Notes under the pieces: generated by a model
Told to the model about the DNA's origin: nothing
The model's database searches: none
The model's input: only the letters and a program-made list of their open reading frames with translations
Assembly (NCBI RefSeq): GCF_018417535.1
Contig: NZ_CP070978.1
Location: 992,001 to 1,056,000, forward strand
Length of the DNA stretch: 64,000 nt
Direction: 5' to 3'
Source of the DNA: Burkholderia pyrrocinia
GTDB taxonomy: Bacteria > Pseudomonadota > Gammaproteobacteria > Burkholderiales > Burkholderiaceae
Shown: one piece after another, positions 1 to 64,000 of the stretch
Numbering within the stretch: the stretch's first letter is position 1
Layout: every line of letters begins with the position of its first letter
Made by a program: the position numbers and the translations under genes

Positions 1-630
1 CAGTGCCTTGAGTTCGACCTGCACCTCGCCGCGCAGCTTGCGGTCGAGCGCGCCGAGCGGCTCGTCGAGCAGTACGAGATCGGGATCGAACACCAGCGCG
101 CGCGCGATCGCGACGCGCTGCTGCTGGCCGCCGGACAACTGGCGCGGCAAACGGCTCGCGAGATGGCCGAGCCGCACCAGATCGAGCGCGGCCTTCACGC
201 GCTTCACCGCGTCGGGCCCCTTCTGCTTGCGCACCATCAGCGGATACGCGACGTTCTGCTCGACCGTCATGTGCGGAAACAGCGCATAACCCTGGAACAC
301 CATCCCGAAATTGCGCTTCTCGGGCGGCAACGCGACGATGCTGCGGCCGCCGACGCGCAGGTCGCCGGTGCTCGGGTGCTCGAACCCCGCGACGATCGTC
401 AGCAGCGTCGTCTTGCCGGAACCCGACGGCCCGAGGATCGTCAGGAATTCGCCGTGCGGAATGTCGAGCGTCGTTTCCCGCAGCGCATGCACGCTGCCGT
501 AGCGCTTCGACACGCGGTCGATCTGCAGGCCCGCGCCGCTCGCCGTGCGCCCCGCCGGTTCCGCACGAACCGCATGCGCACCGGGCCTGCCCTCCTCCAC
601 ACCTGCCGACGTCTCCATCACCGCGCTCAT
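1..630 (-). CDS. ABC transporter ATP-binding protein (PotA/spermidine-type), partial
   Basis: Cytoplasmic ATPase of an ABC importer; the gene runs off the left edge, so the C-terminal part (usually a TOBE domain) is not visible. After a low-complexity N-terminus of about 30 residues come Walker A (GPSGSGKTT), the Q-loop (MVFQGYALFPHMTV), the signature LSGGQQQRVAIARAL and Walker B (LVLLDEP). This order and the ALFPHMTV stretch are typical of the polyamine/iron/putrescine importer group. The ATG at 628-630 has an AGGAG element about 8 bases upstream. It diverges from the acyl-CoA operon and shares the operator at 659-676, so it probably imports that operon's substrate. The permeases and binding protein would lie to the left. 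The exact substrate cannot be read from the ATPase. Confidence 0.93.
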   Translation of the reverse strand, partial: MSAVMETSAGVEEGRPGAHAVRAEPAGRTASGAGLQIDRVSKRYGSVHALRETTLDIPHGEFLTILGPSGSGKTTLLTIVAGFEHPSTGDLRVGGRSIVALPPEKRNFGMVFQGYALFPHMTVEQNVAYPLMVRKQKGPDAVKRVKAALDLVRLGHLASRLPRQLSGGQQQRVAIARALVFDPDLVLLDEPLGALDRKLRGEVQVELKAL

Positions 631-658
631 CGTGTGTCTCCTGTCGACTCACAATTGG

Positions 659-688
659 GTTGAACGTTCATTTAACAGAACTTATACT
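659..688 (+). promoter_or_regulatory. Promoter with 18-bp operator (site 1)
   Basis: A sigma70-type promoter TTGAAC (660-665), 17-bp spacer, TATACT (683-688) precedes the acyl-CoA operon. Its -35 box lies inside the imperfect inverted repeat GTTGAACGTTCATTTAAC (659-676), of the form GTTGAA-N6-TTCAAC. The same 18-bp element sits on the -35 boxes at 6387-6404 and 6456-6473. It resembles a TetR-type operator; no such regulator is encoded nearby in this window. Confidence 0.7.
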
Positions 689-774
689 ATGCCGAAATGC
701 GGTTCGCAAGTAGCGGCGACCCTTGCCGGCTCTGACACAACACGACACCCAACACCAAGGAGACAGTGATCAGC

Positions 775-1563
775 ATGCGCATCGAGGACATCCGAATCGA
801 ACGGCACGACGGCGTCGTGACCCTTCGCCTGAACCGCCCGGCGAAGCGCAATTCGCTCGCGCGGCCGCATCTCGACTTTCTTCGCGACACGCTCGACGCG
901 CTCGCGAACGACCCGGCCGTGCGCTGCCTCGTGCTGACCGGCACGGGCAGCGCGTTCTGCGCGGGCGCGGACGTCGACGAATGGGCCGAGGCCGAGCGCA
1001 ACGGCGAACTCGACACCTACGGGTGGAGCGAGCGCGCGCACCGGTTCGTGCAAGCGCTGGCGGCCTTTCCGCGCCCCACCGTCGCGGCGCTGAACGGCTC
1101 GACGGTCGGCGCGGGCACCGACATCGGCTTCGCCTGCGACTTCCGCATCGCGAGCACGGCCGCGACGCTGCGCTGCGGCTATACGGGAATGGGCTACAGC
1201 CCCGACATGGGCGGAAGCTGGTTCCTGCCGCGTCTCGCGCGGCCCGACGTCGTGCGCCGCTTCATCTTCCTGAACGAACGCTGGAGCGCGCAGGACGCGC
1301 TCGCGGCCGGCCTCGTGTCCGAAGTCGTCGACGCCGACGCGTTCGCGCAGCACGTCGCCGCCTTCGCCGCGCGTCTCGCGCAAGGGCCGAGCGTCGCGTT
1401 CGGGCATGCCAAGGCGCTGCTCGCGCAGTCGCTCACGCACACCCTCGCCGAGCAGTTGTGCGGCGAGCTGGCAGCCTGCGTCGCTTGCGGTCACAGCGAG
1501 GATGGCAAGGAAGCACTTCGCGCGTCGGTCGAGGGGCGCGCACCTCATTTTGTCGGGAGATGA
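775..1563 (+). CDS. Enoyl-CoA hydratase/isomerase family protein
   Basis: Crotonase-fold enzyme of 262 residues acting on a 2,3-unsaturated acyl-CoA. The two oxyanion-hole segments are clear: AFCAGADVDEW near residue 65 and STVGAGTDIGFACDFRIAS near residue 110. Where classical hydratases have an acidic pair, this protein has SPDMGGSWFLPRL, closer to PaaG/CaiD-like isomerases and hydratases. An AAGGAG at 757-762 serves either GTG 766 (3-base gap) or ATG 775 (12-base gap); I chose the ATG, with real doubt. It is the first gene of an operon, 3 bp ahead of the acyl-CoA dehydrogenase. The substrate is unknown. Confidence 0.9.
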   Translation: MRIEDIRIERHDGVVTLRLNRPAKRNSLARPHLDFLRDTLDALANDPAVRCLVLTGTGSAFCAGADVDEWAEAERNGELDTYGWSERAHRFVQALAAFPRPTVAALNGSTVGAGTDIGFACDFRIASTAATLRCGYTGMGYSPDMGGSWFLPRLARPDVVRRFIFLNERWSAQDALAAGLVSEVVDADAFAQHVAAFAARLAQGPSVAFGHAKALLAQSLTHTLAEQLCGELAACVACGHSEDGKEALRASVEGRAPHFVGR

Positions 1564-1566
1564 TTC

Positions 1567-2724
1567 ATGGATTTTTCGCTGACCCATGAGCAGGAAATGC
1601 TGGTGTCGTCGCTGCGTCAGTTCGTCGAAAAGGAACTGCAGCCCCATGAATTCGCGGTCGACCGCGCGGACGACGTGCCGCCCGAACTCGCCGATTCGAT
1701 CCGCCGCAAGGCGATCGAGCTCGGCTTCTACGCGTTCAACATGCCCGAAAGCGCCGGCGGCCCGGGCCTCGACTACGTGACGCAGGCACTCGTCGAGCGC
1801 GAGCTCGGTCGCACGAGCTGGGCGCTGCACGTGTTCGTCGCGCGGCCGAGCAAGATCCTGATGGCGTGCAAGGGCGACCAGATCGAGCGCTACCTGAAAC
1901 CGGCCGTGCGCGGCGAGCGCGTGGACTGCTTCGCGCTGACCGAGCCGGGCGCCGGTTCCGACGCGATGGGCATCCGCACGCGCGCGGTGCGCGACGGCGA
2001 CGACTACGTGATCAACGGCAGCAAGCACTTCATCAGCCACGCGGATACGGCCGATTTCGTGATCCTGTTCGCCGTCACCGGCGAGGAGGAGGTGCGCGGC
2101 CAGAAGCGCAAGCGCGTGACCTGCTTCCTGATCGACAAGGACACGCCGGGGATGACCGTGCGGCGCGGCCCGCACTGCACGAGCCTGCGCGGCTACCACC
2201 AGTCGGAGATCTTCCTGACCGACTGCCGCGTCAGCACCGCGCAGATCCTCGGCGAAGAACATCGCGGCTTCGATCTCGCGAACGACTGGCTGACCGCGGG
2301 CCGCGTGATGGTCGCGGCCAACAACATCGGCCGCGCGCAGCGCGCGTTCGAGATGGCCGCCGAATGGGCGGCGACGCGCCAGCAGTTCGGCAAGCGCATC
2401 GGCGAATTCCAGGGCACGTCGTTCAAGCTCGCCGACATGCAGACCGAGATCCGCGCGGCGGAACTCGTCACGCTGTACACCGCGCAGAAGCTCGACCTGG
2501 GCACGATGACCGACGGCGACGCCGCGCTCGCGAAGCTGCTGGCGACCGAAACGCTCGGCCGCGTGACCGATCACGCGGTGCAGATCTACGGCGGCATGGG
2601 GCTGATGGACGAACTGCCGATCGAGCGCTTCTGGCGCGATGCGCGCATCGAGCGCATCTGGGAAGGCACGTCCGAGATCCAGCGGCATATCCTGTCCAAG
2701 GAAATCCTCCGACGCTACAGCTGA
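1567..2724 (+). CDS. Acyl-CoA dehydrogenase
   Basis: FAD-dependent alpha,beta-dehydrogenation of an acyl-CoA, with electrons normally passed to ETF. The 385 residues match the usual family length. N-terminal helical domain from about residue 5; FAD/substrate signature FALTEPGAGSDAMG near 120-133; C-terminal GGMGLMDELPIERFWRDAR and IWEGTSEIQR near 345-375, whose Glu is the expected catalytic base. It follows the enoyl-CoA hydratase by 3 bp and precedes the CoA ligase by 50 bp, so one transcript would activate, oxidise and hydrate the same acid. Chain length and substrate cannot be fixed from sequence. Confidence 0.95.
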   Translation: MDFSLTHEQEMLVSSLRQFVEKELQPHEFAVDRADDVPPELADSIRRKAIELGFYAFNMPESAGGPGLDYVTQALVERELGRTSWALHVFVARPSKILMACKGDQIERYLKPAVRGERVDCFALTEPGAGSDAMGIRTRAVRDGDDYVINGSKHFISHADTADFVILFAVTGEEEVRGQKRKRVTCFLIDKDTPGMTVRRGPHCTSLRGYHQSEIFLTDCRVSTAQILGEEHRGFDLANDWLTAGRVMVAANNIGRAQRAFEMAAEWAATRQQFGKRIGEFQGTSFKLADMQTEIRAAELVTLYTAQKLDLGTMTDGDAALAKLLATETLGRVTDHAVQIYGGMGLMDELPIERFWRDARIERIWEGTSEIQRHILSKEILRRYS

Positions 2725-2774
2725 CGCGAACCGCCGCGCCGGCACGTCCGGCGCGACTTCCGAAAGGACTTTTC

Positions 2775-4904
2775 ATGACCTCCTCTCCCGCAGTCAGGGA
2801 TCGCCGCGCCGCCGCCGCGGCCAACCTGCGCCGGCTGCTCAAGCCGGCCAGCATCGCGTTCGTCGGCGGACGCGGCATCGCGGGCGCCGTGCAGCGCTGT
2901 CGCGACTACGGTTATGCCGGCGACATCCGGCTCGTCAACCCGCACCATGCCGAGATCGACGGCGTGCGCTGCCATGCGAGCGTCGCCGACCTGCCCGCCG
3001 CGCCCGATGCCGTATTCGTCGCAGTGCCCGCGCGGCAGGCGATCGACGTCGTGCGCGCGCTCGCCGAACGCGGCGCGGGCGGCGCGATCGTCTACGCATC
3101 GGGTTTCTCCGAGACCGGCGCCGACGGCGCCGCGCTGCAGCAGGCGCTCGTCGACGCGGCCGGCGACATGGCCGTGCTCGGGCCGAACTGCTACGGGCTG
3201 ATCAACGGCCTGAACGGCAGCGCGCTGTGGCCTGTCGCGCACGGCGCGCCGCGCGTCGAATCGGGTGTCGCCGTGATCACGCAGAGCGGCAACCTCGCGT
3301 ACAACCTGTCGATGAGCGCACGCTCGGTGCCGTTCGCGTACCTCGCGAGCGTCGGCAACCAGGCCTCGGTCGACGTCGCGCGCCTCGTCGACGCGTTCGT
3401 CGACGATCCGCGCATCCGCGCGATCGGCGTGCATCTCGAAGGCCTGAAGGACGTGCGCGCGTTCAGCGAGGCCGCCGCACGCGCGCTCGCGCGCGGCGTG
3501 CCGATCGTCGCGCTGAAGAGCGGCACGTCGACGCTCGGCGCGCAGCTCGCGATGAGCCACACGAGTTCGCTCGCGGGCTCGGACGCGCTGTACGACGCGC
3601 TGTTCCGGCGGCTCGGCGTGATCCGCGCGAAGGATCCGGTCGGCCTCGTCGAGACGCTGAAGCTGCTCGCGATCGCCGGCGTGCCCGAGCGCCGCACGCT
3701 GGCCGCGCTCGCGACGTCCGGCGGCGACGCGGGGCTCGTGGCCGACCTCGGCGAAGCGCGCGGCATCGCGTTCCCGCCCGTCGGCGACGCGGGCCGCGAC
3801 GCGCTCGGCCACGTCCTGCCCGCCTACGCGACCATCGCGAACCCGCTCGACTTCACGACGACGCCGTGGGGCGACCCCGACAAGATGCGCGCATGCTGCG
3901 ACGCGCTGCTGGCCGATCGCCCGGGCGCGGCCGCGATGATCCTCGACTATCCGCAGGAAGCGACCGGCGAACGGCCGCTGTGCGACATCGCGGCCGACGC
4001 GTTCGCGGCGTCCGCGCGCCAGCACGGCTTGGTCGGCGCGGTCATCTCGGTGTTTCCCGACCTGACGCCGCCGGATCACGCGGCGCGCATGGCCGCAGCC
4101 GGCATCGCGCCGCTGCAGGGGCTCGCCGACGGGATCGACGCGATCGGCGCGGCCATGACCTACGGCGACACGCGCCGCCGCCTGCTCGATGCCGATGCGC
4201 TGAACGCGCTGCCCGTGTTGCGGGCCGGCCATGGCGGCGACCGCGCCGCCACGCTGCACGACGAATGGGCGAGCAAGCGGATGCTGGCCGCGCACGGGCT
4301 CGACGTGCCGCCGGCCGAATGCGTCGCACCCGCCGACGCGCCGGCCGCCGCGCAGCGGCTCGGCTTTCCGGTCTGCGTGAAGGTCGTCAGCGATCGCCTG
4401 CCGCACAAGACCGAGGCCGGTGCGGTCGCGCTGAAGCTCGCGTCGCCCGAGGCCGTCGCCGCCGCGGTCGGGCGGATGACCGAGCAAGTCGCGCGTTATG
4501 CGCCCGACGTGCGCGTCGAGCGCATCCTCGTCGAGAAGATGGCCGACGCGCCGTTGCTCGAACTGATCGTCGGCGTGAAGCGCGAGCCGAACTTCGGACT
4601 CGCGCTCGTGCTCGGCGCCGGCGGCGTGCTGGTCGAGCTGATCCGCGACACCGCGACGCTGCTGCTGCCCGTACGGGAAAGCGACGTGCGCGATGCACTG
4701 CTCGGGTTGAAGCTCGGGCCGCTGCTGACCGGCTATCGCGGGCGGCCGAAGGCCGATCTCGACGCCGTCGTCGCGAACGTGATGGCGATCGCGCGCTTCG
4801 CGCAAGCGCACGCGGATACGCTCGTCGAGCTCGACGTCAACCCGCTGCTCGCGATGGAACACGGCGCGGTGGCGGTCGATGCGCTGGTGAGACTCGACAC
4901 CTGA
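2775..4904 (+). CDS. ADP-forming acyl-CoA synthetase (CoA-binding + ATP-grasp)
   Basis: A 709-residue single-chain NDP-forming acid-CoA ligase. It has an N-terminal CoA-binding Rossmann domain (LLKPASIAFVGG near residue 22), succinyl-CoA-ligase-like domains with the conserved histidine in AMSHTSSLAGSD near 260, and a C-terminal ATP-grasp domain from about residue 490 (GFPVCVKVVSDRLPHKTEAG). The expected reaction is acid + CoA + ATP to acyl-CoA + ADP + Pi. ATG 2775 follows GAAAGGAC. As the last gene of the hydratase/dehydrogenase operon it most likely activates the substrate those two enzymes process. A strong hairpin lies just downstream. Confidence 0.92.
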   Translation: MTSSPAVRDRRAAAAANLRRLLKPASIAFVGGRGIAGAVQRCRDYGYAGDIRLVNPHHAEIDGVRCHASVADLPAAPDAVFVAVPARQAIDVVRALAERGAGGAIVYASGFSETGADGAALQQALVDAAGDMAVLGPNCYGLINGLNGSALWPVAHGAPRVESGVAVITQSGNLAYNLSMSARSVPFAYLASVGNQASVDVARLVDAFVDDPRIRAIGVHLEGLKDVRAFSEAAARALARGVPIVALKSGTSTLGAQLAMSHTSSLAGSDALYDALFRRLGVIRAKDPVGLVETLKLLAIAGVPERRTLAALATSGGDAGLVADLGEARGIAFPPVGDAGRDALGHVLPAYATIANPLDFTTTPWGDPDKMRACCDALLADRPGAAAMILDYPQEATGERPLCDIAADAFAASARQHGLVGAVISVFPDLTPPDHAARMAAAGIAPLQGLADGIDAIGAAMTYGDTRRRLLDADALNALPVLRAGHGGDRAATLHDEWASKRMLAAHGLDVPPAECVAPADAPAAAQRLGFPVCVKVVSDRLPHKTEAGAVALKLASPEAVAAAVGRMTEQVARYAPDVRVERILVEKMADAPLLELIVGVKREPNFGLALVLGAGGVLVELIRDTATLLLPVRESDVRDALLGLKLGPLLTGYRGRPKADLDAVVANVMAIARFAQAHADTLVELDVNPLLAMEHGAVAVDALVRLDT

Positions 4905-4924
4905 GACATCGGGCATGAAGCGCA

Positions 4925-4957
4925 CCGGCCCGCTCGCGCATTGCGCGGGCGGGCCGG
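4925..4957 (+). terminator. Hairpin terminator after the CoA-ligase operon
   Basis: Long GC-rich inverted repeat (CCGGCCCGCTCGCGCA at 4925-4940, its near-perfect complement at 4942-4957) 20 bp after the stop codon. There is no T-tract, so termination may need Rho or be weak. Confidence 0.55.
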
Positions 4958-4979
4958 ATGCCGCCGCGCGGCGCGGCGC

Positions 4980-5075
4980 TCAAATCACCTCCCCGGGATT
5001 CATCAGCGCGAGCGGATCGAACGCGCGCTTGCGCCGGTGTATCGCGGCGATCTCCACATCGCTGCGCGAGCAGCG
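4980..5075 (-). pseudogene. Remnant of an FAD-linked oxidase C-terminus
   Basis: Read on the minus strand, this stretch ends in HRRKRAFDPLALMNPGEVI followed by TGA at 4980-4982. That is the hallmark C-terminus of GlcD/D-lactate-dehydrogenase-type FAD-linked oxidases (the DP..LMNPG motif). Only about 30 codons remain recognisable; upstream the frame loses similarity and runs into the porin's downstream region. I infer a deletion relic of a larger dehydrogenase gene. Confidence 0.55.
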
Positions 5076-5116
5076 ACGCCGCCGCCGTTCCGGATGAATC
5101 GTGGAAAGCCGACAGG

Positions 5117-5132
5117 GCCGGCCATCGCCGGC
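5117..5132 (-). terminator. Short hairpin downstream of the porin
   Basis: GGCCGGC-N2-4-GCCGGCC inverted repeat about 20 bp after the porin stop on the minus strand. A short stem without a T-run; weak evidence. Confidence 0.35.
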
Positions 5133-5149
5133 CCATGAAGCAAAACAAC

Positions 5150-6280
5150 TCAGAAGTTATGCCGCATGCCGACGCGTGCGGCGGCCTGCGTGCGGCTCGT
5201 CGACGGCGCGAAGCTGTAGCCGATCACCGCGTCGACGCCGTTCGACGCGCGCATCCAGTCGACGGCCGCATACACGTCGGTGCGCTTCGACAGCGCGTAG
5301 TGCGCACCCAGCGCAACCTCGTGCCAGTGATGACCTTCGAACGTCGTGTACTGGTAGCCCGCGACGAGCGACAGCGGCGCGGCCGCCTGGTACAAGCCGC
5401 CCGCCTCGTACACGCGCATCGTCGACGATTGCCCGTAGCCCTTGAACGTCGTGTTGCTGAAGTCGGCGCTGAGCGTCAGCTTGCCGAGCACGTACGATGC
5501 GCCGATCCCGAAGATCGACTGCGAATTGATCGCGAACGGTGTCGAGTCGTGCAGATCGGTGACGGCGCCCGTCGCCGGATCGACGGTCGCGACCGTCTGC
5601 CCGAGCATCGTCGTCACGCCCATCTGCGCGTACGGATCGAGCGCCGCGAGCCCGCGCGGCGAATTGAGCCGCGTATAGTTGCCGCCCGCCGAGAAATCGC
5701 CGTGCGTGTAGGTCGCGCCGACGCTCCACGCGCTGCCGTCGTGGAAACTGCCCGCGTCGTTGCTGAACGAATACATGCCGCCGACCACGAGCCCGTGGAA
5801 GCTGTTGCTGACGAACTTCACCGCGTTCTGCAGGCGGTCGCCGCTCTGGCGGTCGAAATCGCCGAGATGCACGCCATAGCCGCTGCCGAACGCGCTGACG
5901 TTGAACGCCGCCGTGAAGTCGTACGCGAAGTCGTACTGGTTGCCGAACGTCAGCGTGCCCCAGTCGTTGCCGAGCCCCACGTAGGCCTGGCGCCCGAACA
6001 TCGCGCCGCCCTGGTTCAGCTTGCCCGTGCCGAGCCGGAAGCCGTTCTCGAGCTTGAACACGGCCTTGTTGCCGCCGCCGAGATCCTCGGTGCCCATCAG
6101 GCCGACGCGGTTGCCGTACGACACGCCGTCGTCGAACAGGTACGCATGCGCGCCGCCCGCATTGTTCACATAGGTGATGCCGCCGTCGATGATCCCGTAC
6201 AGCGAGACGCTGCTCTGCGCGTGCGCATAGCCGTGGACCATCACCGACATCATGCCGGCCAGCAGGAAGCGTTTCTTCAT
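5150..6280 (-). CDS. Gram-negative porin (OmpC/OpcP-like, Burkholderia type)
   Basis: Outer-membrane beta-barrel porin of 376 residues. It starts with a signal peptide (MKKRFLLAGMMSVMVHGYAHA, cleavage before QSSVSLYG), the classic start of the mature Burkholderia porin. Many aromatic/glycine strands follow, with YGNRVGLMGTEDLGGGNKAVF near residues 55-75, and it ends in RVGMRHNF with the terminal Phe needed for barrel assembly. In-frame codons continue upstream, but ATG 6278-6280 has GGAG 8 bases away and a proper signal peptide. Its promoter carries operator site 2, which ties it to the adjacent uptake and acyl-CoA genes as the likely outer-membrane entry route. Confidence 0.95.
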   Translation of the reverse strand: MKKRFLLAGMMSVMVHGYAHAQSSVSLYGIIDGGITYVNNAGGAHAYLFDDGVSYGNRVGLMGTEDLGGGNKAVFKLENGFRLGTGKLNQGGAMFGRQAYVGLGNDWGTLTFGNQYDFAYDFTAAFNVSAFGSGYGVHLGDFDRQSGDRLQNAVKFVSNSFHGLVVGGMYSFSNDAGSFHDGSAWSVGATYTHGDFSAGGNYTRLNSPRGLAALDPYAQMGVTTMLGQTVATVDPATGAVTDLHDSTPFAINSQSIFGIGASYVLGKLTLSADFSNTTFKGYGQSSTMRVYEAGGLYQAAAPLSLVAGYQYTTFEGHHWHEVALGAHYALSKRTDVYAAVDWMRASNGVDAVIGYSFAPSTSRTQAAARVGMRHNF

Positions 6281-6374
6281 TTCCGGTGTCTCCAGTTTCC
6301 GCGCGACGCGGATCGATTGTCGTTGTTCGAGAAAGACCGCTCGCCTGCTTCGCTTCGGCATCGCGGCGCTGGCG

Positions 6375-6404
6375 AGTATAGGTTTCGTTGAATGAATGTT
6401 CAAT
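6375..6404 (-). promoter_or_regulatory. Porin promoter with operator site 2
   Basis: On the minus strand TTGAAC (6398-6403), a 17-bp spacer and TATACT (6375-6380) form a promoter identical in both boxes to site 1. The -35 lies in the operator ATTGAACATTCATTCAAC (6387-6404). The transcript would start about 90 bp upstream of the porin ATG. Confidence 0.7.
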
Positions 6405-6455
6405 CGATTGATGGTGCAACCGGCACCGGTGTTTACACGCATCGGCAACTTCTTT

Positions 6456-6485
6456 ATTGAAAAAACGTTCAACCCGTAATAACAT
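6456..6485 (+). promoter_or_regulatory. Thioesterase/aldehyde dehydrogenase promoter with operator site 3
   Basis: TTGAAA (6457-6462), 17 bp, TAACAT (6480-6485), with the -35 embedded in ATTGAAAAAACGTTCAAC (6456-6473). Same RTTGAA-N6-TTCAAC form as sites 1 and 2 and same position relative to the -35. It lies 69 bp from site 2, so one regulator could control both divergent units. Confidence 0.65.
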
Positions 6486-6543
6486 CGACCGTCAGCCCCG
6501 CGGACGACGTGCGGGCCCGTTCCGAACCTCGGGAGTGCACCGG

Positions 6544-7122
6544 ATGACGAACCACCTCAGCCCCGCCGCCGAGCCGCGCCTGCGCTCGGCCTACGAAGGA
6601 CAGAAGTCGCGCCCGTACGACCCGCGCGCGCCGATCGCGACGCCGCTCGAACTGCACCGCTGCACCGTGCAGCCCGAATGGGTCGACTACAACGGCCACA
6701 TGAGCGAATCGTGCTACCTGCTCGTGTTCGGCGACAGCAGCGACGCGTTCTTCCGCTACTTCGGCATCGACGACGACTATCGCGAAGCCGGCTGCTCGAT
6801 CTATTCGGCGGAGACGCACATCCGTCACCTGCGCGAAGCGATGCTCGGCGAACCGCTCAGGCTCACGCTGCGGCTGCTCGATGCGGACGACCGGCGCCTG
6901 CACGTGTTCCATTCGATGCATCACGCGACAACCGGCGCGCAGCTCGCGACCGGCGAACAGTTGCTGACGCACGTCGACATGCGCACGAAGCGCTCGACGC
7001 CGTTTCCCGCCACGATGCGCCGGCATCTCGACGCGATTCACGCCGAACATGCGCGCGCGCCGCGCGAACCTCACACGGGCCGCGCGATCGCGATCCGCCG
7101 CCCCGCCCCCGCTTCACGCTGA
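6544..7122 (+). CDS. Hotdog-fold acyl-CoA thioesterase (carnitine-operon type)
   Basis: A 192-residue 4-hydroxybenzoyl-CoA-thioesterase-like protein. The catalytic-helix region reads WVDYNGHMSESCYLLVFGDS near residues 44-63, followed by ETHIRHLREAMLGEPL. This pattern recalls thioesterases paired with or fused to carnitine 3-dehydrogenase (betainyl-CoA thioesterase); that is family knowledge recalled from memory, not a search result. ATG 6544 gives a plausible start before the fold. It lies 18 bp ahead of the aldehyde dehydrogenase and shares its operator-bearing promoter. A role in releasing a CoA-bound intermediate of the neighbouring pathway is inferred. Confidence 0.8.
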   Translation: MTNHLSPAAEPRLRSAYEGQKSRPYDPRAPIATPLELHRCTVQPEWVDYNGHMSESCYLLVFGDSSDAFFRYFGIDDDYREAGCSIYSAETHIRHLREAMLGEPLRLTLRLLDADDRRLHVFHSMHHATTGAQLATGEQLLTHVDMRTKRSTPFPATMRRHLDAIHAEHARAPREPHTGRAIAIRRPAPASR

Positions 7123-7140
7123 ACCACGACGGAGCCTTCC

Positions 7141-8628
7141 ATGCAGACGAACGACGCCAGGCGCACGCGCGCCGGCCAACTCGAGATCGAATCCCGCGCC
7201 TTCGTGGACGGCGCGTTCCGCGACGCGCACGACGGCACGACCTTCACGTGCACGAGCCCGATCGACGGCCGCGTGCTCGCGCAGGTCGCGCATTGCCGGC
7301 AGGCCGACGCCGACCTCGCGGTCGCGGCCGCGCGGCGCGCGTTCGAGCACGGCGCATGGCGCGGCGCGACGCCGCGCGAACGCAAGCGCGTGCTGCTGCG
7401 CTGGGCCGCGCTGATCCGCGAGCACGCGGACGATCTCGCGCTGCTCGAAACGCTCGACACCGGCAAGCCGATCGCCGATACGATCGCGGTCGACATTCCG
7501 TCCACCGCGTACTGCGCCGAGTGGTTCGCGGAAGCGATCGACAAGACGGGCGGCGAAGTCGTGCCGGCCGATGCGCATCTCGTCGGGCTCGTCACGCGCG
7601 AGCCGATCGGCGTGGTCGCCGCGGTCGTGCCGTGGAATTTCCCCGCGATGATCGCGATGTGGAAATGCGCGCCCGCGCTCGCGGCCGGCAACAGCGTCGT
7701 GCTGAAACCGTCGGAGAAATCGCCGCTGAGTGCGCTGCGGCTCGCCGCGCTCGCGGCGCAGGCCGGGCTGCCGGCCGGCGTGCTCAACGTGCTGCCGGGC
7801 TTCGGCGACGCGGGCGAGGCGCTCGCGCGCCATCCGGACGTGGACTGCATCGCGTTTACCGGCTCGACCGCGGTCGGCCACAAGGTCGCGCGCTGCGCGG
7901 CCGATTCGAACCTGAAGCGCGTGTGGCTCGAACTCGGCGGCAAGTCGCCGCAGATCGTGCTGCCCGACTGCCCCGATCTCGACCGCGCGGCGCGCACCGT
8001 CGCGCATGCGGTGTTCTACAACACCGGGCAGATGTGCACGGCCGGCTCGCGCCTGCTCGTCCATCGCGCGATTCGCGACGAGTTGGTCGCACGCGTGCTC
8101 GCGATCGCCCCCGAATATGCGCCCGGCGACCCGCTATCGCCCGACACGCGGATGGGCAGCCTGATCGACGCGGCGCAGGTCGAGCGCGTGCTCGGCTACG
8201 TCGATGCCGGCCGCGACGAGGCGACGCTGCTGGCGGGCGGCAAGCGCGCGCGTACCGCAAGCGGCGGCCAGTACGTCGAGCCGACCGTGTTCGACTGCCC
8301 GCGCGCCGACGCGCGGATCGTGCGCGAGGAGATCTTCGGGCCCGTGCTCGCGGTCACCGCATTCGACGATCTCGATACGGCCGTCGCGCTCGCGAACGAC
8401 ACGCGCTACGGGCTCGCGGCATCGGTGTGGACGGCAAACCTGACGACCGCCCACGAAACCGCGCGCCGGCTGCGGGCCGGCACGGTGTGGGTGAACGGCT
8501 ACGAGGAAACCGACGACATGAACTTCCCGTTCGGCGGCTTCAAGGAGTCGGGCAACGGGCGCGACAATTCGCTGCACGCGCTGGAGAAATACACGGAACT
8601 GAAGTCGACGATCATCCGGCTTCGGTAA
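7141..8628 (+). CDS. NAD-dependent aldehyde dehydrogenase (PuuC/betaine-aldehyde type)
   Basis: A 495-residue ALDH-superfamily enzyme oxidising an aldehyde to its acid. Visible: VPWNFPAMIAMWKCAPALAA (cofactor site) near residue 165, GFTGS-type loop FTGSTAVG near 240, general-base Glu in LELGGKSPQ near 265, nucleophilic Cys in GQMCTAGSRLL near 300, and EEIFGPVL near 398. Overall it is closest to gamma-glutamyl-aminobutyraldehyde / trimethylaminobutyraldehyde / betaine aldehyde dehydrogenases. Being co-regulated with a CoA ligase, acyl-CoA dehydrogenase and hydratase, it could make the acid those enzymes degrade. The specific aldehyde is not determinable. Confidence 0.93.
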   Translation: MQTNDARRTRAGQLEIESRAFVDGAFRDAHDGTTFTCTSPIDGRVLAQVAHCRQADADLAVAAARRAFEHGAWRGATPRERKRVLLRWAALIREHADDLALLETLDTGKPIADTIAVDIPSTAYCAEWFAEAIDKTGGEVVPADAHLVGLVTREPIGVVAAVVPWNFPAMIAMWKCAPALAAGNSVVLKPSEKSPLSALRLAALAAQAGLPAGVLNVLPGFGDAGEALARHPDVDCIAFTGSTAVGHKVARCAADSNLKRVWLELGGKSPQIVLPDCPDLDRAARTVAHAVFYNTGQMCTAGSRLLVHRAIRDELVARVLAIAPEYAPGDPLSPDTRMGSLIDAAQVERVLGYVDAGRDEATLLAGGKRARTASGGQYVEPTVFDCPRADARIVREEIFGPVLAVTAFDDLDTAVALANDTRYGLAASVWTANLTTAHETARRLRAGTVWVNGYEETDDMNFPFGGFKESGNGRDNSLHALEKYTELKSTIIRLR

Positions 8629-8724
8629 GACGAACGCTGCGCTCGCGGGCAGGATCGCATGCGGGTAGCGAGCCGGATTCAGCGAGGAGGAATCCGTTCC
8701 GGTCGCTGCATGACTGCAATGCGG

Positions 8725-9132
8725 TCAGTTTTCGTGCGCGCCTGCGAGCCAATCTTCGATCTGCAGCTCCGGGACTCGCTCGAATTCACGCATGTCATGC
8801 GTGACAAGCACCAGCCGCCGCGCACGCGCCTGCCCTGCGATCAATGCATCATATGGGCCGATCGGTGTTCCTGCCGCGGTCCAATGCGCACGAATTTCGC
8901 CGGCATGCTGAGCATCTTCCGCGTCGAACGACACGACCTCGAACTGAAGCCCCTCCACGCGTGCCAGATTGGCTGCCACTCGCCGACTTTTGTAAGCGCC
9001 GTAATAGAGCTCATGCGCGACGATCGCCGGAATTCCGAAGTCTGCCGGTCGATGCGCACGCAGCTTGGCCAGCATGGCCGGCTCGCCTTTGAGAATGGCG
9101 ATTACCGCGTTGGTATCCAGCAGAAACTTCAT
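8725..9132 (-). CDS. vapC: PIN-domain toxin VapC
   Basis: A 135-residue PIN ribonuclease, toxin of a type II toxin-antitoxin pair. The acidic metal-binding residues are in place: Asp in FLLDTNAVIAILKG (residues 3-16), Glu in AHELYYGAYKS near 40, Asp in IGPYDALIAGQA near 95 and THDMREF near 115. The start codon overlaps the antitoxin stop by 4 bp (ATGA), so it is translated after VapB from one message. Catalytic residues look complete, so an active toxin is expected; the RNA target is unknown. Confidence 0.93.
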   Translation of the reverse strand: MKFLLDTNAVIAILKGEPAMLAKLRAHRPADFGIPAIVAHELYYGAYKSRRVAANLARVEGLQFEVVSFDAEDAQHAGEIRAHWTAAGTPIGPYDALIAGQARARRLVLVTHDMREFERVPELQIEDWLAGAHEN

Positions 9133-9371
9133 TCAAACACGTCCAGTCCCGGGCGCTCTTGAACGTCCGGCTGGGTTGTTGCAGCGGCCTCGAAGTCGGC
9201 GTCGACCGGGCCGATCAGCGGTGTCAGCCATGCCCAGTCTTGCGGCACCGGCTCGAGAATGACGGACGCCCCGTGGCGGCGAATCCGGACCTCGGTCGTC
9301 TCGAAGCGGAAATCCTTCGGCAGCCGGACGGCCTGCGATCCGCCATGCTTGAAGATCTTGGCAATATCCAT
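9129..9371 (-). CDS. vapB: Antitoxin VapB (AbrB/SpoVT DNA-binding)
   Basis: Antitoxin of about 80 residues. The N-terminal MazE/AbrB swapped-hairpin domain reads FKHGGSQAVRLPKDFRF at residues 7-23, and the acidic, flexible C-terminus (residues 50-80) would wrap VapC. A GTG at 9377 would add two residues; the ATG at 9371 has better spacing from the GGGGG run upstream. It precedes and overlaps vapC. The repeats at 9386-9405 just upstream are the likely autoregulatory site. Confidence 0.9.
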   Translation of the reverse strand: MDIAKIFKHGGSQAVRLPKDFRFETTEVRIRRHGASVILEPVPQDWAWLTPLIGPVDADFEAAATTQPDVQERPGLDVFE

Positions 9372-9385
9372 CTTCACGCCCCCAC

Positions 9386-9405
9386 GTATCTACAAAATGT
9401 ATCTA
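9386..9405 (-). promoter_or_regulatory. Direct repeat upstream of vapBC (probable operator)
   Basis: On the minus strand TAGATAC-N6-TAGATAC, two identical 7-mers 13 bp apart, in an AT-rich stretch directly ahead of vapB. Position and repeat structure fit autoregulation by the VapBC complex; binding is inferred. Confidence 0.5.
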
Positions 9406-9631
9406 TTTTATCAACCAAGCGTGAGGATGACGAGTCGTCCGATCGGCCTGTTGTCGGCGGGTATTTCGGCCATCGCCCCGCGCCGTGCGTCGCGATATCG
9501 GCAATCCGTCCCCGACATGAACCGCGGCCGGATTCATTCCCATCAGGAAACAATCAATCGCCACCCGGCGATTCACCTCCCCGTCCGCACGATCTAGACT
9601 GTCGCATCGTTACCCTTTCCGGACCCACGCG

Positions 9632-10315
9632 ATGACCGACGTCCTGCCGCTGACCACCGACCCCGATTCGGGCCTCCAGTACCGGCTGCGCCCAGCCGCC
9701 GGCCGCCCCGCCGCCCGCCTGTTGCTGCTGCATGGCGTCGGCGGCAACGAAACCAACCTGCTGAACGTGGCCGGCGCGATCGACCCGCGCATCGAGATCG
9801 CGTTCCTGCGCGGCCCGCTCACGTTCGGGCCCGATCAGCACGCGTGGTTTCCGGTGCGTTTCGGCCCGAACGGCCCCGAAATCGATGCGGCCCGCGCGGA
9901 CGCCAGCCGCCTCCAGTTGATCGCGCTGTTGCACGCCTTCCGCGCGCAAGACGGCGCGAGCGCCGCGTTGCCGGCCATAATTGCAGGCTTCAGCCAGGGC
10001 GGCATCATGAGCGCGAGCGTCGGCCTCACGTCGCCGGCCGACGTCGCCGCGTTCGCCGTGCTGTGCGGGCGCATCCTGCCGGAAATCGATCCGCTGATCG
10101 CGCCACGTGATGCGCTACACACGTTGCACGCGCTGATCGTGCATGGCCGCTTCGACGACAAGCTGCCCGTCGCGTGGGCCGACACCGCCGATGCAAAACT
10201 CACGGCACTCGGCGTCGCGCACGACACGCGGCTGTACGCGGCCGGGCACGAACTGACCAGCGAAATGGCCGCCGATTTCGGCCGATGGGTCGGCGAACGC
10301 ACCGGGTTGAACTGA
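9632..10315 (+). CDS. Alpha/beta hydrolase (carboxylesterase/phospholipase family)
   Basis: A 227-residue soluble esterase with a complete Ser-Asp-His triad: nucleophile in AGFSQGGIMS near residue 120, Asp in VHGRFDDKLPV near 175 and His in AAGHELTSEM near 210. The oxyanion segment LLLHGVGGNETN is near residue 32. Length and motifs match the bacterial carboxylesterase / acyl-protein-thioesterase-like group (PF02230). It is single-gene, convergent with ansP, with a shared hairpin between. Substrate unknown. Confidence 0.88.
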   Translation: MTDVLPLTTDPDSGLQYRLRPAAGRPAARLLLLHGVGGNETNLLNVAGAIDPRIEIAFLRGPLTFGPDQHAWFPVRFGPNGPEIDAARADASRLQLIALLHAFRAQDGASAALPAIIAGFSQGGIMSASVGLTSPADVAAFAVLCGRILPEIDPLIAPRDALHTLHALIVHGRFDDKLPVAWADTADAKLTALGVAHDTRLYAAGHELTSEMAADFGRWVGERTGLN

Positions 10316-10328
10316 CCTCACCGGGGAA

Positions 10329-10350
10329 GCCGGCCCGCGAACGGACCGGC
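10329..10350. terminator. Bidirectional hairpin between convergent genes
   Basis: GCCGGCCC...GGACCGGC inverted repeat (7 of 8 pairs) between the hydrolase and ansP stop codons. No T-tract on either side. Confidence 0.4.
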
Positions 10351-10367
10351 GCCCCCGGCGCGTACCG

Positions 10368-11879
10368 TCACGCGTTCTGCGCAGGATCTGCGACGGCGCG
10401 CGCGGGCGCGGACGTGCGCGCCGCAACCGCCCGCTCGCGCTCGGCACCGCGCTTCGCGAGCTTCCAGCCGATCACCAACGCGAGCACGACGAGCGGAATC
10501 GTCGCGACGGTCCACGTGCCGCCCGGGTAATCGAACGCCATCAACACCAGCACGCCGACGAGGAATGCGAGCGTGAGCCACGACGTGAACGGCGCGCCGG
10601 GCATCCGGAACGACACGGCCTTCAGTTCGCCGCGCTCGACCGCGCGGCGGAACAGGATCTGGCACATCACGATGAAGCCCCACGTCGTGATGATCCCGAG
10701 CGATGCCATGTTCAGCACGATCTCGAACGCCTGGGCCGGCACGATGTAGTTCAGCGGCACGCCGATCGCATTGATCGCGACCGTGATGAGGATTCCGCCG
10801 TACGGCACGCCGCGCGCATTCATCCGCGACACGAAGCGCGGCGCCGACCCGCCCATCGCGAGCGAGCGCAGCACGCGCCCGGTCGAATAGAGGCCGGAGT
10901 TCAGGCTCGACAGCGCGGCGGTCAGCACCACGACATTCATCACCGTGCCGACGTACGGCACGCCGAGCTTGCTGAAGAACGTTACGAACGGGCTTTCGTG
11001 CGCGCTGTACGCGGTCCACGGCAGCAGCATCGTCAGCAGCACGACCGAGCCCACGTAGAACAACGCGATGCGCCACATCACGCTGTTGATCGCCTTCGGC
11101 AACACCTTGCGCGCATCGGCGGTCTCGCCCGCCGCAACGCCGACGAGCTCGATGCTCGCATAGGCGAACACGACGCCCTGCACGATCAGCACCGCAGGCA
11201 GCAGCCCGTGCGGAAAGATTCCTCCGTGGTCGGCGATCAGATGCAGTCCCGTCATCTGCCCTGCGACCGGATGGCCGCTCGCGAGGAACACGGCGCCGAC
11301 CGCGAGGAACACCGCGAGCGTGCCCACCTTGACGAGCGAGAACCAGAACTCCATCTCGCCGAACACCTTCACGCCGATCATGTTCATCACCGACACGATC
11401 CCGAGCGCGCCGAGCGCGAATACCCATTGCGGCACGTCCGTGAACACGGCCCAGTACTTCATGTAGATCGCGACCGCGGTGATGTCGACGATGCCGGTCG
11501 TCGCCCAGTTCAGGTAATACATCCAGCCTGCGACGAACGACGCACGCTCGCCCATGAACTCCCGCGCATACGACACGAAGCTGCCGCTGGTCGGCCGGTG
11601 CATCACGAGCTCGCCGAGCGCGCGCATGATCAGGAACGCGAATACGCCGCAGACGAGGTACACGAGTGCCAGCGCGGGCCCCGCGCTCTGCAGGCGGCCG
11701 CCCGCGCCGAGAAAGAGGCCGGTGCCGATCGCGCCGCCCATCGCGATCATCTGCACGTGCCGCGGCTTCAACTGCTTCGCATAACCGGCTTCGTGCGACG
11801 CGAACATCGCGTCGGGATCGGCGTGACGGGAATCCGCGCCGCCGGCCATGTCGGCCGGCCGCTCGCTGGTGTGTTTCAT
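10368..11879 (-). CDS. ansP: L-asparagine permease AnsP
   Basis: A 503-residue amino-acid/polyamine/organocation (APC) permease with about 12 membrane segments in the inner membrane. The N-terminal APC signature [17 protein letters not shown] is near residue 40, and long stretches match the E. coli AnsP pattern as I remember it ([53 protein letters not shown]). ATG 11877-11879 follows GGAG. It lies 103 bp after aspA on the same strand and near an asparaginase, supporting asparagine uptake. A related amino acid such as glycine or D-serine remains possible. Confidence 0.87.
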
Positions 11880-11982
11880 CGTGAGTCTCCGTTTATTGAT
11901 GTGTCGCACCCCGCTCAGGGGCGCTTTTTGAACGGTCGCGCGCAGGCCGCCGGCGGCAGGCGCCGACGCCGCGCGGCCGGTG

Positions 11983-13389
11983 TCAAAGCTCGCGCGGCCG
12001 GATCAATGCTTCGGGCTGCAGCGCCTCGTCCAGTTGCGCGTCGGTCATCAGTTCGCGCTCCAGCACGACCTCGCGGATCGACTTGCCGGTCGCGTGCGCT
12101 TCGGCGGCCACCGCAGTCGCGCGCTTGTAGCCGATGTACGGGTTCAGCGCGGTCGCGAGCGCAACCGAGCGTTCCATCGTTTCGCGCAACCGCTCGGGAT
12201 TCGCGGTGATCCCGCTCACGCACCGCTCCGCGAGCGTCGTGCATGCGGCCGTCAGGTGGCTGAAGCTGCGGAACAGCGCGCTGGCGATCACCGGTTCGAA
12301 CGCGTTGAGCTGAAGCTGTCCGGCCTCAGCCGCGAAGGTCACGGTCAGGTCGTTGCCGAACACCTCGAACGCAACCTGGTTGACGACTTCCGGGATCACC
12401 GGATTCACCTTGCCGGGCATGATCGACGAGCCGGCCTGCATAGGCGGCAGGTTGATCTCGCCGAACCCCGCGCGCGGGCCGCTCGACAGCAGCCGCAGGT
12501 CGTTGCAGATCTTCGACAGCTTCACGGCGATCCGCTTGAGCACGCCCGACACCTGCACGAACGCGCCGCAATCCTGCGTCGCCTCGATCAGGTTCGGCGC
12601 GGTGCTCAGGTCGAGCCCGGTGATGCGCCGCAGCGCCGCCAGCGCCTTCTCGGCATACTGCGGATGCGCGGTGATCCCCGTGCCGATCGCGGTCGCGCCG
12701 AGATTGATCTCGCGGATCAGCCAGCCGGCTTCCTGCAGCCGCGCGATGTCTTCGGTCAGCATCACCGCATACGTCGAGAATTCCTGCCCGAGCGTCATCG
12801 GCACCGCGTCCTGCAACTGCGTGCGGCCGAGCTTCAGCAGGCCCGCGAACGCGTCGGCCCGCTCCGCGAACGCATCGCGCAGCCGCGCCATCGCGTCGAG
12901 CAGGTGCTCGACCGCGAAGCACGTCGCGACCCGGATCGCGGTCGGATAGACGTCGTTCGTGCTCTGCGCGAGATTGACGTGCTCGTTCGGGTGCAGGTAT
13001 TCATACTGCCCGCGCGCGTGCCCCATGATTTCGAGCGCGCGGTTGCAGATCACCTCGTTCGCGTTCATGTTGGTCGACGTGCCGGCGCCGCCCTGGATGA
13101 CGTCGACGACGAACTGGTCGTGCAGTCGGCCCTCGCGGATCTCGACGCACGCGGCGGCAATCGCATCGCGGTACGGCCGCGGCAACAGCCCGAGCTCGCA
13201 GTTGGCGTCGGCCGCGGCTTCCTTCACGGCCGCGAGCGCCATCACGAAGTACGGCAGCGTCGCGATACTGCGGCCCGAAATGTCGAAATTCTCTTTCGCG
13301 CGCAGCGTATGAACGCCGTAGTAGGCCGCATCCGGAATACTTCGTTTACCTAAAAGATCCGCTTCGACGCGGAAGCCGTTTTCTGCCAT
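11983..13389 (-). CDS. aspA: Aspartate ammonia-lyase (aspartase)
   Basis: Converts L-aspartate to fumarate plus ammonia; a 468-residue homotetrameric enzyme of the aspartase/fumarase superfamily. Visible: [14 protein letters not shown] near residue 98, STNDVYPTA near 140, and the superfamily signature [15 protein letters not shown] near 318 with the mobile-loop catalytic serine. A much longer open frame exists upstream, but AGGAGG ahead of ATG 13387-13389 and homology place the start here. Transcribed with ansP and divergently from a LysR regulator. With the asparaginase at 14601 it completes asparagine to fumarate. Confidence 0.95.
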
Positions 13390-13462
13390 CGTGCCCTCCT
13401 GGGTGTCTCGTGCCGCTCGTCGTGCGCCGCTTCCCGACGCGACGGGTTCGCATTCTATGCCT

Positions 13463-13491
13463 TTGCAAAAACAAGCTCGCCTCTGTATTAT
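13463..13491 (+). promoter_or_regulatory. Sigma70-like promoter of the LysR gene
   Basis: TTGCAA (13463-13468), 17-bp spacer, TATTAT (13486-13491), about 40 bp upstream of the LysR ATG and in the aspA divergent region. Confidence 0.6.
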
Positions 13492-13530
13492 CGAAAGCGG
13501 TTTTGCGTGGGACGCAACAGCGAGAATCGA

Positions 13531-14505
13531 ATGAAAAAAGGCGTGAGAGAGACAGGCATCGATCACCTCGGCGCGATGCGCGCGTTCGTAAGAGTGGTCG
13601 AAACGGGGAGTTTTTCGGCGGTCGCGAAGGAGATGCACGTGTCGACGTCGACCGTCGCGCGCAAGGTGACGGCGATCGAGGACACGCTCGGCGTCGCGCT
13701 GCTGCACCGTTCGACGCACAGCGTGACGCTGACCGAGGCCGGCCACATCTATCTGGAACGCGCCGTCACGCTGATCTCCGATCTCGACGACACGCTGCGC
13801 GTCGTCGCCGAGCTGAATGCGCAGCCGAGCGGCCCGCTGAAGCTCACCGCGCCGGTCGCGTTCGGCCGCCGTCATCTCGCGCCGCTGGTCGCGCCGTTTC
13901 TCGCGCGCTACCCGACGATCCAGCTCGACGTGCGGCTCACCGACAACCACAACGACCTCGTGGCCGGCGGCTTCGATCTCGACATTCACGAAGGCGAGAA
14001 CTACCTGGACAACCTGGTCGTCCACCGGCTGTCGCGCAACGACAGCATCCTGTGCGCGACGCCCGGTTATCTCGATCGCTGCGGGCGCCCGTCGACGCCG
14101 GACGACCTGAAGCACCACAACTGCCTGCGCTACGTGCACCCGGAAGGCGATCCGCGCTGGGCTCTCGTGAACGGCGACGCGCAGCACAGCGTGCTGCCGG
14201 CCGGCAATCTCGTCACCGACCATTCGGAACTGCTGCTCGAAGCAACCTGCGCGGGGCTCGGCATCGCGGAGTTCGAGATCTGGCTCGTGCGCGACCTGCT
14301 CGCAAGCGGCCGGCTCGAGGCCGTGCTGCCGCGCTACCGGCTGCAGAACCGGCTGACGGGCGAATTCATCTACATCGCGTATCTGGCGAACCGGCGCAGC
14401 TCGGCGAAGCTGCGCGTGCTGAAGGACTTTCTCGCGGAACATCTCGCGCAGATCGGCGAGCTGTCGGACGTCCAGCTGGCGAAGATTCGCGGCGCCCGCG
14501 CGTAG
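13531..14505 (+). CDS. LysR-family transcriptional regulator (asparagine island)
   Basis: A 324-residue LTTR. The N-terminal winged helix (MRAFVRVVETGSFSAVAKEM, residues 12-31, then STSTVARKVTAIEDTLGVALLHRST) is followed by a substrate-binding domain from about residue 95. GTG 13507 would add eight residues; ATG 13531 is preferred although its ribosome site is weak. It is divergent from aspA-ansP and flanked on the other side by the asparaginase, so it probably controls these genes in response to asparagine or aspartate. That role is inferred from position only. Confidence 0.9.
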   Translation: MKKGVRETGIDHLGAMRAFVRVVETGSFSAVAKEMHVSTSTVARKVTAIEDTLGVALLHRSTHSVTLTEAGHIYLERAVTLISDLDDTLRVVAELNAQPSGPLKLTAPVAFGRRHLAPLVAPFLARYPTIQLDVRLTDNHNDLVAGGFDLDIHEGENYLDNLVVHRLSRNDSILCATPGYLDRCGRPSTPDDLKHHNCLRYVHPEGDPRWALVNGDAQHSVLPAGNLVTDHSELLLEATCAGLGIAEFEIWLVRDLLASGRLEAVLPRYRLQNRLTGEFIYIAYLANRRSSAKLRVLKDFLAEHLAQIGELSDVQLAKIRGARA

Positions 14506-14600
14506 CGCGCGCGTTCGCGTTCGCGTCGATCATCGAGCGGACGGGCGCCGACGCGCGCGGCCCGGTTCGCAGGCCCGCGGCATCCGCGCGGTGACGACGC

Positions 14601-15665
14601 TCAGGCCGGCTGCAGTTCGAACGGGAACGTTGCGTGCCCGATCCCGACGCCCTGCGTGTTGAGCATCCGCGGCCGGTGGAAGCCGGCCAGTTGCGCGCGC
14701 TGCGCGGACGTCCCGATCTGCAGCCGCTCGAGGATTTCGCTGACGACCATGTAGAGCACGTCGAGATTGCCGTCCTCGATCTTCACCGAGATGCCGAGCG
14801 CGCCGTCGGCGCCCAGTCGCCGCGTGTTTTCCGACGCCCGCACGCCGAGCCCGTAGCACGCATCGGCACCGAGCTTGCCGACCACCTGCCCGTCGAACGC
14901 GTTCATCAGCACCGTGCAATAACGCCCGTCGCCGGCAACCAGTTCCGGATGCGTCGTCATCGCACGATGAATGCGCGCCAGCGCGCGAACGCGACCGGTC
15001 ATCTCGCTGCCGCCCGCTTCCACCGTGTCCGCGCCGTCGGCCAGCGACGCGTAGAGACGCGCCAGGCGATCCAGCGAAAACGCCGGCGTCGGCAGGTTGC
15101 ACCCGTCGATCGCCCAGTCGACCTCGTCGTCGCGCAAGCCGCACGCATCGGCCACGACATGCTTCACGCGCACCTGCATCGGATGGTCGGGCAGATGGTA
15201 ATCGGCCATCGCGGCGCCGATCGCCTGCGCGCCGGCCAGCATTCCGACATGCTTGCCCGAACAGTTGCTGCACACGCCGGTCGGCGTGTAGTCGCGCTTG
15301 ATCCACGACCGGTACACCGCGTCGGACAACGGCGGATGGCCGCCGCAACGCAAATCCGATTCGTGCGCGGCGACCTTGGCGAGCATCGCCCGCGTGCGTT
15401 CGATGTGGCGGTCCTCGCTGCTGTGCGACGCGCACATCAGCGCGATGTCCGCATCGTCGAAACCGAAGCGCTCGGGCGCGCCCGTCTCGATCACCGACAG
15501 CGCCTGGGCCGGCTTGGCCGCCGAGCGCGCCAGCGTCATCCGGAACGGATCGCCGAACCGGGCCAGCAACCGGCCGCTTGCATCCACCACCGCCACATGG
15601 GCGACGTGCGTGTTCTCGATCGCATCGCCGCGGTACGTGACGACCGCTTCGCGTTGGGTGTCCAT
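14601..15665 (-). CDS. L-asparaginase, Rhizobium etli ReAV type (PF06089)
   Basis: Hydrolyses L-asparagine to aspartate and ammonia; 354 residues, cytoplasmic (no signal peptide). It belongs to the class unrelated to E. coli AnsA/AnsB. The features known from the ReAV structure are present: the Ser-x-x-Lys tandem in RSAAKPAQ near residues 47-54, Ser in CASHSSEDRH near 80, the zinc/active-site block CSNCSGKHVGML near 133-144, and DGCNLPTPAFSL near 187-198. An AAGGAGACAGGA stretch precedes ATG 15663-15665. It neighbours the LysR regulator, aspA and ansP and forms the middle step of asparagine uptake and conversion to fumarate. Confidence 0.93.
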   Translation of the reverse strand: MDTQREAVVTYRGDAIENTHVAHVAVVDASGRLLARFGDPFRMTLARSAAKPAQALSVIETGAPERFGFDDADIALMCASHSSEDRHIERTRAMLAKVAAHESDLRCGGHPPLSDAVYRSWIKRDYTPTGVCSNCSGKHVGMLAGAQAIGAAMADYHLPDHPMQVRVKHVVADACGLRDDEVDWAIDGCNLPTPAFSLDRLARLYASLADGADTVEAGGSEMTGRVRALARIHRAMTTHPELVAGDGRYCTVLMNAFDGQVVGKLGADACYGLGVRASENTRRLGADGALGISVKIEDGNLDVLYMVVSEILERLQIGTSAQRAQLAGFHRPRMLNTQGVGIGHATFPFELQPA

Positions 15666-15990
15666 CGTGTCCTGTCTCCTTGCTCGGGGCCTGGTTGCCG
15701 GGGCCCGTCCAACCGGTACGGCAGTGTAGCGAGTCGTCGCCGCCGCGCATCGCTCGGGCGATGGAAAGCGGTGTTGCACGCGACGCAAAGGCAGCCGCGC
15801 CGCCCACGAAAACCTGACTGAATTAGTACAAAAACCATTCGATCGTTTACATATTTCGTACCAATCCGTACAATCGCGATCGCAAACACGAATCATACGC
15901 ATTTACATTGACGTTTTCCGATGCGGCGGGCCTGCCCTGCCAGCATCGAGAAAGCGCGCCCGATCACCGAACCTTCCGTTGCTTCCCGAT
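15666..15990. other. Intergenic region between the asparaginase and the siderophore receptor
   Basis: About 325 bp with no coding sequence. The left part is GC-rich asparaginase leader. From about 15820 it turns AT-rich and holds the receptor promoter plus three GTAC-containing motifs (AGTACAAAA near 15827, CGTACCAAT at 15857, CGTACAAT at 15867). I could not recognise a convincing Fur box. Confidence 0.6.
15846..15874 (+). promoter_or_regulatory. Promoter of the siderophore receptor with helical direct repeat
   Basis: TTTACA (15846-15851), 17 bp, TACAAT (15869-15874). A direct repeat CGTACCAAT / CGTACAAT with a 10-bp period overlaps the spacer and -10. It leaves a leader of about 110 nt before the ATG. 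Confidence 0.55.
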
Positions 15991-18225
15991 ATGCCCGCCC
16001 AGTTCAAGACGAGGCCTCGTGCCCTCGTGTCGGCGCTGACCTGCTCCGTTTTCCTGACGCCGCTGCTCGCTTCCGCCGAAACCGCTCCCGCATCCGCACC
16101 TGCCGCCGACCGGCCGGCCGCCGACGTACCGGCGACGCTGCCGACGATCGCGGTCCAGTCGTCCGCGCTGTCGGACATGCAGGTGAAACGCTCGCCGTCG
16201 TACAAGTTCACCGCGCCGCTGCTCGATACGCCGCGCTCGGTCACGGTGATCCCCGAGCAACTGATCAAGGAAAAGAACGTCACGTCGTTCGCGGACGCGC
16301 TGCGCTCGGTGCCGGGCATCACGTTCCTCGGCGGCGACGCGGCCGCGAACCCGTCGGCCGACCGTCCGGTGATCCGCGGCTTCGAATCGCGCAACTCGAT
16401 CTTCGTCGACGGGATGCGCGACTCGGGGCTGCAGAACCGCGAGACGTTCGCCGTCGAGCAGATCAGCGTGATCAAGGGCCCCGATTCGGTCTACGCGGGC
16501 CGCGGCTCGGTGGGCGGCAGCATCGACATCGTCACGAAGACGCCGAAGAACGACAACTTCATCAACAGCAGCATCGGCTTCGGCACCGACGGCTACAAGC
16601 GCGCGACGATCGACGCGAACCGCAAGATCAACGACACGACGGCCGTGCGCCTGAACGTGATGGGCCACGACGCGAACCAGGCCGGCCGCAACGACGTGTA
16701 CAACAAGCGCTGGGGCGTCGCGCCGTCGATCGTGTTCGGGCTGAACACGCCGACCACGGTCACGGTCAGCTACTACCACATGAACTCGTACGACATGCCG
16801 GACTTCAGCGTGCCGTTCCGCGCGTCGGGCGGCACGCCGGTGCCGACCGATCGCGGGCAGTTCTTCGGGCTGAACACGCGCGACTACCGCTACGGGCAGA
16901 CCGACACCGGCGAGGTGCGTGTCGAACATCGCATCAACGACGACTGGAAGCTGAAGAACACGACGATGTTCGGCCGCACGACGCTCGATTACGTGGCGAC
17001 GAATCCGCAGATCCTCGCGTCGAATCCGAACCTGCTGAGCCTGCAGGCGAAGAGCGGCAAGTACGCGACGAACGGCATCGCGAACCAGACCGAGGTGACC
17101 GGTCGCACGAACCTGTTCGGCATGCAGCACACGCTGACGGCCGGCGTCGAATTCAGCCTGGAACAAAACCGCTACGAGGGTTACCTCGTGACCGACGCGA
17201 AAGGCAACAACATCCGCACGGGCGGCCCGTGCTCGGTGGCCGGCAACTGCACGCCGCTCGCGGGCGGCTGGAACCCGAACATGCCGTGGACCGGCAATAT
17301 CGTGCTGAACGGCGACAAGAGCTTCCCCGGCGCGACGACGAACACGCGCACGACCACCGCGTCGGCGTACGTCTTCGATACGGTCAAGCTGACCGAGCAG
17401 TGGCTCTTCAACGCGGGGCTGCGTTTCGACCGCTACGACCTCACCGCGAAGCAGGCCGGCGCGGCCAACCTGTCGAATACGTCGAACCTGTTCAGCTACC
17501 AGTTCGGCCTCGTCTACAAGCCCGTGCGTACCGTGAGCCTGTACGCATCGTACGGCACGTCGTCGAACCCGCCGGGCTCGAACGGCGGCCTCGGCGGCGG
17601 CACCGACCAGATCACCGCGACGAACCGGGATCTCGCCCCCGAGCGCTCGCGCAACATCGAGATCGGCGCGAAGTGGGACGTGCTGCAGGACCAGTTGTCG
17701 CTGACGTCGGCGCTGTTCCAGACAGAAAAGACCAACGCGCGCGTCAGCGACGGCCTCGGTCACACGGTCAATGCGGGCAAGCAGCGCGTGCGCGGCTTCG
17801 AATTCGGCTTCGCGGGCAACATGACGCCGAAGTGGCACGTGTTCGGCGGCTACTCGTACCTGAACGCGATCACGACCGACGCAGGCCCCGGCAGCCCGGG
17901 TGCGTCGGGCCTGCCGATGGTGATGGTGCCGAAGCACAACTTCACGCTGTGGACGAGCTACGACGTGATGCCGAAGCTCACGCTCGGCGCGGGCGCAACG
18001 GTGATGAGCCAGACCTATGCGTCGGTATCCGCGACAACGAAGAAATGGACGCCCGGCTATGCACGCTTCGACGCGGCCGCGACGTGGCGCGTGAACAAGA
18101 CGATGGACGTCCAGTTGAACGTGCAAAACCTGTTCGACAAGAAGTATTACGCGAGCGCGTATCCGATCTACGCGACGTGGGCGCCGGGCCGTTCGGCGAT
18201 GGTCACGCTCAACTTCTATCAGTAA
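15991..18225 (+). CDS. fiu: TonB-dependent catecholate siderophore receptor (Fiu-like)
   Basis: Outer-membrane receptor of 744 residues importing ferric catecholates. Signal peptide within residues 1-30 (ALVSALTCSVFLTPLLASAE); plug domain about 65-190 (TPRSVTVIPEQLIKEKN, RSVPGITFLGG, RPVIRGFESRNSIFVDGMRD, VIKGPDSVYAGRGSVGG); 22-strand barrel thereafter (TTAVRLNVMGHDANQAGRN, EIGAKWDVLQDQLSLTSALF), ending in VTLNFYQ. Segment order and motifs match E. coli Fiu as I recall it. ATG 15991 is used; a TTG at 15979 is less likely. It is monocistronic with its own promoter and a terminator hairpin. Iron control is expected for the family, but no Fur box was identified. Confidence 0.93.
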   Translation: MPAQFKTRPRALVSALTCSVFLTPLLASAETAPASAPAADRPAADVPATLPTIAVQSSALSDMQVKRSPSYKFTAPLLDTPRSVTVIPEQLIKEKNVTSFADALRSVPGITFLGGDAAANPSADRPVIRGFESRNSIFVDGMRDSGLQNRETFAVEQISVIKGPDSVYAGRGSVGGSIDIVTKTPKNDNFINSSIGFGTDGYKRATIDANRKINDTTAVRLNVMGHDANQAGRNDVYNKRWGVAPSIVFGLNTPTTVTVSYYHMNSYDMPDFSVPFRASGGTPVPTDRGQFFGLNTRDYRYGQTDTGEVRVEHRINDDWKLKNTTMFGRTTLDYVATNPQILASNPNLLSLQAKSGKYATNGIANQTEVTGRTNLFGMQHTLTAGVEFSLEQNRYEGYLVTDAKGNNIRTGGPCSVAGNCTPLAGGWNPNMPWTGNIVLNGDKSFPGATTNTRTTTASAYVFDTVKLTEQWLFNAGLRFDRYDLTAKQAGAANLSNTSNLFSYQFGLVYKPVRTVSLYASYGTSSNPPGSNGGLGGGTDQITATNRDLAPERSRNIEIGAKWDVLQDQLSLTSALFQTEKTNARVSDGLGHTVNAGKQRVRGFEFGFAGNMTPKWHVFGGYSYLNAITTDAGPGSPGASGLPMVMVPKHNFTLWTSYDVMPKLTLGAGATVMSQTYASVSATTKKWTPGYARFDAAATWRVNKTMDVQLNVQNLFDKKYYASAYPIYATWAPGRSAMVTLNFYQ

Positions 18226-18253
18226 TACCGGTCTTGCCGGTCGTTCCTGTTGC

Positions 18254-18284
18254 GGCGGGAAGGCGCGACGCGCCCTTCCCGCCC
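18254..18284 (+). terminator. Hairpin terminator after the receptor
   Basis: Inverted repeat GGCGGGAAGGCGCG / CGCGCCCTTCCCGCC with one bulged base, about 30 bp after the stop codon. No T-run. Confidence 0.55.
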
Positions 18285-18288
18285 GCAT

Positions 18289-18480
18289 TCACCACGGCAG
18301 CGAATACGTCTTCACGTCCGTGAAGCGCTTCATCGCTTCCTGCACGCCTTCCTTGCAGCAGAGCCCCGAATCCTTTACGCCACCGAACGGCGTCGGTTTG
18401 CCGACCAGCAGCCGCGCACCACGCGATCGCGTCGTTCACCTGCTGCTCGCAGCACTTCGCGGCCGCTTCGTCGATCACGG
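18289..18480 (-). pseudogene. Aldehyde dehydrogenase remnant (phosphonoacetaldehyde-dehydrogenase-like)
   Basis: On the minus strand one frame reads [19 protein letters not shown] (a mid-domain ALDH segment). After a frame change the next reads [20 protein letters not shown] continuing [14 protein letters not shown] and TGA at 18289-18291, the C-terminus typical of PhnY-like ALDHs. The roughly 120 residues that normally separate these segments, the catalytic region and the N-terminus are missing. This is a deletion-and-frameshift relic. Confidence 0.75.
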
Positions 18481-18523
18481 TGCTGTATGTCGAACGCGCT
18501 CATGCGCTCACGCATTCACACGT

Positions 18524-18847
18524 TCATGCGAGGTGGTAGCGCAGCCAGAAGGTTTCGCGGCATGCGTTGTCGAACGTCAGCCGCGACGGGCTGACCGGCT
18601 GCGCATCGGGATGGCGGACTACGTCGTAATCGATCCAGCATTCGGCGCACAGCAGGTCGGACGGCGCGCGATCCTGCTCGACCGAGCGGCGCACGATCGC
18701 GCCGTTGTCGAAGCGGTATTCGGTTTCGTCGCGCGTGACCTCGACGTCGTCGTCGGTCCAGCGGTCGTGCGACGTCGCGTGCGACACGATCGACACGGGG
18801 CCGGCGAGCCCGTGGATCGCGGCGACGTAGGAAATGAGCTTGTCCAT
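18524..18847 (-). CDS. Hypothetical protein
   Basis: A 107-residue soluble, acidic protein with no family I recognise. It has alternating charged strands (DDVEVTRDETEYRFDNGAIV) and four Cys or aromatic clusters towards the C-terminus (CAECWIDYDVV, ACRETFWLRYHLA). In-frame codons continue upstream, but ATG 18845-18847 gives the first sensible start. It lies 121 bp beyond the DUF969-DUF979-DUF2891 operon on the same strand, so it may be the distal gene of that transcript. Confidence 0.6.
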   Translation of the reverse strand: MDKLISYVAAIHGLAGPVSIVSHATSHDRWTDDDVEVTRDETEYRFDNGAIVRRSVEQDRAPSDLLCAECWIDYDVVRHPDAQPVSPSRLTFDNACRETFWLRYHLA

Positions 18848-18968
18848 GGCGAAGAGGCGAACTGGCGGATGGTCGCTTCGCGCAATGGATGCTGCGCGAA
18901 GCGGCCCGAGCGGCGAGTATAGCCGCGCGTCGATGACCTTGCCGCCGGCGGGGTTTCGCGCCCGCGCG

Positions 18969-19991
18969 CTACGCTTCCAGCGCGAGCAACGCGAACGTCG
19001 CGAGCCAGTGCTCGCCCATGTAGTCGCCGGCCACGTGCGCGAGCGCGCTCGCGAGATGCCGATCGGCCGCGTCGAGCAGCTTCGCGCGCCGCGCATCGCC
19101 TTCCGGCAGCGCGCCGGCGAGCGCACGCTGGCACCATGCACGGCTCAGGTTCAGCCCGTCGAGGTGCGCGATCTTGCCGTCGCTGCGGTCGCTGACCGTC
19201 GCCGGTTCGAACAGCGTCGCCGGCTCGCCGCGCGCGAGATCGGGCAAAAAGCGCGCGAACCAGCCGTCGAATTCGGCCGCCGGCAGCACGCGCCGCATCA
19301 GCTCGGCTTCCATCAGCGCGGGCGACAGGAATTCGTCGCCCGACGGCTCCCATGCCTGGCACGCGACGTCGTTCAGGTGCCAGCGCTTCGCGGTATCGAC
19401 GATCAGCGCCGCGAGCCCGTCGCGCTGCGTGTCGCGCGCGAAGTCGAGCGTGAGCGCCAGCGCGAACGCGGTGTTGAAGTGCGTGCCGACGCGCAGCGGA
19501 TAGGTCGCCTTCGGCAGGAAGGTCTCGAAGCGCGACACGAACAGGTCGGTGAGCGGCGCCATCGTCTTCGCCCAGCGCGCGGCCTGCGGCAGCGCGCCCT
19601 TCAGCGCGAGCCGCTCGAGCTGCGCGGACAGCGCGAGCAGCCACGCCCAGCCGTACGGCCGCTCGAAGCCGCTGTTGTGCGGCAGCGCGAGATACGCGCG
19701 CTCGCCGGCGACGTTCGCGTCGGTGAAGTGCGCGTCGACGATCGCGACGATGCGCTCGGCTTCCGGCAGCGCCGGATAGCGTTCGAGCACGCGCAGCACG
19801 AGCCAGTAGCCGTGCACGCACGAGTGCCAGTCGTAGCTGCCGTAGAAGATCGGATGCAGCGCGCGCGGCCCCTGCACGTCGTGCGGGCCCGCGAGCGCAT
19901 GCGTGAGCTTGTTCGGATATTCGCGGGTCAGGTGCGCGAGCGCGAGCGACGCGAATTTCGACGCGAGTTCGGGCGTGAGTCGGTCGGTCAT
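18969..19991 (-). CDS. DUF2891 family protein
   Basis: A 340-residue soluble, all-helical-looking protein. Conserved-looking blocks are ALHPIFYGSYDWHSCVHGYW near residue 45, LPHNSGFERPYGWAWLLAL near 105, THFNTAFALAL near 165, and HLNDVACQAWEPSGDEFLSP near 205. The architecture resembles alpha/alpha-barrel (six-hairpin) proteins. The many His, Trp and Asp residues in these blocks suggest an enzyme, but no activity is established that I know of. ATG 19989-19991 overlaps the DUF979 stop (ATGA), so it is translationally coupled to that membrane protein. An upstream ATG at 20006 is less likely. Confidence 0.85.
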   Translation of the reverse strand: MTDRLTPELASKFASLALAHLTREYPNKLTHALAGPHDVQGPRALHPIFYGSYDWHSCVHGYWLVLRVLERYPALPEAERIVAIVDAHFTDANVAGERAYLALPHNSGFERPYGWAWLLALSAQLERLALKGALPQAARWAKTMAPLTDLFVSRFETFLPKATYPLRVGTHFNTAFALALTLDFARDTQRDGLAALIVDTAKRWHLNDVACQAWEPSGDEFLSPALMEAELMRRVLPAAEFDGWFARFLPDLARGEPATLFEPATVSDRSDGKIAHLDGLNLSRAWCQRALAGALPEGDARRAKLLDAADRHLASALAHVAGDYMGEHWLATFALLALEA

Positions 19992-20959
19992 GAGGATCTC
20001 GTCCATCGAGTCAGAAGGAATGCAAACGCATACATCAGCAGCGTGTTCACGGCCAGCAACAGCACGGCCGTCGGCCATTGCGCCTTGATCACGCCGTTCT
20101 TGTCCTTCAGTTCGAGCAGCGCCGCCGGCACGATGTTGAAGTTCGCGGCCATCGGCGTCATCAGCGTACCGCAGAAGCCGCTCAGCATCCCGATCGCGCC
20201 GACGATCGCCGGGTTGCCGTGGAACTGGTGGACGATCAGCGGCAGGCCGATACCGGCCGTCATCACCGGAAACGCGGCGAAGCCGTTGCCCATGATCATC
20301 GTGAACAGCGCCATGCCGACCGTGTAGGCCGAGACGACCGCGAACGGCGAATCGATCGGCACCCAGTCCTTCACGAGCCCCGACACCACGCCGCCGACAC
20401 CGGCAACCGCGAACAGCGCGCCGAGCGCCGCGAGCATCTGCGGCAGGATCGCGGCCCAGCCGACCGCGTCCATCGTGTGGCGCGCTTCCTTCAGCGCATG
20501 CACGGGCGAATCGCGCAGCATCGCGAGCGCGACGACGAACGCGACGATCGTGCCGAGCACGAGCGAGATCAGCGTCACGCTCTTCGGGTCGACGAACGGC
20601 ACGCGCTTCAGCGCGAACGTACCGATCAGCGTGACGACCGGGATCAGCAGCGCGGGGAGGAACAGCCGGTTGCCGAAGCGTTGCGCGAGCGACTCGCGCC
20701 GCGCGGCCGCCGCTTCGCCGGCTTCGTCGGACTTGCCGCGTCCGAGCTTGCCCGAGCCCGCGATCATCGCGAGCGCGATCGCGAGGCAGCCCGTCACGAA
20801 ATGCGGCAGCAGCGCGCCGAACAGGAACGTGACCGCGTAGATCGCCCAGAACGCGAAATTGACGGCGCGCCGCGGGTTCGTGCGGTCCGCCAGGTTGAAG
20901 CACGCGAACGCGGCGAACATCAGCCCCGCGAGCGTGTACAGCGATTCGAGGCCGATCAT
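19988..20959 (-). CDS. DUF979 family membrane protein
   Basis: A 323-residue inner-membrane protein with about 9-10 hydrophobic segments (for example LYTLAGLMFAAFACFNLAD near residue 6, SVTLISLVLGTIVAFVVALA near 125). A glycine-rich re-entrant-like motif MIMGNGFAAFPVMTAGIGLP lies near 230 and IGMLSGFCGTLMTPMAANFN near 262. Such paired discontinuous GN/GT loops are typical of ion-transporter-superfamily carriers. It is coupled to DUF969 by a 4-bp overlap and to DUF2891 by another, so the two membrane proteins probably make one two-subunit transporter. The substrate is unproven. Confidence 0.87.
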   Translation of the reverse strand: MIGLESLYTLAGLMFAAFACFNLADRTNPRRAVNFAFWAIYAVTFLFGALLPHFVTGCLAIALAMIAGSGKLGRGKSDEAGEAAAARRESLAQRFGNRLFLPALLIPVVTLIGTFALKRVPFVDPKSVTLISLVLGTIVAFVVALAMLRDSPVHALKEARHTMDAVGWAAILPQMLAALGALFAVAGVGGVVSGLVKDWVPIDSPFAVVSAYTVGMALFTMIMGNGFAAFPVMTAGIGLPLIVHQFHGNPAIVGAIGMLSGFCGTLMTPMAANFNIVPAALLELKDKNGVIKAQWPTAVLLLAVNTLLMYAFAFLLTRWTRSS

Positions 20960-21645
20960 CGCGCGCCCTCCGGCCCCGGCAAGCCGAAGCCGCGCGCCAG
21001 CCGGCGGTCGAGCAGCGCGAGGCGCGTGCAGTGAATCAGCAGCGCGGCGATCGCGGTCGGGATCGCCCACACCGACAGGTGCAGCGGCTCGATGGAGATC
21101 CCGTTCTGTTCGAGAAAGCCCTTGATCAGCAGGATCGACTGGATCGCGATGAAGATGTCCTCGCCGAAGAACACTGCGACGTTGTCGACGCTCGACGCAT
21201 GCGCGCGGATCTGCTGGCGGACCGACTCGGGCAGCTCGCCGTGCCGGTTGACGGCGGCGGCTTCGGCCATCGGCGCGATCAGCGGCCGCACCATCTGCGC
21301 GTGCCCGCCGAGCGACGTGAGGCCGAGCGCGGCCGTCGCCTGGCGCAGCAGGAAATACAGCATCAGCACGCGGCCCGTGGTTGCCGCCTGCACGCGTGAG
21401 ATCATCCTTTTCGCCTGTTCCTTGAGCCCGTTGCGTTCGAGCAGCGCGATCACCGGCAGCGTCAGCCAGATGAGCCCCATGTAGCGGTTTTCGGTGAACG
21501 CCTTGCCGAACGCGCTGACGATGTCGACGAGATTCAGCCCGCCCGCGAGCCCCGTCGCGAGTCCCGCGATCGTGACCACCAGCAACGCATTGAAGCGCAG
21601 CGCGAAACCGATCACGACGATCGGCACCCCAATCAGCACCAGCAT
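20956..21645 (-). CDS. DUF969 family membrane protein
   Basis: A 229-residue inner-membrane protein, the first gene of the operon. It starts MLVLIGVPIVVIGFALRFNA and has about five membrane segments. Other visible features are LIWLTLPVIALLERNGLKEQ near 67, ATAALGLTSLGGHAQMVRPL near 105 (a glycine-rich loop), and an amphipathic acidic region HASSVDNVAVFFGEDIFIAIQ. AGGAGGGG precedes ATG 21643-21645, which decides this start over in-frame codons upstream. Overlaps DUF979 by ATGA. Probably the other half of the carrier formed with DUF979. Confidence 0.87.
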   Translation of the reverse strand: MLVLIGVPIVVIGFALRFNALLVVTIAGLATGLAGGLNLVDIVSAFGKAFTENRYMGLIWLTLPVIALLERNGLKEQAKRMISRVQAATTGRVLMLYFLLRQATAALGLTSLGGHAQMVRPLIAPMAEAAAVNRHGELPESVRQQIRAHASSVDNVAVFFGEDIFIAIQSILLIKGFLEQNGISIEPLHLSVWAIPTAIAALLIHCTRLALLDRRLARGFGLPGPEGAR

Positions 21646-21733
21646 TTCCCCTCCTTGTGTTGGACGCACGGCACCTTCGCAACGCGCCGCCTGCCCGGTT
21701 TGGACCGGGCTCGGACGGCAAAATCTAACACGA

Positions 21734-21776
21734 GACTTTATCGATAAAAAGTCGACGATTTACCGGTTCGGGTAAA
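21734..21776. promoter_or_regulatory. Two palindromes upstream of the DUF969 operon
   Basis: An AT-rich palindrome GACTTTATCGATAAAAAGTC (21734-21753) is followed by a perfect inverted repeat TTTACC-N6-GGTAAA (21759-21776), about 90-130 bp ahead of the DUF969 start. Both stand out from the GC-rich background and are likely regulator-binding sites. Confidence 0.45.
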
Positions 21777-21995
21777 CGTTGAAGCATGCGGACACCTTGC
21801 ACGAGCCGCGTGTCGGCGGTGTTTCATCGGAGGAATCGATCGCCGGCAAGGCCGGCGCGGGCGCGCTGGATTCGACGCGCAATTCCTCGCATTCGGGCGG
21901 CCCGGTGCCCGCCGGCGCGGACCGCCGTCGCGCGTGGCGGAGCCCCGGTGCGCCGACTAAACTGGAAAGCATCGGCAACGGACGGGAGAGCCGCC

Positions 21996-22220
21996 ATGAT
22001 TGACGTATTCCAGACCATCGGCAGCCGCGCGTTCTCCGCTCATCTGGCGAAGGACGGGATGGTGACGCTGATGGAACAGCGCAATGAAGTCGACCGCGTG
22101 ACGCTCGCGACCGCCTATGCCGCGCTCGTGGAGGAGGCCGAGCAGGAAGCCGACCTGCTCGACGCGACGGTCGAAGGGATGATGCGCGCGCTGATCCAGG
22201 GGTACGCGCGCAGCCATTGA
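21996..22220 (+). CDS. Small hypothetical protein
   Basis: A 74-residue, predicted all-helical, strongly acidic protein (AALVEEAEQEADLLDATVEG in the second half) with no membrane segment or recognised family. ATG 21996 has GGGAGAG 6 bases upstream, which makes translation credible. Stand-alone; diverges from the DUF969 operon and converges on the 22269 gene. Function unknown. Confidence 0.6.
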   Translation: MIDVFQTIGSRAFSAHLAKDGMVTLMEQRNEVDRVTLATAYAALVEEAEQEADLLDATVEGMMRALIQGYARSH

Positions 22221-22268
22221 CGGCGCGGCTGCCTATCCGGTGCGCGGCCGGGTGCCCGGTCGCGACCC

Positions 22269-22697
22269 CTATGCGGCCGGCTTGCCGGCGCCCGCGCCGA
22301 ACCACCGGCCCGTGCGCAGTTGCCCGTAGTCGGCCTTCGTGAAGATCCTCGGCAGGTTCGCCACGGCGCCGTTGCTGCCACGGTCGAGCTGTGTCAGGAA
22401 CGCTTCGACGTCGTCGCGGCCGGCGAACAGGATCGTGCTGAAGTAGCGTTCGCGCTCGGCGTCGGACAGGTTCGTCGCGCGCAACCGGTACGGATGGTGA
22501 AGCGCCGCGAACAGGAAGTAATAGCGCTCGGCGTCGTCGCGCAGCACGCGCACCGCGTCCGGCTCGACCGGAAACTCGCGGTAACAGGATGCGTGCCCGC
22601 TCTCGATGCCGATCCGGTACGGCAACCGGCCGTCGCGTTCGATCACGACCGGCGCGTACGGGTCGCGGCTGACGAGGATGGTGTCGGGCGCGGTCAT
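22269..22697 (-). CDS. Hypothetical protein
   Basis: A 142-residue soluble protein of unknown family. N-terminal half is beta-rich (ILVSRDPYAPVVIERDGRL), then ESGHASCYREFPVEPDAVRV and a helical region DDVEAFLTQLDRG. A GAGGAGAAC ribosome site precedes ATG 22695-22697, which fixes the start although the frame stays open upstream. It diverges from the wspF-like gene. Nothing here indicates a function. Confidence 0.65.
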   Translation of the reverse strand: MTAPDTILVSRDPYAPVVIERDGRLPYRIGIESGHASCYREFPVEPDAVRVLRDDAERYYFLFAALHHPYRLRATNLSDAERERYFSTILFAGRDDVEAFLTQLDRGSNGAVANLPRIFTKADYGQLRTGRWFGAGAGKPAA

Positions 22698-23039
22698 TCG
22701 TTCTCCTCGTCCTCTTCGTCGAAGCCGGCACGGTAACATGCCCGCTTCGGCGGCCTGCCGTGGCGAGATCGCAGCCACTTGCATGCACGCGTGCGCCGGC
22801 CCGGCTCCCGTCCCGGCCGGAAACGCCGCATCGTCATAGAGGAAACGCACTGAAACGACACCATGCGCAAATTTTTCGATTGCCGCCGCCCGCGCCGCAT
22901 GACAGCATTCGGGGCGTCGCCAACCGAAAAAGAACGCCGTGCCGTCCGCGCCGATGCCGCCCGACGGCGTCGAACCGGCAGCGCCTTCCATGAACCCGGC
23001 CCACCTCCAACATTACGAACTGACCGGAGAATTCCGCTT

Positions 23040-24044
23040 GTGAACATCGGCATCGTCAACGACCTCCCGCTTGCCGTCGAGGCGATGCGCCGCGCGATCG
23101 CGCGTCGGCCCGAGCACCGCGTGCTGTGGGTCGCGACCGACGGCGCGCAGGCCGTCGAACTGTGCGCCGCGCAACCGCCCGACGTCGTGCTGATGGACCT
23201 GATCATGCCGAAATTCGACGGGATCGAAGCGACGCGGCGGATCATGCGATCCGAACGACCGTGCGCAATCCTGATCGTGACGAGCTGCATCGGCGCGAAC
23301 GCATGGCGCGTGTTCGAGGCGATGGGCGCTGGCGCGCTCGACGCGGTCGATACGCCCCGGCTCGGCGAAGGCACGGCCGGCGACACGACCAGCCTGTTGC
23401 TCGCGAAGATCGACCAGATCGGCCGCCTGCTCGATGCGCCCGGCGGCGCGCGCATCGCCGGCACCGCCCCCCGCGCCGGCGGCGGCCCGCTGGTCGCGAT
23501 CGGCGCATCGGCCGGCGGCCCCGGCGCGCTTGCGTCGATCCTCGGCGGCCTGCCGGCGGATTTCAACGCGCCGATCGTGATCGTGCAGCACGTCGACCGC
23601 GCGTTCGCCGAAGGCATGGCGCAATGGCTCGACGGCCAGACGCCGCTCGCCGTGCGCGTCGCGCGCGAAGGCGACCGCCCGCAGCCGGGCGTCGCGCTGC
23701 TCGCCGCAACCGACGATCACCTGCGCATCACGCGCGCCGGCACGCTCGAATACACGCGCGAGCCGGCCGCCACGCCGTATCGGCCATCGGTCGACGTGTT
23801 CTTCAACAGCCTGACCGAGCACTGGCCCGGCCGCGTGATCGGCGTGCTGCTCACCGGGATGGGACGCGACGGCGCGATCGGCCTGAAGGCGCTGCGGATG
23901 AAGGGCTACCACACGATCGCGCAGGACGAGGCGACGAGCGCCGTGTACGGCATGCCGAAGGCGGCCGCGACGCTCGGCGCGGCGCGCGCGATCCTGCCGC
24001 TCGGACGCATCGCGGGCGAGCTGGCGGCGCTCGCGCGGATCTGA
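23040..24044 (+). CDS. wspF: CheB-type methylesterase response regulator (WspF-like)
   Basis: A 334-residue protein-glutamate methylesterase: N-terminal receiver (phospho-acceptor Asp near 54 in VVLMDLIMPKFDG), linker, then the CheB catalytic domain with GASAGGPGAL (nucleophile Ser near 157), QHVD (His near 184) and LLTGMGRDGAIG (Asp near 277). The start IGIVNDLPLAVEAMRRAI and FEAMGAGALDAVDTP follow Pseudomonas WspF closely. GTG 23040 with GGAGA 9 bases upstream is chosen; an ATG at 22863 would add 59 unconserved residues. In the Wsp system WspF demethylates the receptor and damps WspR activation. The wspA-E genes are not in this window. Confidence 0.88.
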   Translation: MNIGIVNDLPLAVEAMRRAIARRPEHRVLWVATDGAQAVELCAAQPPDVVLMDLIMPKFDGIEATRRIMRSERPCAILIVTSCIGANAWRVFEAMGAGALDAVDTPRLGEGTAGDTTSLLLAKIDQIGRLLDAPGGARIAGTAPRAGGGPLVAIGASAGGPGALASILGGLPADFNAPIVIVQHVDRAFAEGMAQWLDGQTPLAVRVAREGDRPQPGVALLAATDDHLRITRAGTLEYTREPAATPYRPSVDVFFNSLTEHWPGRVIGVLLTGMGRDGAIGLKALRMKGYHTIAQDEATSAVYGMPKAAATLGAARAILPLGRIAGELAALARI

Positions 24045-24102
24045 TCCCGACGATGAACACGCGCAACACCCATGCCTGCCCTTGCGACAACCCGCATCGA
24101 TC

Positions 24103-25167
24103 ATGACTAGCGACCTGACTCGCCCGCCAGGCGGCCCGTACATGCCGCCCGCCGACGTGCCGGCAATGGTGTTGCTGGTCGACGACCAGACGATCGTCGC
24201 GGAAGCCGTCCGGCGCGCGCTCGTCGACGAGGAAGGCATCGACTTCCACTACTGCCCGCGCTCGGACGACGCGATGGCCACCGCGATCGAGACGCGGCCG
24301 ACCGTGATCCTGCAGGACCTCGTGATGCCCGGCACCGACGGGCTGAGCCTCGTGAAGGCGTACCGCGCGAATCCGGCGACGCGCGACGTGCCGATCATCG
24401 TGCTGTCGACGCAGGAAGAGCCCGTGATCAAGAGCGCCGCATTCGCGACCGGCGCGAACGACTACCTCGTGAAGCTGCCCGACCGCATCGAGCTCGTCGC
24501 GCGCATCCGCTACCACTCGCGCTCGTACGTGAACCTGCTGCAGCGCGACGAGGCCTATCGCGCGCTGCGGCAATCGCAGCAGCAACTGCTCGAGGCCAAT
24601 CTCGAACTGCGGCGCCTCACGCACTCGGACGGGCTGACCGGGCTGTCCAACCGGCGCTATCTCGACGAATACCTGGCCGCCGAATGGCGGCGCGGTACGC
24701 GCGAGCGCAGCGAGCTGTCGCTGCTGATGATCGACGTCGACAATTTCAAGCTGTACAACGACACGTACGGGCACGTGTCGGGCGACAGCGTGCTCAAGCA
24801 GATCGCGTCGACCATCGAGCGCTGTCTCGGCCAGTCGGGCGATCTCGCCGCGCGCTTCGGCGGCGAGGAGTTCGCGGTCGTGATGCCGGCCACGTCGCCG
24901 GGCGCCGCGCGGCTGCTCGGCGAGAAGATCCGTCTCGCGGTCGAGGCACTCAGGCTGCGGCACGCGCATTCGTCGACGGGCGACACCGTGACGATCAGCA
25001 TCGGCGGCGCGAGCATCGTGCCGGCGCCCGGCCTGCCGACGACCGTGCTGATCGAGGCGGCCGACCGCGCGCTCTATCGCGCGAAGCACGAAGGCAAGAA
25101 CCGCGTCGAGATCGATGCAGCACCGCCACCCGGCGCCGGCGGGTTCGGCGCGCCGCGCGACGACTGA
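24103..25167 (+). CDS. wspR: Receiver-GGDEF diguanylate cyclase (WspR-like)
   Basis: A 354-residue response regulator making cyclic di-GMP from two GTP. The receiver domain (residues 20-140) has VLLVDDQ, phospho-acceptor Asp near 72 in ILQDLVMPG, and Lys in DYLVKLP. A coiled linker reads RQSQQQLLEANLELRRL. The GGDEF domain has SDGLTGLSNRRY, LLMIDVDNFK, an intact active site RFGGEEFAVV near 250, and DRALYRAKHEGKNR. It tracks Pseudomonas WspR almost throughout. At the inhibitory site, where WspR has R-S-S-D, this protein has Q-S-G-D. It follows the wspF-like gene by 58 bp. ATG 24103 lacks a good ribosome site; TTG 24082 is an alternative. Confidence 0.92.
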   Translation: MTSDLTRPPGGPYMPPADVPAMVLLVDDQTIVAEAVRRALVDEEGIDFHYCPRSDDAMATAIETRPTVILQDLVMPGTDGLSLVKAYRANPATRDVPIIVLSTQEEPVIKSAAFATGANDYLVKLPDRIELVARIRYHSRSYVNLLQRDEAYRALRQSQQQLLEANLELRRLTHSDGLTGLSNRRYLDEYLAAEWRRGTRERSELSLLMIDVDNFKLYNDTYGHVSGDSVLKQIASTIERCLGQSGDLAARFGGEEFAVVMPATSPGAARLLGEKIRLAVEALRLRHAHSSTGDTVTISIGGASIVPAPGLPTTVLIEAADRALYRAKHEGKNRVEIDAAPPPGAGGFGAPRDD

Positions 25168-25177
25168 CGCGCCGCGC

Positions 25178-27427
25178 TCACGCGGCGCCGAGCCGGCGCG
25201 CGTAGTCGTTCGGGTCGAGCGGCCGGCTGAACAGGTAGCCCTGCTGCATGTCGCAACCGATCTGCTGCAGGAACCACGATTGCGCCTGCGTCTCGACACC
25301 TTCGGCCGTGACCTTCATTCCGAGCGAATGCGCCATCGCGACGACGGCCTGCGTGATCGCGACCGAGTCGTGATGATCGGGCACGCCCGACACGAACGAG
25401 CGGTCGACCTTCAGGTTGTGCAGCGGGAAGCGCTTCAGGTACGCGAGCGACGAATAGCCGGTGCCGAAATCGTCGACCGAGATCCGCACGTTCATGTCCG
25501 TGAGCGCTTCGAGCATCGGCAGCACGGTGTCCGTGTCGTTCATCAGCAGTCCTTCGGTAATCTCGAGTTCGAGCGCGGACGGATCGAGCCGCGTTTGCGC
25601 GAGACAGCGACCGACCGATTCGACGAGCCCTTCGTGGAACTGCCGCGGCGACAGGTTCACGGCCAGCATCAGGTCGGGCGCGATCGTGCGGCGCCATTCG
25701 GCCGCCTGCCGGCACGCGGTTTCGAGCACCCACTGGCCGATCGCGACGATCAGCCCCGTATCTTCGGCAATCGGAATGAATTCCGTCGGCGACATCGGCC
25801 CGAGTTCGGGGCACGTCCAGCGCAGCAGCGCCTCGGCGCCGACCGTGCGGCCGCTGCGCGCATCGACGACCGGCTGATACGCGAGCCGCAGCATGTCCGA
25901 CGCGAGTGCGCGCCGCAGCGACTGCTCGACCGCGAAGCGGCGCTGCAGCCGCAGGTTGAGCTGCGCGGTGAAGAACGTGAAGTGGTTGCGGCCGTGCTGC
26001 TTTGCGTCGTACATCGCCGAATCGGCGTTGCGCATCAGCGTGACCGCGTCGTCGCCGTCGCGCGGCGCGACGCTGATCCCGATCGACACGCCGAGCCAGT
26101 ACTCGTTGTTCGCGATCGCGAACGGCTTCGCGATCGCGTCGATCACCTCGCGCGCAAGCACCGCGAGACGGTCGGGATCGTCGCAGTCGTCGACGAGGAT
26201 CACGAACTCGTCGCCGCCGACACGCGTGAGCGCATGCCGGCTGCCCACGCAGCCCGCGAGCCGCGACGCGACGCTGCGCAACAGCGCATCGCCCGCGTCG
26301 TGGCCGGCCGTATCGTTGACCTTCTTGAAACCGACGAGATCGATGAACAGGATCGCGACGCGCGCGGGCCCGGCCGCCGCATCGTGCCTGCCGAACAGCT
26401 CGCGCATCCGGTCGGCGAGCCAGCGGCGGTTGTAGAGACCCGTCAGCGCATCGCGCGTCGCCAGGTAGCGCAACTGCTGCTGCGCTTCGCGCACCGGGCC
26501 GATGTCGTTGAACGACACGAGCACCGAATCGGCCTGCGTCTCGCCCGGCTTCACGATCGGTACCGCGTTGCCGCGCACCCAGATGATGTCGCCGTCCGCA
26601 AGGCCGAAGCCGACCGTGTAACCGAGCAGCGGCGTGGCCGTCATGAGCGCGAGCCGGCTCGGCCAGTCGTCCGGCGCGATCGGCGTGCCGTCCTCGTACA
26701 GCTTGCGCAGGATCACCGTCGACAGCCGGCGGCCGACGAGGTCGCCCTTCACGCGCATCATCCGGTTCGCGCTCGGGTTGCTCGCAATCACGACGCCGTC
26801 GCGCGACACGACGAGTATTCCTTCGTTCAGGCTGTTGACGACGAGCCGGTGATGTTCCTCGCTGCGCGCGAGCTGCCGCACCATCCGGTCCTGGTGAACC
26901 GCAAGGCCGACGCTGTTGCCGATATCGCGCAACAGTGCGGTTTCCTCGTCGCTCGGCCGTCGCGGCGTGCGGTGATAGACGGCGAACGCGCCGAGCACGG
27001 TACCTGCCTCGTCGAGGAACGGCACCGACCAGCACGCGCGCAGACCCAGCGGCAACGCGACGCAACGGTAGTCGGCCCACAGCGGATCGGTTTCGATGTC
27101 CTCGACGGCGACCATCCGGCGCTCGTACATCGCCGTGCCGCATGAGCCCGCGGCGGGCCCGATCGACGCGCCGTCGATCGCGGCGCTGTACTGCGCGGGC
27201 AACGACGGCGCCGCGCCGACACGCACATGCACGCCGTCCGTATCGAGCAGCAGGATCGTGCACGATGCGCCGTCGCCGAGCAAAGTCTCGGCGCGCCGGC
27301 AGACTTCGATCAACAGTTCCGGCAGTGGTGTGTTGCGCGTGATCAGCCTCAGCACGCTTTGCTCGGACGCGAGCACTTCCGCCGCGAGGCCGAGGCTGTA
27401 ACGAGAACTTTGCGGTTCGGTATTCAA
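25178..27427 (-). CDS. GAF-PAS-GGDEF-EAL cyclic di-GMP signalling protein
   Basis: A 749-residue cytoplasmic sensor. GAF domain about 20-180 (GSCGTAMYERRMVAVEDIET), PAS about 195-310, GGDEF about 330-490 (RDALTGLYNRRW, RVGGDEFVILV) and EAL about 500-745. The phosphodiesterase motifs are all kept: GAEALLRW, LEITEGLLM, DDFGTGYSSLAYLKRF, LKVDRSFV, TAEGVET. In the GGDEF half the usual DxD reads DLV and the inhibitory RxxD is absent, so net phosphodiesterase activity is more likely than synthesis. TTG 27425-27427 after AGGA is the best start found. It converges on the WspR-like gene with 10 bp between, pairing opposing c-di-GMP activities. Confidence 0.92.
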   Translation of the reverse strand: MNTEPQSSRYSLGLAAEVLASEQSVLRLITRNTPLPELLIEVCRRAETLLGDGASCTILLLDTDGVHVRVGAAPSLPAQYSAAIDGASIGPAAGSCGTAMYERRMVAVEDIETDPLWADYRCVALPLGLRACWSVPFLDEAGTVLGAFAVYHRTPRRPSDEETALLRDIGNSVGLAVHQDRMVRQLARSEEHHRLVVNSLNEGILVVSRDGVVIASNPSANRMMRVKGDLVGRRLSTVILRKLYEDGTPIAPDDWPSRLALMTATPLLGYTVGFGLADGDIIWVRGNAVPIVKPGETQADSVLVSFNDIGPVREAQQQLRYLATRDALTGLYNRRWLADRMRELFGRHDAAAGPARVAILFIDLVGFKKVNDTAGHDAGDALLRSVASRLAGCVGSRHALTRVGGDEFVILVDDCDDPDRLAVLAREVIDAIAKPFAIANNEYWLGVSIGISVAPRDGDDAVTLMRNADSAMYDAKQHGRNHFTFFTAQLNLRLQRRFAVEQSLRRALASDMLRLAYQPVVDARSGRTVGAEALLRWTCPELGPMSPTEFIPIAEDTGLIVAIGQWVLETACRQAAEWRRTIAPDLMLAVNLSPRQFHEGLVESVGRCLAQTRLDPSALELEITEGLLMNDTDTVLPMLEALTDMNVRISVDDFGTGYSSLAYLKRFPLHNLKVDRSFVSGVPDHHDSVAITQAVVAMAHSLGMKVTAEGVETQAQSWFLQQIGCDMQQGYLFSRPLDPNDYARRLGAA

Positions 27428-27761
27428 GATGAATCCTGCCGTCTGTCCGATCGGGTCTGATGCGCCCGATTCGTTTTCGATCGTTCGTGCCGTTTTCGCT
27501 CCGGGTTTACGCCGATGCCCGGTGAACCCCGCATGCGCGCCGAGCCTGGGCGCGCCGAAATGTATTTAACACCAATCCGCGACACCCCGCGCATCCGCAT
27601 GCATCAGGGCTTACGCGCGGTTGCCGTGCCGCTCGCGTGCGCCAGTCAGCTTGCCGAAAGACTTGCGCGCCGTGCGACGGCCTCGGGCGCGCACGCGCGT
27701 GCCGCATGCATTCGTCGAAAGCGATTCGTCGGATTGTTGCGGAGCGCTGCTTCGATCGCTT
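27428..27761. other. Gene-free stretch
   Basis: About 330 bp of mixed composition with no open frame resembling a gene and no clear promoter or repeat. It contains the leader of the GGDEF-EAL gene on the left. Confidence 0.5.
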
Positions 27762-27937
27762 TCAGGCGTCCGCGCCCGGATGCGGCCCCGTCACGACCTT
27801 CAGCGCATCGATCGCGGCCGCGACCGACACGCTCGCGGGCGCCGCATGCAGCGCGCCGACCGTGTCGGGCATCGTCGACAGTTTCAGCGGCAGCCGGCCG
27901 GTCGCCTTGAACGTCCGCTCGAAATCGCCGAAAGCCT
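27762..27937 (-). pseudogene. Possible frameshifted C-terminal extension of the 27938 gene
   Basis: On the minus strand an alternative frame, open from about 27983, reads IERDARDTGPDLKAFG and continues with protein-like composition (TGRLPLKLSTMPDTVGAL) to TGA at 27762-27764, about 70 codons. No convincing start of its own was found. A 1-bp change near 27980 would join it to the preceding protein and lengthen that by about 55-60 residues. Sequencing error or real decay cannot be separated here. Confidence 0.35.
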
Positions 27938-28507
27938 TCAAATCGGGCCCCGTATCGCGGGCGTCGCGTTCGATAGCGACAGCAGGTAGCGACCTCGACC
28001 TTCGTCGTCACGGCCCGCGTTCGTTGCGTTCTTGTCCACCCATGCCTCGTGTTCGACGTCGCGTTTCAAGCGAGTCTGTCCTCCCGAGGTTTCCTCGACC
28101 CACGGTGTCGTTTCCAGCCGGATTCTCGTGACATGCCAGTCTATGAAGAGGTCCGGCATCCCCGGCATCCGGTGCAAGCGATCCATATAAAAGAACGGAT
28201 CGACGCCGACCCATATCTCGCCTTCGACCCAATCTCCGACATTCGCGAAACGCGGCGGCCTGGCCTCGCAATAGGCCTTGACGCCAAAGTCCACGACCCA
28301 CACTTTCGGCGCCGAAAAGACGATCCTTGCCACAACGTTGCAGAAGGAACCCCGCACGGGCTCGCACCGCATGACGCGCGCAGCAGAAGGTCGCAACGCC
28401 GTACCGTTGAACGCCAGGGCAAGCCGGCACGACTCCCCGACCTGGAAGTCACCGTAATTTCCGTCCTGAATGATCCATGAATCGAGTCCGGCGACGAGTT
28501 CGTTCAT
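27938..28507 (-). CDS. Hypothetical protein, possibly frameshifted
   Basis: A 189-residue soluble protein without a family I recognise. It begins MNELVAGLDSWIIQDGNYGD and is beta-rich with many aromatics (IVFSAPKVWVVDFGVKAYCE, GDWVEGEIWVGVDPFFYMD). ATG 28505-28507 overlaps the stop of the upstream hydrolase-like gene by ATGA, so the two are coupled. The present C-terminus may be the product of a frameshift, because another frame continues downstream with coding character. Function unknown; the pairing with an apparently inactive hydrolase is the only context. Confidence 0.6.
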   Translation of the reverse strand: MNELVAGLDSWIIQDGNYGDFQVGESCRLALAFNGTALRPSAARVMRCEPVRGSFCNVVARIVFSAPKVWVVDFGVKAYCEARPPRFANVGDWVEGEIWVGVDPFFYMDRLHRMPGMPDLFIDWHVTRIRLETTPWVEETSGGQTRLKRDVEHEAWVDKNATNAGRDDEGRGRYLLSLSNATPAIRGPI

Positions 28508-29199
28508 GTTTCTTGAATGATTGACTGGATCAGCCACTCGCGCGCGATCGCCGTGCATCGTGACGGCCGCTCCATGGTCGGGAAATGACCGCATCCGCCC
28601 AACGACTCGAAGCGGGCGTGGGGCATCAGGCTGGCCATGCGGAGGCCGACGCCGACCGGGACGAAGCGGTCTGCGGCACCCCATATGAGCAACGTCGGGA
28701 CCTGACTCGACGCGAGTGTCGGCCAGTGATCGGAACGTGTCAGCGTGGCGTCGGATTGACGGGCGAACAGGTCCGCGCCGGCATCTCGCGCCATTTGTAT
28801 GAACGCGGCCCGCGACGTGACATCGTGCGCAGGGATTGCGTGCTCGGCAAACTCCGCAATCACGCGCTCGTGCTGGCCTGCACGAATGCGTCGGCTGGTG
28901 GCACGAACGGCGTCCGGATCCGGATGAACGCCCGGCTGACAGTTCATCAGCCAGAGTCCGCGGACCCGATCGGGCGCTCTCGCGAACACTTCCATCGCGA
29001 CGCATCCGCCATATGCCGTGCCAGCCAGAATGAACGGCCCCTTTGTCGAGGCCAGCAGACGCTCGGCACTCTCCGCGAACGTCGCATGCGCCAATACCGC
29101 TACGGCAGGCGAAACAAGATCCTTGAGCGCTTCGATCTGGTCGGCATACATGCGGCCGTCACACGGCATCGCAGGCAGAAAAATGAGCGGTAGCAACAT
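28504..29199 (-). CDS. Alpha/beta hydrolase-fold protein lacking the nucleophile serine
   Basis: A 231-residue alpha/beta hydrolase of the AB-hydrolase-1 type: LIFLPAMPCDGRMY (oxyanion strand) near residue 5, Asp in LLIWGAADRFVPVG near 172 and His in LGGCGHFPTMERP near 200. At the nucleophile elbow, where the family has G-x-S-x-G, the sequence is AGTAYGGCVAME near 60-71: the serine is an alanine. Classical triad hydrolysis is therefore not expected, though a non-catalytic or altered role is possible. It is translationally coupled to the 27938 gene. The start at ATG 29197-29199 lacks a strong ribosome site. Confidence 0.8.
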   Translation of the reverse strand: MLLPLIFLPAMPCDGRMYADQIEALKDLVSPAVAVLAHATFAESAERLLASTKGPFILAGTAYGGCVAMEVFARAPDRVRGLWLMNCQPGVHPDPDAVRATSRRIRAGQHERVIAEFAEHAIPAHDVTSRAAFIQMARDAGADLFARQSDATLTRSDHWPTLASSQVPTLLIWGAADRFVPVGVGLRMASLMPHARFESLGGCGHFPTMERPSRCTAIAREWLIQSIIQET

Positions 29200-29344
29200 T
29201 GAAATGACGCAGGCGGGCGGATCGGGCTAGCGCGGCGGCCCCAACGAGCAGCCATTCTGCCGGGGTCATCGAACGACTGCAACCGGCCGATGACGACAGG
29301 CCGGCTTGGAATCGTGCTTCCCGTCGCTCGTCCGCAAGCCCACG

Positions 29345-29839
29345 ATGCTCACTGCCCGCCCGCTGACCGGCGAATCGGCCAGCGACCGCGCGAATGTCTT
29401 GCGCGTCTTTCTTGAAGCGCCTTCGTACGCGCAACTCGTCGAAGGCCGCTCGCCCTCCGCCGACGATGTCGACGATTTCTTCTCCGGCAAGCCGGCGGGC
29501 ATCGATCCGGCCCACAAATCGGTCTTCGGATTCTTTCTCGAACACGACATGATCGGCTGCGCCGATGTCATTCGTTCGTATCCGACCGGCGACTGCATCC
29601 GGATCGGCCTGTTGCTCTTCGCCGAAGCGGCTCAGGGTCGCGGTCATGGCAAGGCCGCACTCACGCTGCTGGTCGAGATGGCGCGCGAGTGGGGCTACCG
29701 CACGGCGCAACTTGCGGTCGTTTCGACCAATCTTCGCGCGCATGCATTCTGGCAGCGCGAGGGCTTTACCGAGCTTCGACGCGCGAGCAATCCGAAGTTC
29801 GCCGGCGATCTCGTCGTCATGCAGCGCCCGATCCGCTAG
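29345..29839 (+). CDS. GNAT-family N-acetyltransferase
   Basis: A 164-residue acetyl-CoA-dependent transferase. The acetyl-CoA motif A region reads IGLLLFAEAAQGRGHGKAAL near residues 87-106 (R/Q-x-x-G-x-G/A form), followed by the helix LTLLVEMAREWGYRTAQL and motif B STNLRAHAFWQREGF near 130. The N-terminal part (FLEAPSYAQLVEGRSPSADD) would form the acceptor side. ATG 29345 is used because the fold begins right after; an in-frame TTG at 29306 is possible. Single gene; substrate unknown. Confidence 0.85.
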   Translation: MLTARPLTGESASDRANVLRVFLEAPSYAQLVEGRSPSADDVDDFFSGKPAGIDPAHKSVFGFFLEHDMIGCADVIRSYPTGDCIRIGLLLFAEAAQGRGHGKAALTLLVEMAREWGYRTAQLAVVSTNLRAHAFWQREGFTELRRASNPKFAGDLVVMQRPIR

Positions 29840-29983
29840 CCATCAAGACAGGACGCCGCCGGCAGCGCGCCACATGTGCATCCTTCGCTTACATGGTTTA
29901 ATGTGCGCGAAACACTGCGCCGATCCGTGTCGGCTGCGCAGCACCCCCATGCCCCGATCCCCCGCTCGATCAAGGACCGCATG

Positions 29984-30703
29984 ATGCCCCCCAACGAAAT
30001 CAAGGCGCTCGTTTTCGATGTCTTCGGAACGATCGTCGACTGGAGAAGCGGCGTCGCACGCGGTGCTGCCGCCTTCCTGGATCGCCACGCGCCGGCGCTC
30101 GATCCGTTCGAGTTCGCCGACGCGTGGCGGGCCGAATATTCGCCGTCGATGGAAGAAATCCGCAGCGGGCGCCGCCGCTACGTGCGGCTCGACGTGCTGC
30201 ATCGCGAGAACCTCGTGCGCACGCTCGACCGCTACGGGATCGTCGACGTGCCCGACGCGGACATCGATGCGCTCAACCTCGCGTGGCACAGCCTCGATCC
30301 GTGGCCCGACGCCGTCGCCGCGCTGCACCGGCTGAAGCGGCGCTTCATCATCGCGCCGCTGTCGAACGGCAACATCCGGCTGATGGTCGACGTCGCGAAA
30401 CGCGCGGGGCTGCCGTGGGACGCGATCCTCGGCGCGGAAGTCGTGCGCGCGTACAAGCCGTCGCCGCAGGTGTACAGCGACACGGTCGAGATTCTCGGCG
30501 TCGCGCCGGCCGAGCTGTGCCTGGTCGCGGCGCACAACGGCGATCTCGCCGCCGCGCGCCGGCTCGGGCTGTCGACCGCGTTCGTACTGCGGCCGACCGA
30601 ACACGGGCCCGGCCAGACGACCGACCTGCAAGCCGACGACGCGTGGGACTTCGACGTCAGGGACCTGAACGAACTCGCGGATCGGCTCGGTTGCCCCGAT
30701 TGA
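29984..30703 (+). CDS. HAD-superfamily hydrolase, haloacid dehalogenase type II
   Basis: A 239-residue protein. Nucleophile Asp in LVFDVFGTIVDWRSG near residues 6-20, motif II IIAPLSNGNIRLMVD near 115, Lys in VVRAYKPSPQVYSDTV near 150, and motif III CLVAAHNGDLAAARRLG near 173. Spacing fits L-2-haloacid dehalogenases, which swap halide for hydroxyl. In the last motif the serine pair of well-studied enzymes is Ala-His, so true dehalogenase activity is uncertain and phosphatase-like chemistry is an alternative. AAGGA at 29972-29976 fits ATG 29984 (7-base gap) better than ATG 29981. Confidence 0.85.
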   Translation: MPPNEIKALVFDVFGTIVDWRSGVARGAAAFLDRHAPALDPFEFADAWRAEYSPSMEEIRSGRRRYVRLDVLHRENLVRTLDRYGIVDVPDADIDALNLAWHSLDPWPDAVAALHRLKRRFIIAPLSNGNIRLMVDVAKRAGLPWDAILGAEVVRAYKPSPQVYSDTVEILGVAPAELCLVAAHNGDLAAARRLGLSTAFVLRPTEHGPGQTTDLQADDAWDFDVRDLNELADRLGCPD

Positions 30704-30801
30704 GCGTCGGCGGCGCCTGACGACCCACCCGACGGGCGGCACGGCAAGGCCGGCGACTGCTAGACTCCGCAACCACGGCCCTTTCCGATTCGCCCACCCG
30801 T

Positions 30802-31710
30802 ATGTCATCTCCGCTGCATCTGGTAGAAGGCAAGCTGACCGCGCTGCGCTTCCTCGAACGCCCTGATCAGGACAGTTCCGACGGCCATCCGATCCCGCCG
30901 GCGGACCCGGAAGCCAGGAAGAAATCGCTCGGCTACTGGTTCACGCACAACGTGGTGCCGATCATGGCCGCCCTGACCGGCAACGGCGCCGCGGCCAATG
31001 CGCTGGTTTTTCAACAAGGCAACGAAGACAGCATCCTTGCCAAACTGAACGCCGACGCCGACAAGATCGCGCACCCGGCAACGTGGTCGTACGCGAATAT
31101 CCGCGACAGCAAAACCTACGTCTCGCAGAACGCATCCGTGACCGTCGGCAAGAACGGCAGGATCGTCGTGGCCAAACTCCCGGTGGAAATCGAAATCGGC
31201 GGGGCAACGTACCGTGGCTTTCTGGGCGGGCAATGCTTCGAGGTCGGCGACGAAGTCGTGGCCGTCATCAACCGGCAGGGCCGCCTGTTTGCGCTGTCGT
31301 CTCCCGATCGGCGCTTCCTGGCGATGGATTACGCCTGCGGCGATACGGGGCTGGCCGGCCTGACGCACTCGCTGTGGCTGGCCTGGAAATGGTCGTTCAT
31401 CGGCGTGAACTGCCTGCTCGTCCCGATGATGCTCCTGGTGCTCTGGACCGGCGACGGCGGGTTTTCCGACCTCGAACTCGACCTGTTCATGCTGCTGGGC
31501 GGGCCGCTCATGATGGGCGTCCTGCTGGCCCTGATCATTGGCGTGCGGCTTTCATGGTCCGACTGGCTGCCGGCGTGGCGCACGTCGAGCATCCTGAATG
31601 CGCTGGGCCGCCCGGATCTGTGCACGCGCGATTTCGCGGATGCGCGCATCGAGGCCGAGCGCAAGGGTCAGGCGCGCGACACCGATATCGGGCAAATCTA
31701 TTACGCGTAG
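30802..31710 (+). CDS. Membrane-anchored hypothetical protein (resembles putative T6SS-effector family)
   Basis: A 302-residue protein without a signal peptide. The N-terminal cytosolic part begins LHLVEGKLTALRFLERPDQ; a beta domain lies near 110-175 (TYRGFLGGQCFEVGDEVVAV, LFALSSPDRRFLAMD). Two adjacent membrane helices follow at about 193-215 and 225-247, then a charged tail. This order (short ligand-like start, OB-like beta domain with a GDEV motif, hairpin of two helices) recalls Burkholderia proteins annotated 'putative type VI secretion system effector'. That link is from memory and unproven. No secretion genes are nearby. Confidence 0.65.
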   Translation: MSSPLHLVEGKLTALRFLERPDQDSSDGHPIPPADPEARKKSLGYWFTHNVVPIMAALTGNGAAANALVFQQGNEDSILAKLNADADKIAHPATWSYANIRDSKTYVSQNASVTVGKNGRIVVAKLPVEIEIGGATYRGFLGGQCFEVGDEVVAVINRQGRLFALSSPDRRFLAMDYACGDTGLAGLTHSLWLAWKWSFIGVNCLLVPMMLLVLWTGDGGFSDLELDLFMLLGGPLMMGVLLALIIGVRLSWSDWLPAWRTSSILNALGRPDLCTRDFADARIEAERKGQARDTDIGQIYYA

Positions 31711-31713
31711 GCG

Positions 31714-32220
31714 CTAGGCCCCGGGCGCCGGCTCCGTCGCGACGGCACGCCCCTTTGCCGCAATCGCGAGGCGCCGCCAGTTGCGCGCCGCATACCGGTG
31801 GGCCTGCAGCAGCGCGATCCATAACCCGATCTGCCGAACCGGCCGGAAGAGGATGCCGCGCGCGCTGAACACGGTGCGCCGCTCGACACGCGTCTTGTCG
31901 CCTTCGATTGGCGTCAGCGTGAACTCGTCCTCGAGCAGCCCGACCCAGTCGCGGCACCAGACCGTCGACGACACCATCCGGTAACGCAGCCGGCGATTCT
32001 CGTCGAGCACGAGAATCCGCTGGTCGATCGTGCCGCGATCGGTCGTGCACTGGCGCGTGTTGCCAACGGCCGGCGTGCCTTCGAGCACGCGGCAACTGAC
32101 CGGCTTCGGCACGCCGAGGCGGAACAGCAACGGCCGCGTGTCGTCCATCCGGGCATGGAGGAAATGCGGCCACACATGCTCGGGCCGGCAATCGAAGGTC
32201 CACTGCGAATGAATTTCCAC
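31714..32220 (-). CDS. SRPBCC/polyketide-cyclase-like protein
   Basis: A 168-residue protein with a START/SRPBCC-like pattern. It begins EIHSQWTFDCRPEHVWPHF (first strand and helix); strands such as GNTRQCTTDRGTIDQRILV and LRYRMVSSTVWCRDWVGLLE follow, then a long C-terminal helix RQIGLWIALLQAHRYAARNW. The fold binds hydrophobic ligands; no ligand is evident. The start is GTG at 32218-32220 with AGGAGA upstream. It converges on the 30802 gene, with stop codons 3 bp apart. Function not assigned. Confidence 0.7.
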   Translation of the reverse strand: MEIHSQWTFDCRPEHVWPHFLHARMDDTRPLLFRLGVPKPVSCRVLEGTPAVGNTRQCTTDRGTIDQRILVLDENRRLRYRMVSSTVWCRDWVGLLEDEFTLTPIEGDKTRVERRTVFSARGILFRPVRQIGLWIALLQAHRYAARNWRRLAIAAKGRAVATEPAPGA

Positions 32221-32341
32221 GACACTCTCCTGGCGGCTGGCGGTGCGGCCATGACCGGATGATAGCCGTCGCGGCCGCCTTGTGCCGCGCGAGCGCCGTT
32301 GCAGCGATCGCCCGGCGAATCGCCGCCGCTTCCGACACCCG

Positions 32342-33301
32342 CTATGCCGGCTCGCCGACGAATTTCAACTTCCCCGATTCGCCCATCAGCCATTCCCGGT
32401 TCGCCTCCGCCGCCGCGCGCAGGTAATCCCACAGCGCCGTTACACGCCTCAGCTTGCGCAGATCCTCGCGGCAGGTCAGCCAGAAGCACCGCGTGACGAC
32501 CACGTCGTCCGGCAGCACGGGCACCAGCGCCGGCTGCGCGGCCGCCATGAAGCACGGCAGGATTGCGAGCCCGCCGCCCTGCAGCGCCGCGAAATATTGC
32601 GCGATCACGCTCGTCGTGCGCAGCCCGGCCGTCGCGCCCGGCACCGCGCGGTCCAGGTACAGCAGCTCGCTGCTGAACGCGAGATCGTCGACATAGCTGA
32701 TGAACGCGTGCCGCGCGAGATCGTCCGTGCACGTGATCGGCGCGTGGTTCGCGAGATAGTCGCGCGTCGCATAGAGCCGCAACTGGTAGTCGCACAGCTT
32801 CGTGACCACGTAAGGCCCGCGCTCGGGCCGCTCGAGCGTGATCGCCAGGTCGGCCTCGCGCTTCGGCAGGTTGACGAAATGCGGGACAGGCAGCAGGTCG
32901 ACGGTTACGTGCGGATGCGCGGCGCGAAACTGCGCAAGCTGCGGCGCCAGGAAAAAGCAGCCGAACCCTTCGGTCGACCCGATCCGCACGTGGCCCGACA
33001 ACGCCGTGCCGGTGTTCGCGACCTGATCGCACGCGGACTGCACGGTCGTCTCCATCGCATCGGCATACGCGACGAGCCGCTGCCCTTCGGCCGTCAGCGT
33101 GAAGCCGCCGGAGCGCGACTTGTCGAACAGCAGCGTGCCCATCGCGGCCTCGAGCGCGCGGATGCGCCGCGCGACGGTCGTGTAATCGACCCCGAGCCGC
33201 TTCGCGGCGCCGCTCGCGCGCTGCGTGCGCGCGACTTCGAGGAAGAAGCGCAGGTCGTCCCAGTTCAGGTTGCCGGAAACCGGCTCGGTGGCATGTCGCA
33301 T
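32342..33301 (-). CDS. LysR-family regulator divergent to the MFS-mmsAB unit
   Basis: A 319-residue LTTR: winged helix WDDLRFFLEVARTQRASGAA near residues 14-33 and VDYTTVARRIRALEAAMGTLLF, then the effector domain from about 95 (HVRIGSTEGFGCFFLAPQL). The start is uncertain. ATG 33299-33301 directly precedes the DNA-binding domain; ATG 33338-33340 and a TTG further up are in frame but would place the coding region over the palindrome at 33342-33361. It is divergent from a transporter, mmsA and mmsB and is the likely activator of that unit. Pseudomonas uses an AraC-type MmsR for mmsAB, so this arrangement differs. Confidence 0.88.
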   Translation of the reverse strand: MRHATEPVSGNLNWDDLRFFLEVARTQRASGAAKRLGVDYTTVARRIRALEAAMGTLLFDKSRSGGFTLTAEGQRLVAYADAMETTVQSACDQVANTGTALSGHVRIGSTEGFGCFFLAPQLAQFRAAHPHVTVDLLPVPHFVNLPKREADLAITLERPERGPYVVTKLCDYQLRLYATRDYLANHAPITCTDDLARHAFISYVDDLAFSSELLYLDRAVPGATAGLRTTSVIAQYFAALQGGGLAILPCFMAAAQPALVPVLPDDVVVTRCFWLTCREDLRKLRRVTALWDYLRAAAEANREWLMGESGKLKFVGEPA

Positions 33302-33341
33302 CGGCGAGGGAAAAGGGGCTGGAGTCTCCGGGCCGGCCATC

Positions 33342-33361
33342 GATATGCATAAATGCATATC
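33342..33361. promoter_or_regulatory. 20-bp palindrome in the LysR/MFS divergent region
   Basis: GATATGCAT-AA-ATGCATATC, two perfect 9-bp arms, about 98 bp ahead of the MFS start and 41 bp ahead of the LysR start. It is strikingly AT-rich for this genome. It contains T-N11-A spacing, so it is a plausible LysR binding site. Confidence 0.55.
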
Positions 33362-33458
33362 CAACCGGTTTCTTTATCGGTACATGATGAATCTGCGCAT
33401 AACTATACTCGACCGTGACCTGCGGACCACGAGCCGCGGCAACCACCACGGAGACACC

Positions 33459-34778
33459 ATGCAGACGCGATCCACCCTCGATGAGCATGCGACAGTCGCG
33501 GCGCCGGCACCCGAACGCACCGCGAAGCACTACCTGCTGGCCGGCTGGGCCAGCATGGCCGGCACGACGATCGAGTGGTACGACTTCTTCCTCTACGGCA
33601 CGGCCGCCGCGCTCGTGTTCAACCGCATCTTCTTCCCGTCGCTGGACCCCGTCGTCGGCACGCTCGCCGCGTTCGGCACGTTCGCGGTCGGCTTCATCGG
33701 GCGGCCGATGGGCGGCATCGTGTTCGGCCACTTCGGCGACCGGATCGGCCGCAAGTCGATGCTGATGATCACGCTGCTGCTGATGGGCGTGCCGAGCATG
33801 ATCATCGGGCTGATCCCGTCGTACGACAGCATCGGCTACTGGGCGGCCGCGCTGCTGATCGCGATGCGCTTCCTGCAGGGGATGGCCGTCGGCGGCGAAT
33901 GGGGCGGCGCGGTGCTGATGGCCGTCGAACACGCGCCGAAGGGCCGCAAGGGGCTGTTCGGCAGCCTGCCGCAGACGGGCGTCGGGCTCGGCCTGATCCT
34001 GTCGTCGGTCGCGATGGCCGCGGTGGCCGCGCTGCCGGAAGCCGACATGCTGTCGTGGGGCTGGCGCGTGCCGTTCCTCGCGAGCATCGCGCTGGTCGGC
34101 CTCGGCTGGTTCATCCGCGCGAAAGTGCCCGAGTCGCCCGACTTCGAGAAGATGCAGCGCCAGGGCAAGGCCGAGAAGTCGCCGGTGACGGCCGCGCTGC
34201 GCCGCCATCCGCGCGAGGTGCTGACGATCGTCGGCGCGCGCGCCGCCGAGAACACGTGGTTCTACATGGTCGTCACGTTCGCGCTCGCGTACGCGACGCA
34301 GCAGCTTCATCTGCCGAAGGCCGGGATGCTGCACGCGATCACCGCGGGCGCCGTGCTGTCGCTCGTCACGATGCCGCTGTGCGGCCACCTGAGCGACAAG
34401 ATCGGCCAGCGCCGGATGTTCGCGATCGGCCTCGTGCTGATGTGCGCGTTCGCCGCGCCGTTCTTCATGATGCTCGGCACGCAGCAGACGTCGTACGCAT
34501 GGTGGGCGATCGTGCTCGGCCTCGGCGTCGTGTTCCCGATCCTCTATGCGCCGGAATCGCTGCTGTTCGCGCAGCAGTTCCCGGCGGAAATCCGCTACAG
34601 CGGCATCTCGCTGTCGGTGCAGCTCGCCGGCGTGATCGGCGGCGGCTTCGCGCCGATGATCGCGACGTCGCTGCTGAAGGCCGGCGGCGGCCAGCCGCAC
34701 TACGTGATCGCGTACCTCGTCGGCTTCGGCGTGTTCGCGCTCGTGTGTACCGCACTGATGCGGCCGGCGCGCGCCTGA
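33459..34778 (+). CDS. MFS transporter, metabolite:H+ symporter (MHS) family
   Basis: A 439-residue inner-membrane carrier with 12 predicted helices. It shows the MHS signatures [20 protein letters not shown] near residue 35, [20 protein letters not shown] near 80 (with the loop 2-3 MFS motif [12 protein letters not shown]) and [18 protein letters not shown] near 138. Relatives import alpha-ketoglutarate, shikimate, citrate or similar acids. GGAG 5 bases before ATG 33459 sets the start. It lies ahead of mmsA in the same direction, so a branched-chain acid such as 3-hydroxyisobutyrate is a reasonable guess at substrate. Confidence 0.9.
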
Positions 34779-34891
34779 ACACGCGAGCCGGTATCCGATC
34801 GATTTCAGTTCGTCCTGCTGCTCGCCGTGCCTGCACGCGCGGCGAACGCAGGCTCCCTTTTTCATTGCCACAGCGCTTTCCGGAGAGTTCC

Positions 34892-36418
34892 ATGAACGCC
34901 GCAGTTCCACAGACCACCCTCGCCCTGCCCACCGCCAAGCTGCTGATCGACGGCGCGTTCGTCGAATCGCAAAGCGCCGAATGGGGCGACATCGTCAACC
35001 CCGCAACGCAGGAAACGCTCGGGCGCGTACCGTACGCGACGCTCGATGAGGTCGACGCCGCGATCGCGTCCGCGCAGCGCGCATTCCAGACGTGGAAGAC
35101 GACGGCGATCGGCGCGCGGCTGCGCATCATGCTGAAGTTCCAGGATCTCGTGCGCCGCAATCTCGAACGGATCGCGCACACGCTGACGGCCGAGCAAGGC
35201 AAGACGCTGCCCGACGCGCAGGGCGACATCTTCCGCGGCCTTGAAGTGGTCGAGCACGCCTGCTCGATCGGCACGCTGCAGCAAGGCGAATTCGCGGAGA
35301 ACGTCGCGGGCGGCGTCGATACCTACACGCTGCGCCAGCCGATTGGCGTGTGCGCGGGCATCACGCCGTTCAACTTCCCCGGGATGATTCCGCTGTGGAT
35401 GTTCCCGATGGCGATCGTGTGCGGCAACACGTTCGTGCTGAAGCCGTCGGAGCAGGATCCGCTGTCGACGATGCAACTCGTCGAACTCGCGATCGAGGCC
35501 GGCGTGCCGAAAGGGGTACTGAACGTCGTGCACGGCGGCAAGACCGTGGTCGACCGCCTGTGCACGCATCCGGACATCAAGGCGATCTCGTTCGTCGGCT
35601 CGACGCGCGTCGGCACGCACGTGTACAACCTCGGCAGCCAGCACGGCAAGCGCGTGCAGTCGATGATGGGCGCGAAGAACCACGCGGTCGTACTGCCCGA
35701 TGCGCACCGCGAACAATCGATCAACGCGCTCGTCGGCGCGGGCTTCGGCGCGGCCGGCCAGCGCTGCATGGCGACGTCGGTCGTCGTGCTGGTCGGCCAG
35801 GCGCGCGACTGGCTGCCCGAGCTCGTCGAGAAGGCGAAGGTGCTGAAGATCAACGCCGGTCATGAGCCGGGCACCGATGTCGGGCCCGTCGTGTCGAAGG
35901 CCGCGCTTGCGCGCATCACCGCGCTGATCGACGAAGGCGTGAAGGCCGGCGCGAAGCTCGAGCTCGACGGCCGCGGCGTGAAGGTGCCCGGCTACGAGCA
36001 CGGCAACTTCGTCGGCCCGACGATCTTCTCGGGCGTGACGACCGACATGTCGATCTATACGGAAGAAATCTTCGGGCCGGTGGTCGTCGTGCTCGAAGCT
36101 GACACGCTCGACGAAGCAATCGCACTCGTCAACCGCAACCCGATGGGCAACGGCGTTGGGTTGTTCACGCAGAGCGGCGCGGCCGCGCGCAAGTTCCAGA
36201 GCGAGATCGACATCGGCCAGGTCGGCATCAACATCCCGATTCCGGTGCCGGTGCCCTACTTCAGCTTCACGGGTTCGCGCGGCTCGAAGCTCGGCGATCT
36301 CGGCCCGTACGGCAAGCAGGTCGTGCAGTTCTACACGCAGACGAAGACGGTCACCGCGCGCTGGTTCGACGACGACGCGACGGCCGGCGGCGTGAACACG
36401 ACGATCGCGCTGCGCTGA
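34892..36418 (+). CDS. mmsA: Methylmalonate-semialdehyde dehydrogenase (CoA-acylating)
   Basis: A 508-residue ALDH-superfamily enzyme converting methylmalonate semialdehyde, NAD and CoA to propionyl-CoA and CO2 in valine catabolism. Family-specific segments: [20 protein letters not shown] near residue 155 (MMSDH rather than general ALDH), [12 protein letters not shown] near 230, [14 protein letters not shown] near 255 (the usual catalytic Glu region reads MGAKNH, as expected for CoA-dependent members), and Cys in [11 protein letters not shown] near 291. CGGAGAG precedes ATG 34892. Followed by the 49-bp repeats and mmsB. Confidence 0.95.
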
Positions 36419-36423
36419 GCGAT

Positions 36424-36615
36424 GCATGGGATCGGACCAAGCGCTGAAGCGCCGAGTCCGGTCGACCGCGAAGCATGGGACCGGACCAAGCGCTGAAGCG
36501 CCGAGTCCGGTCGACCGCGAAGCATGGGACCGGACCAAGCGCTGAAGCGCCAAGTCCGGTCGACCGCGAAGCATGGGACCGGACTAAGCGCTGAAGCGCC
36601 AAGTCCGGTCGACAA
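36424..36615. repeat. Four tandem copies of a 49-bp hairpin-forming repeat
   Basis: Copies begin at 36424, 36473, 36522 and 36571, each starting GCATGGGAYCGGAC and differing at only a few positions. Each holds nested inverted repeats: CCGGAC...GTCCGG outside and GCGCT-GA-AGCGC inside, plus the palindrome GGTCGACC between units. The array fills the space from the mmsA stop to the mmsB ribosome site. Confidence 0.9.
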
Positions 36616-36629
36616 CGAGGAGGCTACGC

Positions 36630-37520
36630 ATGGAAATCGCATTCATCGGGCTCGGCAACATGGGCGGCCCCATGGCCGCCAACCTGCTCAAGGCCGGTCA
36701 CACGCTGACCGTGTTCGACCTCGACGCGAACGCGGTCGACGCCGCGGTGCGCGCGGGCGCGACGGCGGCCGGCTCGCCGCGCGACGCGGCCGCGCGCGGG
36801 ACGATCGTGATCACGATGCTGCCGGCCGCGCAGCACGTGCGCGCCGTCTACCTCGGCGACGACGGCGTGCTGGCCGGCGCGCGCGCCGGCGCGACGCTGA
36901 TCGACTGCAGCACGATCGATCCCGGCACCGTGCGCGCGGTGGCCGAAGCCGCCGCGCAGCGCGATTTCCCGCTCGCCGACGCGCCCGTGTCGGGCGGCAC
37001 CGGCGGCGCGCAGGCCGGCACGCTGACCTTCATGGTCGGCGCGGACGCCGCGCTGTTCGAACGTATCCGCCCCGTGCTGCTCGGCATGGGCAAGAACGTC
37101 GTGCATTGCGGCGGCACGGGCACCGGGCAGATCGCGAAGATCTGCAACAACCTGCTGCTCGGGATCTCGATGATGGGCGTGTCGGAAGCAATGGCGCTCG
37201 GCGCCGCGCTCGGCATCGAGCCGGCCGTGCTGGCCGGCATCATCAACACGTCGACCGGCCGCTGCTGGAGCTCGGACACCTGTAACCCGTATCCGGGCGT
37301 GAGCGAAACGACGCCCGCCGCGCGCGACTATGCGGGCGGCTTCGCGGCGAACCTGATGCTGAAGGATCTCGGACTCGCGACCGAAGCCGCACGAAGCGCG
37401 CGTCAGCCGGTGTGGATGGGCGCGCTCGCGCAGCAGCTTTATCAGTCGATGAGCCAGCAGGGGCTCGGCACGCTCGATTTCTCCGCGTGCGTGAAGCTGT
37501 ACGAGGCGCAGCCCGCATAG
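36630..37520 (+). CDS. mmsB: 3-hydroxyisobutyrate dehydrogenase
   Basis: A 296-residue NAD-dependent beta-hydroxyacid dehydrogenase oxidising 3-hydroxyisobutyrate to methylmalonate semialdehyde, the substrate of MmsA. N-terminal dinucleotide motif FIGLGNMGGPMAANLLKAGH (residues 5-24), substrate motif DAPVSGGTGGAQAGTL near 118, and the catalytic Lys in GTGQIAKICNNLLLG near 172. AGGAGG precedes ATG 36630. It is separated from mmsA by the repeat array, which may influence relative expression; the two would otherwise form one operon. Confidence 0.95.
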   Translation: MEIAFIGLGNMGGPMAANLLKAGHTLTVFDLDANAVDAAVRAGATAAGSPRDAAARGTIVITMLPAAQHVRAVYLGDDGVLAGARAGATLIDCSTIDPGTVRAVAEAAAQRDFPLADAPVSGGTGGAQAGTLTFMVGADAALFERIRPVLLGMGKNVVHCGGTGTGQIAKICNNLLLGISMMGVSEAMALGAALGIEPAVLAGIINTSTGRCWSSDTCNPYPGVSETTPAARDYAGGFAANLMLKDLGLATEAARSARQPVWMGALAQQLYQSMSQQGLGTLDFSACVKLYEAQPA

Positions 37521-37546
37521 CCTGCGCAGCCGACGCCGGACGTGCG

Positions 37547-37582
37547 CCGACCCGCGATGCGCTTGCGCGTATCGCGGGTCGG
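37547..37582 (+). terminator. Hairpin terminator after mmsB
   Basis: Perfect 12-bp stem CCGACCCGCGAT / ATCGCGGGTCGG with extra internal GCGC pairing, 27 bp after the mmsB stop. No T-tract. Confidence 0.6.
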
Positions 37583-37652
37583 ATTGCATGCGGGGAAAGG
37601 GAAACGCAGGTGCCGCTGCTGGCGACGGTCGCGCGGCCATGCCGCGTGTCGT

Positions 37653-37985
37653 TCAACCGCGCGGGTTCGATGCCGTCTCGAAGGTCGGATGGCACTCGAA
37701 CGCGAGTTCGGAGCGCGCGTCGACACGGCGGCCGCCGGTCAGCGATTCCTGCTTCATGCTCGCGCGCATGCCGCGCTGCGTGCAGTAGTTGGAGGCTTCG
37801 TTGACGGCCTTCTCATGGGCGTCGGCCCACGTCGTCGACACGCCGACCGTGCGCGTCGTCACGGTGAACACGTTCGGGTTCGACGTCGCGGTCACGTCGG
37901 AAGCGGTCGAACACGCGGCGAGCAAGCATGCGGCAGCCGCGACGGTCAACCATCGCAGGGTTCGGAAAGAAACTGGAATGGACAT
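37653..37985 (-). CDS. Small putative lipoprotein
   Basis: A 110-residue envelope protein. A basic start, hydrophobic core (LRWLTVAAAACLLAACSTAS) and lipobox LAAC place the lipidated Cys near residue 25. The mature part is short, with FTVTTRTVGVSTTWADAHEK and ASNYCTQRGM, a pattern seen in small uncharacterised periplasmic lipoproteins of the order. ATG 37983-37985 starts the signal peptide; the frame is open further upstream without a credible start. Stand-alone. Function unknown. Confidence 0.75.
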   Translation of the reverse strand: MSIPVSFRTLRWLTVAAAACLLAACSTASDVTATSNPNVFTVTTRTVGVSTTWADAHEKAVNEASNYCTQRGMRASMKQESLTGGRRVDARSELAFECHPTFETASNPRG

Positions 37986-38209
37986 GGGGGGCAGGCACAC
38001 GTCGGTTCGACGTGTATTGAGCAACATGGGCACAGTATGCCCGCTCGATCGCCGGAGATCATGCCCCTTTCAGTGAACACATTGTTTCGAATGGTTAAAC
38101 GATCGCAAGCGCAGGCAAGATTTACAGCCCGGCGCCGCGCCCGTTTTCAACTCGTGAGTAGTTTTGCCCGGCCGGTGCGCCATTTCGGACGCTCACGCCC
38201 GTGCGCCGG

Positions 38210-40621
38210 TCAATGCGCGCGCTCCTGCCTGATTCTCGCCGACGCTTCCGCCAGGTTCCGCCACGCCGGCTGCCCCGGCGCATAGCGCGCGCGGATGTAC
38301 GCGGCAAGCTCGGCCATCTGCCGGTCGTCGAACGCGTCGCCAAAGCCCGGCATGTAGCCGAGCTGGTCGGTGGCCGGCTGGTCGATCCCGTGATGCAGCA
38401 CGCGCAGCAGGTTGTCCGGCGTCGCCTGGCTGACGCTCGTGTTGAGCCCCATCAGCGGGCGCACGCCGAAATGTCCGACACCGCCGGATTCCGCGTGACA
38501 GACCGCGCACGCCGCGTCGAACGCACGACGGCCGTTTTCGAGGCCGAGCGTCGCGACGGTTTCCGCGCCGCGTGCCTGGCGGGTAGCCACGTCGGCGGCC
38601 ACCGCGGCCTCGACAGGTGGCGACAGCGACGCCAGATAGTGCGCGATCGCGCGCACGTCGGTCTCGGGCAGCGACGCGAGCCCCGCGACGACGGGCGCCA
38701 TCGGCCCGGTCGCCACGCCGTGCTGCGCGGAGAAACCCGTGCGCAGATAGTCGAACAGCGCGCCTTCGGTCCACGGCACGGGTGCGGCCGGCGACGCGAC
38801 GAGCGGCGGCGCGACCCATCCTTCCGCTTCGCCGCCCGACAGGTACGCGAAGCCGCCCTTCTCCGCACCCAGAGCGTTGCGCGGCGTGTGGCACGCGCCG
38901 CAGTGCCCGGCGCCGTCGACCAGATACTTGCCGCGATTCCACATCGCGGAGCGTGCCGGGTCCGGCGCGAACGGCCGCGCATCGTGAAACAGCCAGTTCC
39001 AGCCGGCGACGAGGCGCCGCTGGTCGAGCGGGAACGGCAGCTTCGTCTTCGGCGGCACATGCTTCACCGGCGGCTGCGACATCAGGTACGCATAGAGCGC
39101 GAGCAGGTCGGGCTCGCTCAGCTGCGCGAACGCCGTGTACGGAAACGCCGGGTACAGGTGCGTGCCGTCGCGCGAGATGCCTTCGCGCATTGCACGCGCG
39201 AACGCCGGATACGACCACGTGCCGATACCGGTTTCCGGATCGGGCGTGAGGTTCGTCGTGTAGATCGTGCCGAACGGCGTATCGAGCGCGAGCCCGCCCG
39301 CGTTGGTCGCGCCGCCGGGCGCGGTGTGGCATACCGCGCAATCGCCGGCGATCGCGACCTGGCGGCCGCGTTCGAGTGTCGCGGCGCTCCACATCGCACC
39401 ATCCGCGCCGCCGGGCGCGACCGGTGCGATCGGTGCTGGCCCCGGCAGGATCGCGCACGCGAGCCCGATCAGCCCGCCGACCACGCCGCCCGCGCCGCCG
39501 CCGGCCAGCCAGCGGCGCCAGTGCGATGTGCGGCGCGGCGCGACATGCAGCCCGTCGCCGGAATCGACCGACGCCGGTTGCGCGAGTGCTGCGCGAATGC
39601 GCTCGGCATCGAACGGCGGTGCACGAAAACGCACCCCCGTCGCGTCGTACAGCGCGTTCGCGATCGCCGCCGCGGCCGGTGCCGCCGCCTGCTCGACCCG
39701 GCGCGCGTCGTGCGCGGACAATTCGCCGTGCGCGCGATGCGCCGCGTCGTCGAACGCCACCAGTTCATGCGCAATCGCGCCCGGCTGCGCGCCGGCATCG
39801 GTCTCGTCATGCGCGGGCCGCGCGGACAAGCGTGCGCCCATCACGCGCGAGATCGCCGCCTCGATCTGCCACGCGGGCACGCCGGCCATCGACGCGCCGC
39901 CCGGCTCTCCGGCACCCTGCCCGGCCACGACGCGCCGCACCGCGACGTCGCCGGTCGCGCGGTCGACATCGAGATCGACGACCCATGCGGACCAGCGCGT
40001 GTCGCCATCACGTGCTGCATCGTCGTCCGCTCGTTCGTCGCCGGACGGCGCGGCACGCGCGCCGGCGCCATCGAACGCGAAGCCGCGGCCGCTGACGCGC
40101 GAACGCACGCTCGGGTCGGCCGCGACCGGTGCGCCCCATGCGGCGCGTTCGCTGACCATCCGGATAATCTCGCGTGGCCCCGCATCCCGCGCTGCATCCA
40201 GATGCTGCAGGCGCAACGCGACCGGGTCGCGCCGCAACGCGCCCGCGAGTTCGTCCACGAAGGATTCGCGGGCGAACACGTGCGCATGCCCGGGAATCGC
40301 GCGGCCGGCGTCGGCCAATTCGATCGACGTCTGCGCGTGCCGGTAGACGAACGGCGACGCGGGGCGGGAATCCGTGCCCTCGGTCGTCGAACTGCGAAGA
40401 TCGTCCGTTACCGCGCCGGATGCCTGCGCGCGATAGCGCCACGTCGTCATCCGCCCGTCGGGCGCGGTCCGCGTTTCGACATCGAGCGATGCCTGCGCGT
40501 GCGTATCGCCGATCGGCCATTCGTAGCGTGCGTGATGCGTGCGCGATGCGTCGGCTTCATCGCGCGGCGCGTGCGTCACCACACGCTCCGGCTCGGCGGG
40601 CAGGCTCAGGTCATGCTTCAT
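38210..40621 (-). CDS. Triheme cytochrome c fused to a degenerate molybdopterin-hydroxylase C-domain (NicB cytochrome part)
   Basis: An 803-residue protein with two parts. Residues 1 to about 360 resemble the C-terminal half of xanthine-dehydrogenase-type large subunits (ESFVDELAGALRRDPVALRL, WSAWVVDLDVDRATGDVAV, ANALYDATGVRFRAPPF). They align with matching segments of the Mo subunit at 46250 but lack its GAGESA segment with the catalytic Glu. After a glycine-rich hydrophobic anchor near 370-395 come three c-type haem sites: CAVCH near 427, CGACH near 572 and CAVCH near 704. In Pseudomonas putida such a triheme domain is the C-terminus of NicB and passes electrons from nicotinate hydroxylation to the respiratory chain. 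ATG 40619-40621 overlaps the nicA stop by 11 bp. Confidence 0.88.
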   Translation of the reverse strand: MKHDLSLPAEPERVVTHAPRDEADASRTHHARYEWPIGDTHAQASLDVETRTAPDGRMTTWRYRAQASGAVTDDLRSSTTEGTDSRPASPFVYRHAQTSIELADAGRAIPGHAHVFARESFVDELAGALRRDPVALRLQHLDAARDAGPREIIRMVSERAAWGAPVAADPSVRSRVSGRGFAFDGAGARAAPSGDERADDDAARDGDTRWSAWVVDLDVDRATGDVAVRRVVAGQGAGEPGGASMAGVPAWQIEAAISRVMGARLSARPAHDETDAGAQPGAIAHELVAFDDAAHRAHGELSAHDARRVEQAAAPAAAAIANALYDATGVRFRAPPFDAERIRAALAQPASVDSGDGLHVAPRRTSHWRRWLAGGGAGGVVGGLIGLACAILPGPAPIAPVAPGGADGAMWSAATLERGRQVAIAGDCAVCHTAPGGATNAGGLALDTPFGTIYTTNLTPDPETGIGTWSYPAFARAMREGISRDGTHLYPAFPYTAFAQLSEPDLLALYAYLMSQPPVKHVPPKTKLPFPLDQRRLVAGWNWLFHDARPFAPDPARSAMWNRGKYLVDGAGHCGACHTPRNALGAEKGGFAYLSGGEAEGWVAPPLVASPAAPVPWTEGALFDYLRTGFSAQHGVATGPMAPVVAGLASLPETDVRAIAHYLASLSPPVEAAVAADVATRQARGAETVATLGLENGRRAFDAACAVCHAESGGVGHFGVRPLMGLNTSVSQATPDNLLRVLHHGIDQPATDQLGYMPGFGDAFDDRQMAELAAYIRARYAPGQPAWRNLAEASARIRQERAH

Positions 40622-41114
40622 CGCCGTCCCGCAGATAGCGTGCGGCGCGATGCACGGCCCGGATGATCTCCAGGTGCGTGCCGCAGCGGCACAGGTTGAA
40701 ACGCAGCGCATCGCGGATCGCCGCATCGTCCGGCGCGGGGTTGCGGTCGAGCAGCGCCTTCGTGCTCATGATCATCCCGTTCAGGCAATAACCGCATTGC
40801 GCCGCCTGCTCGTCGATGAACGCGCGCTGGATCGGATGCGGCGCGTCGCGCGACCCGAGCCCTTCCAGCGTCGTGACGTCGCGCCCGCTCGCGGCGGCGG
40901 CCGGCACGACGCACGAACGCGTGGCCTGCCCGTCGACGAGCACCGTGCATGCGCCGCACTGCCCGAGCCCGCAGCCGTATTTCGGGCCGTTGAGCGCGCA
41001 GTCGTTGCGCAGGACCAGCAGCAGCGGCGCGTCGGGCGCCGCATCGTCGAAGGTGTGCGGCGTGCCGTTCACGCGAAACGCCAGCGGCCGCGGCTGAGAA
41101 GCGGAATGGGACAT
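40611..41114 (-). CDS. nicA: Nicotinate dehydrogenase [2Fe-2S] subunit NicA
   Basis: A 167-residue small subunit carrying two [2Fe-2S] clusters. The plant-type site is YGCGLGQCGACTVLVDG near residues 46-62 with a further Cys in TRSCVVP; the second site is QCGYCLNGMIM near 112 and FNLCRCGTH near 145. Nicotinate dehydrogenase hydroxylates nicotinate to 6-hydroxynicotinate with water as oxygen donor, and this subunit relays electrons from molybdenum to the cytochrome. It overlaps the cytochrome gene by 11 bp. It lies downstream of nicC on the same strand, separated by 173 bp. The molybdenum subunit is encoded apart, at 46250. Confidence 0.9.
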   Translation of the reverse strand: MSHSASQPRPLAFRVNGTPHTFDDAAPDAPLLLVLRNDCALNGPKYGCGLGQCGACTVLVDGQATRSCVVPAAAASGRDVTTLEGLGSRDAPHPIQRAFIDEQAAQCGYCLNGMIMSTKALLDRNPAPDDAAIRDALRFNLCRCGTHLEIIRAVHRAARYLRDGDEA

Positions 41115-41287
41115 GAATGGATCCGGAATGCGGCGTGCGGGCCGAGGGTCGGCCGGCGGCTGGCACCGCCGCCGGCTGGCACCCGCCGGCGCGCCGGCCT
41201 GACATATAACACGCCGAAATGCGCGCGGTCCGGCGCATCGATCCCCGCGACGGCAAAGCGCCGGCCGGCGCGGGCATCACGTGCGCG

Positions 41288-42544
<1,257 letters not shown>

Positions 42545-42647
42545 GAGGATTGTTGTTCGTTGTCTCGGCATTCGGGAAAACACCAATAATTCGTCAAAAC
42601 ACCAGGTGCACAAACGATCTGCACGCGCTGAACATCATTTTGATCCA

Positions 42648-42676
42648 TTGCCATTTTCAAATGTACACACTAGACT
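42648..42676 (+). promoter_or_regulatory. nicE operon promoter with NicR-like operator (site B)
   Basis: TTGCCA (42648-42653), 17 bp, TAGACT (42671-42676). The motif ATGTACACACT (42661-42671, 9 of 11 matches to site A) fills the end of the spacer, a position suited to repression. Confidence 0.65.
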
Positions 42677-42743
42677 TTGCTCGAAATCCGGCGATCCCGC
42701 GCCAGCGTGCCGCCCCACCCTTACCGACACGGAGCCTCCCGTC

Positions 42744-43496
42744 ATGAGCAAGACCTACCGCATCGGCCAGATCGTGCCGAGTTCCAACACGACGATGGAA
42801 ACCGAGATCCCCGCGATGCTGCGGCTGCGCGAAACGATCCGCCCCGAGCGCTTCACGTATCACTCGAGCCGGATGCGGATGAAGAAGGTCGTCAAGGAGG
42901 AACTGGCGGCGATGGATGCCGAATCCGACCGCTGCGCGGTGGAACTCAGCGATGCGCGCGTCGACGTGCTCGGCTATGCGTGCCTGGTCGCGATCATGGC
43001 GATGGGGCACGGCTACCACCGCGTGTCGCAGGCGCGCCTGACGAAGCACACGGCCGACAACGGCGCACAGGCACCCGTACTGACGAGCGCGGGTGCGCTC
43101 GTCGACGCGCTGAAGGTGATCGGCGCGAAGCGCATCGTCGTCGTCGCGCCGTACATGTTGCCGCTCACCGAACTCGTGGTCGACTACATCCGCAACGAAG
43201 GCTTTGAAGTGCTCGGCTATCGCGCGCTGGAGATTCCCGACAACCTCGACGTCGGCCGTCACGATCCGGCGCGCTTGCCCGATATCGTGAAGACGCTGCC
43301 GTACCAGGACGCCGACGCGATCGTGCTGTCCGCATGCGTGCAAATGCCGTCGCTGCCGGCCGTCGCGAAGGTCGAGGCGATGACGGGCAAGCCCGTGATC
43401 ACGGCCGCGATCGCGACGACCTACGCGATGTTGCGCGAGCTCGATCTCGAGCCCGTCGTGCCCGGCGCCGGCGCGCTGCTGTCCGGCGCGTACTGA
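42744..43496 (+). CDS. nicE: Maleate cis-trans isomerase NicE
   Basis: A 250-residue Asp/Glu-racemase-superfamily enzyme isomerising maleate to fumarate, the last step of the pathway. It begins YRIGQIVPSSNTTMETEIPA, the maleate-isomerase signature. The two active-site cysteines are in VLGYACLVAIMAMG near 80 and IVLSACVQMPSLPAV near 197. Length matches known maleate isomerases. GGAG 9 bases before ATG 42744. It is the first gene of the plus-strand nic operon, divergent from nicC. Confidence 0.94.
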   Translation: MSKTYRIGQIVPSSNTTMETEIPAMLRLRETIRPERFTYHSSRMRMKKVVKEELAAMDAESDRCAVELSDARVDVLGYACLVAIMAMGHGYHRVSQARLTKHTADNGAQAPVLTSAGALVDALKVIGAKRIVVVAPYMLPLTELVVDYIRNEGFEVLGYRALEIPDNLDVGRHDPARLPDIVKTLPYQDADAIVLSACVQMPSLPAVAKVEAMTGKPVITAAIATTYAMLRELDLEPVVPGAGALLSGAY

Positions 43497-43523
43497 ACGC
43501 AGCCCTTCCGACGGAGCCCATCC

Positions 43524-44354
43524 ATGCCCTCGACCTTCCTGACCGGCGCGAACATCCGCGCGAACGGCATCCGCCAGCACTACCTGCGCTACGGCGGCGC
43601 GACCGGCGCGCGCGCGTCGCGCCCCGCGATCGTGCTGATCCCCGGCATCACGAGCCCCGCGATCACGTGGGGCTTCGTCGGCGAGACATTCGGCGCGGCG
43701 TTCGACACCTATGTGCTCGACGTGCGCGGCCGCGGGCTGTCCGACGCGTCGCCGTCGCTCGACTACAGCCTCGATGCGCAGGCCGACGATATCGCGGCGC
43801 TCGTCGCCGCGCTCGGCCTGCCGCGCACGAGCCTCGTCGGCCATTCGATGGGCGCCCGGATCGCCGCGCGCGCGGCGCGGCGCGGCATCCGCGGGCTCGA
43901 ATCGGTCGTGCTCGTCGATCCGCCCGTGTCCGGCCCGAACCGCCGCGACTATCCGGGCAAGCTGCCGTGGTACATCGACTCGATGGCGCTCGCGCGCGCC
44001 GGCACCGACGCCGAAGGCATGCGCGCGTTCTGCCCGACCTGGACCGATGCGGAACTGCAATTGCGCGCCGAATGGCTGCATACGTGCGACGAGCGCGCGG
44101 TGCGCGCGACGTACGAAGGGTTCCATAGCGACGATTTCCATGCAGACGCCGCGCAGTTGGCGGTGCCGTCGCTGCTGATCACGGCCGAACGCGGCGACGT
44201 GGTGCGCGACGACGATGTCGCGGAACTGCAGCGCGCGACGCCGTCGATGCAGCACGTGCGCGTGCCCGATGCGGGCCACATGATCCCGTGGGACAACGCA
44301 CCGGGCTTCTACGCGGCGTTCGGCGACTTCCTCGGCGCGCCGCTCGCGGCCTGA
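43524..44354 (+). CDS. nicD: N-formylmaleamate deformylase NicD
   Basis: A 276-residue alpha/beta hydrolase removing formate from N-formylmaleamate to give maleamate. LIPGITSPAITWGFVGETFG near residue 40 (oxyanion region), YVLDVRGRGLSD near 67, nucleophile Ser in LVGHSMGARIAARA near 108, Asp in the VLITAERGDVV-type strand near 220, and His in VPDAGHMIPWDN near 252. Slightly longer than the P. putida enzyme, with a modest N-terminal extension. ATG 43524 follows GGAG. Between nicE and nicX in the operon. Confidence 0.93.
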   Translation: MPSTFLTGANIRANGIRQHYLRYGGATGARASRPAIVLIPGITSPAITWGFVGETFGAAFDTYVLDVRGRGLSDASPSLDYSLDAQADDIAALVAALGLPRTSLVGHSMGARIAARAARRGIRGLESVVLVDPPVSGPNRRDYPGKLPWYIDSMALARAGTDAEGMRAFCPTWTDAELQLRAEWLHTCDERAVRATYEGFHSDDFHADAAQLAVPSLLITAERGDVVRDDDVAELQRATPSMQHVRVPDAGHMIPWDNAPGFYAAFGDFLGAPLAA

Positions 44355-44389
44355 TCCCCTTTTCCTTCACGCCTTTACCGGAGCCGACG

Positions 44390-45430
44390 ATGCCAGTCAG
44401 CGACACCCAACTGATCGACGCGTGGAAGCAGGTGCTCACGCTGTCGCGCCTCGAACCGGGCCAGACCGTCACGATCCTGACGAGCGCGGCCACCCACCCG
44501 CAGACGCTGTCGTGCGCGCTGATCGCGACGCAATCGATGGGCGCGATCGTCAACCGGCTCGACCTGCCGCCGGTAAACGGCGACAAGGCGTTCAGCCGCG
44601 ACCCGCTCGCGTATCTCGGCACGACGCCGCTGACCGGCAACAAGGCCGCGATCGCCGCGCTGCGCGAGAGCGACCTCGTGCTCGACCTGATGACGCTGCT
44701 GTTCTCGCCCGAACAGCACGAGATCCTGAAATCCGGCACGAAGATCCTGCTCGCGGTCGAGCCGCCCGAAGTGCTCGTGCGGATGGTGCCGACGCCGGCC
44801 GACCGCACGCGCGTGCTCGCCGCGGCGAAGCAAATCGCCGCCGCCCGCGAGATGCGCGTAACGTCGGCGGCCGGCACCGCCCTCGTGTGCCCGCTCGGCG
44901 AGTTCCCGCCGACCGCCGAATACGGCTTCGTCGACGCGCCGGGCCGCTGGGATCACTGGCCGAGCGGCTTCGCGCTGACCTACCCGAACGACCGCACCGC
45001 GCGCGGCACGATCGTGATCGATCGCGGCGACATCCTGCTGCCGCAGAAGCACTACGTGAGCGAGCCGATCGCGCTGACCGTCGAAGGCGGTTATGCGACG
45101 CGCATCGAAGGCGGCGTCGACGCCGACCTGCTGCGCGACTACATGGAGACCTTCGCCGACCCCGAAGGCTATGCGATCTCGCATATCGGCTGGGGCCTGC
45201 AGCCGCGTGCGCGCTGGTCGACGCTCGGGCTGTACGACCGCGAGGCGACGATCGGGATGGACGCGCGCGCGTTCGAGGGCAACTTCCTGTTCTCGCTCGG
45301 CCCGAACAACGAAGGCGGCGGCAACCGCACGACCACCTGCCACATCGACATCCCGCTGCGCCGCTGCACGGTCGAACTCGACGGCGAAACCGTCGTGCGC
45401 GACGGCCGCGTGACCGATCAACCCGCGTGA
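44390..45430 (+). CDS. nicX: 2,5-dihydroxypyridine 5,6-dioxygenase NicX
   Basis: A 346-residue non-haem Fe(II) extradiol dioxygenase opening 2,5-dihydroxypyridine to N-formylmaleamate. It has the M29-like fold unique to this enzyme: QTVTILTSAATHPQTLSCAL near 22 and an N-terminal Rossmann half. The C-terminal half holds the iron site: SHIGWGLQPRARW near 264 and the His-x-Asp of TTCHIDIPLRRCTVEL near 320, positions that match the ligands I recall for P. putida NicX. ATG 44390 is preceded by GGAGCCGAC. It is 35 bp after nicD and 19 bp before nicF. Confidence 0.94.
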   Translation: MPVSDTQLIDAWKQVLTLSRLEPGQTVTILTSAATHPQTLSCALIATQSMGAIVNRLDLPPVNGDKAFSRDPLAYLGTTPLTGNKAAIAALRESDLVLDLMTLLFSPEQHEILKSGTKILLAVEPPEVLVRMVPTPADRTRVLAAAKQIAAAREMRVTSAAGTALVCPLGEFPPTAEYGFVDAPGRWDHWPSGFALTYPNDRTARGTIVIDRGDILLPQKHYVSEPIALTVEGGYATRIEGGVDADLLRDYMETFADPEGYAISHIGWGLQPRARWSTLGLYDREATIGMDARAFEGNFLFSLGPNNEGGGNRTTTCHIDIPLRRCTVELDGETVVRDGRVTDQPA

Positions 45431-45449
45431 CCAACGAGCGCCCGACACC

Positions 45450-46103
45450 ATGAACGATCTTTCCCGCCACGCCGAAGCGAACGTCTACCGCCAGCAGGGT
45501 TTCGGCACGCCGCTGCCGCCGCACGGCAACATCGGCCTGCTGATCGTCGACTTCGTGGTCGGCTTCGCCGATCCCGCGACGTTCGGCGGCGGCAACATCG
45601 CGCCGGCGATCGCGCGCACGACGCGCGCGCTCGCGCTGGCGCGCGAACGCGGCTGGCCCGTCGCGCACAGCCGCATCGTGTACGCGGACGACGGCAGCGA
45701 CGACAACGTGTTCTCGCTGAAGGTGCCCGGCATGGCGACGCTGACCGAGCACCATCCGAACAGCGCGATCGTGCCCGAACTCACGCCCGCCGCTGGCGAA
45801 CTCGTCGTGCGCAAGACCGTGCCGTCGGCGTTCTTCGGTACGCAACTTGCCCCATGGCTCGCGCAGCGCGCGGTGCAGACGCTGCTCGTCGCGGGTGCCG
45901 TGACGAGCGGCTGCGTACGCGCGAGCGTGGTCGACGCGATGTCGCACGGATTCCGCCCGCTCGTGCTCGCCGATTGCGTCGGCGATCGCGCGATCGCGCC
46001 GCACGACGCGAACCTGTTCGACATGCAGCAGAAATATGCAGCCGTGATGCCGCTCGACGACGCGATCGCGGCGATCGACGCCGTCCAGGCGCACGCGCGC
46101 TGA
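45450..46103 (+). CDS. nicF: Maleamate amidohydrolase NicF
   Basis: A 217-residue cysteine hydrolase of the isochorismatase family turning maleamate into maleate and ammonia. Catalytic triad: Asp in GLLIVDFVVGFADP near 30, Lys in LVVRKTVPSAFFGT near 118, and Cys in AGAVTSGCVRASVVDAM near 155. Length fits known NicF. ATG 45450 lies 19 bp after the nicX stop in the same operon. The ammonia released here is the nitrogen gain of the pathway. Confidence 0.94.
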   Translation: MNDLSRHAEANVYRQQGFGTPLPPHGNIGLLIVDFVVGFADPATFGGGNIAPAIARTTRALALARERGWPVAHSRIVYADDGSDDNVFSLKVPGMATLTEHHPNSAIVPELTPAAGELVVRKTVPSAFFGTQLAPWLAQRAVQTLLVAGAVTSGCVRASVVDAMSHGFRPLVLADCVGDRAIAPHDANLFDMQQKYAAVMPLDDAIAAIDAVQAHAR

Positions 46104-46249
46104 GTCGCGACGGATCGCGGGCCGCGCATGCGTCGCCCGCGATTGACGCTGCGCTTTTGGCGGCCTAGATTGGCTTGACGCGCGCCGTTCGAACCCGCCC
46201 CGACGCAACCGGTCGCCGGCCGCGCCGCTCCCGACAGGACACCTCCCCC

Positions 46250-48535
46250 GTGAACCGCTCCGAACTGCTCGTGCGCAACGGCTGCCTGACCGTGATCCGG
46301 CCGCCCGCGCCGCCCGTCAAGCCGGCGCCCGGCCAGCCGGGCAGCCTGTCGTCCTACGTGCCCGCGCTGCCCGAAGTCTTCGTCGCGATTCTCGACGACG
46401 GCCGCATCCTCGCGTTCAACGGACACGTCGATCTCGGCACCGGCATCCGCACGTCGCTCGCGCAGATCGTCGCGGAGGAACTCGACGTGCCGGCCGCGCG
46501 CGTGACGATGGTGCTCGGCGACACGGCCGCGACACCGAACCAGGGCCCGACCATCGCGAGCGCGACGATCCAGATTTCCGCGACGCCGCTGCGCTGCGCG
46601 GCCGCGCAGGCGCGCCACGCGCTGCTGGCGCTCGCCGCCGAGCGGTTCGGCGTCGACGCAGCGCGGCTGGCCATCGACGACGGAACCATTTCGGCGAACG
46701 GGCAAAGCGCGACGTTCGCGGCGCTCGTTGCCGCGCATCGCATCGCGCTGACGCTGGACCTGAACACCCGCACGAAGGATCCCGCCCGCTACCGGATCGT
46801 CGGCAAGTCGTCGCCGCGTGTCGACCTGCCCGCGAAAGCGACCGGCGAGCTCACGTTCGTGCACGACATGCGCGTGCCGGGCATGCTGCACGGTCGTGTC
46901 GTGCGGCCACCGTATGCGGGCCACGACAGCGGCCCGTTCGTCGGCACCTCGCTCGTCGACGTCGATCGCGCGTCGGTCGCCGACGTGCCGGGGCTCGTGG
47001 CCGTCGTCGCGATCGGCGATTTCGTCGGCGTCGTCGCCGAACGCGAGGAGCATGCGATCCGCGCGGCGCGCCAGTTGCGCGTGACGTGGCGGCCGCATGC
47101 CGCGCTGCCGCCGCTCGACGAGCCGGCCGCCGCGATCGCCGCCGCGCCGGCCAGACGCCGCGTGCTGCTCGACGAAGGCGATGTGGACGCCGCACGCGCG
47201 CAGCCCGACACGATCACGCTGTCGCGCACCTATGCGTGGCCGTTCCAGATGCACGGCTCGATCGGTCCGTCATGCGCGCTTGCCGACTACCGGGAACCCG
47301 GCGACGGCCGAATCACCGTGTGGTCCGGCACGCAGAATCCCGTGTCGCTGCGCTACGACCTCGCGACGCTCGTCGCGCGCGACGAAGCCGATTTCGACGT
47401 CGTGCGGATGGAAGCGGCAGGCTGCTACGGCCGCAACGGCGCGGACGACGTGTGCGGCGATGCGCTGCTGCTGTCGCGCGCGGTCGGCCGCCCGGTACGC
47501 GTGCAGTTGTCGCGTGCGGACGAGCATCTGTGGGAACCGAAAGGCGCGGGCCAGTCGATGCAGGTGACCGGCACCGTCACGCGCGACGGCCGCCTGCTCG
47601 GCTATGACTTCACGACGCGCTATCCGTCGAACGACGCGCCGCTGCTCGCGGCATTGCTGACCGGCACGATCGCGCCCGAGCCGCGCGTGTTCGAGATGGG
47701 CGATCGCACGGCCGTATCGCCGTACGCGAGCCCGCATCGCCGCTTCGTCTGCGAGGATCTCGCGCCACTCGTGCGCGCGTCGTGGCTGCGCGGCGTGTCG
47801 GCGTTGCCGAACTCGTTCGCGCACGATGCGTTCGTCGACGAATGTGCGGCGCTGACCGGCGTCGACCCGCTCGCGTTCCGGCTGCGTCATCTGCAGGACG
47901 CGCGCGCGACCGAGCTGCTGCAGGCCGTGGCCGACCGTGCGGGCTGGACGCCGCGCGCAGAGCACACGCAGCGCGAACGCGACGGATCGCGGCTCGCGCG
48001 CGGACGCGGGATCGCGTATGCGCGCTACGTGCACAGCCGCTTCCCCGGTTTCGGCGCGGCGTGGTCGGCATGGATCGTCGACCTGAGCGTCGATCGCGTG
48101 ACGGGCGAGATACGCATCGAACGCGTGACGGTCGGCCAGGACACGGGCACGATGATCAACCCGGATGGCGTGCGCCACCAGATCCACGGCAACGTGATCC
48201 AGGTATTGAGCCGCACGCTGAAGGAGCGCGTGCGGTTCGCGGACGGCAAGGTCGCGTCGCGCGAATGGGCGAGCTATCCGATCCTGACGTTCGCGGAAGT
48301 GCCGGACGTCGATGTCGTGCTGATGCCGAGGCAAGGCGAGCCGCCGCTCGGCGCGGGCGAATCGGCATCGGTGCCGGGTCCGGCCGCGGTTGCGAACGCG
48401 TTGTTCGATGCGACCGGCGTGCGGTTCTACGCGCCGCCGTTTACGCCCGAAACGGTCCGCGCCGCGCTGCGCGAGGCCGGCCGGCTGATGAGCGCCGACG
48501 AAGCCGCTGCGACCGCAACCGCCGGTGCGGTGTAG
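46250..48535 (+). CDS. nicB: Nicotinate dehydrogenase molybdopterin subunit (NicB catalytic part)
   Basis: A 761-residue xanthine-dehydrogenase-family large subunit holding the molybdenum cofactor. N-terminal segment FNGHVDLGTGIRTSLAQIVA near 62, VLGDTAATPNQGPTIASAT near 88, the a/b hammerhead domain about 180-300 (SPRVDLPAKATGELTFVHDM), Mo-binding segments near 385-400 (EAAGCYGRNGADDV), and the catalytic Glu in PPLGAGESASVPGPAAVANA near 705. Unlike P. putida NicB it has no cytochrome domain; that part is the separate protein at 38210. It starts at GTG 46250 with AGGAC upstream. It is the last gene of the plus-strand nic operon and is inferred to assemble with NicA and the cytochrome. Confidence 0.88.
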   Translation: MNRSELLVRNGCLTVIRPPAPPVKPAPGQPGSLSSYVPALPEVFVAILDDGRILAFNGHVDLGTGIRTSLAQIVAEELDVPAARVTMVLGDTAATPNQGPTIASATIQISATPLRCAAAQARHALLALAAERFGVDAARLAIDDGTISANGQSATFAALVAAHRIALTLDLNTRTKDPARYRIVGKSSPRVDLPAKATGELTFVHDMRVPGMLHGRVVRPPYAGHDSGPFVGTSLVDVDRASVADVPGLVAVVAIGDFVGVVAEREEHAIRAARQLRVTWRPHAALPPLDEPAAAIAAAPARRRVLLDEGDVDAARAQPDTITLSRTYAWPFQMHGSIGPSCALADYREPGDGRITVWSGTQNPVSLRYDLATLVARDEADFDVVRMEAAGCYGRNGADDVCGDALLLSRAVGRPVRVQLSRADEHLWEPKGAGQSMQVTGTVTRDGRLLGYDFTTRYPSNDAPLLAALLTGTIAPEPRVFEMGDRTAVSPYASPHRRFVCEDLAPLVRASWLRGVSALPNSFAHDAFVDECAALTGVDPLAFRLRHLQDARATELLQAVADRAGWTPRAEHTQRERDGSRLARGRGIAYARYVHSRFPGFGAAWSAWIVDLSVDRVTGEIRIERVTVGQDTGTMINPDGVRHQIHGNVIQVLSRTLKERVRFADGKVASREWASYPILTFAEVPDVDVVLMPRQGEPPLGAGESASVPGPAAVANALFDATGVRFYAPPFTPETVRAALREAGRLMSADEAAATATAGAV

Positions 48536-48557
48536 GCGCGCGGGCGCCGCCGGCGCA

Positions 48558-49004
48558 TCACGCTTCGCCGTCTTCTTCCATCATCTTGCGCAGCAGGAAC
48601 TGCAGCGCGACACGTTCGCCCGGATTGAGTGCGCCATACGTACGCTCGGTCACCTGCCGCGCGAACGGCACCGTGCGGTCGATCAGCGCGAGGCCGGTCG
48701 CGGTCGCGCGCACGATCAGCTTGCGGCCGTCGTTCGGGTCGGGCAGCACCTCGATCAGCGCACGTGCCTTCAAGCGCTCGACGACGCCGCGAATCGTCGC
48801 CTGGTCGATCGCGGTCGCCTTGACGATGTCGTTCAGCGAGCACGCCTGGCGTTCCTTGACCGCGCACAGCGTCACGAACTGCGCGGCCGTGAGATCCGAA
48901 TCGGGGATCGCTTCCTGGAAGATCGACACGTGCCGCTGATACGCGCGGCGCAGCAGGTGTCCGACCTGGTCGTGAAAGTCGTAGGAATCCTTGGAAGACG
49001 CCAT
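48558..49004 (-). CDS. nicR: MarR-family regulator NicR
   Basis: A 148-residue winged-helix repressor. Dimer helix at the N-terminus (FHDQVGHLLRRAYQRHVSIF), DNA-recognition region SLNDIVKATAIDQATIRGVV near 56-75, and the wing motif LPDPNDGRKLIVRAT near 87 typical of MarR. NicR represses nic genes in P. putida until 6-hydroxynicotinate is present; the same role is inferred here. It converges on nicB and diverges from nicT. A motif related to the nic sites lies at 49048 in its own upstream region, suggesting autoregulation. Confidence 0.9.
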   Translation of the reverse strand: MASSKDSYDFHDQVGHLLRRAYQRHVSIFQEAIPDSDLTAAQFVTLCAVKERQACSLNDIVKATAIDQATIRGVVERLKARALIEVLPDPNDGRKLIVRATATGLALIDRTVPFARQVTERTYGALNPGERVALQFLLRKMMEEDGEA

Positions 49005-49535
49005 GAAAGTGCAGGCCCGTGCCGCATGTAAGGGAAAGACAAGAAGTGTACACCCTCAATTCGGCGCGACCGGCGGCCAGGCAGCCGCTTCATTGCGGTG
49101 CATCAGAATTCGCGTCAGCCGGCACGCATCGCGCCTGACGATCGCCTGACAGCAGTGGATCGGCCGGCACCGCCGCCGGGACAGCCGGCCGCCCGTGCTC
49201 GAATCTGCTGCCGCACGCGCGTTTGCGCACTGCGGCAAGCTTTCGCGTACACACTCCATTTTTAAGTGCATACGCACGAATTTCGTGCATATTCCGGCAC
49301 GCATCCCGATCGTTTCGATGCACGATCTCGATCTTCAAAAACCTCATTAAAAGCTCGGTTTATCCTACGAAAGCGCTTGCCATGACACGTCGATTTTCAT
49401 GCCTGTGCGATTCCGTATTTTCTAGTGTGTACGCTATTTAATTGCCGTGATATACAGACTCCAGTGCGCAGCGGAACCTCCGCTCGCGTCGATCGGCCAC
49501 CCATTCATCCGTCACACTCGAACAGGGGCAATCCC
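49005..49535. promoter_or_regulatory. nicR-nicT intergenic region with three operator-like sites
   Basis: About 530 bp without a gene. GTGTACACCCT (49046-49056) lies about 45 bp upstream of nicR. GCGTACACACT at 49245-49255 faces AGTGCATACGC at 49265-49275, an inverted pair. AGTGTGTACGC (49424-49434), the exact reverse complement of the motif, lies about 100 bp before nicT in an AT-rich stretch likely to hold the nicT promoter. Confidence 0.6.
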
Positions 49536-50843
49536 ATGTCTACCGCACACCCGAGCGCCGCCGTTTCCCCCGACGACGCGCTGCACGGCAATCTCTACCG
49601 CAAGGTCACGCTGCGCCTGATCACCCTCTTCTGCCTGTGCTACTTCGCGGCCTATCTCGACCGCATCAACATCGGGCTCGCGAAACTCCAGATGCTCGAC
49701 GCGCTGAAGTTCAGCGATACCGTGTACGGGCTCGGCGCCGGCCTGTTCTTCGGCGGCTACATCCTGTTCGAAGTCCCAAGCAACCTGGTGCTGCAGCGCG
49801 TCGGCGCGAAGCTGTGGATCGCGCGGATCATGATCACGTGGGGCCTGCTGTCGGGCGCGACGATGTTCGTGCACACGCCGATGCAGTTCTACATCGTGCG
49901 GTTCCTGCTCGGCGCCGCCGAGGCCGGCTTCCTGCCGGGCGTGCTGCTGTACCTGACGCAGTGGTATCCCGATGCGCGCCGCGCACGGATCGTCGCGCTG
50001 TTCATGGTCGGCCTGCCGCTGTCGAGCATGATCGGCAGCCCGATCTCCGGCTGGATCATGCGCGCGTTCGACGGCGCGCACGGGCTCGGCGGCTGGCAGT
50101 GGCTGTTCCTGCTCGAAGCGCTGCCGTCGGTACTGCTCGGCTTCGCGGTGCTGCGCTGGCTGCCCAACAGCATCGAGTCCGCGCAATGGCTGAGCGCCGG
50201 CGAAAAGCAGGCGCTGCGCGCGAATCTCGACGCCGATCCGTCCGGCAACAAGAGCCACGCGCTCGGCAAGGCCTTCTCCGATCCGAAAGTGTGGGCGCTC
50301 GGCCTGATCGACCTGTGCGTGCTGCTCGGCCTGTATGCGGTGAGCTTCTGGCTGCCGACGATCCTGCGCGACACGGGCGTGAAGGACGCTTATCACATCG
50401 GCTGGCTGATGGTGATTCCGAATGCCGCGGCCGTGCTCGCCACGCTGTATTGCGGCGCGAGCTCCGATCGCGCGCGCGAGCGCCGCTGGCATATCGTCGT
50501 ACCGTTCATGGTGTCGGCCGTCGCGCTGGCGATCGCGGCCTCGTCGTCGCACGGCACGCTCGGGACGGTGCTGCTCTTCTCGCTGATCAACGCGGGGGCC
50601 GCGGCCGCCATGCCGGTCGTCTGGGCGTTGCCGTCCACGTTCCTGAAGGGCTCGGCCGCGGCCGGCGGGATCGCGTTCGCGTGCTCGATCGCGAACCTCG
50701 GCGGGTTCGGCAGCACCTATTTCATCGGCTGGCTGCGCGACACGTTCCATTCGCAAAGCGCGGGGCTGTATGGCTTCGCCGCGTGCATGCTGGTCGGCTG
50801 CGCCCTCGCGCTCGCGTATCCGGCGAAGCTCGTGAACCGCTGA
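49536..50843 (+). CDS. nicT: MFS transporter NicT (nicotinate uptake)
   Basis: A 435-residue 12-helix inner-membrane carrier of the anion:cation symporter (ACS) family. Typical segments: FCLCYFAAYLDRINIGLAKL near residue 35, GAGLFFGGYILFEVPSNLVL near 68, GAAEAGFLPGVLLYLTQWYP near 126, and a duplicated pattern in the second half (LKGSAAAGGIAFACSIANLG). P. putida NicT, a nicotinate importer, is of the same family and size. ATG 49536 lies after AGGGGC. Position beside nicR and shared operator motifs support the role. Confidence 0.9.
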   Translation: MSTAHPSAAVSPDDALHGNLYRKVTLRLITLFCLCYFAAYLDRINIGLAKLQMLDALKFSDTVYGLGAGLFFGGYILFEVPSNLVLQRVGAKLWIARIMITWGLLSGATMFVHTPMQFYIVRFLLGAAEAGFLPGVLLYLTQWYPDARRARIVALFMVGLPLSSMIGSPISGWIMRAFDGAHGLGGWQWLFLLEALPSVLLGFAVLRWLPNSIESAQWLSAGEKQALRANLDADPSGNKSHALGKAFSDPKVWALGLIDLCVLLGLYAVSFWLPTILRDTGVKDAYHIGWLMVIPNAAAVLATLYCGASSDRARERRWHIVVPFMVSAVALAIAASSSHGTLGTVLLFSLINAGAAAAMPVVWALPSTFLKGSAAAGGIAFACSIANLGGFGSTYFIGWLRDTFHSQSAGLYGFAACMLVGCALALAYPAKLVNR

Positions 50844-50844
50844 C

Positions 50845-50879
50845 GCGTCGCGTCGCCCGCGCGCGACGCTGTCTTTTTT
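50845..50879 (+). terminator. Rho-independent terminator after nicT
   Basis: Stem GCGTCGCG / CGCGACGC (50845-50852 with 50862-50869), 9-nt loop, then TGTC and six T (50874-50879). It starts just after the nicT stop codon and is the clearest intrinsic terminator in the window. Confidence 0.8.
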
Positions 50880-51032
50880 CAACCGCGGCGACAGCCCGGC
50901 CCGCCCCACGCCCACGCCCACACCCACGCCACGCGCACGCCGCCGCACCGGCGCGTGCGCGCGTCATCCCCCGCGCAGGCACACTGCTTGCGACATCCAC
51001 GCGCAGGAACTCGGGCCGCAGTAACACGGCAA

Positions 51033-51060
51033 CCGGCCGTCACGGTTTCGCGACGGCCGG
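51033..51060 (-). terminator. Hairpin downstream of the 51075 gene
   Basis: Perfect 9-bp stem CCGGCCGTC / GACGGCCGG with a 10-nt loop, 15 bp past the stop codon of the minus-strand gene. No T-run. Confidence 0.5.
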
Positions 51061-51074
51061 CGCCGATCGCGCCG

Positions 51075-51623
51075 TCAGTCGATCCGCTCGAGACGGATCA
51101 CATGCTCGGCGCGCGTGCCGTCGCCGTGCTCGATATCGACGTCGCCGACATGGCACACGCGCCAGCCCGGCCGCGCGGCGATCTGCGGCAGGTTGCCGGA
51201 CGGACGGCTCTCGATCCCGCCAAGCCCTTCGTCGGGCGTATCGACCGCGTCGTCGAGGGACGCGTTCGAATGGATCACGTTGTCGTGCCGCTTCGATGCG
51301 CCCGCGGCGGCTTCCATGCCCTTGCCGTCGACGTCGACCGTGTTGTCGGTCATCGCCATGTTCGCGTTGTCGAGCGTCGTGATCCGGCCGGCCGCGCGCC
51401 GCACGGGGTCGCCGCTGTCGATCGCATGCGCGCCGCGTTCGATCGGCGGCAGCCCGGTCGGCATTTTCGCGGCGACGGCCTCCGGCGACAGCGGACGCCG
51501 CGCGACCTGAGCGACCTGGGGCGCCGCATCGGGCATGTCGCCGGCCGCCGGCGCTTTCACCGGACTCCGCTCGATCTGTTCCCGCTGCCTTTTCGGGGCA
51601 GCGGTCGATTCCGTGTTCTGCAT
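51075..51623 (-). CDS. Hypothetical protein
   Basis: A 182-residue hydrophilic protein with no signal peptide or membrane segment. The first half is Ala/Pro-rich and probably disordered (RSPVKAPAAGDMPDAAPQVA). The middle holds TTLDNANMAMTDNTVDVDGK, and the C-terminus looks folded (GWRVCHVGDVDIEHGDGTRA, EHVIRLERID). A strong AGGAGG fixes ATG 51621-51623. No family recognised. It stands alone, with the small lipoprotein gene upstream on the same strand. Confidence 0.65.
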   Translation of the reverse strand: MQNTESTAAPKRQREQIERSPVKAPAAGDMPDAAPQVAQVARRPLSPEAVAAKMPTGLPPIERGAHAIDSGDPVRRAAGRITTLDNANMAMTDNTVDVDGKGMEAAAGASKRHDNVIHSNASLDDAVDTPDEGLGGIESRPSGNLPQIAARPGWRVCHVGDVDIEHGDGTRAEHVIRLERID

Positions 51624-51818
51624 TGCACCTCCTGTCCGGCCAGCGCGCGTCGGGGTCGGGCTGCCGCCGCCGGCCCGGGAATCGCTACAACGGTCCTTGC
51701 AAATCTTTCATGCAGCCGGACGCACGCGCGCCACCCGGCGCACGTGCCACACCGGCACGGCAATGGAAAAGCGGAGGGTGCACCCGCGCGGGCGGCCTGC
51801 GCGCCGTCCGCCCGCCTG

Positions 51819-52085
51819 TCAGCCGCCGCTCGCGCCGCCCGGCGCGGAGGCCGCGCCCGGCATGCTCGCGCCGCTTTCGCCGCTGCTTCCGGCCGCTCCG
51901 CTGCCCGGCATGCCCGACGGCGCGCTGGACGGCGCGGCCGACATGCCGCCCGTTGCGCCCGTGCTGGAACTGGCCCCGCCGCCGTCGTCGCTCTTCTTCT
52001 GGCAGCCTGCGCCCGCCGCCAGACCTGCAATCAGGATGCCGGCGAAGACGGCTCGCGATACATGACGAAATGAATATCGCTGCAT
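51819..52085 (-). CDS. Small Gly/Ser/Ala-rich lipoprotein
   Basis: An 88-residue precursor: basic start MQRYSFRHVSRAVF, hydrophobic core AGILIAGLAAGAGC with the lipidated Cys near residue 28, then KKSDDGGG and a low-complexity tail made only of Gly, Ser, Ala, Pro, Thr and Met. GGAGG lies ahead of ATG 52083-52085, although the frame is open far upstream. Probably a surface or periplasmic spacer-like lipoprotein; nothing specific can be said about its role. Confidence 0.7.
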   Translation of the reverse strand: MQRYSFRHVSRAVFAGILIAGLAAGAGCQKKSDDGGGASSSTGATGGMSAAPSSAPSGMPGSGAAGSSGESGASMPGAASAPGGASGG

Positions 52086-52335
52086 GACACCTCCGCTGAT
52101 GTCGATGTGGATGGAGCCCGCTGACGAGCAATGCGCGTGCCGCACCCGGCCGCCGACGACGAGCGCGCCCCATTCATTTTTCAAATGGCGCCCAGCCGAA
52201 TATTTAATTTCCCATCGTTGCGCCGGCCACCCATACTCGCGAACAAATCCGAGACATAACGTCCACGGCGGCCGGGCCCGCGCTGCGTGCACACGCTGCC
52301 GGTTTCGCGCCCCGCACATGGAAGGAGACAACGGC

Positions 52336-53868
52336 GTGCAACTGGAAGCCACTCACCGCTCGGGCCTCGTGCTCGGCGCGGACGACGCATCGCATCGAAC
52401 CGATACGGCCACGCGCGACCCCGCGTTGAGCCCGCGGCTGCACAACGCCGACCTCGCGCCGACCAAGGCCGCGGGCCGGACCTGGGGTCGTTACAGCATC
52501 TTTGCGCTGTGGACCAACGACGTGCACAACATCGCGAACTACTCGTTCGCGATCGGGCTGTTCGCGCTCGGCCTGTCGGGCTGGCAGATGCTCGCGTCGC
52601 TCGCGATCGGCGCGGTGCTCGTGTACTGCTTCATGAACCTCACCGGCTACATGGGCCAGAAGACCGGCGTGCCGTTCCCGGTAATCAGCCGGATGAGCTT
52701 CGGCATCTACGGTGCGCTGCTGCCCGCGATGATCCGCGCGGTGATCGCGATCGCATGGTTCGGCATCCAGACCTATCTCGCGTCCGTCGTGCTGCGCGTG
52801 CTGCTCACCGCGATCTGGCCGAGCCTCGCCGCATTCGACCAGAACGCGATCTTCGGGCTGTCGACGCTGGGCTGGATCACGTTCGTCGCGATCTGGCTCG
52901 TGCAGATCGGCATCCTCACGTACGGGATGGAAATGGTCCGCAAGTACGAGGGGCTCGCTGGCCCGGTGATCCTCGTCACGACGCTGTCGCTCGCCGCGTG
53001 GATGTTCAGCCGCACGGGCGGCCATCTCGCGATGTCGATCGGCAAGCCGATGACCGGCCTGAAGATGTGGACGGAGGTCTTCGCGGGCGGTTCGCTGTGG
53101 CTCGCGATCTACGGCACGCTGGTGCTCAACTTCTGCGATTTCGCACGCTCGTCGCCGAGCGCGAAGACGGTGCGCGTCGGCAACTTCTGGGGCCTGCCGG
53201 TGAATATTCTCGTGTTCGCGACGATCAGCTTCGTGCTCGCCGGCGCGCAGTTCGAGCTGAACGGCCACATCATCCACAGCCCGACGGAAATCATCGCGAC
53301 GGTGCCGAACAAGCTGTTCCTCGTGCTCGGCTGCCTCGCATTCCTGATCGTGACGGTCGCCGTGAACATCATGGCGAACTTCGTTGCGCCGGCCTTCGTC
53401 CTGACGAGCCTCGCGCCGCACCGCCTGTCGTTCCGCCGCGCGGGCCTGATCAGCGCGACGATCGCCGTGCTGATCCTGCCGTGGAACCTGTACAACAGCC
53501 CGATCGTGATCGTCTATTTCCTGTCCGGCCTCGGCGCGCTGCTCGGCCCGCTGTACGGGATCATCACGGTCGACTACTGGCTGGTGCGCAAGCAGCGCGT
53601 GAACGTGCCCGACCTCTATACCGAAGCGCCGACCGGCGCCTACTTCTACACGCGCGGCGTGAACCGCAAGGCGCTCGCGGCGCTCGTGCCGTCCGCGCTG
53701 ATCTCGATCACGCTCGCCGTCGTACCGGCCTTCAGCGCGATGACGCCGTTCTCCTGGCTGCTCGGCGCGGCCATCGCGGGCAGCGTGTACTGGCTGCTGG
53801 CCGATCGCAAACGGCAATACGAAGAGCGCTCGGGCGAACACATCGCGGTCGCCTGCGCGCAACACTGA
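52336..53868 (+). CDS. NCS1-family permease (nucleobase/hydantoin/allantoin type)
   Basis: A 510-residue inner-membrane symporter of the nucleobase:cation-symporter-1 family, about 12 helices. Family landmarks: LAPTKAAGRTWGRYSIFALW near residue 40, WTNDVHNIANYSFAIGLF near 58 (the N-rich TM1), GVPFPVISRMSFGIYGALLP near 110, IAWFGIQTYLASVVL near 137 and GIITVDYWLVRKQRVNVPDL near 410. AAGGAG at 52322-52327 points to GTG 52336; ATG 52318 would bury that ribosome site. It is 22 bp ahead of a hydantoin-racemase-like gene, so a hydantoin, allantoin or related ureide is the likely substrate. Confidence 0.9.
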   Translation: MQLEATHRSGLVLGADDASHRTDTATRDPALSPRLHNADLAPTKAAGRTWGRYSIFALWTNDVHNIANYSFAIGLFALGLSGWQMLASLAIGAVLVYCFMNLTGYMGQKTGVPFPVISRMSFGIYGALLPAMIRAVIAIAWFGIQTYLASVVLRVLLTAIWPSLAAFDQNAIFGLSTLGWITFVAIWLVQIGILTYGMEMVRKYEGLAGPVILVTTLSLAAWMFSRTGGHLAMSIGKPMTGLKMWTEVFAGGSLWLAIYGTLVLNFCDFARSSPSAKTVRVGNFWGLPVNILVFATISFVLAGAQFELNGHIIHSPTEIIATVPNKLFLVLGCLAFLIVTVAVNIMANFVAPAFVLTSLAPHRLSFRRAGLISATIAVLILPWNLYNSPIVIVYFLSGLGALLGPLYGIITVDYWLVRKQRVNVPDLYTEAPTGAYFYTRGVNRKALAALVPSALISITLAVVPAFSAMTPFSWLLGAAIAGSVYWLLADRKRQYEERSGEHIAVACAQH

Positions 53869-53890
53869 ACACACGCATACGGAGTCACCG

Positions 53891-54619
53891 ATGAGGATCC
53901 TGGTAGTCAACGTCAACACGACCGAGTCGATCACCGACGCGATCGCCGCGCAGGCGCGGGCCGCCGCGTCGCCCGGCACGGAGATCGTCGGGCTGACGCC
54001 GCGCTTCGGCGCGGCGTCGGTCGAAGGCAACTTCGAGAGCTACCTCGCGGCGATCGCCGTGATGGATCGCGTGTTGAGCTACGACGAGCCGTACGACGCG
54101 GTGATCCAGGCCGGCTACGGCGAACACGGCCGCGAAGGCCTGCAGGAACTGCTGACGGTGCCCGTCGTCGACATCACCGAAGCGGCCGCGAGTATCGCGA
54201 TGCTGCTCGGCCATCGCTACTCGGTCGTCACGACGCTCGACCGCACGGTGCCGCTGATCGAGGATCGCCTGAAACTCGCCGGGCTCGATGCACGCTGCGC
54301 GTCGGTGCGCGCGAGCGGCCTCGCGGTGCTCGAGCTCGAAGAGAACCCGGCCCGCGCGATCGAGTCGATCGTCGGCCAGGCGCAGCGCGCGGTGAAGGAC
54401 GATCACGCGGAAGTGATCTGCCTCGGCTGCGGCGGGATGGCCGGCCTCGACCGGCAGATCGAGGAATGCACGGGCGTGCCGGTCGTCGACGGCGTAACGG
54501 CCGCGGTCGCGCTCGCCGAGTCGCTGGTGCGCCTGAAGCTGAAGACGTCGAAGGTCCGCACGTATGCACCGCCGCGTCCGAAGAAGATCGTCGGCTGGCC
54601 GGGAACCTTCGCAAAATGA
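53891..54619 (+). CDS. Asp/Glu/hydantoin racemase family protein
   Basis: A 242-residue member of the HyuA/allantoin-racemase group. It begins RILVVNVNTTESITDAIAAQ, with the expected N-x-N-T motif. The second catalytic cysteine is kept in VICLGCGGMAGLDRQIE near 180. The first, normally in a CFGDPG-like motif, is replaced: VIQAGYGEHGREGLQELL near 74. A two-cysteine racemisation is therefore doubtful; a one-base isomerase, decarboxylase-like or binding role is possible. The operon with an NCS1 permease and the downstream LysR supports ureide or hydantoin metabolism. Confidence 0.85.
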   Translation: MRILVVNVNTTESITDAIAAQARAAASPGTEIVGLTPRFGAASVEGNFESYLAAIAVMDRVLSYDEPYDAVIQAGYGEHGREGLQELLTVPVVDITEAAASIAMLLGHRYSVVTTLDRTVPLIEDRLKLAGLDARCASVRASGLAVLELEENPARAIESIVGQAQRAVKDDHAEVICLGCGGMAGLDRQIEECTGVPVVDGVTAAVALAESLVRLKLKTSKVRTYAPPRPKKIVGWPGTFAK

Positions 54620-54680
54620 CGGGCCGTCGTCCGGCTGCCGCGTCGCGCTCGGGCACTGCGTCGCCGGGAGGCGTATCGGC

Positions 54681-55820
54681 ATGCGGGATCCGCTAGACCC
54701 GACCGCCCTGCCCCGCGACGCGTCCGACGCCAAGGACCTGCTCGACGTGCTCGATGCGCGGCTGATGCGCATCCTGCTCGTGCTGCTGACCGAGCGCACC
54801 GTGTCGCGTGCGGCCGTGCGCCTGAACATGTCGCAACCGGCGACGAGTGCCGCGCTCAAGCGCCTTCGCACATTGCTCGGCGATCCGCTGCTCGTGCGCA
54901 GCCGCTACGGAATGGTGCCGACCGAGTTCGGCGCGCGGCTGATCGAACCGTTGCGCAACGCGTTGCGCGTGATCGACTTCATCCGCATCCAGCAACCGAC
55001 GTTCGACGCGCGCACGTCGGTGCGCACCTACCGGATCGGCTGCCCTGACTACCTGAACGTGCTGTTCGTGCCGAAGCTCGTCGCGCTGTTCCGCGAACGC
55101 GCGCCGAACGCGCAGCTCGTGTTCCATCCGCTCGGCGACGGCTTCGACGACGAGCGCGCACTCGCCGACGGCGAGCTCGACGTCGTGATCGACAATCGCG
55201 CTGCCCGTTCGTCGCGGTTCCGGCAGGACGACCTGTTCGACGACCGTATCGTGTGCCTGATGCGCGCGACGCATCCGCTCGCGCGGCGCGGCACGATGAC
55301 GGCCGCCGATTTCGCGGCAGCGCCGCAGTTGTGCCCGACGCCGTCGTGGCTCGAAGCGTCCGGTGCGATCGACCGGCAGCTCGAACGCGTGGAGTTGCAG
55401 CGGCGGATCGTCGTCACGCTGCCGCACTTCGAACTCGCCGCGCACGCGCTGGTGCGTTCCGACCTGATCCTGACCACCACGTACCGGCTCGCGCGACACT
55501 ACGCGAAGCTGTTGCCGCTCGCCGCCGTCGCGCTGCCGGCAGAGCCGCCGGACATCGTGTACCGGATCACGTGGAACGAATCGGAGTCGTGCGCCGACGG
55601 CGTGCGCTGGTTGCGCGGGCTGATCGCCGAAGCGACGCGCGACTGGCTCGCGGCCGAGGCCGCACAACCAGCCGTCTCGGCCGTCGCGGCCGTCCAGGCG
55701 GCCGACGCGCCCGCGGCCCCTGCGCCCGTGCGGCGTCGTGCCACGCATTGCGGCAGCACACGCCGGGCGCCCATCGCACGCGCGGCGCGTGCGCATCGCG
55801 CGACGATAAAGCCGCACTGA
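54681..55820 (+). CDS. LysR-family regulator (NodD/PcpR-like length)
   Basis: A 379-residue LTTR, long for the family. Helix-turn-helix in RLMRILLVLLTERTVSRAAV near 30-49 and NMSQPATSAALKRLRTLLGD, effector domain from about 115 (TYRIGCPDYLNVLFVPKLV), and a C-terminal Ala/Pro/Arg-rich tail of about 50 residues (AADAPAAPAPVRRRA) without structure. ATG 54681 after GGGAGGCG is used. It is 61 bp after the racemase-like gene in the same direction and probably controls the permease-racemase unit. Confidence 0.88.
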   Translation: MRDPLDPTALPRDASDAKDLLDVLDARLMRILLVLLTERTVSRAAVRLNMSQPATSAALKRLRTLLGDPLLVRSRYGMVPTEFGARLIEPLRNALRVIDFIRIQQPTFDARTSVRTYRIGCPDYLNVLFVPKLVALFRERAPNAQLVFHPLGDGFDDERALADGELDVVIDNRAARSSRFRQDDLFDDRIVCLMRATHPLARRGTMTAADFAAAPQLCPTPSWLEASGAIDRQLERVELQRRIVVTLPHFELAAHALVRSDLILTTTYRLARHYAKLLPLAAVALPAEPPDIVYRITWNESESCADGVRWLRGLIAEATRDWLAAEAAQPAVSAVAAVQAADAPAAPAPVRRRATHCGSTRRAPIARAARAHRATIKPH

Positions 55821-55929
55821 ATGCGGTGCGGCGGCGCCCGCTGTAAGCCCGGTCCCATTTACGCGCGGCGAACGCGCTATGCGCAACGACGGCATTCGAA
55901 AGAGTCATCCGGAATCCGAGGGCATACCG

Positions 55930-56346
55930 ATGAAAACCTGCCTGATCGCCGTGGCCGCACCGTTCGTGCTGCTGGCCCACTCCCCGGCGTTCGCCGACAC
56001 GCAGGATTGCGCGACGCGCATCCGCGCGCTCGAGACGCAGATCGACCAAGCGAAGCGGTTCGGCAATACGCAACAGCTGATGCGCCAGCAGATCGCGCTC
56101 GCACAGGTCCAGGAGATCTGCACGGACGCCGGCCAGCTTTCGCGTGCCGAACGCAATGTGCAGGACAAGCAGAGCGATGTCGAACGCAACGTGCAGGACA
56201 AGCAGCGCGATGTCGAACAGGCTCGGGGCGACGTGCGCAAGGTCGAGAAGGCCCGGCGCAAGCTCGCCGGCAAGCAGGACAAGCTGCGCGAAGCGACGCG
56301 CGACCTGCACGAGGCCGAAGGCGATCGCATCGCGTTGAAGGGCTGA
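55930..56346 (+). CDS. DUF1090 family periplasmic protein
   Basis: A 138-residue exported protein. Signal peptide MKTCLIAVAAPFVLLAHSP with cleavage near AFA-DTQ, then a long helical, charged region with a conserved-looking Cys pair (DTQDCATRIRALETQIDQA, VQEICTDAGQLSRAER). The helix contains an exact-length tandem duplication of an 11-residue unit (ERNVQDKQSDV, ERNVQDKQRDV). The family is of unknown function (E. coli YqjC belongs here). ATG 55930 starts the signal peptide; a longer frame upstream is not needed. Single gene. Confidence 0.82.
   Translation: MKTCLIAVAAPFVLLAHSPAFADTQDCATRIRALETQIDQAKRFGNTQQLMRQQIALAQVQEICTDAGQLSRAERNVQDKQSDVERNVQDKQRDVEQARGDVRKVEKARRKLAGKQDKLREATRDLHEAEGDRIALKG
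56149..56214 (+). repeat. 33-bp in-frame tandem duplication inside the DUF1090 gene
   Basis: Two adjacent 33-bp units (56149-56181 and 56182-56214) differing at three positions; each adds three heptad-like turns to the helix. Confidence 0.8.
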
Positions 56347-56360
56347 CGGAGCGCGCGCCG

Positions 56361-56395
56361 TCACGCGTCACGCGTCACGCGTCACGCGTCACGCG
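56361..56395. repeat. Heptanucleotide tandem repeat, five copies of TCACGCG
   Basis: Five perfect TCACGCG units between the DUF1090 stop and the MFS stop. The last unit provides the MFS gene's TGA on the minus strand. Copy-number change would not alter either protein unless that unit is lost. Confidence 0.85.
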
Positions 56396-57957
56396 TCGCG
56401 CATCGGTTGCGCAAGCAACTTGTATGCAACGACGGCCGCACCGAGCGCCAGCACGCCGCTCACCGTCAGTGCATCGGCGAACCCGCTCGCGAACGCAATG
56501 GGTGCCGCCTGTGCCAGCGCGCCGGCCGCCGACGCAGGCACCCGTTCGAGCGCCTGCGCCAGATCGCCGGCCAGCAGGCTCGACATGAACGGCGCGTCGG
56601 CGAACGCGCGCAGGCCGGGCGCGGCGGACAGCAGGCGATCGAGCCGCGCGTGCGTGCTCGCCGCCAGCACCGCGCCGAGCACGCCGACGGCCGTCACGAT
56701 CGCCGAGAAGCGCGTCGTCGTGCTGATGCCCGACGCCATGCCCGTGCGGTTAGGCGGCACGCACGCCATGATCGCCTTCTGCGTATCGCCGTTCATGATG
56801 CCGGCGCCGCAGCCCGTCACGAACATGCCGATCGCGACGAGCCGGTAGTCGCCGCTGGCCGTCAGCGCCGCGGTCGCGAGGTTGCCCGCACCGATCAGCG
56901 CGAGCCCGCCCGCCAGCACGCCGCCGGACGACACGCGCGCGGCGAGCGCCGCGCCGAGCGACGGCCCGGCGACCATCGCGAACGCGAACGGCAGCATCCC
57001 GAGCCCCGCGTCGATCGCCGACATCCCGAACGCGTTCTGCAGATACAGCGGCAGGAACGTCATCATCACCTGCGCACACGCCGCATAGCCGAACATCGCG
57101 AGCACGGCGCCGACGAAGCGCGGCTGGCGGAACAGCGCGAGATCGATCATCGGCCGCGCCTGCCAGCGCTCCGCGCCGATGAACGCGGCAAACAGCGCGG
57201 CGGCGAGTGCGAGCCGGCCGAGCGTCGCGGCCGACAGCCAGCCGTGCGACGTCGCGCCGATCAGCGCCGCGATCGCGCATGCGAGCGCCGCGCCGAACAG
57301 CAGGCTGCCGGCCGCGTCCACGCGTTTCGCGTGCGGATCGCGCGATTCGTCGATCGCCACGCGCGCGCCGACCGCCAGCAACGCGCAGACGGGCAGGTTC
57401 AGCAGGAACACCCAGCGCCAGCCGATCCATTGCGTGATCGCACCGCCGACGAGCGGCGCGATCGCCGTCGCGATCCCCATGCACATCCCCCAGATCGCCC
57501 ACGCGCGCGCCCGTTCGCGCCCTTCCGGAAAGCGGTTCGCGATCACGGCGAGCGCGGCCGTCAGCAGCAGCGCGGCGCCGCCGCCCTTCACCGCGCGCGC
57601 GACGATCAGCCAGCCGACCGACGGCGCGATGCCGCAGCCGAGCGACGCGACGAAAAAGAGCGCAAGCCCCGCGCCGAGCATCCGCTTGCGGCCGAAGCGG
57701 TCGGCGAGCCCGCCGGCCGGCAGCAGGCACGCGGCGAACGCGGTCATGTACGCGCTGACGACCCATTCGATATCGGCGAAGCTCGCATGAAAACTGCGCG
57801 CGATGCTCGGCAGCGACACGGCGACGACGTTCGTGTCGAGCACGATCAGCGAACAGGTCGCCGACGCGACGGCGAGCGTCGCGGCGGCCGGCATGCGGGC
57901 GCCCGCATGCGGGGCAACGGCCGCGCCCGCGCGCGACGCCGGTGAGGGCTGGGACAT
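56389..57957 (-). CDS. MFS drug:H+ antiporter, DHA2 (14-helix) type
   Basis: A 522-residue inner-membrane exporter of the EmrB/QacA group. Motif C and family signatures: LIVLDTNVVAVSLPSIARSF near residue 38, VVSAYMTAFAACLLPAGGLA and DRFGRKRMLGAGLALFF near 70-105 (loop 2-3 motif), and ARAVKGGGAALLLTAALAVI near 120. About 14 hydrophobic segments. ATG 57955-57957 has GGAG upstream. It is divergent from a LysR regulator, a common arrangement for drug-responsive pumps. Substrates are unknown and no membrane-fusion partner is adjacent. Confidence 0.92.
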   Translation of the reverse strand: MSQPSPASRAGAAVAPHAGARMPAAATLAVASATCSLIVLDTNVVAVSLPSIARSFHASFADIEWVVSAYMTAFAACLLPAGGLADRFGRKRMLGAGLALFFVASLGCGIAPSVGWLIVARAVKGGGAALLLTAALAVIANRFPEGRERARAWAIWGMCMGIATAIAPLVGGAITQWIGWRWVFLLNLPVCALLAVGARVAIDESRDPHAKRVDAAGSLLFGAALACAIAALIGATSHGWLSAATLGRLALAAALFAAFIGAERWQARPMIDLALFRQPRFVGAVLAMFGYAACAQVMMTFLPLYLQNAFGMSAIDAGLGMLPFAFAMVAGPSLGAALAARVSSGGVLAGGLALIGAGNLATAALTASGDYRLVAIGMFVTGCGAGIMNGDTQKAIMACVPPNRTGMASGISTTTRFSAIVTAVGVLGAVLAASTHARLDRLLSAAPGLRAFADAPFMSSLLAGDLAQALERVPASAAGALAQAAPIAFASGFADALTVSGVLALGAAVVAYKLLAQPMRDA

Positions 57958-58057
57958 CGGCAACTCCGGAACAGGATGAACGAACCGTATGCTAGGCTTG
58001 CCCGGTATTACCTGTCATTGACACTCCGATGCTGTTTTATTGACGAAAATTGCAATC

Positions 58058-58936
58058 ATGGACCGGCTCGAATTCCGCCACGTGCGCGCGTTCCTGAGCG
58101 TCGCGCAGCATCTGCATTTCGCCCGCGCGGCCGACGCGCTCGACATGGCGCCGCCCGCGCTCACGCGGCAGATCCAGGAGGCCGAACGCGCGCTCGGCGT
58201 GCGGCTGTTTCACCGGTCGCGCCGCGCGGTCGCGCTGAGCGCGGCCGGCGAGGCCTATCTCGCCGAAGCGAGCGCCGCGTTCGAACACCTGCAACGCGGC
58301 CGCGAACTCGCCGCGCTGGCCGAACGCGGCGAACTGGGCCGGATCGAGATCGGCTACGTATCGTCCGCCGTCTATTCGGGCACGCTGCAGCGCACCGTCG
58401 GCGCGTTCCGCGCAGCGCACCCGCGCATCGAGCTGAACCTGCGCGAAGTGCCGATGGACGACGTCGCGAAGCAACTCGACGCGGGCCGGCTCGATCTCGC
58501 GTACGTGCGCCCGCCGCTGCCGCTGCCCGGCGGCCTGCGGATCGTCACGCTGCAGCGCGACGTGTTCGTCGCGGCCGTGCCGGCCGACTCGCGTTACGCG
58601 TCGATGCCGACCGTGCGCGCGGCCGACCTCGCCGACGCGCGCTTCGCGGTGCCCGAACAGGAGCGCGGCACGCTCGAAGTCGCGCGCCGCGGCCGCTTCG
58701 CGCCGGTGATCGCCGCGCGGCCGGGCGGGTTGCTCGCGGTGCTCGCGTGCGTGTCCGTGAACGGCTGGGTCGCCGTGATTCCCGATGCACTTGCCGGTTG
58801 CGTGTCGTTGCCGGGCGTCGTGTACCGGCCGATCGCCGGCAAGCCGATCATGTCGGAACTTGCGCTCGCACACCGGCGATTCGAAAAGGCGCCGGCGGTG
58901 CAGGCGTTCCTGCGCACGGTTTCGCCAGCCGCATAG
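58058..58936 (+). CDS. LysR-family regulator divergent to the DHA2 exporter
   Basis: A 292-residue LTTR: RLEFRHVRAFLSVAQHLHFA at residues 2-21, recognition helix MAPPALTRQIQEAERALGVR near 31-50, and effector domain from about 90 (RIEIGYVSSAVYSGTLQRTV). Sequence style is that of the CatM/BenM-like subgroup. ATG 58058 has no good ribosome site; a TTG at 58040 is in frame. It likely regulates the divergent MFS exporter. Confidence 0.9.
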   Translation: MDRLEFRHVRAFLSVAQHLHFARAADALDMAPPALTRQIQEAERALGVRLFHRSRRAVALSAAGEAYLAEASAAFEHLQRGRELAALAERGELGRIEIGYVSSAVYSGTLQRTVGAFRAAHPRIELNLREVPMDDVAKQLDAGRLDLAYVRPPLPLPGGLRIVTLQRDVFVAAVPADSRYASMPTVRAADLADARFAVPEQERGTLEVARRGRFAPVIAARPGGLLAVLACVSVNGWVAVIPDALAGCVSLPGVVYRPIAGKPIMSELALAHRRFEKAPAVQAFLRTVSPAA

Positions 58937-59098
58937 GCCGCCCGTGCGCGTCGGGCGTCGGGCGTCGGGATCGGCAGCCCCGGCCGTCGCCACGCGAATA
59001 TGCATTTCACGATTCGATGTTTGTCGGCCGGAAGCCGATTCCGTAACCTGCCCGGCAGCCGCGCGGCATGCGCGCGGATCACCGAGGATATGCCGCCG

Positions 59099-60088
59099 AT
59101 GAACCCGTCTCCCGCCACAGCGCGCCGCCGCGTGCTGCAGCGTCTTGCCGCCCTCGCCGCCGCACCGCTCGCCGGCGGCATCGCGCTGCCCGTCCACGCG
59201 GCCGGTGCCGACCTGTCGGGCGTCACGCTCGTGCTCGGCGACCAGGCCGGCGGCCTGCGCGCGCTGGCCGAAGCCGCGCACGTGCTCGACGGCACGCCGT
59301 ACCGGTTCCGCTGGGCCAATTTCCAGGGCGCCGCACCGCTGTTCGAGGCACAGCGCGCGGGCGCGATCGATCTCGCGCCGGCCGGTGACCTGCCCGTGCT
59401 GACGGCCGCGCTCGGCGATCCGTCGTTGCGTATCGTCGCAACGCGCGTCGGCTCGCCGACGTCGCTCGGCATCGTCGTGCAGCCCGACTCGCCGGTCCGC
59501 ACCGTCGCCGACCTGAAAGGGCAAACCGTTGTCGTGTCCTCCGCGCGCGGCAGCATCTCGCAATACCAGTTGTACGGCGCGCTGCGCGAACACGGCCTCG
59601 CGCCGCGCGACGTCGACGTGCGTTTCGTGCTGCCGGTCGATGCGTTCGCCGCGTTCGAAGCCAGGCGGATCGGCATCTGGGCAACGTTCGACCCGTACTA
59701 CGGGCACGCGGTACGACGCGGCGCGCGCATCGTGCGCGACGGCAGCGGCATCAATTCGGGGCTCGCGTTCCTTACGTCGCCGGTCGAAACGCTCGACGAC
59801 CGCGCAAAACGCGCGGCGCTCGCGGACGTGCTCGCACGGCTCACCCGCGCGGGTCAATGGGCGCTCGCGCACCCGGCCGACTATGCGAACGTCTATGCGT
59901 CGCTGACGCGCCTGCCGCCCGACGCGGCCGCCGACATCGCGAGCCGGGCAGCGCTCGCGCAGCGCGGCCTCAGCGGCGCCGACATCGACGTGTTGCAGCG
60001 CGTCGCCGATCGCGCGGCGGCGGATGCGATCCTGCCGCGGCGCGTCGACGTCGCGTCGATCGCGATCCGGAATCTGCCGGAGGGATAG
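59099..60088 (+). CDS. ABC-type sulfonate/nitrate-like substrate-binding protein (orphan)
   Basis: A 329-residue periplasmic binding protein of the SsuA/NMT1 type. The N-terminus has an arginine pair and long hydrophobic core (ARRRVLQRLAALAAAPLAGG), compatible with a Tat or Sec signal, cleaved near VHA-AGADL. Mature-domain markers: YRFRWANFQGAAPLFEAQRA near 65, VADLKGQTVVVSSARGSISQ near 138, and IGIWATFDPYYGHAVRRGAR near 193. GAGGA at 59084-59088 fits ATG 59099 (10-base gap) better than ATG 59090. No permease or ATPase lies nearby, so it must use a transporter elsewhere or act otherwise. Confidence 0.85.
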   Translation: MNPSPATARRRVLQRLAALAAAPLAGGIALPVHAAGADLSGVTLVLGDQAGGLRALAEAAHVLDGTPYRFRWANFQGAAPLFEAQRAGAIDLAPAGDLPVLTAALGDPSLRIVATRVGSPTSLGIVVQPDSPVRTVADLKGQTVVVSSARGSISQYQLYGALREHGLAPRDVDVRFVLPVDAFAAFEARRIGIWATFDPYYGHAVRRGARIVRDGSGINSGLAFLTSPVETLDDRAKRAALADVLARLTRAGQWALAHPADYANVYASLTRLPPDAAADIASRAALAQRGLSGADIDVLQRVADRAAADAILPRRVDVASIAIRNLPEG

Positions 60089-60138
60089 GAGGCAGGAGGC
60101 GCCAGAAGCGCCGAGCGCCGCAACGCGACGGACTGCGC

Positions 60139-60513
60139 TCAGCGCGGTTTCGACATGTCGAGATCCGGCACGTCGTCGCCGAAGCTCGACGCGACGAGTG
60201 TGCGCATCGCGGCGATCAGCAGCGTCGGCCCCGACTGGTTGAACGTGCAGCGCTCGCCGGCGGCCGGCACCGCGCGGTGCAGCACGGCCCGCCAAGCGCC
60301 GCGCCCGCCGTCCCGCTCGAACGCGGCGAACGGCAGCCGCTCGACGATCGGGCCACCGTCCGCCCAGGAAGACGACGGCGCGAACGACACGCTCGCGCCG
60401 CCCGTCTCGCGGATCGCCCGGCATGCGCCGCCGGCAACGCACGGCGCGCCGAGGCCTTCGGCCATCGCCACCCAGTAGTCCAGCGCTGCGCCGGTCAGGT
60501 CCTGAACTTGCAT
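60139..60513 (-). CDS. DUF2591 (phage NinX-like) family protein
   Basis: A 124-residue soluble protein. It starts [20 protein letters not shown], the typical start of DUF2591, and keeps the family's later pattern ([39 protein letters not shown]). First named from lambdoid phages, but common outside prophages in Burkholderia as far as I recall; no phage gene is near. GGGAGGG lies ahead of ATG 60511-60513. Function unknown. Confidence 0.75.
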
Positions 60514-60630
60514 CGCGCCCTCCCTCGACATCGAAAACCTCGTCCCGGCGCCCGCGCGCGCGCCCCGCCGGCCGTCGGCGAACCGTGACTCGACGGTGGA
60601 GCAGCCCGCCGCGCACCCCGCGCATCGGTA

Positions 60631-60658
60631 TTACGAATCGTCGATTTCTGCATACAAT
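60631..60658 (+). promoter_or_regulatory. Promoter of the glycosyltransferase operon
   Basis: TTACGA (60631-60636), 16-bp spacer, TACAAT (60653-60658), in a locally AT-rich stretch. Predicted start near 60665, giving an 80-nt leader. Confidence 0.55.
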
Positions 60659-60675
60659 GATCGTAACGCCTGTCG

Positions 60676-60727
60676 TCCGGCCTGCGGTGGACGACAACCG
60701 GATCCACACGGTGCAGCGCAGGCCGGA
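60676..60727 (+). promoter_or_regulatory. Long hairpin in the glycosyltransferase leader
   Basis: Perfect 11-bp arms TCCGGCCTGCG (60676-60686) and CGCAGGCCGGA (60717-60727), with a nested GTGGA/TCCAC stem inside. It ends 17 bases before the ATG, next to the G-rich ribosome site at about 60734-60740. Confidence 0.5.
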
Positions 60728-60744
60728 TCTCTCGGGGGGGACGC

Positions 60745-61821
60745 ATGCCCACGCACGCCAGAAAGCCGCTGGTCTCGCTCGTCGTGCCGTTTCACGACGA
60801 AGACGAAACGATCGACGCATTCTTTGCCGAAACGCTGCCCGTCCTCGAGTCGGTCGACTCTGTCCGCTTCGAGATCGTCTGCATCAACGACGGCAGCCGC
60901 GATCGCACGCTCGACCGGCTGCTCGCGTTCATGGCCGGCGATCCGCGCGTGCGCGTCGTCGATCTCACGCGCCGCTTCGGCAAAGAGGCCGCGCTCACCG
61001 CCGGCCTCGACGAAGCGACCGGCGCCGCGGTGATCCTGATCGACGCCGACCTGCAGGACCCGCCCGCGTTGATTCCCGCCATGGTCGAGCGCTGGCTCGC
61101 GGGCGCCGAGGTCGTTGCCGCGAAGCGCACCGACCGCATGTGCGATCCGTTGATGCAGCGCCTGGCTGCCGCGTTCTACTACCGCGTGCACAACCGGCTC
61201 TCCGAAGTCGAGATGCCGGAGAACGTCGGCGATTTCCGGCTGATGGACCGTCAGGTCGTCGACACGCTGCGCGCGCTGCCCGAGCGACGGCGTTTCATGA
61301 AAGGCCTGTTCGCGTGGGTCGGCTTTCGCACCGTGATCGTCGAATACGCGCGCGCGCCCCGCAGCGGCGGCCGTTCGAAGTTCTCCGGATGGAAGCGCTG
61401 GAATTTCGCGCTCGAAGGCATCACGAGCTTCAGCACGGTGCCGCTGCGCGTGTGGACCTACGTCGGCCTCACGTTCGCGATGCTCGCGCTCGTATACGGC
61501 GCGTTCATCGTCGTGCGCACGCTGCTGCTCGGCAACCCGGTGCATGGCTACGCGTCGCTGATTTCCGTCGTGCTGTTCATCGGCGGCATCCAGCTGGTCG
61601 GCATCGGCGTGATTGGCGAATACCTCGGCCGCGTCTATCACGAGTCGAAGCAGCGCCCGGTCTATCTGGTGCGGTGGCGCTATCGCGCCGAGCAGGACGC
61701 CGCCGCGCATCCGGCGTCGAAGCTGCTGCAGTTCCCGCTCAAGCGCGCGCACGCGGCCCGCCGGCGGCCGGCGACGCCCGCGGCCGCCGGCCACGGCGCC
61801 AGGAAAATCTCCGTCAAGTAA
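60745..61821 (+). CDS. Family 2 polyprenyl-phosphate glycosyltransferase (GtrB/ArnC-like)
   Basis: A 358-residue membrane glycosyltransferase moving a sugar from a nucleotide donor to a polyprenyl phosphate. GT-A domain: LVSLVVPFHDEDETIDAFFA near residue 9, VCINDGSRDRTLDRLL near 45, the DxD in VILIDADLQDPP near 98, and the MENVGDFRLM-like segment near 160 (PENVGDFRLMDRQVVD). Two C-terminal helices follow (LTFAMLALVYGAFIVV near 250, VVLFIGGIQLVGIGVIGEYL near 275), then a basic tail. ATG 60745 sits after a run of seven G. It is 14 bp ahead of the GT87 gene; together they may decorate a cell-surface glycan. Confidence 0.9.
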   Translation: MPTHARKPLVSLVVPFHDEDETIDAFFAETLPVLESVDSVRFEIVCINDGSRDRTLDRLLAFMAGDPRVRVVDLTRRFGKEAALTAGLDEATGAAVILIDADLQDPPALIPAMVERWLAGAEVVAAKRTDRMCDPLMQRLAAAFYYRVHNRLSEVEMPENVGDFRLMDRQVVDTLRALPERRRFMKGLFAWVGFRTVIVEYARAPRSGGRSKFSGWKRWNFALEGITSFSTVPLRVWTYVGLTFAMLALVYGAFIVVRTLLLGNPVHGYASLISVVLFIGGIQLVGIGVIGEYLGRVYHESKQRPVYLVRWRYRAEQDAAAHPASKLLQFPLKRAHAARRRPATPAAAGHGARKISVK

Positions 61822-61835
61822 CCGGTACGCGGCGC

Positions 61836-63098
61836 ATGGATATTCCCCGGCAATCGATACGCACGGCGGAGCGCCCCGTCCGCGCGTGGCTGACGCCCCG
61901 GCGCGTCGTCACGTACAGCGCGTTCGTGCTCGTGTTCTACGCGCTGTTCCTGGCGATCTGGGCGTACGTCATCCGCTATACGCCGGGCACCGCCATCATG
62001 AGCCCGGGCGCGGACTACTCGGTGTTCTGGTCGGCGTCGTACGTGATGCTGCACGGCGCGCCATGGCAGGCGTACGATTTCCCGACCTTCTCGCGGCTGT
62101 CGGCCGGGTTGTTCCCGTATTTCCGCGGCGAAGGCTTCGTCGCCTGGCTGTACCCGCCCACCTACCTGCTGCTCGTGACGCCGCTCGCGCTGCTGCCCTA
62201 TGCGATCGGCTATCCGCTGTTCGTCGCGTTCGGCATCGTCGTGTTCGGGTTCGCCGCGTGGCACATCTCGGGCCTCGGCGCGACGCCCGGCGTGCGGCGC
62301 GTCGGCGCGTTCGCGCTGGTTGCCGCCCCGTGCGTGTTCGTCACCGCGATGCTCGGACAGAACGCGTTCCTGACCGCTTCGTGCGCGGCGCTGGCCGTCT
62401 ACTGGGCCGACCGGCGGCCGATGTGGGCCGGCCTCTGCATCGGCCTGCTGTCGGTCAAGCCGCAGATGGCGCTGCTGTTCCCGTTCGTGCTGGTCGCCGC
62501 GCGCGCCTGGCGCACGATCGCGTGGGCCGCGCTCGCCACCGCCGCGTTCGGCGCGTTGAGCGTGCTGGTGTGCGGCGTCGAGTCGCTGCGCCTGTTCGCC
62601 GCCAGCGCAGGGCTCGCGCGGGCGCTCATTCTCGAGCATCGCGTGGTGTTCTGGTTCGCGTCGCCGACGCCGTTCGCGGCGTTCCGCCTCGCCGGCCTGC
62701 CGCTCGGCGCCGCGTATGCCGCGCACGCCTGCGTCGCGGCGATCGCGATCGCGGCCGCGTGCATCGTATGGGCGCGCTCGCGCGACACCCGCGTGCGCGT
62801 GGCAGTGCTGGCGGCCGCGACGCTCGCAGCGAACCCGTACGTGTGGCACTACGAGCTCGCGTGGCTCGGCATCGCGATCGCCTGCATGCTGGCGATCGGC
62901 TGGCGCGACGGCTGGCTGCGCGGCGAGCAGGCCGTGATCGCGCTGATGTGGGCGCTACCGCTCTACGAATACCTGAACCCGTGGCTGCAACTGCCGCAGA
63001 TCGGCCCGGCCGTGACGCTCGCCGCCCTCTTCGTGCTGCTGCGCCGCACGCGGTCCGGCGCTCACAGCGCGAGCCGCGGCGGCACGTACACGCCGTAG
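61836..63098 (+). CDS. DUF2029 / GT87-family integral membrane glycosyltransferase
   Basis: A 420-residue polytopic protein with about 10 helices (TYSAFVLVFYALFLAIWAYV near residue 26, YPLFVAFGIVVFGFAAWHIS near 128). Conserved GT87-style features are the acidic MSPGADYSVFWSASYVMLHG near 55, PPTYLLLVTPLALLPYA near 107 and SVKPQMALLFPFVLVAARAW near 205. Members use polyprenyl-phosphate sugars on the periplasmic side, which fits the preceding GT2 that would make such a donor. Its last 37 bp overlap the convergent TadG-like gene. Confidence 0.87.
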   Translation: MDIPRQSIRTAERPVRAWLTPRRVVTYSAFVLVFYALFLAIWAYVIRYTPGTAIMSPGADYSVFWSASYVMLHGAPWQAYDFPTFSRLSAGLFPYFRGEGFVAWLYPPTYLLLVTPLALLPYAIGYPLFVAFGIVVFGFAAWHISGLGATPGVRRVGAFALVAAPCVFVTAMLGQNAFLTASCAALAVYWADRRPMWAGLCIGLLSVKPQMALLFPFVLVAARAWRTIAWAALATAAFGALSVLVCGVESLRLFAASAGLARALILEHRVVFWFASPTPFAAFRLAGLPLGAAYAAHACVAAIAIAAACIVWARSRDTRVRVAVLAAATLAANPYVWHYELAWLGIAIACMLAIGWRDGWLRGEQAVIALMWALPLYEYLNPWLQLPQIGPAVTLAALFVLLRRTRSGAHSASRGGTYTP

Positions 63099-64000
63099 TA
63101 CGGCCCGACGCCGGTCGCGACGCCGGTCATCTTCACGCCGGCGACGAAGTGGCCCTGGATGTACTTGTACGTGCCCCCGAGCGACACGTCGATGTGGAAC
63201 GCCGCGAACGCGACGATCGGCACGTAGGTACTGCTCGACGTCTGCGTGACGACCGGCAGCACCACCGTCGTGCCGACCGGCACCGACGTGTAGAGCGTCG
63301 CCTTCACGCCGGTCGCAAGGTAGATGCCGTCGCCGATATTGAGCGTCGTCGGGTTGCCGGTCACCATCAGCCCGCCCATCGTCGTCGTGTCGGTCGCCGT
63401 CGACTGGAACGACGTCCACTGCCCGCCCATGCACAGCAAACCGTAGGTCTGGCCGTTCGTGATCGAGAACTCGTACGGCAAGCCCGTCAGCGGATTGATC
63501 AGCGGCTGGTTGGTCACCGCGTTCCAGTACTGGTTGTACACGCACTGGTCGATCGCGACCGGAAACAGTCCGCCGGCCGCCACGCCGCCCGGTGCAGCCA
63601 GCACGGCCACCGCGGTCGCGCTGCCGGAGGCGCCGGGAATCCCCAGCAGCCCGCCGAGCAGCAGCGGAATCGAGCCGCCGTTCACGCCCGGCGCGCGCGA
63701 CACGGTGACCTGCACGGCCGGTACGTCGTACGCGCCGGGCGTGATGGTCGTCGCCTGCATGGATGCGGGGCTGCGCGTCACGTTCCAGTAGCCGGTGGTC
63801 ACCGTGCCGGTCGACAGCGCGGCGCCGGCCGCCGAATGCTGCGCGATCACGCCGTTTGCCGCAGGCGCGGCCTGCGACCAGTTCAGCGCACCGCCGCTCG
63901 GCGACATCATCGCGTCGGCTCCCGCGAGCGCGGCCGCGTCGGCGGCGTTCTGCAACTGGTTGCGCACCGTGGCCACCCACGCGACGTCGATCGCCAACGC
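63062..64000 (-). CDS. TadG/TadE-like Flp pilus assembly protein, partial
   Basis: C-terminal 312 residues of a protein whose start lies beyond the right edge. It opens ALAIDVAWVATVRNQLQNAA then DAAALAGADAMM, the hallmark of the TadG-like N-terminal helix junction (pilin-like membrane anchor followed by an extracellular domain). The rest is a secreted-looking, Gly/Thr/Val-rich beta domain with few charges and two Cys (QCVYNQYWN, LLCMGGQW), ending in YYGVYVPPRLAL. A tight-adherence (Tad) locus is expected to continue to the right. It overlaps the GT87 gene tail-to-tail by 37 bp. Confidence 0.88.
   Translation of the reverse strand, partial: ALAIDVAWVATVRNQLQNAADAAALAGADAMMSPSGGALNWSQAAPAANGVIAQHSAAGAALSTGTVTTGYWNVTRSPASMQATTITPGAYDVPAVQVTVSRAPGVNGGSIPLLLGGLLGIPGASGSATAVAVLAAPGGVAAGGLFPVAIDQCVYNQYWNAVTNQPLINPLTGLPYEFSITNGQTYGLLCMGGQWTSFQSTATDTTTMGGLMVTGNPTTLNIGDGIYLATGVKATLYTSVPVGTTVVLPVVTQTSSSTYVPIVAFAAFHIDVSLGGTYKYIQGHFVAGVKMTGVATGVGPYYGVYVPPRLAL

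Follow-up and report, generated by a model that had tools for sequence, protein, structure and literature searches.

The triheme cytochrome NicB2 of a putative tripartite nicotinate dehydrogenase of Burkholderia pyrrocinia carries an N-terminal extension, which sequence comparison confirms to be a Mo domain homologous to the catalytic chain of the same enzyme, NicB1. We consider it somewhat more likely than not that this remnant is a maintained pseudo-domain that would dock NicB1-NicA on the membrane cytochrome. We infer that it binds NicB1 because it appears to be the sole cytoplasmic part of NicB2, contains constrained blocks and is inherited together with NicB1.

The window, a stretch of 64,000 nucleotides, holds the nic cluster of a Burkholderia-like genome of 8.54 Mb in 3 contigs (Table 1). 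The minus strand encodes nicC, nicA, nicB2 and nicR, and the plus strand nicE, nicD, nicX, nicF, nicB1 and nicT. NicA matches PF01799 and PF00111, both above cut-off, as befits the [2Fe-2S] subunit of NicAB. NicB1 matches PF20256 and PF02738 above their cut-offs and contains a complete xanthine-oxidase-type Mo domain. Families, motif and gene order confirm what an earlier sequence-only reading had said of this gene, namely that it encodes a Mo chain with the catalytic GAGES and without a cytochrome, on the other strand than nicA; the distance of 5.6 kb from nicA given there holds from the nicA stop, but from the nicA start the gap is 5.1 kb. With nicA, nicB1 and nicB2 all in one nic cluster, the enzyme is of the tripartite NicA/NicB1/NicB2 kind. 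It is not of the Pseudomonas type, in which Mo domain and cytochrome form a single chain, the two genes here being separate and on opposite strands. Nicotinate C6 hydroxylation is provisionally assigned to NicA-NicB1-NicB2, from cluster context only. A different full-length NicB supplying nicotinate hydroxylation, which the same reading had named as the finding that would speak against it, was not found: the genome search returned no fused NicB, and the next best NicB1 relative was a Tat-bearing chain of 38% identity.

Table 1. Features of the nic cluster, in positions of the window.
Feature	Position	Strand	Remarks
NicB2	38210..40621	-	Mo-domain remnant, transmembrane helix and triheme cytochrome c; 803 aa
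Mo-domain remnant	39527..40621	-	NicB2 residues 1-365; catalytically dead, as judged from sequence
Conserved remnant block 1	40199..40285	-	residues 113-141, around FARES..DE...DPV..RL.HL
Conserved remnant block 2	39914..39994	-	residues 210-236, WSAWVVDLDVDRATGDVAVRRVVAG
Conserved remnant block 3	39581..39688	-	residues 312-347, PAAAAIANA..DATGVR.R..PF; most invariant; expected preceding GxGES gone
Single hydrophobic helix	39446..39508	-	residues ~372-392; K/R-rich N-terminal flank
Triheme cytochrome c module	38213..39445	-	CXXCH at 39326-39340, 38888-38902 and 38495-38509
NicA	40611..41114	-	[2Fe-2S] subunit; 11-base overlap with NicB2 start
NicC-like FAD monooxygenase	41288..42526	-	name by cluster
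NicE-like racemase/isomerase family protein	42738..43496	+	start approximate; name by cluster
NicD-like alpha/beta hydrolase	43524..44354	+	name by cluster
NicX, 2,5-dihydroxypyridine dioxygenase	44381..45430	+	start approximate; annotation of relatives
NicF-like amidohydrolase	45450..46103	+	name by cluster
NicB1	46250..48535	+	761-aa complete Mo chain, probably from a GTG start; without cytochrome and without N-terminal twin-arginine motif
NicB1 GAGES catalytic motif	48350..48364	+	residues 701-705 (E704)
NicR/BpsR-like MarR regulator	48558..49004	-	name by cluster
NicT-like MFS transporter	49533..50843	+	start approximate; name by cluster

By BLASTP, NicB2 residues 107-356 are 33% identical to NicB1 residues 514-750 (E 1e-26), and a local alignment of NicB2 residues 42-356 with NicB1 scores 290, compared to a maximum of 84 among 500 shuffles. 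The profiles of the remnant and NicB1 families are collinear across NicB1 214-748 (E 2.6e-63, probability 100). Pfam returns for the remnant a sub-threshold MoCoBD_1 piece only, at 13 bits. The pairwise alignment that the sequence-only reading had proposed as a check thus bears out the homology of the two Mo domains. Its description of about 360 N-terminal residues matching the C-terminal half of the Mo chain needs trimming: in this genome the match covers NicB1 ~432-750, roughly the last 40% of the chain, together with a short YxWP piece, and the first ~40 remnant residues are poorly conserved. The cytochrome chain of the closest solved relative, 8GY3, starts to match at NicB2 residue 379, so that NicB2 carries an N-terminal extension relative to that chain. 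Three CXXCH motifs, at residues 428, 574 and 705, mark the triheme module. The best NicB2 match in the protein search, from Burkholderia savannae, is 92% identical over the remnant.

Judged by its motifs, the remnant is catalytically dead in every copy examined. GxGES is absent from 23 NicB2 rows of an alignment in which it is kept by 19 NicB1, 3 nic-cluster fused NicB and 10 other fused NicB, and GxGE[SP] stands at the catalytic column in none of 128 NicB2. The letters GxGE[SP] do occur in 20 of the 128, in every case ~75 residues upstream of that column, and were rejected as a surviving catalytic motif. In one alignment E310 of the window remnant occupies the catalytic column, where only 36/128 NicB2 have E. 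The earlier statement that the Mo copy of the cytochrome lacks the catalytic glutamate segment therefore holds, the single E310 notwithstanding. The first ~195 residues of NicB1 are missing, together with GxGES, from the NicB2 rows examined, and the segment right behind the catalytic column (block 3) is near-invariant in NicB2. With its catalytic residues lost and its sequence under selection, the remnant would class as a pseudoenzyme.

Despite changing about 5-fold faster than NicB1, the remnant is, on codon comparisons, maintained under purifying selection. The ratio of path lengths to that of NicB1 over 91 species pairs had a median of 4.9 for the remnant (range 3.0-6.3) and of 1.55 for the cytochrome, and remnant and NicB1 distances were correlated at 0.95 over the 91 pairs. 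The NG86 omega medians of six species sets (88 pairs) were 0.20-0.34 for the remnant, 0.08-0.15 for NicB1 and 0.06-0.14 for the cytochrome, with a highest single-pair remnant value of 0.44; as remnant dS exceeded cytochrome dS in 5/6 species sets, these ratios may suffer from alignment error or saturation. Constraint was highest in remnant residues 121-160 and 201-240 and, over the whole set of NicB2, in block 3, where ten residues are invariant in 128/128, and lowest in residues 1-80. The decay of one copy proposed earlier is therefore borne out as a loss of catalysis, but it is incomplete, given the purifying selection and the near-invariant blocks.

The remnant lies probably inside and the cytochrome outside, which would leave the remnant as the sole cytoplasmic part of NicB2. 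Covalent attachment of c-type haem takes place in the periplasm, which puts the expected position of the remnant on the cytoplasmic side. Lysines and arginines average 4.4 in the 15 residues before the NicB2 helix versus 0.6 after it, with more before than after in 128/128; the same rule holds in only 87/113 fused NicB. A Tat-like signal was present in 10/10 separate-Mo relatives versus 0/11 NicB1 or fused NicB, in a scan of 21 chains of our choosing (including the NicB1 relative L009) by motif and hydrophobicity rather than with a trained predictor. These counts suggest that in the NicB lineage the active site was transferred to the cytoplasm. The window NicB1, by its N-terminus, does not belong to the Tat-exported three-gene Mo dehydrogenases, whose type is represented in this genome by two paralogues (L003, L121). 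In L121 the cytochrome starts right at a basic stretch followed by the helix, so membrane insertion does not depend on a remnant, and three-gene relatives whose cytochrome lacks it (L143, L180, L200) indicate that it is not needed in principle. A related two-chain nicotine dehydrogenase is reported to reach the periplasm through a Tat signal on its Mo chain (PMC7688666). Separately, some NicB1 and fused NicB show a possible worn Tat form (L194, TRRDFHQASGVLLVTRDP).

The split layout with the remnant is, from the loci compared, old and general. In 45/45 distinct split loci in which both genes were seen, nicB1 is read from one strand and nicB2 from the other, and the remnant is present in the cytochrome ORF; among the hosts are Burkholderia, Paraburkholderia, Caballeronia, Pandoraea, Trinickia, Bordetella, Azoarcus and one genome of another order (G661). 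The 45 are the window, 35 loci picked by NicX, and L118, L119, L120, L142, L172, L176, L191, L192 and L198; L115 repeats L077 (NicB1 100% identical, contigs equally long) and was counted once, L193 was left out as its NicB2 lies beyond the contig, and L074 was counted although only 313 of its NicB1 residues read in a single frame. The NicX-picked loci come from the best 80 of 577 confirmed, among which 35 have NicB1 and the cytochrome (>50% identity) as separate genes, 44 have no NicB1 above 50% identity, and one (L085) has NicB1 on a contig that ends before NicB2. The NicX search gave 0/8 genomes in the genus of G663, and in plasmid records L148-L151 NicB is not beside NicX. A rearrangement specific to the lineage of this B. 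pyrrocinia genome was rejected on the strength of the 45 loci. The layout is neither recent nor peculiar to this genome, being common to Burkholderiaceae, Bordetella, Azoarcus and the one other-order genome, in an enzyme already published as tripartite.

A single, fused nicB gene stands in the nic clusters of Pantoea dispersa, Pseudomonas sp. BYT-5 and Azospirillum lipoferum. In Pantoea and Pseudomonas it directly follows an annotated (2Fe-2S) gene, in Azospirillum an unannotated NicA match. The BYT-5 protein served as stand-in for NicB of P. putida KT2440, which we take to be of the fused type. Identity to these three proteins is 56-60% for NicB1 against their Mo domain and 54-59% for the NicB2 cytochrome against theirs; by sequence, the NicB1-NicB2 pair resembles a fused NicB to which a second, dead Mo domain has been added. 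Fused NicB is present in Burkholderiales too, at 12 fetched loci (L173-L175, L177-L179, L194-L197, L199, L201), where it follows a nicA-like gene and the fetched stretch contains no match to nicC, nicD, nicE, nicX or nicF.

Trees were computed on chosen subsets of 59 and 72 rows, the larger with 438 columns. In the 72-row Mo tree, 25 remnants form one clade (97/99) and 21 NicB1 one group at only 82/79 (79/29 with the smaller row set). The fused L173 joins the remnants and NicB1 (87/89), and this set is one of three branches at an unresolved fork of which the other two are fused NicB; seven separate Mo chains fall outside the whole assemblage (86/96). With this set placed among fused NicB and the separate chains outside, the fused form is the simplest ancestral state. 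The grouping of the remnant with NicB1 among the Mo domains of fused NicB is probable rather than proven, because the remnant branches are long. Remnants as sister of the nic-cluster fused NicB (Pantoea, Pseudomonas, Azospirillum) were rejected (AU p 0.013), the groups having been named after the tree was seen. In the cytochrome tree the NicB2 cytochromes are not united as one group (5 changes) and scatter over open deep forks, so this tree speaks neither for nor against one NicB2 origin.

In 6/7 long remnants checked by BLAST against the NicB1 of their own locus, from starts near the nicA stop, the match begins at about NicB1 residue 195-225 (window numbering); the seventh (L036) is too diverged and matches in the C-terminal part only. 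Eight database rows and L073 start at ~NicB1 183-246. Because reading frames were taken from one stop to the next, some rows extend beyond their true starts on the upstream side, which accounts for the scraps aligned ahead of NicB1 residue 195. The Burkholderia-Paraburkholderia remnants additionally lack most of ~195-310 and ~333-423 (NicB1 numbering). NicB2 sits directly after nicA, the place of fused nicB, which makes NicB1 the likelier moved copy. The strand relocation proposed earlier thus stands as a separation onto the other strand, but with NicB1 as the probable mover. The larger scheme of duplication, strand separation, catalytic loss in one copy and a three-gene enzyme fits trees, motifs and gene order; the earlier interpretation as a whole is supported in part.

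The history would then begin with a fused NicB (Mo domain, helix and cytochrome) directly after nicA, which was duplicated. The copy after nicF would have dropped its cytochrome to become NicB1, and the copy after nicA would have kept the cytochrome, its Mo domain losing the first ~195 residues and the catalytic segment. Roughly another 200 residues would have gone from the remnant on the Burkholderia-Paraburkholderia branch. NicB1 and NicA show no export signal, which points to the cytoplasm as their working place; there NicB1 would hydroxylate nicotinate and pass the electrons to NicA. The remnant may pair with NicB1, perhaps as a pseudo-dimer, and so hold NicB1-NicA at the membrane while electrons leave across it to the cytochrome. 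Xanthine-oxidase-family enzymes commonly pair through their Mo domains, which makes a pseudo-dimer of NicB1 and remnant plausible. In the accessible text of one source, PaoABC is singled out as lacking such pairing (PMC3958847). More tentatively, and at somewhat less than an even chance, the full course may have run from a once periplasmic Mo hydroxylase through Tat loss into the cytoplasm, fusion across a membrane helix to its periplasmic cytochrome, and duplication with reciprocal loss, to a dead half-Mo-domain serving the catalytic chain as a pseudo-dimer membrane dock.

Other readings have to be weighed against docking by a maintained pseudo-domain. Were the remnant a passive relic being lost, with only helix and cytochrome of consequence, its ~5-fold faster evolution, its further shortening in the Burkholderia-Paraburkholderia branch and the weak constraint on its first 80 residues (pN/pS 0.5-0.8) would be expected. 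The low omega values and the near-invariant blocks disagree with this, as does its presence in every split locus, although a cut at the helix would yield an ordinary anchored cytochrome like that of L121; we regard such a relic as quite unlikely. Selection on blocks 1-3 is silent on what they contact, and the remnant may instead hold a maintained job other than docking, such as stabilisation of NicB2, cofactor insertion into NicB1 or nicotinate binding. No specific evidence favours these roles, and what was lost, GxGES and the first ~195 residues, comprises the parts that would be expected around the cofactor, which leaves this reading rather improbable.

The origin and the partnership of the chains are also open to other readings. 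A remnant taken from a different Mo hydroxylase and later fused to a cytochrome, rather than copied from a nic NicB, would agree with the open deep branches of the cytochrome tree and with a tree constraining the remnants with the Tat-bearing three-gene Mo chains L143/L180, which was not rejected at 5% (AU p 0.059). The best tree joins the remnants with NicB1 and fused L173 instead, and fused NicB has both the order seen in remnant-helix-cytochrome and the same position behind nicA; we therefore hold this source to be unlikely. That NicB1 works on another substrate instead of serving with NicA and NicB2, as its opposite strand and distance of 5 kb might hint, is very improbable: none of the 128 NicB2 has the catalytic motif in place, and NicB1, the sole chain of its kind found in the genome, travels with the cluster.

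Among known systems, the nicotinate hydroxylase of Burkholderia gladioli NGJ1/BSR3 and Bordetella is tripartite (NicA, NicB1, NicB2), according to the accessible text of PMC10269826, and that of PMC4572682 gives the Delftia acidovorans Cs1-4 cluster as nicB2-nicA-nicC-nicE-nicD-nicX-nicF-nicB1, with nicB1 named aldehyde dehydrogenase. As far as these texts go, both systems have the gene set of the window, and Delftia has the same gene order, but with marR and nicT at the nicB2 end. Neither source, in its accessible parts, mentions a dead Mo domain in NicB2 or the origin, selection and topology of such a domain, and the remnant is absent from the accessible parts of PMC6837509, PMC5484106, PMC3746432, PMC8322953, PMC10293998 and PMC7688666. 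The tripartite architecture is thus already known, and the conserved pseudo-domain is probably undescribed: no description of the remnant was found in the open-licence literature, an earlier one outside that scope being possible. The fused NicB of Pseudomonas sp. BYT-5, Pantoea dispersa and Azospirillum lipoferum resemble the window in having Mo domain, helix and triheme cytochrome after nicA, with no Tat signal seen; in contrast to the window, where the active Mo domain is a separate protein, they are single chains with an intact catalytic motif. PDB 8GY3, presumably a Gluconobacter aldehyde dehydrogenase, is the solved structure closest in sequence both to NicB1 (chain C) and to the NicB2 cytochrome (chain A). 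Its large and cytochrome chains are likewise separate, but the cytochrome chain lacks the Mo-derived N-terminus of the window NicB2; no paper on 8GY3 was found in the open-licence literature. The nicotinate dehydrogenase of Eubacterium barkeri, which we take to be PDB 3HRD, is also a nicotinate hydroxylase with its Mo domain spread over more than one chain. Its two Mo chains jointly form one working Mo unit, alongside a flavin subunit, whereas the window has a complete NicB1 and, as its second Mo piece, a dead one that continues into a cytochrome. Nicotinate dehydrogenases have been reviewed, including a three-gene NdhS-NdhL-NdhM enzyme and the E. barkeri enzyme as NdhFSLM, in the accessible text of PMC10331938.

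NicB2, called 'nicotinate dehydrogenase subunit B' in several sources, is by sequence a non-catalytic chain. The full fused domain, the remnants of ~500-600 residues and those of ~360 residues form a graded natural series from a catalytic domain to a presumed docking piece. How electrons get from the Mo/FeS core in the cytoplasm to a cytochrome in the periplasm, in fused NicB as in the other NicAB-type enzymes, would thereby become a testable question.

A third layout was found at the loci L143, L180 and L200, in which three genes lie consecutively on the same strand: one is nicA-like, one encodes a Mo chain that bears a Tat signal and shares 51-53% identity with NicB1, and one encodes the cytochrome as a separate protein lacking the remnant. 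This layout perhaps resembles the NdhS-NdhL-NdhM set described in a review (PMC10331938).

The nicB1/nicB2 split also occurs in the cluster L142, whose host genome (G661) belongs to another order of the same class, which may reflect either transfer or the age of the split. In the locus L074, NicB1 is readable in one frame over 313 residues only, the interruption reflecting either a broken gene or an assembly error. The genome carrying the window (G000) also encodes two more Tat-type Mo dehydrogenases, each with its own separate cytochrome (L121 and L003). The gene pair adjoining the nic cluster is presumably mmsA and mmsB.

Coordinates of neighbouring and compared features
Feature	Position	Description
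L121	G000:C3:438345-442395	Tat-type Mo dehydrogenase and separate cytochrome
Aldehyde-dehydrogenase-like and hydroxyacid-dehydrogenase-like genes	window 34900-37520	adjoin the nic cluster
L074 NicB1	13243-14181

Outside nic clusters, fused NicB was found in Burkholderiales 3' of a nicA-like gene (L173-L175, L177-L179, L194-L197, L199 and L201), with no nicC, nicD, nicE, nicX or nicF match nearby in the retrieved stretches. The N-termini of the fused NicB in L194, L195 and L173 possibly retain a worn Tat-like form (e.g., TRRDFHQASGVLLVTRDP), which suggests that export was lost in this line.
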